Source: a virus. From it: a DNA stretch of 34,239 bases. The notes under the pieces were generated by a model. The model did not search any database. It saw nothing but the letters and a program-made list of their open reading frames with translations, and was not told where the DNA came from. The stretch covers positions 1 through 34,239 of IMG/VR virus record IMGVR_UViG_3300042430_000659; one strand, 5' to 3'. Both the position numbers and the translations under genes were made by a program. Positions 1-34,239 of the stretch are shown here, in pieces; within the stretch, counting starts at the first letter, position 1, and the number at the start of each line of letters is the position of its first letter.

Positions 1-936
1 GCAAACGGTCATGCAGCTACTAAGCTTTATGTTGATGGTGCTGTATCTAATGCTACAACAACATTCACCCTTGCTGGCGATGGCGGTACAAGTCAGACAA
101 TTACATCTGGTGATACCCTGACAATTTCAGGTGGTACAGGTCTTACAGCAACTGCTGGGGCAACCGATACAATTACCATTAACCTTGACAACACAGCGGT
201 TACAGCAGCCAATTATGGTGCAGCTGGATCTGTTGCAACATTCACTGTTGATGCACAAGGTCGTTTAACTGCCGCTGCAAATACAACTATTTCAATCACT
301 GCTTCACAAGTTAGTGATAGAGCTACAAACCTTGTAACTGGTTTGACAGGGACGGCGAATGAAATCGCAGTTTCCAACTCTGGTGTAGGAGCTGTCACAC
401 TAAGTCTTCCAGCCAATGTCACTATTTCAAATAACCTTACAGTCTCTGGGGATTTAGTTGTTAATGGTAATACAACAACTCTTAATACAGCAACACTGGT
501 TGTTGAAGATAAGAATATTGTTCTTGCCAATGTTGCGACACCAACAGATGTTACAGCGGATGGTGCTGGTATTACAATTCTTGGCGCAACAGATAAGACA
601 CTTAACTGGATTGACGCTACAGACGCTTGGACATCTTCTGAGCATTTTAATATTGTCGCTGGTAAGTCATTTTATATTGGCGGTTCAGCAATACTTTCAA
701 ATACAACTTTGGCTTCAAGTGTCGTTACCTCAAGTCTTACATCTGTAGGAACAATTGGTACTGGTGTATGGCAAGGAACTGCTGTAGCTATCGCTTACGG
801 TGGTACTGGTTCAACAACTGCTGGTAATGCAAGAACTGCATTAGGTCTTGCAATTGGTACAGATGTTCAAGCCTATAGCTCTCAATTGGCAGCGCTTGCT
901 GCGAATACTGCTACTATTGATGGTGGTACTTTCTAA
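1..936 (+). CDS. Fibre-like virion structural protein, 3' part
   Basis: The reading frame is open from base 1 to the stop at 934-936, so the start lies outside the window; 311 residues are visible. Composition is rich in Thr, Ala, Gly, Ser and Asn with short beta-strand-like repeats, as in fibre and decoration proteins. Residues 150-215 contain a segment (VVNGNTTTLNT, VVEDKNIVLAN, TADGAGITILGATDKT) that I recognise from structural proteins of many aquatic phages. The C-terminus has YGGTGSTTAGNARTALGL, a common fibre-end motif. Lying before the connector genes, it may be a head fibre or neck whisker rather than a tail fibre. The exact role is inference; the structural class is fairly secure. 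Confidence 0.75.
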   Translation, partial: ANGHAATKLYVDGAVSNATTTFTLAGDGGTSQTITSGDTLTISGGTGLTATAGATDTITINLDNTAVTAANYGAAGSVATFTVDAQGRLTAAANTTISITASQVSDRATNLVTGLTGTANEIAVSNSGVGAVTLSLPANVTISNNLTVSGDLVVNGNTTTLNTATLVVEDKNIVLANVATPTDVTADGAGITILGATDKTLNWIDATDAWTSSEHFNIVAGKSFYIGGSAILSNTTLASSVVTSSLTSVGTIGTGVWQGTAVAIAYGGTGSTTAGNARTALGLAIGTDVQAYSSQLAALAANTATIDGGTF

Positions 937-951
937 GTATAGGAGTCATAA

Positions 952-1173
952 ATGGCTAATGTCATAAAAATAAAGAATTCAGGCACGACATCGCAGGCTC
1001 CAGCTACTTTGGAATATGGTGAAATTGCTATTAATTATGCTGATGGTGTTTTGTTTTATAAAGACTTAAGCAACACCATTGTGTCCTTTGACATCAGCGG
1101 GGCAATTGATATGTCTAATTTAAATACATTAGTCAGTGATATTGAGGTGTCTGTAGCAATGCAGACATTCTAA
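952..1173 (+). CDS. Small fibre-associated structural protein
   Basis: This 73-residue protein begins 15 bases after the upstream fibre gene, with AGGAG at 941-945 as its ribosome binding site. The N-terminus (MANVIKIKNSGTTSQAPATL, then EYGEIAINYADGVLFYKD) resembles the attachment segment at the start of many aquatic phage fibre proteins. In those proteins it is usually followed by a long repetitive shaft; here the protein ends after 73 residues. It may be a stand-alone attachment or trimerisation module partnering the upstream fibre, or the remnant of a larger fibre. No enzyme motif is visible. Confidence 0.7.
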   Translation: MANVIKIKNSGTTSQAPATLEYGEIAINYADGVLFYKDLSNTIVSFDISGAIDMSNLNTLVSDIEVSVAMQTF

Positions 1174-1194
1174 GGCTTAGAATACCTTCTCTGA

Positions 1195-1200
1195 TATAAT
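1195..1200 (+). promoter_or_regulatory. Putative -10 box of a leaderless promoter
   Basis: TATAAT preceded by TGA (extended -10 style) lies 8 bases before the ATG at 1209. A transcript initiating 6-8 bases after the box would start at or just before the ATG. No -35 element and no Shine-Dalgarno sequence are visible. The box would overlap a TTG start at 1200, which argues for ATG 1209. Confidence 0.45.
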
Positions 1201-1208
1201 TGAGTATT

Positions 1209-2135
1209 ATGGATGATGTAAAATTAGATACAAGTAAGACACTTACTTTAACCCTTCCTTCTGACCCAACTTCAAATGCGGTCTCTGTAAGTTTGTACCA
1301 TGAGTTCGGTTCGCTTGTAAGCGGACCAACTGCAGCGACTAGATCTTCGGCAGGTGTTTACACAATCACTTATGGACAGTTGGCATCTGGTCATTATGTT
1401 CTGAACTCAGCGGGTAGGCATCGTGCTGATTTTACATATACTGTCTCTGGCACTTCCTATACAAAATCGCAATATATAAATGTCTACACCCCTTATATCA
1501 CGGCTGATGACTTCTTTGAGGATCATCCCGAACTGGAAGATGACTGGTATGACAAGTTTGATAAAATGGAAAAGAAAGTAAGAAATATCATTAACACATT
1601 TTGCGGTCAACAATTTGACTATTATCCGACAAAGTATATTGAAATTCCTGGAACAAATAAGAAAACCTTACATTTGCCTTACCCAATTGTAGATTTAACG
1701 AAGGTTACTTTAAATCTGGGGATGAGCGATGAAGCCATCCTGTATGATTCTTCAGATGCATCCTACACCGCTATAGAGAAAGCAAAGGAACCGCACAGCT
1801 TTGGAAGTACATACTATATTCAGTTTAAGCGATCAATGCTGGATAGCGTTCAAACAGTCATTACGACAAACAAATTTAACGCTGCTGATTCTTACAAGAT
1901 TGAGGGCAGCTTCGGCTGGCAATTTGTTCCTAATAATATTGAGCAGGCAGCGGATTTGTTGCTTGAAGACATGATGAATAATGATTCTGAATACAGAAGG
2001 CATGGCATCCACTCCGCAGATATGGATATTTTAAAAATTCAAACAAGTGATAACTTCTATGAATCAACTGGAAATATTGATGCAGATGTTTTGTTGATGG
2101 ACTACACATTGTTTATTATGGATTATGTGGTCTAA
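1209..2135 (+). CDS. Head-tail connector (adaptor) protein
   Basis: The 308-residue product is a probable head-completion/adaptor protein, forming the ring under the portal. About the first 95 residues look like a beta-rich Ig-type domain. After a linker (YITADDFFEDHPEL) the rest is adaptor-like: a Cys/Phe-rich helix around residue 135, then FGWQFVP at 235-241 and a helix ending in DSEYRRHGI from residue 259. That G-W-x-x-V-P plus DSxYRxxGI pattern recurs in actinophage adaptor proteins. A TTG at 1200 is an alternative start, but it would lie inside the putative -10 box. The fused N-terminal Ig-like domain is unusual. The following gene overlaps the stop by one base. Confidence 0.75.
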   Translation: MDDVKLDTSKTLTLTLPSDPTSNAVSVSLYHEFGSLVSGPTAATRSSAGVYTITYGQLASGHYVLNSAGRHRADFTYTVSGTSYTKSQYINVYTPYITADDFFEDHPELEDDWYDKFDKMEKKVRNIINTFCGQQFDYYPTKYIEIPGTNKKTLHLPYPIVDLTKVTLNLGMSDEAILYDSSDASYTAIEKAKEPHSFGSTYYIQFKRSMLDSVQTVITTNKFNAADSYKIEGSFGWQFVPNNIEQAADLLLEDMMNNDSEYRRHGIHSADMDILKIQTSDNFYESTGNIDADVLLMDYTLFIMDYVV

Positions 2136-2524
2136 TGTCAAATGGTTCTTATTTAAGATTCACTCATAAATGTGATGTCTATCAAAAGACAATAACAACT
2201 AGCGCCGCTGGGCAGAAAGTTGCCGCATTCACAATGCTTGCAACAATTCCTGGACAATTCCAAGCGCCACTTGAAGCGAATAACACCAGTGAAAGAAGGG
2301 TTGCTCCATATCAAGACAACTTACCGAAGTATGAATTAATTGTCCCTGCTAAATATGCAGAATACATTACATACAGCAATAGAGTTAAAAATATTGTTGA
2401 TCGTTATTCAAACTTAATAGATAGTGATACTTTTGAAATTATTGGAATCCAGCCTAATTTTTCTTTTTCGGGCAGAAAACATTCTGTTAAAGTTTCTCTA
2501 AGAAGAGTTGTGGAGGGAGAATAA
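2135..2524 (+). CDS. Head-tail stopper / joining protein
   Basis: This 129-residue protein starts in a TAATG overlap with the connector gene, so the two are probably translationally coupled. It has the usual length and layout of the small beta-barrel stopper proteins of siphoviruses. The opening strand (RFTHKCDVYQ) is followed by a polar loop with GQKVAAF. The C-terminal strands (FEIIGIQPNFSFSGR, VKVSLRRV) match the closing motif of this family, in which the oxidised or grid-like barrel ends in an Arg-rich strand. The assignment rests on position between adaptor and terminator plus this overall pattern; no catalytic motif is expected. Confidence 0.65.
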   Translation: MSNGSYLRFTHKCDVYQKTITTSAAGQKVAAFTMLATIPGQFQAPLEANNTSERRVAPYQDNLPKYELIVPAKYAEYITYSNRVKNIVDRYSNLIDSDTFEIIGIQPNFSFSGRKHSVKVSLRRVVEGE

Positions 2525-2862
2525 TGAAAGTAAATGTAAGTGATCAAGTATCGTTATTACTTGCTAGGTTGGAAAGAATTCCTATGGACATTGAGTCAGG
2601 AGTTGCAGAGGGGATTATGGCAAGTGAATCTACCATTATGAGTGATGTTGTTGATCAATATGGGGATATTTTTGAAAATGTAGAGCCATCCATCCGTAGT
2701 GGAGAAAGCATTGATGTCATATTTAATGTTGGAGAGATGTATCATTTTGAAAACTCCACGGGAGAGCAGTTCTCTGTCATGGTTGAGTCAATGTCATCCA
2801 ATGTTCTAGAGAATATAAAAACTGCAGTATCTAGAAATATGGGGGTTACATATGGCGCTTAG
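2524..2862 (+). CDS. Neck / tail-completion protein, function uncertain
   Basis: The 112-residue product overlaps the preceding stop by one base, with GAGGGAG just upstream as a ribosome binding site. It is acidic and mostly helical in its first half (ARLERIPMDIESGVAEGIM), with a beta-like middle section (IDVIFNVGEMYHFEN). Position between the stopper and the terminator is where siphoviruses place the HK97 gp10-type minor neck protein, which is about this length. I do not recognise a specific domain, so the name comes from gene order alone. Its last 11 bases overlap the start of the next gene. Confidence 0.5.
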   Translation: MKVNVSDQVSLLLARLERIPMDIESGVAEGIMASESTIMSDVVDQYGDIFENVEPSIRSGESIDVIFNVGEMYHFENSTGEQFSVMVESMSSNVLENIKTAVSRNMGVTYGA

Positions 2863-3262
2863 TGTCTATGACATCAACACAGCATTAATTGCCGATGCAA
2901 CTTTGGCAAACATTGCTGGTAAAACTATGAACTTCTTCCCAGTGGTTGCTACCAATGGAGAAACTGCCCCTTTTGTTATTTACTATTACCAGCCAATGGT
3001 CCCATCTGTTGAGGCGCATTGGGTACGGAAAGATAACATTCGTTATTGTATTTTTGATACAAATGCTGATAGGCTATTCCAGCTTGCTGAAAGGTTTTTG
3101 TATATTTTAAGCAAAGGTGATCAAGTCGCTAAAGCTGGTGGGATTACTGGGTCAAACTCCAGGATATTGTCTTCATACCAAACAGGGGCTAATCTATCCG
3201 CTCCTTTGGAAAAAGAAGGCTGGTATAGAATGAATTTAGACTTTAAAATCTACAATGTTTAG
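2852..3262 (+). CDS. Probable tail terminator protein
   Basis: This 136-residue protein overlaps the preceding gene by 11 bases. It opens with a short helix (VYDINTALIADATLANIAG), followed by strands with PFVIYYYQP, a central helix (ADRLFQLAERFLYILSKG) and a final strand (WYRMNLDFKIYNV). This alpha-beta order and length fit tail terminator proteins, which cap the tail tube and bind the neck. It is the last gene before the tail tube block, the expected place for a terminator. No residue-level signature proves it. Confidence 0.6.
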   Translation: MALSVYDINTALIADATLANIAGKTMNFFPVVATNGETAPFVIYYYQPMVPSVEAHWVRKDNIRYCIFDTNADRLFQLAERFLYILSKGDQVAKAGGITGSNSRILSSYQTGANLSAPLEKEGWYRMNLDFKIYNV

Positions 3263-3272
3263 TGAAGTGTGG

Positions 3273-3278
3273 TAAAAT
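3273..3278 (+). promoter_or_regulatory. Putative -10 box of a leaderless promoter
   Basis: TAAAAT preceded by TGG (extended -10 form) lies exactly 8 bases before the ATG at 3287, the same spacing as at 1195-1209. No -35 element or Shine-Dalgarno sequence is visible. It would drive the small gene at 3287 and the major tail protein downstream. Confidence 0.4.
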
Positions 3279-3286
3279 AATAAGAT

Positions 3287-3484
3287 ATGGAGTATAGTAC
3301 AATAACATACATTGGTAAAAGTTCTGGTTATGTAGTCAAGCTTCGTGACACTGTTTACGAGTTTGAATGGAATAAAGGTCTGGGTATTGGAAATCGTCAA
3401 GGCGAGATCCGTACTAAAGATATAGATAGGATCGCCAAATGGCGAGACAAGAAGGGCAGGAAGATATTCCGCCTGGATAAATAG
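3287..3484 (+). CDS. Small basic protein of unknown function
   Basis: The 65-residue product is basic, with alternating charged strands (SGYVVKLRDTVYEFEW) and a Lys/Arg-rich C-terminus (DKKGRKIFRLDK). It sounds like a small beta-barrel of about four strands. It sits between the terminator gene and the major tail protein, with 11 bases to the latter. It has no Shine-Dalgarno sequence but does have a -10-like box 8 bases upstream, so it may be the first gene of a leaderless transcript. I do not recognise the family. It could be a small tail or regulatory protein. Confidence 0.6.
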   Translation: MEYSTITYIGKSSGYVVKLRDTVYEFEWNKGLGIGNRQGEIRTKDIDRIAKWRDKKGRKIFRLDK

Positions 3485-3495
3485 GAGGAAGTAAT

Positions 3496-4077
3496 ATGGC
3501 AGTTAATGTTTCTAACATTATTGTTGGCGAGGCAACCCTTAAATTGGGTACCAACGCTAACGCAACAACCATCGCAGCAATGAACAACTTTGCTGACATT
3601 GGTGCAACACAAAACGGTTTGGAAATTTCGTGGGAACCAGACATGGTTGACATTGAGATTGATCAATTTGGCGATGCAGCTAAAGTAATTCAATCAAAGG
3701 TTAAAGTTATGGTTAAGACAACACTTGCGGAGGGTACACTTAATAACCTCGCACTTGCTTGGAACTACGATAACACCACTGGTGGAGATGACATCATTGC
3801 TAACAATGATGGCGCAAACACAAAGACATTCTTGTTCGGTGCACAGGGAGTAATCCCATACGAGAAGGGCTTGGTTGTGACAGGTACAGCACCTGGCTCA
3901 ACAGCAGGTTCAACTCTTACCCGTTCATTCTACACAAAGCGTGCGATTTCAATGGAATCATCCTCAATCAGCATGAAGCGTGCAGAAGCAACAATGTTTA
4001 CAGTTGGCTTTAGAATTTTGCCAACAGTAGCAGATACTGGTTATGAGTACGGCAAGATCGTTGATCAAACCGCATAA
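3496..4077 (+). CDS. Probable major tail tube protein
   Basis: This 193-residue protein has a strong ribosome binding site (AGGAGGAAG at 3483-3491), as expected for a protein made in hundreds of copies. The sequence is beta-rich and typical of tail tube subunits. It has an early GEATLKLG strand, EISWEPDMVDIEIDQFGD describing the tube-domain hairpin, and a late segment (KRAISMESSSISMKRAEATM) followed by FTVGFRILP. It lies directly upstream of the chaperone pair and tape measure gene, the standard position. A large hairpin without a U-tract follows its stop. The call rests on order, size and the strand pattern. Confidence 0.8.
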   Translation: MAVNVSNIIVGEATLKLGTNANATTIAAMNNFADIGATQNGLEISWEPDMVDIEIDQFGDAAKVIQSKVKVMVKTTLAEGTLNNLALAWNYDNTTGGDDIIANNDGANTKTFLFGAQGVIPYEKGLVVTGTAPGSTAGSTLTRSFYTKRAISMESSSISMKRAEATMFTVGFRILPTVADTGYEYGKIVDQTA

Positions 4078-4109
4078 TTAATACAGAAAAATAATTTATT
4101 TAAAGGCAA

Positions 4110-4151
4110 CGCCCCTCTACATTTTGTGATAAACTTAATGTTTGAGGGGCG
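4110..4151 (+). promoter_or_regulatory. Large RNA hairpin between tail tube and chaperone genes
   Basis: CGCCCCTC (4110-4117) pairs perfectly with GAGGGGCG (4144-4151). Inside it ACATT (4119-4123) pairs with AATGT (4137-4141), leaving a 13-base loop. There is no T-run after it, so it is not a standard intrinsic terminator. It may protect the 3' end of the abundant tail-tube message or reduce read-through into the chaperone gene. Confidence 0.6.
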
Positions 4152-4186
4152 AAACCCTTTGGAACTAGACACAAGGATGGAATATT

Positions 4187-4492
4187 TTGAGCGATAAAAA
4201 TAAAGATATTACAGCAGGCACAGAAATTATGTTTGCTGATGGTAAGACAAGAACAATTAAGCCTTTGACTATTCGTAATCTTAGAAAGTTTATGAAAGTT
4301 GTTAAAGACCTGAAGAGCGAAGATACCTTGAATGATGAAGATATTGACATCATGGTTGAAGCCGCAGGAATTGCTTTGGCAGCAGTTGACCCTGAATTGG
4401 GTAATAATAAAGAAAAACTTGAAGATGTGCTTGACCTTCGTTCATTCGGTGAACTGATGGCAGCAGCAATGGGATCAGACCCTTCCTTCTAG
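4187..4492 (+). CDS. Tail assembly chaperone, zero-frame product
   Basis: The 101-residue product starts at TTG 4187, preceded by AAGGATGG (4173-4180) as ribosome binding site. It is acidic and helical, with IRNLRKFMKVVKDLK and a Glu/Asp-rich helix. It is the usual size for the first of the two chaperones (lambda gpG type) that coat the tape measure protein during tail assembly. It lies between the major tail protein and the tape measure gene, the conserved position. Its 3' end overlaps an open -1 frame from 4453 onward, so a fraction of ribosomes probably yields a longer fusion. Confidence 0.75.
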   Translation: MSDKNKDITAGTEIMFADGKTRTIKPLTIRNLRKFMKVVKDLKSEDTLNDEDIDIMVEAAGIALAAVDPELGNNKEKLEDVLDLRSFGELMAAAMGSDPSF

Positions 4493-4543
4493 GCGAAGAG
4501 GGGGCTGGTTCATCTGACCAATCATGGGAAGATCTCCCTCTTC
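4480..4543 (+). promoter_or_regulatory. Putative -1 ribosomal frameshift site and stem
   Basis: Zero-frame codons CCT TCC TTC TAG occupy 4481-4492. A Pro tRNA on CCT can re-pair with CCC after a one-base backward slip at C CCT TCC (4480-4486). Eight bases later GAAGAGGG (4495-4502) pairs with CCCTCTTC (4536-4543), an 8 bp stem at the spacing usual for a stimulator. A shorter TGGT/ACCA stem (4506-4509 with 4517-4520) lies inside. The heptamer is not canonical. Confidence 0.55.
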
Positions 4544-4836
4544 TAAAATACGAATCTGAAGTTTTTGTTAGAACTGGCGCATGGATAAACTTCTCTGAGC
4601 TTGAATCCAGTTTGACATTAAATGAATTATTTCTATTGTATAGAGCTGCAATGTTTGAAACAAGCGTAGCTATGAAGATAGCTGCTGCTGCTCAGGGTGC
4701 GGAAGTAGATTTTGATGATGACTGGTACGACCCAGCTCCTCTTGTTGCAACTCCTGTTCATGAAATTCAACAGATGAGTTTCGGTATGGGTTATGAGCAA
4801 GTTAAAGTTACGCCCGTAGAAACTAATGAATCATAA
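4483..4836 (+). CDS. Tail assembly chaperone, frameshift extension
   Basis: This -1 frame is open from 4453 to the stop at 4834-4836 and has no good start codon of its own near its beginning; a TTG at 4612 would drop the first third. Entered by slippage at CCT 4481-4483, it adds 117 residues to 99 from the upstream frame, giving about 216 residues (lambda gpGT type). The extension begins FLLGEEGAGSS, has the helix SLTLNELFLLYRAAMFETSV and an acidic patch DFDDDWYD. In known systems the extension contacts the tail tube subunit while the shared part binds the tape measure. Confidence 0.65.
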   Translation, partial: FLLGEEGAGSSDQSWEDLPLLKYESEVFVRTGAWINFSELESSLTLNELFLLYRAAMFETSVAMKIAAAAQGAEVDFDDDWYDPAPLVATPVHEIQQMSFGMGYEQVKVTPVETNES

Positions 4837-4957
4837 AGTGATATTTTTTACGCATAGTCTATGTATAATTAATTGACAACAGTTAAAATAAAAAAAAATG
4901 AATCATTATTCGTTGCTTTAATTGTCCTAATATGCGATACTTATAATTGGATGAATT
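4837..4957 (+). other. Intergenic region upstream of the tape measure gene
   Basis: At 121 bases this is the largest non-coding gap in the window and is very AT-rich. It holds a near-perfect inverted repeat CATAG-T-CTATG, a TATAAT at 4864-4869, a TTGACA at 4873-4878 without a properly spaced -10, an A-run, and the -10-like box at 4942. It is probably the control region for the tape measure and tail-tip genes. Confidence 0.5.
4942..4947 (+). promoter_or_regulatory. Putative -10 box before the tape measure gene
   Basis: TATAAT lies 10 bases before the ATG at 4958, with no Shine-Dalgarno sequence between. A transcript starting 6-8 bases after the box would have a leader of only about 2-4 bases. 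An out-of-frame ATG at 4951 would then fall outside or at the very edge of the message. Confidence 0.45.
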
Positions 4958-7900
4958 ATGTCAGACACTGGTGATCTCACGGCAAAAATAGGAATTGATG
5001 CAAGCGTCACTGGCGCTGAGTCCGTTTCTGCATTGGCGGCAGGTGTTGGCGGTCTATCACAGCAACTACTTCAATTATCTCAAAGTGCAATACAAAATAC
5101 TAATGTTCAGACTCAGTTAAATTCGGTTTTAAAAGCAACAAGATCTAGTGTTGGCGTTTTGGGGTCATCCATTGCTATATATCGTAAAGAGCTGGCTCTA
5201 TCTAATTCAATGGTGCGTCAGAATACAGCATCACTTCTTGCCCTAGATGCGGCGCAAAAGAAGGTTACTGCTAGCGGTAAAATGACTTCCTCGTTAAGTT
5301 CATCGTATGCTCAAACAGCCAGCCATCTCAATTCAATGAATTCATCCGTTGGTACTTTAAATAAGACGATGAAATCAAATGCTATTGAGTCCTTTGGTAA
5401 AAGACTACAACAGTCTGGTATTCAAAGTCAAAGAGTTGGTATGCAGATGGCAAGAAATGTTACCTTGCCATTAATTGGTATATTCAGAACTGCATTTTTT
5501 AGTTATACAAGATTAGAAAGAGAGCAAGTTCGTCTAACAAAATTAATATCTGACGGATTTGGAACTGGAGAAGAGGCGATTATTGCGGCAAGAAAAGCTG
5601 TTGATGGACTTAACCCAGCGCTAGATCAAATTACTAGAAAATTTGGTACTTCAAGAATTTTAGTTCAAGCCCTTGCTGGTGACTTTGCTGAATTGGGTGT
5701 TCCAACAAATGCAATTACTGATTTAGCACTGTTGACAGTTCAATTGGAAAAACTTGGTAATCTTGATATTGGTCAATCTCAACAGTTTATTCAATCTATT
5801 TATCAAAATATTTTGAGAGTTAAAAGAGACTCGGCGGAGCAACAAGGATTCGTTTTTGACATAACAAATGTTGAGCAAATGAGCGACACCATTGAGCAGC
5901 TTCGTGGTCAGCTTGCGATATTTAACTTAATGGAAAATAAAACAACGCTTTCCTTGAAAGATATTGCAGATGCGTTCCCTGAAATGTCTGCCGCCGCCAC
6001 TTCTTTTGGACTATCAATGAGCTCCACGGCAGCCATGTTGGCTCCAATGGTCGCTGCTGGTTTCCAAGTTGGTGCTTCTGCAAACTCCATTAAGGTTTCA
6101 TTGCAAAGAATGGTTGCCATGACAAAACAAAATACTGGAATTGTTAGAGAACTAAATAGCGCATTAGGTGAAGAGTTTGAATACTCTGCGGGTGTTGGAA
6201 TGGAAAATATTCAAAAATTAGTTGATGGCTTTAATTCATTGCTCTCTATAAAAGGCGAGCAAGGAACTTTGGAATTATTTGCAAGACTGTTTGGTGTTAG
6301 GCAGGGTCCAAGAATGGAAACTTCTATTAGGCAGTTTGCTCAATTTCAAAAAGCACTTGAAACAACTGGGAGTGCCGAAAATGCTATAGCTAAAGAATTA
6401 GAAGATAAAGTTAATTTTAGATTAAAAGCTAATGGAATGGAAGAGGTCAGTTTAAAGAAAATATTAGATCTAACAAATTTAAATAAAGATTCAGTAGAGA
6501 AAGTGAATGGTGTTTATTCTAAAAGAGCAGTAGTAATTCAAGATGCTCAAAAAGAAGCTACGGATAGTCTTGGTAGTCTTTTCAGCGATACTAAAGACTT
6601 TCTCGCTAAAGTTGGAACGGAATCTGGAAAAGGATTCTTTATGGAAGCGGTTGGTGGAGCTGCATATGCTGGTAAGCAAATGGAGATTGAACTTCAATTG
6701 TCAATTGATACAGCCGCCACGAGGTTTGATACATTAAGAGAATCAGTCATGGGTCTTGGTCGTGCAATTGTTCCAATAGTAGATGTGGTCGTCAAAGCAA
6801 TCCTTCCTGTTGTTCAGAAAATAGAAGATTTTTTCAAAGGGCTGAGTGTAACAACTAGGAAGTTTATTGGTGCTTTTATGGGGCTTGCATTAATAATTCC
6901 AATGGTTAGCCTATTATCAAATACATTTAAAGCTTTATTTGGCGGAGCTATTAAAGGATTTGGCAGGATGTTTATGTCAACCAACGGATTGTTTGCATCA
7001 TTAAAGGGTGTTAAATCTCAGTTAATGGACATAGCGGATATCATAATTGATCCAAAAATGACGAAGGGCTTTAATTCAATGGTCCAATATGGGGATCAAG
7101 CCCTGCTGTCACAAGACCCAACTAAGGCGGGATACAGTCCGACACTCCGAGGTCGTAGGAAAATGACTCCTGATTTGTCTGGGGTTGATCAGCCAGTTCG
7201 GGAATTGATAGAGCGAGGAGGGATGCCTGATCCTAACAGCCTAGCATCTATTAAGTCTACATTGCGTGGTGCAGATAAACTTGGCTTACCCAACACCCAA
7301 GAGTTAATAGCATCTCTTGTAACAGATATGAATGATGTTCCTGCGAAGATTGCAAAAGCTTCTGCTGACGCTGTAGATAAAACTGCTAAAACAATTGCTA
7401 AAACATTAAAAGGAACGGTCTTTCAAAATAATACATTTGTGGGTAATAAATTTGGTGGTGGAGCCCCTGGTACAACTCCTGGTACGACCCCTGGATCACG
7501 CACTCCAAAATCACCAACAAGTGGTGGAACACCAGCACCGCTCTACCCAACGCCAACAGGCGCACCGATTACTACGCCAGCCCCGCTTTACCCAACACCA
7601 ACGGGCGCACCGATTACGCCTTCATCATACATACACAAACCGAATCCTCGTGGAATGTTTCCTTTGCCAACCGTACCGAATTACATTCCTCCTCCACCTA
7701 CCATCATGCATCCACAAGGTTCTTTGTTTCCAGGAAGATTGCCTATCCCTTCGGCTGCAACAATTGGAGCCCCAGTTGTCGCAACCGTAGAAAGAGCTGC
7801 GGCTGAAGCTAAAGCTCAATTGGAAGCACTCGGTACTTCTGTTGAAGAATTTAATAAGGCAGTTGCTGAAGTTCCAAAACCCGCTCGCACTAGAACACCA

Positions 7901-10900
7901 CGGGCACCTCGTGCTCCACCCGTAGTACCTGTGGAAACACCAGTAGTAACGGTGCCAGAACCTGTAGTACCAAAAACACCAAAGGTAGTAACACCAAAAA
8001 CACCAACAGTTAAAGTTAAAGCACCTAAGAGTGCTGCAGCTGAAGTTAAGAAAGCAGTAGAAACTGTTGCCAAAAATACAGTCGCTGCAGTAGAAGGAAC
8101 GGTTGGCGCTCTAACAGAAGCTTCTGCGGGTGCAACTGCAGCAGTTGAAAATGCGGCGAAGGGTGCTGGCAAGGCTGCTAAAGTCGCTACAAAGACAGCA
8201 AAAGTTGCGACTGGTCAAGGAGCTAAGGTAATACTCACCTATAAGGAAATTACTGATTTCTTTACAGCGGCTGGTCAACAATTACCTGAAGAATATGATT
8301 TCATCAGAACTGTTGATAGAGAAATTGCACTTACCAAGAAAGCTAAAACAGACTTCTTTAAAAATCTTACAAAGGAGTTTGAAAAGAAATCTACAACACC
8401 ACTAGGCAGAATTGATAGGGGCAAGTACAAGATATTTGGTGATGCAGCAAGGAACGCACCAAGCATTAAAAAACCTGCATATCTCCCTATAGTTGATCAA
8501 TTATTAACGGATAGATTAACTCCTTCTGTATCTGGTCAGAAATTGGGCGCAACACAAAAAAGTTCGTTGTTAAATTCTCGTAGCCAGATGCTACAAGGGG
8601 TAGCTGATGTATCTGGGGTAAGTAAATATGATGCTGCAAAAGCCGCAAAAGCAGCGAGAAAAGTTAGAGATGCTCAGACTTTAGCTAACGCTATATCTGG
8701 GAACATTGCAGATAGCGCTCCAGGTATTGTTCCTCCTCCTGGCGTTGAAGAGGTATACACGACAAGACCTAAAGCTGAAATTGCAGCAATAGAAAAGAGT
8801 TTGGCTGAAGCAAAATCTAACTTGAAGATTGTAGAAAAACAAGGAACTGATGTTGCTAGACAACTTGGCGGTACCTATAAAAAGCAAATAAGTGCTCTCC
8901 AAGAAGAGCTGTTGCTGGCTAAATCCGCAATTCACGAAAAATTAGTTCCTGCATCAAAAGCAACATCTCAATTACTTACCACTGAAAGCAATCTGATGCG
9001 AGAAGAAATGGCAATTCAGAACTTAACTAGTGGTAGAACAGCAAGCGGGTCTGGCATTGGACCAGATAACCCAATTAGATATGCAAATGAATTCTCAGAT
9101 CGTGTTGGCGGGATGGATAGGGTTGTAAGTCAAAAAGGCTCCCCTGTTGTTCTTCCCAAAGACATTAGGGCAAAAATATTACATGATCTTGAAATAGAAA
9201 AATTAACTCAAAAAATATTAGATTCTACTGACGAAAATATTATAAGAGATTTGAAATCTCGCTTGTCTGAAACGGCAGATGACATTCTTGATGCAGATGT
9301 AAACCTTTCGGGAAGCGATGGTAACAGAAAAGCAACTGCTGCGGAATTAAAAAAAGTTAAAAAAGAAACCGCTAGACGGATGGCTGAAAGAAAGGGTGTT
9401 GATTTAACTAAATATCTCCCAACATCAGATGAATTTGATCCAGCCGCTGAAGCCGCAATATTAAAAAATAAAAAAGTTGTTGGCGGTCTAACAGAGTTTT
9501 ATAAAGGAATTGAAAATGGCGGTGACGAGCTTGTAGCAGAACTTGCAGATATGAAAAAAGATGTTTCGCCTGCAAAAATTTCGGCTAGAGAGAAACTTGC
9601 AAAAGCTTTTGCAAGACAAAGAGAAGTACTATCTCCTTCTGGTCCTGGCGGTAGAACTGTACAACCAATCAGAAAAATAATTTCTGGAGGCATGGGGGAT
9701 TTACCAACAGGGGCTGGAGTAGGAAAGGGAGCCGCTCAGGCAGTCAAGAGCGGGTTGGTTAAAATATCAACCTTGGTTGATAAATCAATTGATGATTTAG
9801 TAGACCAGCTTCCAATTGCAAAATTTAGCAAAGTAGAAAAAGATATTATTCGCCAAGTTGCTAAAGCAACAGTTGCTGCAAAACCTCCTAAGGGTACTGG
9901 AAATGTTCTTAAATCTGGTTTTAATTTATTAAACACCCAAGTGGATGAGGCAACAGCAAAAACCATCAAGGCGGGTCTGGATAGACAAGTTCAAGATATT
10001 CTTCACACTATAGCCAAAACTCCAGAAATTCATAGCGGCGGCAAATCTGGTTATGTCGCAGCAGCAAAAGCCAAACTGGGAATGTTGTTTAAAGGAACAA
10101 ATGGAAGTGTTGCTAAGATACTCAAGAACACCACTGATTTGATTAGTTCATCTAACAATATTTTAATTGACGCTGTTGGTTCAGGAACTTTCGCCTTAGC
10201 TGGTGTAAAGGGGCAGATAAAGGGGGAACCAATAAAATCCATGACATCCCTTACTGGGGGAGGGGTGTCAGCAAGAATAAAAGCGCTTGCAGAAGAAGTT
10301 CAACAAAGAAGGTTTAACAATGCTAGAAAGGCTGTAAAGTCAAGCGAATCAGAAAGGACTGGGCAGCCAAATACCAGGAAGACAGCTAGGGATGCAGCAG
10401 CAACGGCAAGTCGTAACCAAAACGATGAAATATTAAACAGAGTACTTGGAGAGAAGCCAGAGACACCTCCATCTACAACCCCAGCGGTAACAAAGAACAT
10501 TGTTGCAACTGAGGCTAATACAGTAGCACAGGCAGAAAATACAGGGGCGACTCAAGCAGCAACAACGGCGGAAGTGAAAGATAAAACAGTAACTACAGCG
10601 TCCAGTACTGCAACAGAGGTAAAGACAGCAGCAACTAATGCATCAGCTGCAACAATCGTAATGTCTAAGAGAGGCGAAGAGCTTATGCAAAAAGCCAACG
10701 CCCTGTTGGCTGGTGCAAAATTTAAGAATGTTGCAGCAATTGACGCATTAATTTCATCGTATACAGCTGAGCAATTAGCGACAAAATCTGGGACAAGTTT
10801 AGTAAAGGCTAGAGATGGAGTTCGTAGTAGCCTTAATACTCTTGAAAAAGCAAAAGCAGAACTTCTAAAGAGAGAAGCGGCTACCATAAAGAATGGTCTG

Positions 10901-13900
10901 GGGGCTCAAAATAGTGCTCTTGTTGAGGCTAAGAAGAAATTAGAAATTGCAACTAAAAATGCGTCCAAGAGATTGACTGACCTTGCTAAAGCCAGCACGG
11001 TTATGACTGATTCATTAAAGGCAGCATCAATACCAGTAACAACAAAACCAGCAAAAGTGGCACCAGCAGCGGCGGCAGCAGCGGCACCGTTTTATCCAAC
11101 GCCAACAGGAGCCCCAATACCAAAAGCACCTAGTGCAAGTCGGAAGGTTAATGTAGGCAGTCTTCCTGCTGGAATGAAAATTGCTCCTACAGATAGCGGA
11201 GTTATTAAAAAGCTTGGTGAATTGGCTGTTAGTTTTGACAAGTCTCTTGCCAACTTCTTTAAAGGACCAAACTTCTTTCAAGGTCCAAACATATTCCAAG
11301 GTAAAATAATTTCAGCCGACAAGTTGAAAATAAATATAACCGACAAGGCAAGAGATTCAGCAAGGCTCGCTTCAGCGAGAAGTGGTTTGGCTCCATACAC
11401 CGATCCATTGGTTATGAGGGCTTCACGAAGAAAAACACTTGGAGTAGTTCGTAAGAAAATACTTGATGATGGCGGGGCGATTGATGATGTAAGGGCGGCA
11501 AAGCTTAGAAGAATTACGGGTATAGATCCACGCAGAACTGTTGGCGCAACTTCTGCTGTCCCAATGACTAGACCAGTATTTGGTCCAGCCTTGCCAACAC
11601 CACCTGCCGCTGCAATACCAAAAGTAACTGCTTTTTCTGGTATTAAATCAAAGATAGATGATGTTACTAAGGGTGTAGCTAAGTTGGGCAGTATGTTTAG
11701 TAATGTTCTGCCAAAGGCAATGCATGTTACTGCTACAGCAGCCGTAAAGTCGTTTAACGCTGTTGGTCGTGCCGTAGCTTCATCGTATGCTGTTAATGCT
11801 GTTAGAGCCATGACTGGTGGATTAAAGGTTGTAGGCTCAACGGCTGACATGTTAGCAGATGGTTTTAGAAAGTCTGCTGGAGCGGTTAGAGTATTTAATG
11901 CTATAAACAATGCAACAATCACAACAATTAAATCAATGGGTGCCGCTGGTCTTGTAACTAAGACTATCACAGGTGATATGGCGTGGGCTTTTGGAAAACT
12001 GGGTAAGATATTAGGTTCAACTGTTAATGTAGAAATGAAAGCATTCCTTATTAGTTTGCAAAGAAGTAAATTAACAAAGGCTTGGACCTTCATGTTGACT
12101 GCTGGAATGATGACATTTGTTAAGTCTTTAAGGGTAGGAATTGCACACTTAAACATATTCGCCAACACAGGGGCACGACTGGCATCTGCGAAAGCAGCCA
12201 TCGGCGGTCTTACTGCTGGAACAAGTCTCTTGCGAAAATCATTGGTCGGGTTAAATGCCTTTACAGGTCTTAGTGCTGGAATACAGGCTGCATTTAGCGG
12301 GATTTTGAAATCAGTATTGAGTGTTGTAGCTATCGTGATAAAACTTAACGCTGCTCTGTTCTTGATAGCCCCAGTGGTTTTGCTTATTACTGCAATCTTT
12401 ATTCAATTGAAGAGAGGGACTACTAATAACTCAGCGGCTTTAAAGTTGTTTAAAGAAGGAATTGTATTGGTTAAGGGAGCCATCCTTGCACTTGCAAATC
12501 CAATTCTGGATATCATAAATGCGTTTGGTGGATTTACTGGTGCTACAAACCAAACACAGAAAACCGCTGGAGCCCTATATATTATGGCACGGGCATTCAA
12601 GTCTGTATCGCAAGCATTTAATAATTTTGCCCAGGGCGCTGGTCAAAGGTTTGTAAAGAATACTTTGGGTCCAGTCATTATAAGATTGGTCAATAGATTT
12701 ATCTTGCTCGGTAGAGCAATTCGTGGAGCAATGCGTCAAGACGGAAGCGCTGGCAAGAACATGTCTGCATTCTTCCAAAGCTTGCTTTACGAAGGTCTTA
12801 ATGTTATGGCGAAGTTGTTTGATGGTCTTTCTAAATTACTTCCACACATGGGTGGAATTATTGGCACTGTAATCGGAGCGGTTGCAAAAGCAAGCATAAA
12901 GATGCTTAATCTTATTGGGAAATTTGGGATGGAAGTTGGTCTGTTCTTTGGATCTATCATAACTGGAATAGGAATAGCGTTAATCCCATTCTTCGGCATG
13001 GGTGCGGCAATTGCAACAGCTGGCGCTGCCTTGGTAGGTCTTTCACTTGCTGGTTTTGCAGCATCAAAAGCTCTAACAAAGAGTGACGCTGAAATTGATA
13101 AGTGGGCTTCTGGTGTTGGTAAGTCAGTTGCTAATGGCATGGGTTCGGCAGCTAGTGGGATGGCTGGTTTTATTAGAAAGGGAATGGATTCAATTGATAA
13201 ATCTTATGCCAAAAAGATAGGTCAAGGAATTAATAAAGCACTCGCCAGCACCGCTGGTGATCCAGATGGTTTGAAAACAGCAATACAGGAATCTTTAAAG
13301 AAAAACGCAGATGTTGCAAAATCTGGTGGTGAAGCTCTTGGCGCTGCTGCTGCTAAGGGAATGATGAAGAAAATGCAAGATATTAAGAAGACATTTACTG
13401 ATGGCTTCTTTGGCAAAGCTGACGCAGCGGTTGATAAATATGTAGATTCCCTTAAGAGGGGATTGGAGGATCAAAGAGATAAAGCACTGGAAGCATTTGA
13501 TAATCAAGCTGATGCTATCCAGGAACTTGCTGATGCAGAAGAAAGACTAACTGACAAGATTGAATATGAAGAAAAGAAGAGATTGCTTATCAAGACAAGA
13601 GCTCTTGATCAAGAAAATTACTTAAGAGAAAGGAAAGTTGCCGTCTATGAGGGTAGAACCGAAGATGTTCGTTCACTTGATTTAGCAAGTCAGAAATCAA
13701 AATCCGAGTCGGTTAAGGAAGAGAAAGACTTAGACCTTTCTAGGCTCAAAACTCTACAAGGGGAACAGCGAGATAAAGCTTTGGCTGTAATAGCAAGAGA
13801 GAAAGACCTGCTTGCTAAAGAATATGAAAAAATGTTTAGAGATTTTGATGATCAAATTGAAAAGATTAAAACTGTCGGTTTCTCTACTGAAGATGAATTT

Positions 13901-16900
13901 AAAACTCTGCTTTCAAGATTAGGCGGTGCATCTCAAACATTCTCTGACGCAATAACAAGTACATTCTCAACCTCAATGCTGGCGTTACCAACTGCAATTA
14001 GAGATAACACTGACTCATCAATCGGTATGTTCACTGTATCAATGGATGCGTTAGTCGCTGAGGCGCAATCTAAGTTTGGTGCAGCGAACGGAACAGCTAA
14101 TTCAACATCAATACTTGGTGCTGCATACATGCTGGCTACTGGATTGCCAGATGCTTTTAAAACTGCATTCAATGATGGAATAATTGCACAATTCGTAACT
14201 CCTTGGAGTTCTGCAGTGACTGCAGATATTTCAGGGATTATCCCAGCAAACTTATGGGTTGAAGCTGCTGGTCTTGCTCTAATTGAAATGGTTAATTCTC
14301 TAAAGCGAGAACTTGTTGGGCTAAAGGGTACTCTTTGGAATGATTTTAAGAAAATATTTGAAGCTACTTCTGAAGCTGATTTTGCTTCAATATTTGGACC
14401 TGCGCTTGCTGGTCTAGAAGATGTTAAGAAATACATGACGGGATTGTTTGATGAAATAAAGCAAATCGCTTCAGATATCAATTTGATTGAAGTAAGCAGA
14501 GAGCAACAATCTGGTGGTGGTGGAGATGAGGCAAAGAAGCCAGCTGGCGGTGCTCTTCCTGGTGAGGCTTCCTATGTTCCGTCTGCTTATGATAGATTTG
14601 AAATCAGAAGAGGTAGGGGGCTGGCTGACAGAAATAAGATTACCCCGCCTGTTAGCGATAGTGGTACCGAGAAATCTGGCGGCGGTTTCTTTGGCGGAAT
14701 TAAAGATGCTGCTATTGGCTTGGCTGATCAATTAGGTGCTGTTAAGACTGCAATATTAGGAGCAGTTGGCGCTATTGCTGGATTTTTTGTACTGCAAGCA
14801 GTGTTTGGATTTATATCAACTGTTATGGGCGTTATTGCTGGTGCGCTCTTAACGGTATCAATAGGGGCAGCAGCCATAGTCGCTGCAGTCGGAATAGTTA
14901 TTGGATTATTCATTTATCTTTATATCAAGGTTAAAGGATTTAGAGATTTTGTTAATGGCGCTTTCATAGCCGCTTGGGAAGCGCTTGGAACCGTTATTGG
15001 TTTCGTATGGGATGGAATAAAGACAGGGGTAAGTAATTCACTTGATGCTGTCAAAAATTTTGTACAAAATGCTTTAGATTTCATGAAAGATGTTTGGGGT
15101 GCAATTGGTGGAATTGTTGAAGATACCTTTAAGAAAATCATTTCTTTCTTTGTTGATGGATTTAATGCCCTAAAAGATAACATCGGGGGCTTCGTTGATA
15201 GCTTTATTAACTTGTTCAAGGGTTTCTGGGGGGCTATCGGGGATGGTATTAAGACTATTGCTGATCCTATAATGGAACTTTTGGGTAAAATTGGAATTGC
15301 TATTGGAATTGCTATTGGCGCAATAGTTGCTTTTGCTGGCGGTATTGTTGTCGTAATTGTAAATATTTTTGACAAAATAAAAGGTCCACTGTTTTCTGTA
15401 ACTGGTTTTATTATTGATATTTTCTCAAAAATATTTGATATCGCTACACCAATAGTTGAAATTGGTATTGGCGCTATAGCTAAGTTAATAGCCCTTCCGT
15501 TTGAAATATTAAATACAGTAATTGATATAGCAGTGGGTGCAATAAAGATTGCAATTGATATTATTGTTGGGGTATTTAATGTTCTGTTTGATGTTTTCAA
15601 GGCTATTGCTTCTAATCCAATTGTAGTCTTCTTTGCTCGCCTAGCTGCATTGCTTGGTTTGGTAGCGGCAATTGCTGCAACATGGACAATTAAGATTGTT
15701 CTTGAATCTACATGGTATGTTATTAAGAAAGTTGTTGGTGCCCTTATTGATCTTGCTGAATTTATTGTTGGAGGTCTCGTAGGGGCGTTTAATATAATTA
15801 AAGATGTAGCTGTTGCAGCATGGGACTTTATTTATGATAAAGTTAAGGGGTTTGTTGATTGGTGGCATGAGAACATTGGTAGTTTGTGGTTAATATTTAC
15901 CGCACCAGTTGTTATAGCGTATGAAGCAATTATGTGGTTATTTGATACAGTAAAAAATAATCTTGGTCCAATACTCTCAAGCGTATGGGATGGGTTTAAG
16001 TCTGCAATTGATGTTGTTTGGGAAGTTATGAAGAAAGTATCATCATGGATTGGCACAGCATTTGGTGCAGCCTGGGGAGTGCTGAAAAAAGCTGCTTCTC
16101 TGTACTGGGATTACTTAAGTTTTGTTATTCCTCTGCTGTGGGATACTTTGAAGAAAGTAGCATCATGGATTGGAGCAGCGTTTTCAAAAGTTTGGGATGT
16201 TATTAGTTATGTTGCAACAAACGCTTTCCAAATACTTGGTGATGCAATTAGTATTTTCTGGGGAATAATAACTAGTGGTTACGATTTTATAAAGCCAGTA
16301 TTTGATTGGATTGCAGACACTGTTGGAAATGTAATTAAGACTTATGTTGAAATACTACAAATTGCATTTAGCCTTCTGTGGAACGGCATTATGGCTGGTT
16401 ACGATTTTATTAAGCCAGTGTTTGATTGGATTATGGACATTGTTGGGAATATAATTTCAACACAAGTTGAAGGTCTAAAGAAAATATTTGGTTTCTTGTG
16501 GGATGGTATCAAGGCTGGTTGGGACTTGGTAGGTCCAATATTTGGCTTGATGGCGGATATTATTGGAAAGGTAATTAAACAAGCAATTGACGATGTAAAA
16601 TTTGTATGGGATTTGTTATGGCAGGGGATACAAATTTCTTGGACTTTCCTTGAGCCGATATTTAATTTTATTAAAGATGCTATTACAGGTGGAATTGGTT
16701 TAGCAATTGACTTAATCAAAGCAGGATGGGACTTATTTGTAGCTGCGCTAACTAATACAAAAGATTTCATCATGGGTGTAATTGGCAGTATTGGCGGGTT
16801 CATTAAGGAAAAGATACAAGTTGTAATTGAAAATTTAATAGGCGTATGGAATGGATTAAAAACTGCATTCAGCACAGTATGGGGTGTTATAGAGCCGATT

Positions 16901-17602
16901 ATTTCTAAGATCGGAGGTGCAATCAAGAGTGTAATTGGTGGAGCTATTGATTTCATTTCATCTGCAATTTCAGCAATACCGCAAGCGTTCAAGATAGTTG
17001 TTAATAGTATCGGTGGGTTGTTCAACAGGGCTGTTGACCTGCTCGGTAATTTCGCATTCCCGAAGACTATCTTGGGAATCCCACTTCCTTTCATTGGAGG
17101 AAAGAAGGTAAGCGACTTTATCCCTCTTCCAAAAATTCCTACTCTGTATAGCGGCGGAAAAGTTGGAATGTACATGAAGGGTGGAATGGCGTATGGTACT
17201 GGTGGTATGACAAACGGTCCAGTTCAACAAGGTATCCCAGCGATATTGCACGGAGGGGAATATGTTATTAATCATAAAGCTGTGCAAAGAATTGGCACTG
17301 ACACGCTAGAAAGATTGAATAACTATAAGCTTTCAAAGCCAAACTTGCCGAGCATGCCATCTGTTCCTAGAATCAACATGCCAGGTGCTGGAATTAATGC
17401 TCCACAATACGCACAATCTGGAACTGCGTCTAGTTCAACGCAAAATGTAAATATCTTTGTTGAGAATTTCATTGGTGAGCCAGAGTGGTTTAACGGAATG
17501 ATGAAAGACTACAACACAAAAGTTTTGCCAAGAAATCAAAAAGCTGCTGGAGTGCAAAGCAGAGTTGTAAGCACATACAACGGGATTAATAAAGGTCTAT
17601 AA
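4958..17602 (+). CDS. Giant tail tape measure protein
   Basis: At 4214 residues this protein sets tail length; at about 0.15 nm per residue it implies a tail near 600 nm. Residues ~170-460 match the TP901-type tape measure core (FGTSRILVQALAGDFAELG, ADAFPEMSAAATSFGLSMSS). Hydrophobic segments lie near 637-660, 2447-2484, 2658-2698 and 3261-3328. A Pro-rich linker (~850-1030) carries the motif YPTPTGAPI twice, and it recurs near 2045. Residues ~2825-2970 form a charged coiled coil. Six tandem 40-residue Trp-rich repeats lie at ~3690-3929. The C-terminus (GPVQQGIPAILHGGEYVINH, ~4088) is a common tape measure ending. I see no lysozyme or peptidase motif. It starts without a ribosome binding site. 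Confidence 0.95.
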   Translation: MSDTGDLTAKIGIDASVTGAESVSALAAGVGGLSQQLLQLSQSAIQNTNVQTQLNSVLKATRSSVGVLGSSIAIYRKELALSNSMVRQNTASLLALDAAQKKVTASGKMTSSLSSSYAQTASHLNSMNSSVGTLNKTMKSNAIESFGKRLQQSGIQSQRVGMQMARNVTLPLIGIFRTAFFSYTRLEREQVRLTKLISDGFGTGEEAIIAARKAVDGLNPALDQITRKFGTSRILVQALAGDFAELGVPTNAITDLALLTVQLEKLGNLDIGQSQQFIQSIYQNILRVKRDSAEQQGFVFDITNVEQMSDTIEQLRGQLAIFNLMENKTTLSLKDIADAFPEMSAAATSFGLSMSSTAAMLAPMVAAGFQVGASANSIKVSLQRMVAMTKQNTGIVRELNSALGEEFEYSAGVGMENIQKLVDGFNSLLSIKGEQGTLELFARLFGVRQGPRMETSIRQFAQFQKALETTGSAENAIAKELEDKVNFRLKANGMEEVSLKKILDLTNLNKDSVEKVNGVYSKRAVVIQDAQKEATDSLGSLFSDTKDFLAKVGTESGKGFFMEAVGGAAYAGKQMEIELQLSIDTAATRFDTLRESVMGLGRAIVPIVDVVVKAILPVVQKIEDFFKGLSVTTRKFIGAFMGLALIIPMVSLLSNTFKALFGGAIKGFGRMFMSTNGLFASLKGVKSQLMDIADIIIDPKMTKGFNSMVQYGDQALLSQDPTKAGYSPTLRGRRKMTPDLSGVDQPVRELIERGGMPDPNSLASIKSTLRGADKLGLPNTQELIASLVTDMNDVPAKIAKASADAVDKTAKTIAKTLKGTVFQNNTFVGNKFGGGAPGTTPGTTPGSRTPKSPTSGGTPAPLYPTPTGAPITTPAPLYPTPTGAPITPSSYIHKPNPRGMFPLPTVPNYIPPPPTIMHPQGSLFPGRLPIPSAATIGAPVVATVERAAAEAKAQLEALGTSVEEFNKAVAEVPKPARTRTPRAPRAPPVVPVETPVVTVPEPVVPKTPKVVTPKTPTVKVKAPKSAAAEVKKAVETVAKNTVAAVEGTVGALTEASAGATAAVENAAKGAGKAAKVATKTAKVATGQGAKVILTYKEITDFFTAAGQQLPEEYDFIRTVDREIALTKKAKTDFFKNLTKEFEKKSTTPLGRIDRGKYKIFGDAARNAPSIKKPAYLPIVDQLLTDRLTPSVSGQKLGATQKSSLLNSRSQMLQGVADVSGVSKYDAAKAAKAARKVRDAQTLANAISGNIADSAPGIVPPPGVEEVYTTRPKAEIAAIEKSLAEAKSNLKIVEKQGTDVARQLGGTYKKQISALQEELLLAKSAIHEKLVPASKATSQLLTTESNLMREEMAIQNLTSGRTASGSGIGPDNPIRYANEFSDRVGGMDRVVSQKGSPVVLPKDIRAKILHDLEIEKLTQKILDSTDENIIRDLKSRLSETADDILDADVNLSGSDGNRKATAAELKKVKKETARRMAERKGVDLTKYLPTSDEFDPAAEAAILKNKKVVGGLTEFYKGIENGGDELVAELADMKKDVSPAKISAREKLAKAFARQREVLSPSGPGGRTVQPIRKIISGGMGDLPTGAGVGKGAAQAVKSGLVKISTLVDKSIDDLVDQLPIAKFSKVEKDIIRQVAKATVAAKPPKGTGNVLKSGFNLLNTQVDEATAKTIKAGLDRQVQDILHTIAKTPEIHSGGKSGYVAAAKAKLGMLFKGTNGSVAKILKNTTDLISSSNNILIDAVGSGTFALAGVKGQIKGEPIKSMTSLTGGGVSARIKALAEEVQQRRFNNARKAVKSSESERTGQPNTRKTARDAAATASRNQNDEILNRVLGEKPETPPSTTPAVTKNIVATEANTVAQAENTGATQAATTAEVKDKTVTTASSTATEVKTAATNASAATIVMSKRGEELMQKANALLAGAKFKNVAAIDALISSYTAEQLATKSGTSLVKARDGVRSSLNTLEKAKAELLKREAATIKNGLGAQNSALVEAKKKLEIATKNASKRLTDLAKASTVMTDSLKAASIPVTTKPAKVAPAAAAAAAPFYPTPTGAPIPKAPSASRKVNVGSLPAGMKIAPTDSGVIKKLGELAVSFDKSLANFFKGPNFFQGPNIFQGKIISADKLKINITDKARDSARLASARSGLAPYTDPLVMRASRRKTLGVVRKKILDDGGAIDDVRAAKLRRITGIDPRRTVGATSAVPMTRPVFGPALPTPPAAAIPKVTAFSGIKSKIDDVTKGVAKLGSMFSNVLPKAMHVTATAAVKSFNAVGRAVASSYAVNAVRAMTGGLKVVGSTADMLADGFRKSAGAVRVFNAINNATITTIKSMGAAGLVTKTITGDMAWAFGKLGKILGSTVNVEMKAFLISLQRSKLTKAWTFMLTAGMMTFVKSLRVGIAHLNIFANTGARLASAKAAIGGLTAGTSLLRKSLVGLNAFTGLSAGIQAAFSGILKSVLSVVAIVIKLNAALFLIAPVVLLITAIFIQLKRGTTNNSAALKLFKEGIVLVKGAILALANPILDIINAFGGFTGATNQTQKTAGALYIMARAFKSVSQAFNNFAQGAGQRFVKNTLGPVIIRLVNRFILLGRAIRGAMRQDGSAGKNMSAFFQSLLYEGLNVMAKLFDGLSKLLPHMGGIIGTVIGAVAKASIKMLNLIGKFGMEVGLFFGSIITGIGIALIPFFGMGAAIATAGAALVGLSLAGFAASKALTKSDAEIDKWASGVGKSVANGMGSAASGMAGFIRKGMDSIDKSYAKKIGQGINKALASTAGDPDGLKTAIQESLKKNADVAKSGGEALGAAAAKGMMKKMQDIKKTFTDGFFGKADAAVDKYVDSLKRGLEDQRDKALEAFDNQADAIQELADAEERLTDKIEYEEKKRLLIKTRALDQENYLRERKVAVYEGRTEDVRSLDLASQKSKSESVKEEKDLDLSRLKTLQGEQRDKALAVIAREKDLLAKEYEKMFRDFDDQIEKIKTVGFSTEDEFKTLLSRLGGASQTFSDAITSTFSTSMLALPTAIRDNTDSSIGMFTVSMDALVAEAQSKFGAANGTANSTSILGAAYMLATGLPDAFKTAFNDGIIAQFVTPWSSAVTADISGIIPANLWVEAAGLALIEMVNSLKRELVGLKGTLWNDFKKIFEATSEADFASIFGPALAGLEDVKKYMTGLFDEIKQIASDINLIEVSREQQSGGGGDEAKKPAGGALPGEASYVPSAYDRFEIRRGRGLADRNKITPPVSDSGTEKSGGGFFGGIKDAAIGLADQLGAVKTAILGAVGAIAGFFVLQAVFGFISTVMGVIAGALLTVSIGAAAIVAAVGIVIGLFIYLYIKVKGFRDFVNGAFIAAWEALGTVIGFVWDGIKTGVSNSLDAVKNFVQNALDFMKDVWGAIGGIVEDTFKKIISFFVDGFNALKDNIGGFVDSFINLFKGFWGAIGDGIKTIADPIMELLGKIGIAIGIAIGAIVAFAGGIVVVIVNIFDKIKGPLFSVTGFIIDIFSKIFDIATPIVEIGIGAIAKLIALPFEILNTVIDIAVGAIKIAIDIIVGVFNVLFDVFKAIASNPIVVFFARLAALLGLVAAIAATWTIKIVLESTWYVIKKVVGALIDLAEFIVGGLVGAFNIIKDVAVAAWDFIYDKVKGFVDWWHENIGSLWLIFTAPVVIAYEAIMWLFDTVKNNLGPILSSVWDGFKSAIDVVWEVMKKVSSWIGTAFGAAWGVLKKAASLYWDYLSFVIPLLWDTLKKVASWIGAAFSKVWDVISYVATNAFQILGDAISIFWGIITSGYDFIKPVFDWIADTVGNVIKTYVEILQIAFSLLWNGIMAGYDFIKPVFDWIMDIVGNIISTQVEGLKKIFGFLWDGIKAGWDLVGPIFGLMADIIGKVIKQAIDDVKFVWDLLWQGIQISWTFLEPIFNFIKDAITGGIGLAIDLIKAGWDLFVAALTNTKDFIMGVIGSIGGFIKEKIQVVIENLIGVWNGLKTAFSTVWGVIEPIISKIGGAIKSVIGGAIDFISSAISAIPQAFKIVVNSIGGLFNRAVDLLGNFAFPKTILGIPLPFIGGKKVSDFIPLPKIPTLYSGGKVGMYMKGGMAYGTGGMTNGPVQQGIPAILHGGEYVINHKAVQRIGTDTLERLNNYKLSKPNLPSMPSVPRINMPGAGINAPQYAQSGTASSSTQNVNIFVENFIGEPEWFNGMMKDYNTKVLPRNQKAAGVQSRVVSTYNGINKGL
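7532..7620 (+). repeat. 45-base Pro-rich direct repeat in tape measure gene
   Basis: Two adjacent copies of a 45-base unit encode PAPLYPTPTGAPIT. The first begins at 7532 and the second at 7577, differing mostly at third codon positions. A third copy (FYPTPTGAPI) lies about 3.5 kb downstream at 11085-11125, so the module moved or was copied within the gene. Confidence 0.8.
16025..16744 (+). repeat. Six tandem 120-base repeats in tape measure gene
   Basis: The unit is exactly 40 codons, beginning at 16025, 16145, 16265, 16385, 16505 and 16625. Most units end in a Leu-Leu-Trp-like motif. Units 1 and 2 share MKKVSSWIG / LKKVASWIG, and units 3 and 4 share GYDFIKPVFDWI, near-identical in DNA. This indicates growth by tandem duplication, a simple route to change tail length. 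Confidence 0.85.
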
Positions 17603-17997
17603 TGAATACTAATTCTTTATTCAAAATAAATGGAACATTTATTACAGAGCATGGAAGAAAGCTGTCTATAACCGAAGAGATTGCGGCTAATGATGTTGAT
17701 CTTGCATCTGGTCATAGAAGAAGATTCTTCACAACTAATAAGAGATCATTTCAAATAACTTGGTCGTATCTTCCAGACAAAGTTGATAAATCAGTTGACA
17801 GTAAAGCTGGCAGGACTTTTTTGTTTAACTTGGCAAATACATCTTCAACGGCTTCTGTCCAAGTTGAGCTTGAACCGAACGCTGGTCTTACGGAATACAC
17901 CTGCTATGTTGACTCCTATAGCGAATCGGTTATTAGAAGAGATTTAAAAACTGGTTGTACTTATTATGATGTCTCATTGACATTGAAGGAGCGCTAA
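17602..17997 (+). CDS. Tail-tip protein, short paralogue
   Basis: The 131-residue product overlaps the tape measure stop by one base (TAATG). It occupies the distal-tail-protein position straight after the tape measure. The sequence is beta-rich, with RRRFFTTNKRSFQITWSYLP near residue 38 and SESVIRRDLKTGCTYYDVSL at the C-terminus. The same pattern recurs in the last ~130 residues of the next gene, so the two are paralogues from a tandem duplication. It probably forms part of the ring joining the tail tube to the tip. That role is inferred from order, not from a recognised domain. Confidence 0.7.
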   Translation: MNTNSLFKINGTFITEHGRKLSITEEIAANDVDLASGHRRRFFTTNKRSFQITWSYLPDKVDKSVDSKAGRTFLFNLANTSSTASVQVELEPNAGLTEYTCYVDSYSESVIRRDLKTGCTYYDVSLTLKER

Positions 17998-17999
17998 AC

Positions 18000-19082
18000 A
18001 TGGCAGACAGTTTCTATAGTTTTAGCGAACCTCTTAATAGTGGTGTAGATTTCTTTACTGCTGATGATGTTGAAGCAGTATCTATTGCGGTAGCTGGTGA
18101 TATTAGCGTTACAGTTAATGCAATAAGATTGTTATCTATTTCGGCAAATTTATCTGCTGATGCAACGGCAACAGTTGCCGCTACAAGAATGGTTCTTGCT
18201 TCGGCAAATATTTCTGACTTACTATCAGCAACTGCAACCGTTGGCACAAATATTAGGGAAGGGGCGTTAATTGTTATTAGTGCAACTTCTTCACTAACTG
18301 CGTCAAGTACAAAAATAGCATATGCTTCATCTGCAATAAATTGCACAACAAGTGTTGCGGCGTTAGCAGTGAAAACAGCACTGGCTGTATCTGCAATAAG
18401 CTCGGCGGCTTCAATTGTTACATCTATGGTAAAAACAGCTCGTGGTGCCGCTAATGTGGTTGTATCGTCTAATTTATCTGCAATACCAAGGAAGATAATC
18501 TTTGCGTCTACTGCGTTAAGTTCAAATGTATCGTTGTCAGTTGCTGGTAAACTAATTCTAATAACAATCAAGATAGTCCTGCAGAATGTGGGGTCAGTAT
18601 CTGCTACAGCAGTAAAGTTTGCTACATCGGCAATTGCTGGGATTGTAAATATTGATGATTCATTAATTAGAACTTTCCTTTTGCTGGACGAGTCCCCGAT
18701 AACCAATCATAATAGAACTATTGATATGAGTGTTGAGCCGATCTTTACTGAAGTAAAGAACTGGAATAACCGATCCAGTAGATACTATAAGTCTTCATCT
18801 AGGGCTGCAAGAAGGACTTTTAATTTGTCATGGTCTTGGCTCCCTAATTCCAACTCATCAACTGTTGATGGCAAAAAAGGTCGGGACTTTATAAAGGATA
18901 TAGCATCCGACCCCAGATCGCATGTTCTTAAAATAATAAATTTAGATGATTCTGGGACAACTCCATACACTGAAACGAGTTATAATGTATTAGTGAAAGA
19001 TTATAGCGAAACTTTAATCAGAAGAGATATTGAAAATGGTGTGTATTTTTGGGATTGTTCAATAAGTTTAGAGGAAGTTTAA
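18000..19082 (+). CDS. Tail-tip protein with ~20-residue repeat array
   Basis: The 360-residue product has GGAG at 17988-17991 as ribosome binding site and lies two bases after its paralogue. About residues 20-220 form an array of eight or nine degenerate repeats of 19-22 residues, almost all Ala, Ser, Thr, Val and Ile. Most repeats are marked by one Lys or Arg (starts such as KIAYASSAINC, KTALAVSAISS, RKIIFASTALSS). This looks like a stacked beta structure. The last ~130 residues (FNLSWSWLP, GRDFIKDIA, DYSETLIRRDIENGVYFWDC) match the preceding protein. It is thus a tip module with an inserted or fused repetitive domain, which could project or span. No enzyme motif is visible. Confidence 0.75.
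   Translation: MADSFYSFSEPLNSGVDFFTADDVEAVSIAVAGDISVTVNAIRLLSISANLSADATATVAATRMVLASANISDLLSATATVGTNIREGALIVISATSSLTASSTKIAYASSAINCTTSVAALAVKTALAVSAISSAASIVTSMVKTARGAANVVVSSNLSAIPRKIIFASTALSSNVSLSVAGKLILITIKIVLQNVGSVSATAVKFATSAIAGIVNIDDSLIRTFLLLDESPITNHNRTIDMSVEPIFTEVKNWNNRSSRYYKSSSRAARRTFNLSWSWLPNSNSSTVDGKKGRDFIKDIASDPRSHVLKIINLDDSGTTPYTETSYNVLVKDYSETLIRRDIENGVYFWDCSISLEEV
18060..18660 (+). repeat. Array of degenerate ~60-base coding repeats
   Basis: Eight or nine in-frame units of about 57-66 bases each encode a Lys/Arg followed by strand-forming Ala/Ser/Thr/Val residues. The units are clear at protein level but strongly diverged in DNA, so the array is old. Confidence 0.65.
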
Positions 19083-22000
19083 ATGCTCCAATACGGCTTA
19101 TATGACAAACAAATTTCAGACTCTTTTAACTCCGCTTCATCTGCGATTTCTCAAAGAATCAAACCACTCATCCTAGTTGATTGGCTGGACAGCAGGCATA
19201 TTGAAAAAAACGCTAATGTTGAAATTGCTTCAAGTAATTATACTGTCTCGCAACTAAGTAATGCAACTGTAATTCTTAATGCTACAGGGATGCTATCCAA
19301 TGGAAGATCTCTATCAAATAAAGAAGTGCAGTTTAATCAGTCTAGGCAGAGGGATTTTTATTTTACTCCAAATGAGTCAATTAATGGCATAGAACGCCAG
19401 TCATTTACATGGGGTGTGTGTGATGCAAAAGATATTAATGGCAAAGTAATCACAGCAAATGGTCAATGGCATTGTCTTCCAGCAAATAAGGATGATAATT
19501 ACGAATTTGGATATCAGTCATCAACCAAAAGTTTGTCAAATACCCATGCTACGCTTAATGGATACGGGTTTACTGATCCAGTTATTTTGACATATGTTTT
19601 TACAGAGCGTAAAGTCAATCTATTAAAAATTATAACATCTGAATATAATGGTCAAATTAAATCATATAATATTAAAGCATATAATCAAACAGTAAACTTA
19701 ATATACAATGAGGATGCAGAAATACCAGACGAATTATATTATCACGAGCATTTTCTTGAAGGGGTAACTTCAAATGATATTAATAAAATTGTCTTAACTA
19801 TTTATACGACAAAGAACCCCCTAGATTACGCAAGGGTAAACGAAGTATCTCCAATATACCAGGTTGATATGACTGACTATGTTATTGACTCTGGTGTTTC
19901 TAAGGTGAGAGATGTCCATGAAACCAGTTTGCCAATTGCTGGAACTGGAAGCTCAACAGCATCATTAAGCTTTGATAATACAGAAAAGGATTTTAATTTA
20001 TTCAATTCCTCGTCTTCATTTGGCAAATATATGAAAAAAGATATCAGGGTTCATATTTATGCTGGATGGGAGATTCATCCATCAACAAATGTCGTGGTTA
20101 ATGCAGTCCTCTCAAATACAATAACTAGTTCCTCCACAGTCTGGAGTGTCAACAGCGTTGCAGGCTTCCCTGCAGGCGGTGGTAATAATGATTATATTTT
20201 AACTATTGATGATGGAACAATAAATAAAGAAAGAGTATTGGCTAGGAAAGGTACTGGAAACTCATTTGATGTGATCCAGCGAGGCTACGGCGGAACTATC
20301 GGTAGAGCTCATACCGCTGGCGCTGCCATAGTTTTTGATATATTTGAATATGTTCCGTATGGGGTGTTTTATGTTGACGAATGGCAGGGCTCCTCATCTA
20401 GCATGGTTGTTAGCGCATCACTTACCGACAGAAGTAAGTTCGGTAATGAAAAAATGGTGACTAAAGGTTTCTTACTTCAGGAATCTACAGTCGCAGAAGC
20501 GGTAGAACATTTATTATTAATGACAAATTATCCAAGAGCTGACATAGAATACTTATTGAATCCTAGAAAAACATCTGTAAAAGATGGGGCTATTTTGCAT
20601 TTGGGTTTTGATGAGAAAAGCGTAGACAGAGCTAGTTCTGCAAGAATTGTTTCTACATCGCTACGGGCTCGCTTTGTTGAAATACCAGATACAGATCTTA
20701 ATTCGGTCAGGGATATTAAGCTTGATGCTAATGATCGCAATTTATCAACATATGAAAAAGCTTTGGATATCAGGGGCTACATAGCTCCATCTTTAACGAC
20801 AACTACAAAGCAAATATCAACAAGCAATACTTATGCGTTGAGATATACATCTGGTCAATTTACATCAATAGCCAACACGGTGGTTGATAGTTACTTCAAT
20901 GGAGTTTTTGATGGCTACTATGTTCCAGACCAAACTGGTAATAGAGCTATTGTTATTGATATTAATAAAGGCGGAGTTCGTGTTTATTTAAACAAAGAAA
21001 AAATTATTGATAAATGGTATGTCGTTGATTCTGGGTCAAACGCAGAAGTTGTAATTTCATCAGACGAGTATTATTTAACGGCAGGTCAACCTTACGAATT
21101 GAGAATTGAATTCTTTACAGAGCAAAAGATTACAGGTGAATTGTTTACAATATCGTTGAGTACAGAATATAACAGTACATTGTCTTATGTTGCTGCTTCA
21201 GAATGTTACTCAATGGTTGCCAACGATAAAATTGGTGTTAAAAGTGAAACATCTTATTTAACATTTTCATCTAATTCATGGACTCCTACTGCGAATGTCA
21301 ATATAATTGAAAGGTCTGCAAGAAGGAATGATGCGATATATATTGGGAGTGTGAAAATATCAGAGCCATCTGGTGTTGTCTCTGATAAAGATAGCCGAAG
21401 CATTTTACTTGAATCAAATTCATATCTACGGCTTCCTTACCATTCTTCTTATGATTTCTCAAACACATCAAGTTCAATCCACACTGGTGAATTCTCAATA
21501 GAGATGTTTGCTAAATTTAACGCTGGATCTTTTTCTTCCGATGGTGAGTATGTAAGTAATTGGAATAATTCATCATCAACATCTGGGTTTGAATTTTTCA
21601 ATAACTCATCAGGTAATGGGTTTAAAATTAAGACTTTAGCGGCAAACTCAGTTGTTATGACAGAAACTGTCTCTTCCAACACTGCTCTTTCCAATAGTTC
21701 ATTCAGCCATGTCGCTGTTACTTATGAGCCTGGGGAGCTTAAGTATTTTATCAACGGTGTATTGAAAGATACAGAGGTGATAGAGGGGACTCCTATCTCA
21801 TGGGCATCAAAGAGTTTAACATTTGGCGGAAGAGGGGCAACATTTGCGGCTGGAGTAGAGTCACCACCTGCAAGCATTAGAAGTTTATGTTTAGATGAGT
21901 TTATTTTATACAATAATTGTTTGTCCGAGGCGGATGTTCTAAATCATTACATAGAAACACAAATGCAACCAGCTCAAGTCATGCCGTTTATCTATGGTAA

Positions 22001-23093
22001 TGATGCAACTGTTCAATCAATAATAGACGATATCAGCCTAGCCGATCTTGGTCGTTTCTATATTGACGAAAGAGAGATTGCTAGATACGAGCATTACAAT
22101 AGATTCTTTGAATCATCTATTGATCAACATGCCAACACTCAGCACACACTTAACGATTCAACAAATATAATTGAAGCAAGTTACAATGTTCAATTGCAAA
22201 CAAATAAGGTTGTTATTAAAGTTAGCGGTATTGCAAATAATTTAATTTTTAAACAAGGATTGTGGCGAGCAGAAGACCCTACTACACTGGGAGTGACATC
22301 GCTCTCGTCAAACATATCTAATTCTTCCACCAGTATGAATGTGACATCAACAGATAGCCCATTCTTTCCAAAATCTGGTTATTTGATGATTGACGATGAG
22401 ATTGTAAAGTATAGTAACACATCAAGTAATTCATTTATAACAATGGAGAGAGCGCAATTTGACACTCCTGCCGCTTCACATACATCGGGGGCTTTAGTTC
22501 GTGAAGTGAAAAACTATGACTTATTGTTTGATAAAGCCCCAGCTTTTAAAGTTGAAAACCCCTTAATTACAAACTTAAGTTTGACTAAGCCAGCAAAGAT
22601 AGATTTAATTAAATATAATCCAACACCATTTGGTGCTAAATTGATTCTTGCTGCTTCAAATAATGTGGTTTCTGGAGAAATCGTTTATGTTGAAGGTAAA
22701 AACCCACTTACCGATGAAGCCCACTTTGCCTCTATAGCTGGAATACCAGTGGTTGTAACAGACAAGACTGGGGATGTTAAAGAAAAGAAAGCTACTCTTG
22801 ATGATAATATCAGGAGATATGGTCTAAAAGAAGTAATCATAGAAAACCAATTCATTACTGACCTAGATTACGCTCAATCTTTGGCTACTTTTATAATAAA
22901 CAAAATGAGCGAGCCAGTCCCTGTACTTAATTTGACCATAATGCCTTTGCCTAAATTACAGCTTGGAGATAGAATAAGAATATCCTCAATGGATTCATTT
23001 GATATAATAGATGGAGACTATTGGGTTATTAGTGCTGACTTTTCCTTTAATGGCGGAGCAACACAATCAATAGTTGCAAGGAAGGTCGTGTAA
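19083..23093 (+). CDS. Tail hub/adhesin protein with PA14-like and LamG-like domains
   Basis: The 1336-residue protein begins directly after the previous stop, with GAGGAAG as ribosome binding site. Residues ~598-707 resemble a PA14 domain (FDGYYVPDQTGNRAIV, GGVRVYLNKEKIIDKW), and ~772-960 a LamG/concanavalin-type domain (GEFSIEMFAKFN, HVAVTYEPGELKYFINGVL, LDEFILYNNCLSEADV). Both folds commonly bind carbohydrate, suggesting surface-glycan recognition. A module with DGTINKERVLARKG at ~340-418 recurs near 1068-1141 (DDEIVKYSNTSS). The C-terminus (LQLGDRIRISS, DGDYWVISADFSF) resembles actinophage minor tail proteins. The whole is probably the central tip and receptor-binding protein. Function is inferred from domains and order. 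Confidence 0.8.
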   Translation: MLQYGLYDKQISDSFNSASSAISQRIKPLILVDWLDSRHIEKNANVEIASSNYTVSQLSNATVILNATGMLSNGRSLSNKEVQFNQSRQRDFYFTPNESINGIERQSFTWGVCDAKDINGKVITANGQWHCLPANKDDNYEFGYQSSTKSLSNTHATLNGYGFTDPVILTYVFTERKVNLLKIITSEYNGQIKSYNIKAYNQTVNLIYNEDAEIPDELYYHEHFLEGVTSNDINKIVLTIYTTKNPLDYARVNEVSPIYQVDMTDYVIDSGVSKVRDVHETSLPIAGTGSSTASLSFDNTEKDFNLFNSSSSFGKYMKKDIRVHIYAGWEIHPSTNVVVNAVLSNTITSSSTVWSVNSVAGFPAGGGNNDYILTIDDGTINKERVLARKGTGNSFDVIQRGYGGTIGRAHTAGAAIVFDIFEYVPYGVFYVDEWQGSSSSMVVSASLTDRSKFGNEKMVTKGFLLQESTVAEAVEHLLLMTNYPRADIEYLLNPRKTSVKDGAILHLGFDEKSVDRASSARIVSTSLRARFVEIPDTDLNSVRDIKLDANDRNLSTYEKALDIRGYIAPSLTTTTKQISTSNTYALRYTSGQFTSIANTVVDSYFNGVFDGYYVPDQTGNRAIVIDINKGGVRVYLNKEKIIDKWYVVDSGSNAEVVISSDEYYLTAGQPYELRIEFFTEQKITGELFTISLSTEYNSTLSYVAASECYSMVANDKIGVKSETSYLTFSSNSWTPTANVNIIERSARRNDAIYIGSVKISEPSGVVSDKDSRSILLESNSYLRLPYHSSYDFSNTSSSIHTGEFSIEMFAKFNAGSFSSDGEYVSNWNNSSSTSGFEFFNNSSGNGFKIKTLAANSVVMTETVSSNTALSNSSFSHVAVTYEPGELKYFINGVLKDTEVIEGTPISWASKSLTFGGRGATFAAGVESPPASIRSLCLDEFILYNNCLSEADVLNHYIETQMQPAQVMPFIYGNDATVQSIIDDISLADLGRFYIDEREIARYEHYNRFFESSIDQHANTQHTLNDSTNIIEASYNVQLQTNKVVIKVSGIANNLIFKQGLWRAEDPTTLGVTSLSSNISNSSTSMNVTSTDSPFFPKSGYLMIDDEIVKYSNTSSNSFITMERAQFDTPAASHTSGALVREVKNYDLLFDKAPAFKVENPLITNLSLTKPAKIDLIKYNPTPFGAKLILAASNNVVSGEIVYVEGKNPLTDEAHFASIAGIPVVVTDKTGDVKEKKATLDDNIRRYGLKEVIIENQFITDLDYAQSLATFIINKMSEPVPVLNLTIMPLPKLQLGDRIRISSMDSFDIIDGDYWVISADFSFNGGATQSIVARKVV

Positions 23094-24712
23094 TGGCTTA
23101 TTCAAGAGGGGTTTCGGAAGGCTCTATACTTTTCTATAGTGGTGGTCATAATCATAATGGAACATCTTCTGCGTTAATAGCTACTGAAGCCTATTCCATT
23201 TACGATTTTATTGTTGGATTTGCTGGGTCAAATGAAAGACAAATAAAACAACAAAATAATTTTAATAATTTAAAAACTGTTATTTCAAATGTTATTAAAA
23301 CAGATGTGCTTGGTCCAAGTGGAATTCGTTTATCTCCTAACTCAATTGAGACAATCCATATAGTAACGGGAGCTATCACCGCAGAAGAATTATCTGCAAA
23401 CCTTGTTCTGGTTAACAATGTGATCAGAAGTAATAACTTTGATGGAACAATTGAAGCTAACGGCGTTATTTCGGGGCAGGGGTCATTAGGCTGGGCTATA
23501 ACTAGTGCTGGTAATGCTGTGTTCTCAAATACTTCAATTAGAGGAACTATTACGGCTGATTCTCTCACCACCCCAGGTGTTAATATTAGCAATGCTGGTA
23601 ATCTAACTGCCAATAATTTTGCACTGTATTCCAACGGTCAAATTCAAAATGGTAATTTTAGTGTTAGCGCAGCTGGAGTTTTATCCGCAACTGGCGCAAC
23701 TATTTCAGGAACTGTAACTGCATCTTCAGTTAGCACTCCAGGCATTGCTATTAGCAATACTGGAGCAATATCTAGTACCAACTTTAATGTAACTGCTGGG
23801 GGGAATATAACAGCAACAGGTGCAAATATCAGTGGAACAATTAACGCCTCTGGTGGAACATTTAGTGGATCAATCACTGCAAATGGAACAATTTCTGGTG
23901 GAACAATTTCTGGTGCAACAATTACTGCTGGCTCCACCTCCCTCTATAGTAATGGTCAAATCACCAACGGTAATTTCAGTGTCAGTTCAGCTGGAGATTT
24001 ATCCGCAACTGGTGCAACTATAACAGGAATTCTTAGTGCTGAAACTGGCAGTAGAATTGGTAACTTTTATTTTAATAACTTTGGGTTAACAAATGGTTCT
24101 GGTCCTGGTTTGAGCGGTGAAATGCAATTAGATACATTTAATAACATTATCTATGCCCCATTTTTCAAAGCATCTGACGGACAAAATAAGACTGAAATTA
24201 AAATGGGTGTTATAGAAATGGATAGATGGGGGGTGGGCGGTCCAGCACAAATTCGTTTTAACCGTGAAAGGATAAGTCCTAACAACGAAAGATATCTAGC
24301 CTTCGCCTTAGCAGGCTACCAATCAGGTAATGTAATCGGTTCTATAAATCAGACTAGTGCAACTGGTGTCAACTATCTGACCACTTCGGATAGCAGGCTA
24401 AAAATCAATGTAGATAAACCTTACGATGCTATTGTCGTAATTAATACCTTGATACCTAGATTGTATAAATGGAGTTTAGATGATGAAGGTAATGAGCATC
24501 TTGGGTTTTTTGCTCAAGAGCTTTACGAGGTCTACCCTGATGCAGTCGGTGTGGGGATAGACGCTTCAGAGCAAGATATTGACCTAGTGAGGGAGGACCC
24601 TTGGGGTATTGACTATTCAAAAATTACACCTCTTTTGACTAAAGCTATCCAAGAACTCTGTATAAAAGTAGAAGTTTTAGAACAAAAAGTGGTGGAGTTA
24701 GAAAGTAACTAA
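23093..24712 (+). CDS. Tail fibre with C-terminal S74 autocleaving chaperone
   Basis: This 539-residue protein overlaps the previous stop by one base. An N-terminal anchor with SGGHNHNGTSSALI is followed, after ~residue 120, by a Gly/Ser/Thr/Asn-rich beta-helical shaft of repeats such as SATGATISGTVTASSV. The last ~110 residues are the intramolecular chaperone of the peptidase S74/endosialidase family. They include S432-D-S-R-L-K437, with the conserved Ser-Lys pair, then HLGFFAQELYEVYPDAV, WGIDYSKITPLLTKAIQEL and a final coiled coil. In this family the chaperone directs trimer folding and then cuts itself off just before the Ser. The mature fibre would therefore end near residue 431. Confidence 0.85.
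   Translation: MAYSRGVSEGSILFYSGGHNHNGTSSALIATEAYSIYDFIVGFAGSNERQIKQQNNFNNLKTVISNVIKTDVLGPSGIRLSPNSIETIHIVTGAITAEELSANLVLVNNVIRSNNFDGTIEANGVISGQGSLGWAITSAGNAVFSNTSIRGTITADSLTTPGVNISNAGNLTANNFALYSNGQIQNGNFSVSAAGVLSATGATISGTVTASSVSTPGIAISNTGAISSTNFNVTAGGNITATGANISGTINASGGTFSGSITANGTISGGTISGATITAGSTSLYSNGQITNGNFSVSSAGDLSATGATITGILSAETGSRIGNFYFNNFGLTNGSGPGLSGEMQLDTFNNIIYAPFFKASDGQNKTEIKMGVIEMDRWGVGGPAQIRFNRERISPNNERYLAFALAGYQSGNVIGSINQTSATGVNYLTTSDSRLKINVDKPYDAIVVINTLIPRLYKWSLDDEGNEHLGFFAQELYEVYPDAVGVGIDASEQDIDLVREDPWGIDYSKITPLLTKAIQELCIKVEVLEQKVVELESN
23624..24028 (+). repeat. Duplicated 87-base shaft segment in fibre gene
   Basis: Bases 23624-23710 and 23942-24028 encode two nearly identical 29-residue segments (LYSNGQI..NGNFSVS, SATGATI.G), 318 bases apart. 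Differences are mainly silent. The shaft has grown by internal duplication. Confidence 0.8.
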
Positions 24713-24768
24713 TAGCTGTACTATATATGGTTAAGCTTTATATAATACATACGACAACAGAAATGAGG

Positions 24769-24774
24769 TATAAT
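24769..24774 (+). promoter_or_regulatory. Putative -10 box of a leaderless promoter
   Basis: A perfect TATAAT lies 6 bases before the ATG at 24781 in a 68-base AT-rich gap. The start point would fall on or beside the ATG. GAGG at 24766-24769 is too far upstream to be a good ribosome binding site and merges with the box. Confidence 0.5.
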
Positions 24775-24780
24775 AGATAA

Positions 24781-25446
24781 ATGGCTTACGAGAACTATAC
24801 ATTTGTATCATGGACAGACGGAACACCTTTGAGCTCAGACAGGCTTGCTCAAATGTCAATGAATCTAGAGCAGATTCGTGACGCAAACGACTCCAAACCA
24901 GCAGGTGTTCTTGAGTTTATTGAATTAACAACGGGTAATGTTGTTTCTAATATTTCAAACACGGACACTGAAATTTTAGCCCTTACAAACCCAGTCGGGG
25001 ATGCTGATAAGAGAGTTACCATTGACTCCAATAGATACTATAAAGTTACTTGCGTTTTCCCAGGGTTTACGGTTCTAGGCAAGGGCGCAGAGGATTGCCG
25101 TTTGACATTAAAGATATTCAACGCCGTGCAAGCTGGTTATAGCGCAACTAGTCCAGTAATGGAGTGGAATTTTACCCCATCACCACATATTTTTTACAAT
25201 ACAGCAGCAAATGCTAATGTCGCTACCAGTGGTGCAACATTTAAGCAAGATAATGGAAGAATTGGTGCTGGGACATATTCAATATATCTTGAAAGTGGTG
25301 CTGGCTTAAATGCTAATTCATTTTCTGCATCTGTATCTCGCATATTTGGAACATCTGGAGCAACTAATGCTCCACAAATTAGTGTAAACCCAACCTCAAC
25401 TGAGAAGTTGCAATTAATAGTTGAAGATGTTGGCGCTAGCGTCTAA
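24781..25446 (+). CDS. Minor tail / adhesin-type structural protein
   Basis: The 221-residue product starts MAYENYTFVSWTDGTPLSSD, then RLAQMSMNLEQIRD. This opening (W-x-D-G-T-P-L-S-x-x-R-L-x-Q-M) is familiar from structural proteins encoded near the end of actinophage tail operons. The rest is beta-rich and ends in a strand (EKLQLIVEDVGASV), compatible with a jelly-roll-like head. It has no Shine-Dalgarno sequence and starts 6 bases after a TATAAT box, so it probably has its own leaderless transcript. It could be an accessory receptor-binding or decoration protein. No catalytic motif is visible. Confidence 0.65.
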   Translation: MAYENYTFVSWTDGTPLSSDRLAQMSMNLEQIRDANDSKPAGVLEFIELTTGNVVSNISNTDTEILALTNPVGDADKRVTIDSNRYYKVTCVFPGFTVLGKGAEDCRLTLKIFNAVQAGYSATSPVMEWNFTPSPHIFYNTAANANVATSGATFKQDNGRIGAGTYSIYLESGAGLNANSFSASVSRIFGTSGATNAPQISVNPTSTEKLQLIVEDVGASV

Positions 25447-25448
25447 CC

Positions 25449-25871
25449 GTGGGTGAGCTAGCTTCTAAACGGCAAGACATAGCTTGGTCACTAAGAGTTG
25501 TTTCTGGTGAACATAATCCTAATTATGGCGGCGGCAAGTATATAGATGACAAAGGTTATGTACGGATATTAAACCCAGATCACCCATTTAGCATTAAAGG
25601 TTATGTGTACGAGCATAGATCGGTGTTTGAGCAATATTTAAATAGATTACTGCAACCGTGGGAAACTGTTCACCATATTAATGAAATTAAGGCAGATAAT
25701 CGTGTTACCAATTTGTTCTTGTGTACAGTTGCAGAGCATAGTGCTGTTCATAGAGAAGGTAAGAAACCAACAGAAGGTCATCGTGAAAAGATGAGAGTTA
25801 ATATGCAAAAAAGAAATAAAGAGGCTCGTGAGAGCAAAAAAGAAATTATAAAAAATCTTAAATTGCAATAA
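25449..25871 (+). CDS. HNH homing-type endonuclease
   Basis: The 140-residue product begins at GTG 25449, two bases after the previous stop. It carries an HNH nuclease core: YEHRSVFEQYLNRLLQPWE, then H75-H76-I-N, D83-N84-R85, N88-L and E96-H97 with a following His. The N-terminal NPNYGGGKYIDDKGYVRI is the strand pair that precedes the core in many free-standing phage HNH proteins. The C-terminus (~105-140) is a Lys/Arg-rich helix likely to bind DNA. It sits at the junction between virion and replication genes, typical of a mobile intron-less homing endonuclease. Its target cannot be told from the sequence. Confidence 0.85.
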   Translation: MGELASKRQDIAWSLRVVSGEHNPNYGGGKYIDDKGYVRILNPDHPFSIKGYVYEHRSVFEQYLNRLLQPWETVHHINEIKADNRVTNLFLCTVAEHSAVHREGKKPTEGHREKMRVNMQKRNKEARESKKEIIKNLKLQ

Positions 25872-25888
25872 TTCTGTTTCAAATAGTG

Positions 25889-25894
25889 TACAAT
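25889..25894 (+). promoter_or_regulatory. Putative -10 box heading the replication operon
   Basis: TACAAT lies 7 bases before the ATG at 25902, with no Shine-Dalgarno sequence between. It is the only promoter-like element I see before the block of genes that ends at the terminator 31377-31406. A TTGCAA at 25863-25868 is 20 bases upstream, a poor -35 spacing. Confidence 0.45.
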
Positions 25895-25901
25895 TAACCT
25901 T

Positions 25902-27068
25902 ATGAAAATATGCCAAGCAGAAAATTGCGATCAGCAATTTGAACCACATACAGCTAACCATAAATACGCAGATAAAGAATGTCGTAGATCAATTGACAGC
26001 TCTGGTTTGTGCAAATTTAGACGAGAGAAAGGTCTATTTCAAGTGCCTAAAGATCCAGTAACTGGGGAAACCCCCGTATCAGACCCTGAATTGCGTATAG
26101 CGTTCACTAGGTTGCAACAGGAATATAATAAACTTAAAACAAAAAATGACGATTTAGCGAGTGCTGTTTATCAAGCAGTGAAAGAAGATATTGCTGATAA
26201 TAAGAATAAGCCAATTGCAAAGCCAGTCTTTAAGAAACAAAAAGGTGGAGAAGAAGTTGCTGTCGCTGTAATCGCAGACTGGCAATTAGCTAAAATTACT
26301 CCAGATTATAATTCCCTTGTCTGCGAAGAAAGAATTTATAAGTTTGCGGAGAAGATTGTTGAATTAACCAATATTCAAAGACAAGATCACCCAGTCAAAG
26401 AGTTAAGAATTTGGGCTCTTGGTGACATTATAGAAGGGGAGCTTATATTTCCTGGTCAATCATTCTTAATTGATGGCGGTCTGTATAGACAGATTACTGT
26501 TGATGGTCCACGCATTATGAAGAACTTTATTAACATGATGTTGGAGAATTTTGAAAAGGTAACATTTGTCGGTGTTATTGGTAATCATGGTTCTATCGGT
26601 GGTCGTGCAAGAAGAGACCATGATCCTGAAACCAATGGTGACAGAATGCTTTACCGCATTACTCAGCTGATGTTTGAAAAAGAAAAAAGAATCAAGTTTG
26701 AAATACCAGATGGTCGTGGAGAGAGGCATTGGTATGCTATTGACACGATTGGTAATTACAAAGCTTTGCTATGTCATGGTGATCAGTTTAATAGCCTTTC
26801 ATCATTTCATACATTCCAAAAGAAAGCATACGGCTGGAAGATTGGTGCTTTAAATGAGGATTTTGATGATATCTATATCGGTCACTTCCACACTCCTACC
26901 AAAATGACATTCAATACAGTTCAGTTGAGAATCTCAGGCAGCCCCGAGTCGGTCAATACATATGCTGCAGAAGTACTTGCTGCTGCTGGCAGACCATCTC
27001 AGTCGCTTTACTTTGTTCACCCCGAGAAAGGCATGGTAACAGCAGAATATAATTGCTGGTTAAACTAA
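25902..27068 (+). CDS. Metallophosphoesterase with N-terminal zinc finger
   Basis: The 388-residue protein has a short Cys-rich N-terminus (C4, C9, C28, with H/F residues between) of the type seen in small phage zinc fingers. A coiled segment follows (~65-95), then a calcineurin-like metallophosphoesterase. The phosphoesterase motifs are D126-W-Q128, GD175xxEG, G227-N-H229, C291-H-G-D294 and G327-H-F-H330. The first motif usually reads D-x-H; here the His is Gln, which may alter one metal ligand. Relatives act on DNA ends or phosphodiesters (SbcD/Mre11-like) and are common in phage replication regions. The likely role is DNA processing, but the substrate is not evident. It starts the operon, apparently from a leaderless transcript. 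Confidence 0.8.
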   Translation: MKICQAENCDQQFEPHTANHKYADKECRRSIDSSGLCKFRREKGLFQVPKDPVTGETPVSDPELRIAFTRLQQEYNKLKTKNDDLASAVYQAVKEDIADNKNKPIAKPVFKKQKGGEEVAVAVIADWQLAKITPDYNSLVCEERIYKFAEKIVELTNIQRQDHPVKELRIWALGDIIEGELIFPGQSFLIDGGLYRQITVDGPRIMKNFINMMLENFEKVTFVGVIGNHGSIGGRARRDHDPETNGDRMLYRITQLMFEKEKRIKFEIPDGRGERHWYAIDTIGNYKALLCHGDQFNSLSSFHTFQKKAYGWKIGALNEDFDDIYIGHFHTPTKMTFNTVQLRISGSPESVNTYAAEVLAAAGRPSQSLYFVHPEKGMVTAEYNCWLN

Positions 27069-27295
27069 TGAAAGTTATTAAATTGAAAGACTTTAGATGC
27101 ACCTTTTGTGGTGGTAAAAAGATGATCGGAAGCCAATATTATGCCATGCAGAAAAATTGGGTAGATATAACATGTATAAATTGTTCCGATAGCGCAGACA
27201 TTGAAGTAAGGAAGTTGAATAAAATACTAAGAGCCTTTAGTTTTAAAACAATAGAGGAACGCTATGAATTTGCAGACGAAAATAATTTTAAATAA
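27068..27295 (+). CDS. Small zinc-ribbon protein
   Basis: The 75-residue product starts at ATG 27068, overlapping the previous stop by one base (TAATG); an in-frame ATG 15 bases upstream would lie inside the previous gene. C-x2-C (CTFC) near residue 11 and a second C-x2-C (CINC) near residue 38 form a zinc-ribbon pair. The rest is basic and helical. Such small ribbons may bind nucleic acid or act as adaptors, but no specific function can be assigned. Its last 32 bases overlap the start of the next gene. Confidence 0.7.
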   Translation: MKVIKLKDFRCTFCGGKKMIGSQYYAMQKNWVDITCINCSDSADIEVRKLNKILRAFSFKTIEERYEFADENNFK

Positions 27296-27698
27296 ATTTT
27301 ACAAGTATTCAGATACAATTGTAAAGATTAAAAAAATAACAAAAAATCTTAATAAAATTTATGTTATTGATTTAACGACAAAAGAAGAAATTATCATGCC
27401 GTATGAAGGTGCTGAGTTAATTATGCACAGAATTTATACCATTGGTGAAGTAGCTAAGATTGTTGAAAAAAGACCCGATACTATTCGTAAATATGAAAAA
27501 CGAGAGTTGATACCAAGTGGAAAGAAATTCAGCCAAACTTGTGAAAGTTACAAAAGTTGGCGCTACTATGAAAGACAAGATGTCTATGATATGGTAACAT
27601 TCTTCAGTGGGAGAACCCCAGGGAGACCAGTTACTACTGGGCAAGCACAAGCAAGAGTAATTAGAATATCCCAAAAAATAAAACTAGGAAAGAGATAA
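27264..27698 (+). CDS. MerR-like DNA-binding regulator
   Basis: The 144-residue product starts at ATG 27264, preceded by AGAGGA at 27253-27258. Residues ~1-52 look like a small basic beta-barrel. Then comes a MerR-type winged helix: YTIGEVAKIVEKRPDTIRKY, EKRELIP, and WRYYERQDVYDMVTFF. The tail has TPGRP, reminiscent of an AT-hook, and ends in a basic helix. It lacks the long dimerisation helix and effector domain of full MerR proteins. It is likely a DNA-binding regulator or excisionase-like architectural factor. A shorter start at ATG 27423 would leave just the winged helix, but it lacks a good ribosome binding site. Confidence 0.75.
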   Translation: MNLQTKIILNKFYKYSDTIVKIKKITKNLNKIYVIDLTTKEEIIMPYEGAELIMHRIYTIGEVAKIVEKRPDTIRKYEKRELIPSGKKFSQTCESYKSWRYYERQDVYDMVTFFSGRTPGRPVTTGQAQARVIRISQKIKLGKR

Positions 27699-27700
27699 AA

Positions 27701-27907
27701 ATGACACAGCTAAATGAGAATCAAGTTGAACTATGGGCTTCGGTTGGTATTACGAAGAACTTAGGAAATTATGAATCACTTCGTCTTGACGCTGGTGCGA
27801 GAGTTGTATGCACCAGTATTGATGACGATCAGTCTTGGAATAAATTGTGGGATGCTATTGACTCACAAATTGAAGCAAAGCTCCAAGAACTTGATGCAGA
27901 AAAGTAA
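27701..27907 (+). CDS. Small acidic protein of unknown function
   Basis: The 68-residue product lies two bases after the MerR-like gene, with AGGAAAGAG upstream as ribosome binding site. It is acidic, with a strand-rich middle (NLGNYESLRLDAGARVVC) and a C-terminal helix (SWNKLWDAIDSQIEAKLQEL). The N-Y-E-S-L-R-hydrophobic pattern looks familiar from short actinophage proteins encoded near regulators and replication genes, but I know of no assigned function. It ends directly against the WhiB gene, suggesting co-translation. Confidence 0.65.
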   Translation: MTQLNENQVELWASVGITKNLGNYESLRLDAGARVVCTSIDDDQSWNKLWDAIDSQIEAKLQELDAEK

Positions 27908-28198
27908 TTGACATCTTGGCGAGACCTAGCCCTTTGCGCAATAGATGCCAATGGTGAATATTGGTTTTCCTATAAGTACAGCGATGTTCAGTATGCCAAA
28001 AATGTTTGCAAATCCTGTACAGTAAGAAAAGAATGTCTATTAAATATGTGGGAATCAAATCCTGCTTATGGCGTAAATGGCGGTTTCTCCGAGTATGATA
28101 TTTTATTAGAAACATGGAAGAAAGCAAAAAAAGAAAATGATAACAACTGGTCAAGAACTGATAGACTTCTTCAAAAGCTGTTGCGAAAAGCACAGTAA
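27908..28198 (+). CDS. WhiB-like iron-sulphur transcription factor
   Basis: The 96-residue product starts at TTG 27908, immediately after the previous TAA. It has the WhiB signature: W4, C10, then D13...W19-F20, and C34-x2-C37-x5-C43, which bind a 4Fe-4S cluster. VRKECL and the following GG turn (YGVNGGFSE) complete the pattern. In cellular WhiB proteins the turn is usually G-V/I-W-G-G, where the Trp packs against region 4 of the primary sigma factor; here Asn replaces it. WhiB proteins are restricted to Actinobacteria and their phages, so this gene is the main evidence for host type. It probably redirects transcription during infection, for example of the host or of phage promoters lacking a -35 box. 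Confidence 0.9.
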   Translation: MTSWRDLALCAIDANGEYWFSYKYSDVQYAKNVCKSCTVRKECLLNMWESNPAYGVNGGFSEYDILLETWKKAKKENDNNWSRTDRLLQKLLRKAQ

Positions 28199-28439
28199 GT
28201 TATTTATTCCAGATTCTCCTAGACAAGAGGCGGTAGCAGATGCTTTATCTAAGTTTTATAAAACAGATAACCTCTCTACTGGGATAGAATATTTTATCAA
28301 AAATAGAACTGGTCCATTTTTGATATTTGATTTTGCAATAGAATCAAGAAATTTTGTTGATAAAGCAGAGTTTGATAAGAAATCTAATGATAAATTTAAA
28401 TCCATTGTCCAAGAAACGAAGAAAAGATTGGAGTCGTAA
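28137..28439 (+). CDS. Small helicase-adjacent protein, possible loader
   Basis: The 100-residue product overlaps the WhiB gene by 62 bases; no later ATG, GTG or TTG start would keep the conserved-looking N-terminus. It is helical: GQELIDFFKSCCEKHSK, a Pro-containing turn (FIPDSPRQEAV), then helices with IEYFIKNRTGPFLIFDFAIE and a Lys-rich tail. The helical layout and its place one base before a DnaB-type helicase gene resemble small phage replisome-organiser or helicase-loader proteins. The resemblance is weak and the function is inference. Confidence 0.65.
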   Translation: MITTGQELIDFFKSCCEKHSKLFIPDSPRQEAVADALSKFYKTDNLSTGIEYFIKNRTGPFLIFDFAIESRNFVDKAEFDKKSNDKFKSIVQETKKRLES

Positions 28440-29653
28440 TGAACTACGAAGTTAGACTTCTGAATTCAATTGTTGATACTCAAGATTATGTAGGGGCGGT
28501 GAATGGCGGTGTTGAGAATGTATTTCTTGAATACCGTGATGTTTGGAATTTTATAGTTTCTCACTACGAAACACATAGCAAAGTACCGTCAAAGGAAACA
28601 ATCAAGCAACATCACCAGGATTTTGAGTTTATCATTACTCCAGAGCCTATTAAGTATTACATTGATGAGGCTAAGAGAGAGTCGTTGGCATACCAAGCTA
28701 GAGGTATTGTCGCTAAGGCTCATAATCTAATTAATGAGGCTGGTCCTAAGGATGCAATATCTTTCTTAATGGAAGAGTCATCTAAGCTATATAAGTTCTC
28801 TTCAAACCTTAAAGATACAGATCTTGCTGGCGAGTGGAAAGACCGTGTAGAAAGTCTACGAGCACGATCATTAAACCCTAAAGCTATTGCTGGAATCCCT
28901 AGCGGTATTGATGTTATTGATAAAGTATTCGGGGGTTGGCAATCTGGAGACTTTATTGTTCTGCTCGGTTGGACTGGTGTTGGCAAGTCGTTTATTGCAA
29001 GACTGTTCGCAGTTAATGCATGGAAGGCTGGCTATAGACCACTTATTATCTCATTGGAGATGAATAAGCAACAAGAGGGACAGAGATTAGATACTTTGCT
29101 TAACAATGGTGAAGGTCACTTTACTAATACCGATCTTGTAAAAGCAAACCCTGACATTGTTGATTCATATGAAAAGTGGGCAGAGGCTACATTTGAAGGC
29201 AAGCATGCTATCCACTTGGTTACATCCGAAGGTCTTGACTCGGCAGATCAAAACATGGTGCAGGCTAAGATTGACCAGTATCACCCCGATATGGTAATTC
29301 TTGACTACCACAGCCTTTTTGATGATTCAAGCGGTGCTAAGAATGAAACTGAAAAAGCAAAGAACCTTTCTAAAGCTTTTAAGAGAATCGCTGTTAAGAA
29401 TGGACTGCCTATCATAGATGTTGCTGCCGTTACAATGGCAGACGGACACTCTGAGAGACCGCCAGAGCTTGAAGAAGTAGCATGGAGTAAGCAATTGGCT
29501 TATGACGCAGATCTTGTTCTTGCAATACACAGAGATTTGTCTTCTGATCTATTTCAAGTTGTATCAAGAAAAGTAAGAAGAGCATCGCACTTTGGTTTTT
29601 ATTTGCGATGGAACCTAGAAACAGGAAAGTGGGTAGAAGAGTGGGACATTTAG
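28439..29653 (+). CDS. DnaB-type replicative DNA helicase
   Basis: The 404-residue protein overlaps the previous stop by one base. Residues ~1-130 form a helical N-terminal domain. The RecA-like motor follows, with IPSGIDVIDKVFGGWQSGD, Walker A G177-W-T-G-V-G-K183-S184, the segment LIISLEMNK and Walker B MVILD289. The late AVTMADG...ELEEVAWSKQLAYDADLVLAI stretch and VSRKVRRA are typical of hexameric DnaB/gp41 helicases. It is shorter than cellular DnaB (about 450-470). It should unwind DNA at the phage fork together with the primase encoded downstream. Confidence 0.9.
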   Translation: MNYEVRLLNSIVDTQDYVGAVNGGVENVFLEYRDVWNFIVSHYETHSKVPSKETIKQHHQDFEFIITPEPIKYYIDEAKRESLAYQARGIVAKAHNLINEAGPKDAISFLMEESSKLYKFSSNLKDTDLAGEWKDRVESLRARSLNPKAIAGIPSGIDVIDKVFGGWQSGDFIVLLGWTGVGKSFIARLFAVNAWKAGYRPLIISLEMNKQQEGQRLDTLLNNGEGHFTNTDLVKANPDIVDSYEKWAEATFEGKHAIHLVTSEGLDSADQNMVQAKIDQYHPDMVILDYHSLFDDSSGAKNETEKAKNLSKAFKRIAVKNGLPIIDVAAVTMADGHSERPPELEEVAWSKQLAYDADLVLAIHRDLSSDLFQVVSRKVRRASHFGFYLRWNLETGKWVEEWDI

Positions 29654-29823
29654 GCAAAAAGGTTATTGTAAGAGGAGAAGTTGTTGATATAGAAACATTG
29701 AACAGACTGAGACCGTGGATGGAAGATGAGGCTAGAGATGTCTATGGTAACTTTGACAAAACATTCCTAAGAACAGATTACATTCAAGGTAGAGATGTCT
29801 ACAAATTCAAACTTCTTATCTAG
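29641..29823 (+). CDS. Small protein of unknown function
   Basis: The gene lies between helicase and primase and overlaps both. I prefer GTG 29641 (60 residues), which overlaps the helicase by 13 bases and has AGGAAAG and AGAAGA upstream; an ATG at 29608 (71 residues) is possible but has no ribosome binding site. The sequence begins GHLGKKVIVRGEVVDIETLN and continues with a helix (RPWMEDEARDVYGN) and a basic strand (DVYKFKLL). I do not recognise the family. Its position suggests a replisome-associated role. Confidence 0.55.
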   Translation: MGHLGKKVIVRGEVVDIETLNRLRPWMEDEARDVYGNFDKTFLRTDYIQGRDVYKFKLLI

Positions 29824-30715
29824 CTCGCTAGAAGAGGATATTTTATCATTATTTAATACTTACAATGTGGCGATTCAGAGCGCCAGCAGTGAAGAATTAA
29901 ATGTCTACTGTCCTTTCCATAAGAACACTCATAGTGCTGCTATGTACATCAATGCAAAAACTGGTCTATGGCAGTGCTTTAACCCTTCCTGTGGTAAGAA
30001 AGGTAACTTTAGACAACTGTATTTTAACTTAACAGGCAAGGTTTACAGTAAGCATGTGGAGTTTGATAAGTTTAAGATGGATAAGGATTTAAATAGATAC
30101 CTTACTCCAGTTGAGGAGGATACCGAGCTATCAATAGATAATCTTGCAATAGATTATGAAAAAGATATTAACCTACTGTCAACGATGCTTGAAAGAGGTC
30201 TTACTGTAGAAACTCTCCAGCATTTTGAAGTTGGATTTTCTTATGAAAAGAATAGAGTAGTCATACCAGTTAGATCGTATGATTATCGGGTAAGTGGGTT
30301 AATCGGTAGAGCAATTGATTCATCACAACAGCCTAGGTATTTGTATAATAAAGGCTTTAAGCGTGCTGATGAGTTGTTTAATATCAATAACGCTAAGCAT
30401 CATGAATCTGTCATTATCGTAGAGGGTAGTATTGATGCCATGTTTGTACATCAAGCTGGATACCCTAATGTTGTAGCAACTTTAGGCGCTGCTGTATCTA
30501 AAAATCAAGGTCAAATGATCAGAAAGTTCTTTGATAAAATAACTTTATTTTGTGACAATGATGATGCAGGCGTAGCAATGGGGTGTGCTATGATAGAGAT
30601 GTGCCGAGGCAAACAAATCTCGGTAGCAAGCGTTTCGGAAGGAGTTAAAGACCCTGCCGAAATGACTAAAGAGCAAATAATAAATGCAATTAATAACAAA
30701 ACCATAACATTATAG
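29795..30715 (+). CDS. DNA primase (CHC2 zinc finger and Toprim)
   Basis: The 306-residue protein carries a CHC2 zinc-binding domain with C39-P-F-H42 and C61/C66. A linker of about 130 residues follows, then a Toprim catalytic core: VIIVE210-G-S-I-D-A-M, LGAAVSKNQ, and D254-N-D256-D257-A-G for metal binding. It is about half the length of cellular DnaG and has no room for the C-terminal helicase-binding domain, so contact with the helicase must use another surface or partner. It would make RNA primers at the phage fork. It overlaps the previous small gene by 29 bases. Confidence 0.9.
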   Translation: MSTNSNFLSSSLEEDILSLFNTYNVAIQSASSEELNVYCPFHKNTHSAAMYINAKTGLWQCFNPSCGKKGNFRQLYFNLTGKVYSKHVEFDKFKMDKDLNRYLTPVEEDTELSIDNLAIDYEKDINLLSTMLERGLTVETLQHFEVGFSYEKNRVVIPVRSYDYRVSGLIGRAIDSSQQPRYLYNKGFKRADELFNINNAKHHESVIIVEGSIDAMFVHQAGYPNVVATLGAAVSKNQGQMIRKFFDKITLFCDNDDAGVAMGCAMIEMCRGKQISVASVSEGVKDPAEMTKEQIINAINNKTITL

Positions 30716-30727
30716 GAGGACATAAAT

Positions 30728-31363
30728 ATGTCATTTTCATCATTAAAATCATTAAAAGACCTTGAAAAGTCTGTAACAAAGAAAGAAAGCGGTCCGAAGA
30801 AATTCTTCACGGTACAATCTGGTCAATCATACAGAATTCGTTTCCGTCAAGAACTGACAGAAGACTCAAAAAACTTTTCCGAAGCAATTGGAACAGCAAT
30901 CAATGTTCCAGTAGTCACTTCACCAATCAACTGGAAGTGGAGAATCGCTTCTACATCGGGAATGGAAAAGTACAACTACCGTTGCTGGGGTACTGAGCAA
31001 GCAGCAGTTGATAAGGCATGGCGAGCAAAGCCGCATTTGCTTATCAATATTGCGGTTGAGCTAGAGCCAGGTGTATGGGAACCACGAGTTCTTGATACAA
31101 CATTTAATCAGCGCCATATCGGTTTGACATTGATTGAATACGCAAAAGAATTTGGAACTATTACTGACAGATTCTATAAGTATTCAAGAACTGGTTCGGC
31201 AGCATCCGACACTAACTATTCATTAATTCCACTAGACACATCTCCTGAAACAGATGCTATTAAGTCAATGCCAATGCATGAGCTTGATTCGGTGTATATG
31301 TTGTTGCCATACGAAAAGCAACAAATGTACCTAACCACTGGTGAAATGAAAGACAGCTGGTAA
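30728..31363 (+). CDS. Single-stranded DNA-binding protein
   Basis: The 211-residue protein has a strong ribosome binding site (AGGAGG at 30714-30719), fitting the high levels an SSB needs. It has the pattern of the actinophage SSB family: a start with a helix, an RIRF strand (QSYRIRFRQEL), a central WRAKPHLLINIAVEL segment, LIEYAKEFGTITDRFYKYSR, and a closing YSLIPLD strand. A GxE/Q-rich acidic tail like that of bacterial SSB is not present; the protein ends TGEMKDSW. It should coat unwound template. It is the last gene before a strong terminator. Confidence 0.75.
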   Translation: MSFSSLKSLKDLEKSVTKKESGPKKFFTVQSGQSYRIRFRQELTEDSKNFSEAIGTAINVPVVTSPINWKWRIASTSGMEKYNYRCWGTEQAAVDKAWRAKPHLLINIAVELEPGVWEPRVLDTTFNQRHIGLTLIEYAKEFGTITDRFYKYSRTGSAASDTNYSLIPLDTSPETDAIKSMPMHELDSVYMLLPYEKQQMYLTTGEMKDSW

Positions 31364-31376
31364 AAGAACTTAAGAC

Positions 31377-31406
31377 ACGCTGGGGTGAAAGCCCCAGCGT
31401 TTTTTA
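31377..31406 (+). terminator. Intrinsic transcription terminator
   Basis: ACGCTGGGG (31377-31385) pairs with CCCCAGCGT (31392-31400), a perfect 9 bp stem with a 6-base loop, followed by a six-T run. It closes the block that starts at 25902. It also shows that the reading frame upstream of 31427 is non-coding. Confidence 0.9.
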
Positions 31407-31426
31407 ATTTACCGAGAGGAATTAAT

Positions 31427-31966
31427 ATGAATTATAAAAATAAATCAATTGTTTTGGATTTAGATGGCGTTATCGCTGATATAGACACAGGCATATCTGA
31501 CTATTTACAATATGTTTGCGGTGTTGATGTTGATTATAAAGATTGGTTGATGACAGATACCCAAGACGAAGAAGCTTTAAAGTTATTTTCAAATGCATTG
31601 TTTTGGAAAAATTTAAAACCATTTGAAGATGCTTTCTTTCAAGTTAACTACTGGTTTAATTTAGGGATTGATGTTCATGTGGTTACTGCAAGAAGAAGAC
31701 CTGCTGCAGTCGCAGAAACAATCCCTTGGCTGGACAAATGGAATATAAGCACCACTGTTCCATATTTCTCTAAGTTTGGTGAAAAGGTTGATATTATAAA
31801 AGGTTTAAATCCAATGTTTGTTGTAGAGGATAATCCATCTGAAATTGAAATTCTTGAAGATGCTGGAATCAAATGTTTTCTAAAGAATGCATGGTACAAT
31901 GCTGGTTACTGGAAACAGATGGATAGAGTAAACTCTCTACTAGATATAGATTTGGAGAATATGTGA
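31427..31966 (+). CDS. HAD-family phosphatase, nucleotidase-like
   Basis: The 179-residue product starts at ATG 31427 after AGAGGA (31415-31420); the frame is open upstream into the terminator, which rules out an earlier start. HAD motif I is D11-L-D13-G-V, with Asp 11 the nucleophile. Motif II is the Thr in VVTARRR (T87), and motif IV is ED135-N in VVEDNPSEIEIL. The small cap and length match 5'(3')-deoxyribonucleotidases and phage HAD enzymes near replication genes. It may adjust nucleotide pools; the substrate is inference. The next gene overlaps its stop by four bases (GTGA). Confidence 0.8.
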   Translation: MNYKNKSIVLDLDGVIADIDTGISDYLQYVCGVDVDYKDWLMTDTQDEEALKLFSNALFWKNLKPFEDAFFQVNYWFNLGIDVHVVTARRRPAAVAETIPWLDKWNISTTVPYFSKFGEKVDIIKGLNPMFVVEDNPSEIEILEDAGIKCFLKNAWYNAGYWKQMDRVNSLLDIDLENM

Positions 31967-34239
31967 CCGATTTTGTTCACTTGCATTGCCACTCAGAATA
32001 TTCATTGCTTGACGGAATGTCAACTCCCGAGGAGATTGCCAAGATAACAAGCACCAACGGTCAGATTGCAGCAGCAATTACAGACCACGGCACAATGGGC
32101 GGTGTATTGAAATTTCAAGATGCCTGCCTAGCCAATAATGTAAAGCCTTTATTCGGTGTAGAGGCTTACTTCGTTCCGTCTATCAAGTCCGACTCGGAAG
32201 ATAGAAGCGAGCGTTTCCATTTAATATTGCTGGCTAAAAACAATGAAGGTCTTAAGAAGCTATTTAAGATGAATCAAACGGCTTGGACTGACAATTTCTA
32301 TTATAAACCTAGGATTGACTTTGAACTATTAGAAGAGTTAGTTGATGGGGATATCATATCTCTATCGGGTTGTATGGGTAGTGCAATCTCTAAAGCAATC
32401 ATGGCTGGCGATACGGCTCGGGCAGAGCAGTTGTCTGAGAAGTTTATAAAGATATTTAAAGATGATTTCTATTATGAGATGCAATCATGGAACCCTAAGC
32501 AGTTAAATGACGGGTTAATTGATTTAGCAAACGCTTATGGTAGACCTGTATTAGCTACTGCTGATTGTCACTTTCCTAGTAAGAAAGATAAGGGATGCGA
32601 AGAGATCCTATTGATGCTTTCCCAGTTCCCAAGTATCTCTCCAGCCGATCAACGCCATGCCAAGGATCATGCTGATTGCTTGCATAATCCTTCTTTTGAT
32701 ATGGTGGCGAAAATCAACAACATGTATCCTAACAGGAATCTTAGGTTTGATGATATTAATCCGTATGTGGCTGGCGCTGATGAGGTGGCTTCTTGGTTTA
32801 AAGATGCGGGTTATGATCGTTTGGATATTCTGGAGAATACGATGGAGGTTGCCGAGAAGTGTACGGCTCGGATGGAGAAGCGGAAGAATTTGTTGCCGAA
32901 GTTTATGAAGGCGATGAATTCGGATGATTACTTGGCTGAGATTACAAAGTTTCGTTTGCAAGAGTTGGGGTATACCGATGATGTGTATACGCAACGGTTG
33001 GATGAGGAGCTGGGGATTATCAAGCAACTCGGTTTTGCCGATTACTTTTTGATTGTTTGGGATTTGGTGAAGTGGGCTGATAGTAATGATATTGGTCGTG
33101 GTACTGGTCGTGGTTCTGTTGGCGGTAGTCTGCTGGCGTTTTTGTTGGACATTTCCAAGGTTGATCCGATTAAATATGATTTGTTGTTTGCTCGGTTTAT
33201 TAATCCTGAGCGTAATGACTATCCCGACATTGACTTGGACTTTGAGGACAAGCGCCGTGATGAGGTTAAAACTTATCTTGCCACTCGTTGGGGTAAGGAT
33301 AATGTTGCTGCGATTTCTATTTATGGTACTTTTAAACCTAAGAGTGCTGTCAAGGATGTTGCTCGTGTGTTGCAAGTTCCGTTTGCCGAGATCAATGGCA
33401 TCACGCCGTTTTTTGAAACTATTGAGGAACTTAAAGCCACCGATAAGGGAAAGATTTTTATTAAGAAGTATCCCGATATTGTTCCGTTGGCTTCAAGGTT
33501 GCAAGATCGTATTCGTACCGCTGGGGTTCATGCGGCTGGCATGGTTGTTTCGTCCGTTCCGTTGACCGATGTTTGTCCTGTTGAGTCTCGCAAGGATTCC
33601 CAAAATGGGGGTCGTTCGGCGGTTACAGCTTTCGCTATGGAAGATGCCGAAGCGGTTGGGCTTATTAAAATAGATGTTTTGGGTCTAAAGACCGTATCTG
33701 TGATTAAAGATTGCTTAGCGAAGATTACAGAGCGTCTAGGGATTGATGTGAGGGCGCAATCGTTGGCACTTGATGATCCAAAAGTGTTTGAAAACTTTAA
33801 TAATGTTAACACCGTTGGTGTGTTTCAGGCAGATGCTGCAGCCTATCGTAACCTTATAGAGAGAATGGGTATTGATAACTTTAGCGACTTAGTTGTGTCC
33901 AACGCATTGGTTCGTCCTGGTGCTTTGTTATCTCAAGGACAAAGATATATTGATTGCAAGAAAGGTAACGCTAAGCCTAAGTATCCAAATGATATTGTAA
34001 AACCTATTCTTGAAGAAACTTATGGCACGGTGATCTTCCAAGAGCAGTTGATGCAGATGTCCGTGTTGCTGGCAGATTTCACTTGGTCGGAAGCCGACTC
34101 GTTGCGTAAGATCATTGGTAAGAAGCGTGATGCTGCTGGCTTTGATAAATACAAGGAGAAGTTCCTAAACAATAAGTATCTCACCCCAGCACAATCGGAA
34201 AAGATTTGGTCTGAGTTTGAAATGTCGGCGTTGTATATG
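31963..34239 (+). CDS. dnaE: DNA polymerase III alpha subunit (DnaE type), 5' part
   Basis: The gene starts at GTG 31963 within ATGTGA, overlapping the nucleotidase stop, and is still open at the window end (759 residues seen; the family is ~1100). The PHP domain opens with H6-L-H8-C-H-S-E-Y and has D17, H42, E67, H86, C137, D201 and H203, the full set of nine metal ligands. Catalytic palm residues are PD422-I-D424-LD and ID571-VLGLKT. A GRGTGRGSVGG loop precedes them. An intact PHP suggests built-in 3'-5' proofreading, as in actinobacterial DnaE1. Bases ~32700-33640 use different codons from the flanks (see findings). It is the main replicative polymerase of the phage. Confidence 0.95.
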   Translation, partial: MTDFVHLHCHSEYSLLDGMSTPEEIAKITSTNGQIAAAITDHGTMGGVLKFQDACLANNVKPLFGVEAYFVPSIKSDSEDRSERFHLILLAKNNEGLKKLFKMNQTAWTDNFYYKPRIDFELLEELVDGDIISLSGCMGSAISKAIMAGDTARAEQLSEKFIKIFKDDFYYEMQSWNPKQLNDGLIDLANAYGRPVLATADCHFPSKKDKGCEEILLMLSQFPSISPADQRHAKDHADCLHNPSFDMVAKINNMYPNRNLRFDDINPYVAGADEVASWFKDAGYDRLDILENTMEVAEKCTARMEKRKNLLPKFMKAMNSDDYLAEITKFRLQELGYTDDVYTQRLDEELGIIKQLGFADYFLIVWDLVKWADSNDIGRGTGRGSVGGSLLAFLLDISKVDPIKYDLLFARFINPERNDYPDIDLDFEDKRRDEVKTYLATRWGKDNVAAISIYGTFKPKSAVKDVARVLQVPFAEINGITPFFETIEELKATDKGKIFIKKYPDIVPLASRLQDRIRTAGVHAAGMVVSSVPLTDVCPVESRKDSQNGGRSAVTAFAMEDAEAVGLIKIDVLGLKTVSVIKDCLAKITERLGIDVRAQSLALDDPKVFENFNNVNTVGVFQADAAAYRNLIERMGIDNFSDLVVSNALVRPGALLSQGQRYIDCKKGNAKPKYPNDIVKPILEETYGTVIFQEQLMQMSVLLADFTWSEADSLRKIIGKKRDAAGFDKYKEKFLNNKYLTPAQSEKIWSEFEMSALYM

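Follow-up and report, generated by a model that had tools for sequence, protein, structure and literature searches.

An exchangeable array of 20-residue repeats on a probable second Dit-like ring protein of a virus tail tip

The window analysed here is the whole stretch of 34,239 bases (GC 39%) from virus record IMGVR_UViG_3300042430_000659, and it carries tail, tape measure, tip and replication genes. A giant tape measure protein of 4214 aa (4958..17602, + strand), recognised by the PHROGs tail length tape measure families (best E 2.9e-35), lies upstream of the tip genes and is followed by a short single-domain gene of 131 aa (P0002, 17602..17997, +; phrog_1194, E 1.5e-4), which we refer to as the short ring gene. 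Next come the 360-aa protein that is the main subject here (P0001, 18000..19082, +), an open reading frame with dN/dS below 1 in relatives, and a minor tail protein of 1336 aa in the Tal position (19083..23093, +), which matches phrog_10359 (E 8.4e-23) and, above cut-off, PF07691 and PF13385. The order is thus tape measure, short ring, array ring and Tal-position gene, with the array gene as the second of two ring genes, and the short ring gene lies directly upstream of it, -1 to 3 bases off, in 93 of 104 locus entries, the remaining 11 being cut by a contig end (some contigs enter this tally repeatedly).

Several other features of the locus are recorded here. The tape measure gene holds tandem repeats of 120 bases x 2.0 (16276-16520) and 45 bases x 1.9 (7532-7617) by Tandem Repeats Finder, and residues 3963-4158 of its product match phrog_971, a family named endolysin (E 1.6e-17), possibly as a cell-wall-degrading or a shared tail domain. 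The Tal-position protein has a PA14 domain at residues 599-692 and a LamG-like domain at 797-952, both candidate carbohydrate-binding parts of the tail tip. The tail fibre gene that comes after it (23093-24712) is 40-85% identical over its first 150 residues in 8 relatives, namely those whose alignment covers 75% or more of that part (an identical copy excluded), and 24-32% identical in its remainder, where some alignments are partial or at chance level. An antisense open reading frame of 230 aa (18014-18706, minus strand) overlaps P0001; the longest antisense frame ranges from 59 to 230 aa across 53 proteins, counted per gene and not matched one to one, and because of this variation the frame is probably a composition effect.

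The C-terminal domain of P0001 (residues 221-360, 18660..19079, +) is homologous to the neighbouring short ring protein, of which it is a paralogue. Alignment of the C-domain profile with that of the short ring gene by hhalign gave a probability of 99.8 and E 1.2e-29, and when P0001 was compared by blastp with the relatives' short genes, E values were about 1e-14 to 1e-16. The domain also aligns with Streptomyces phage proteins at E 1.2e-14, both hhalign results being drawn from shallow alignments. A tail-tube/Dit/Hcp-type fold is predicted for it, a call of moderate strength given a pLDDT of 36-77 by 10-residue block in the ring part. The C domain accounts for 32 of the best 50 VIA rows (Z 8.0-9.6), and all 32 belong to phage or SaPI tail, tube, tip, neck or baseplate proteins, contractile injection systems or tailocins, a gene transfer agent, or Hcp. 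Foldseek with the full model returned a best E of 9.2e-4, the sole PDB match below 0.001, with SPP1 Dit at E 0.029, and a viral structure library returned a protein of Streptomyces phage Yaboi at E 9.4e-7. Profile searches of the PDB gave a best E of 0.42 for the ring and no match for the short ring protein.

In published descriptions the ring domain of Dit is a split barrel of the kind seen in Hcp and the major tail proteins, and lambda gpM is a Dit made of the ring alone (PMC7291167), without a galectin or OB domain. The ring genes of the window (17602-19082) resemble siphophage Dit and lambda gpM in their placement, between the tape measure and Tal-position genes, and, with moderate confidence and by prediction, in their tail-tube/Hcp-like fold. 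Unlike siphophage Dit, however, the window has two ring genes in tandem, the second with an N-terminal repeat arm, and unlike many Dits P0001 carries no C-terminal galectin or OB domain, ending with the ring domain at residue 360. Also close is phrog_1194, a minor tail protein of Streptomyces phages (Stanwilliamsviridae), which shares the homologous domain and the same position after the tape measure; in the tip loci of the Streptomyces phages Beuffert and Sollertia there is a single ring gene of 133 and 131 codons, respectively, too short to hold an array and directly preceding the next minor tail gene. P0001 is therefore regarded as a probable ring protein, the second Dit-like one of the tail tip, and its likely history is that the ring gene was duplicated and the second copy gained the N-terminal array. 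A preliminary description of this DNA, made from its letters, had proposed a fusion to a tip protein after a giant tape measure, and this holds, the fused part being a duplicated domain of Dit/tail-tube type.

The same description placed at 18060-18660 an array of eight or nine Ala/Ser/Thr/Val repeats, most of them marked by a single Lys or Arg, and in all these points it was correct. P0001 begins with a conserved cap (residues 1-22, 18000..18065, +; YSFSEPLNSGVDF-type, from an alignment of 21 relatives), continues with nine units of about 20 residues (residues 23-205, 18066..18614, +), which periodicity and profile tests support and whose limits are our own reading (starts at about residues 23, 43, 63, 85, 105, 125, 145, 165 and 184), and passes through a junction of the form GK-I/L-x-L-x-T-I-x-I (residues 184-222, 18549..18665, +; by alignment), which overlaps unit nine, into the ring. 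Lys and Arg stand at residues 43, 63, 86, 105, 125, 145, 148, 164, 165, 184, 191 and 206, the main series being spaced 19-23, and in 20000 random placements their phase concentration at the best period of 20.5 was reached twice. At lag 20 the residue similarity gives a z of 4.73, and 1000 composition shuffles did not go beyond 4.06 at any lag tested; there is a further peak at lag 62 (z 3.84) and a dip at lag 17 (z -2.96). A three-unit profile from relatives, built without the lineages of the window and of L004, scored 54.0 bits on the window array, compared with -18.3 for the reversed array and -6.9 for the best of 2000 shuffles. The array is thus real and beyond chance at the protein level, and its trace in the DNA is nearly erased: Tandem Repeats Finder found nothing at the array, and there are short partial matches only, two of these lying 60 bases (20 codons) apart. 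The unit profile found no second array among the 21 open reading frames of the window, its match to P0001 being by construction.

By our tally the family comprises at least 62 distinct long proteins on 86 contigs (one search for relatives gave the best 80 of 96), and 59 of the 60 arrays tested have their best lag at 20 or 40, 2 of the 62 proteins being too short for the test. In 65 non-redundant three-unit windows, which were picked with K/R exactly 20 apart so that position 1 is fixed by construction, hydrophobic residues make up 81-83% at positions 2, 9 and 15 (mostly I, I/L and L/V), 66% at positions 3 and 5, and 17-24% at positions 10, 12 and 14. This pattern resembles that of beta structure, and the alternation shows best over positions 9 to 16. 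In the longest arrays (L050, L184 and L187) the charged residue is often Glu, so that where the charge sits seems to matter more than its sign. The fourth unit (P0001 residues ~82-92) has an unusually charged turn, such as IREGAL, ERQDAL or IKNAEI, in many of the 21 aligned relatives. Among the 55 distinct proteins whose start lies away from a contig edge, the N-terminal part is 140-141 residues long in 4, 190-199 in 2, 210-239 in 46, 399 in 2 and 464 in 1. The unit profile, which misses irregular units, finds 4, mostly 6-9, 14 and 18 matches by length class, from which we estimate about 5, 8, 9, 18 and 21 units by length, with a constant period and a variable count.

No named domain had been recognised in the array by the preliminary description, and the searches bear this out. 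P0001 matched neither Pfam nor PHROGs at E up to 1. Its relatives gave scattered weak matches to PHROGs (14 families with E of 1 or less among 12 members, the best at 0.0065 in one of the 12) and nothing above cut-off in Pfam (best E 0.035, again in one of 12), and no Pfam carbohydrate-binding domain appeared in P0001 or the family members scanned. Profile searches of the PDB reached a best E of 0.89 with the whole of P0001, and with the array alone two matches, 2kyb_A at E 0.013 over 47 residues and then 4opw at E 1.5, so a confident match to a known domain was not obtained. No description of this repeat or its context was found by title or abstract within open-licence PMC text. A tblastn search of 50,697 phage records with P0001 gave no match at E 0.01, and a pattern scan of genome contigs picked out 12 stretches, none of them confirmed as a relative, so that neither search pointed to a host.

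Structure prediction gives the array a beta-like character at low confidence, in keeping with the stacked-strand look noted earlier. The AlphaFold2 model of the full protein has a mean pLDDT of 48.7, with 28-59 by 10-residue block in the array, and that of five units a mean of 42.7; about two strands per unit are predicted, spaced ~10 residues apart in the five-unit model and, beyond about residue 76, in the full one, whose first two strands are 16 residues each (37-52 and 57-72). The array alignment used 141 of 157 candidate family windows (the others being set aside for poor register, near-duplication or row selection) and all 6 Venkman-type windows, described below. Adding register-shifted windows to deepen the alignment to 148 rows, in which 9651 of 10441 aligned residues are exactly in phase, did not raise the confidence, and for this reason no fold is claimed for the array. 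The five-unit model ranked 4opw first (Z 7.4, rmsd 2.4, 101 residues), and the array of the full model resembles beta-helices (Z 8.8-11.1, 18 of the best 50 VIA rows), both being low-confidence models, and such Z values often arise from the repeat arrangement alone. PDB 4opw is a putative adhesin that we take to belong to DUF2807, the GIN-head family. PF10988 (DUF2807) is absent from the matches of the window family and its gathering score was not reached; among 12 Venkman-type proteins it gives matches below threshold in 4 (best E 0.093), and on this type YdbH-like (0.0055) and Bflower_3 (0.0073) score better. The resemblance to DUF2807 and 4opw, seen in non-significant profile matches and low-confidence model matches, is thus a lead and not a membership. 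Triple beta-spirals of fibre shafts have a 15-residue repeat in a trimer, and differ in period from the 20 residues found here.

Two other views of such a segment bear on these data. A disordered low-complexity linker would account for the low pLDDT and the A/S/T-rich composition, but it sits badly with a 20-residue period in nearly every array tested, with strongly hydrophobic positions 2, 9 and 15, with one Pro and seven Gly in 202 residues and with predicted strands every ~10 residues, and we think it very unlikely; as to the prediction of a disordered linker, against which the preliminary description had set its reading, plain disorder is not predicted, although model confidence is too low to exclude it by prediction alone. 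A membrane-active segment inserting at DNA ejection, which is how its membrane-seeking guess may be put, would explain the low charge and the many aliphatic residues, but Kyte-Doolittle hydropathy rises above 1.6 in only 6 windows of 19 residues, taken with starts from residue 20 to 203 (maximum 1.77), and a charge about every 20 positions together with many Ser/Thr suits beta units better than membrane helices; the sequence exchange described next would also be unexpected in such a role, which we consider highly improbable.

The array is an exchange cassette, swapped as a block among phages with different tail backbones. Compared with the relative L004, the window differs at 13 of 558 bases in 18000..18557 (+), at 157 of 396 in the upstream flank (17601-17999) and at 150 of 510 in the downstream flank (18558-19082); in 60-base bins identity is 93-100% inside the cassette and 45-82% outside, and the cassette runs from the start codon to an edge at 18558 (residue 187). 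L006 shows the same pattern, which is less marked in L021, with 42 of 558 bases differing inside; L020 is an identical copy of the window across the compared segments. The pattern is inverted against L011, L014 and L015, with 59-63% identity in 18057-18557 and about 90% on both sides. In protein terms, window and L004 are 98% identical in the array, 55% in the short ring, 72% in the ring and 63% in the Tal start, and window and L014 are 47%, 94%, 99% and 97% identical, respectively. A second case is provided by L031, whose array is 95% identical to that of L027, a phage with another backbone (56/68/59% in the short ring, ring and Tal start), and only 34% identical to that of L029, which has the same backbone (88/96/96%).

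These cases were set against 1176 pairs formed by 49 of the 62 distinct long proteins (N-terminal part 185-239 residues, length at least 320; L036 and L170, cut by a contig end, included). Array identity of at least 80% with ring identity of at most 80% occurs in 6 pairs, all from these two cases, and ring identity of at least 93% with array identity of at most 65% occurs in 18. Array and ring identities still correlate (Spearman 0.80), so exchange is only occasional. The array also changes much faster than the ring: over 12 pairs of relatives its dN/dS is 0.12-0.68, compared with 0.00-0.16 in the ring, all below 1. These values are rough, given the difficulty of aligning diverged arrays and a saturated dS (2.9) for one of them. 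Between window and L004 the array is not higher, at 0.12 (4 nonsynonymous changes) against 0.13 for the ring. The array is not the sole variable piece, as the end of the tape measure varies too (74% identity between window and L015, 62-86% in four other close pairs).

This turnover may be read in more than one way. The array could be a passive spacer or collar that sets a distance or stiffens the tip, in which only length and beta character matter and weak constraint lets drift and recombination act; high turnover could indeed reflect weak constraint on a spacer. The length, nearly constant in 46 of the 55 proteins while the array falls to 34-47% identity on near-identical backbones, fits a length requirement as well as it does adhesion and is therefore compatible with both, and the Pfam scans of P0001 and relatives contain no ligand-binding signature. 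Sharp-edged transfer of the whole array between distant backbones, in two cases, nevertheless exceeds drift, although recombination alone is no proof of selection, and N-terminal parts of other lengths do exist (140 residues in 4 proteins, 190-199 in 2, 399 in 2, 464 in 1); a spacer is a possible explanation that we hold to be the less probable one. An adaptor for the phage's own variable tail fibre, with turnover that tracks the fibre, would be in keeping with the low identity of the distal fibre, several of whose alignments are partial or at chance level, and with the Dit arm or loop that is reported to carry receptor-binding proteins in phages p2 and 80alpha (PMC7291167). In L021, however, the only array donor checked that reaches the fibre gene, the array is 89% identical to that of the window and the fibre parts 53% and 28%, and an adaptor appears unlikely. 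The swapping of the array as a block by related phages suggests contact with something variable, such as host surface material, and this exchange pattern leads us to favour an adhesion arm over a passive spacer, as it does the adhesin among the roles guessed at in the preliminary description, the stalk being a further candidate.

A like repeat is found in phages of Methylophilales. A tblastn search with L050 (E 0.01) reached gp51 of Methylophilales phage Venkman, described as the first OM43 phage isolate (PMC8163748), and there are at least 79 viral loci of the gp51 type (from the best 80 of 82 relatives). The profile of the window family scored above the 99th percentile of shuffles on 58 of 61 gp51-type sequences, with a median of 20.0 bits against 5.1 for the best of 1216 scored shuffles. 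Reversed copies passed the same threshold in 17 of 61 cases (median -6.4, best 20.1), and without composition correction the real sequences passed in 61 of 61 and the reversed in 39 of 61; since reversed copies also score, part of the score reflects general alternation. The spacing of unit matches in the gp51 type is most commonly 20 (108), then 40 (32) and 21 (30), and 54 of the 57 arrays tested have 20 as their best lag. The window repeat has the same period and register as this type, Venkman gp51 consisting of 20-residue repeats in a similar register (R/K-I-x-F-A/G-x-A-S-I-S-x-T-A-T-V-T-A-x). Unlike the window protein, gp51 has no ring domain, has a W-rich C-terminus (EEWTDVP..TW) and belongs to a different tail locus. 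Many gp51-type proteins (L071:4863-5579, L127-L150) end in EEWTDVP...TW. In public records the repeat is annotated as 'E3 ubiquitin-protein ligase HERC6' or 'serine-rich adhesin', and a PDB profile search with the Venkman type gave a best E of 1.0. We take the window and gp51 arrays to share a repeat design and, likely, a common descent.

Taken together, the reading we prefer, at a probability of roughly 0.5, is that P0001 is a second Dit-like ring protein of a siphophage-like virus, bearing an outward, mobile array arm for accessory adhesion. In this model the C domain (residues ~221-360) would build a tail-tip ring, with the short ring protein on one side of it and the Tal-like protein on the other, and the N-terminal ~205 residues would mainly form an arm of nine 20-residue beta units, possibly stacked, of about two predicted strands each, in which hydrophobic and Ser/Thr positions tend to alternate and one charged residue may lie at the turn. 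The arm would be present in several copies that spread outwards from the tip, their number being six for a hexameric ring. The arm, swapped between phages with different tail backbones and changing much faster than the ring, may contact a host- or strain-variable partner, most likely host surface material, and so provide accessory adhesion by analogy with the 'evolved Dit' of lactococcal and other phages, in which a Dit-like protein likewise has a module present only in some lineages (PMC7291167, PMC10688798). The carbohydrate-binding modules of evolved Dits lie in loops of the C-terminal galectin domain, whereas P0001 has 20-residue repeats at the N-terminus in which no such module is recognised; one evolved Dit insertion is reported to have made lactococci that bear exopolysaccharide open to infection again and to have raised adsorption to them slightly (PMC10688798). 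Against an adhesion arm we count the lack of a carbohydrate-binding signature, the low-confidence fold and the presence of other variable pieces. The preliminary interpretation is thus partly supported, with the duplicated ring domain and the cassette exchange added to it.

More tentatively, these arrays may represent an undescribed phage adhesion repeat, consisting of ~5 to 21 stacked 20-residue beta units, carried by various tail-locus proteins and traded as a cassette to alter tip binding. If so, it would occur on a duplicated ring protein in one phage group and on other tail-locus proteins elsewhere, including those of Methylophilales phages. Here a protein of no annotated family has been resolved into a ring domain and an arm, and the like repeat in other phages merits a family model of its own. 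Tail-tip modules help to decide which bacteria a phage adsorbs to, and the natural arm swaps between otherwise different phages offer ready-made pairs for testing what the arm may bind.
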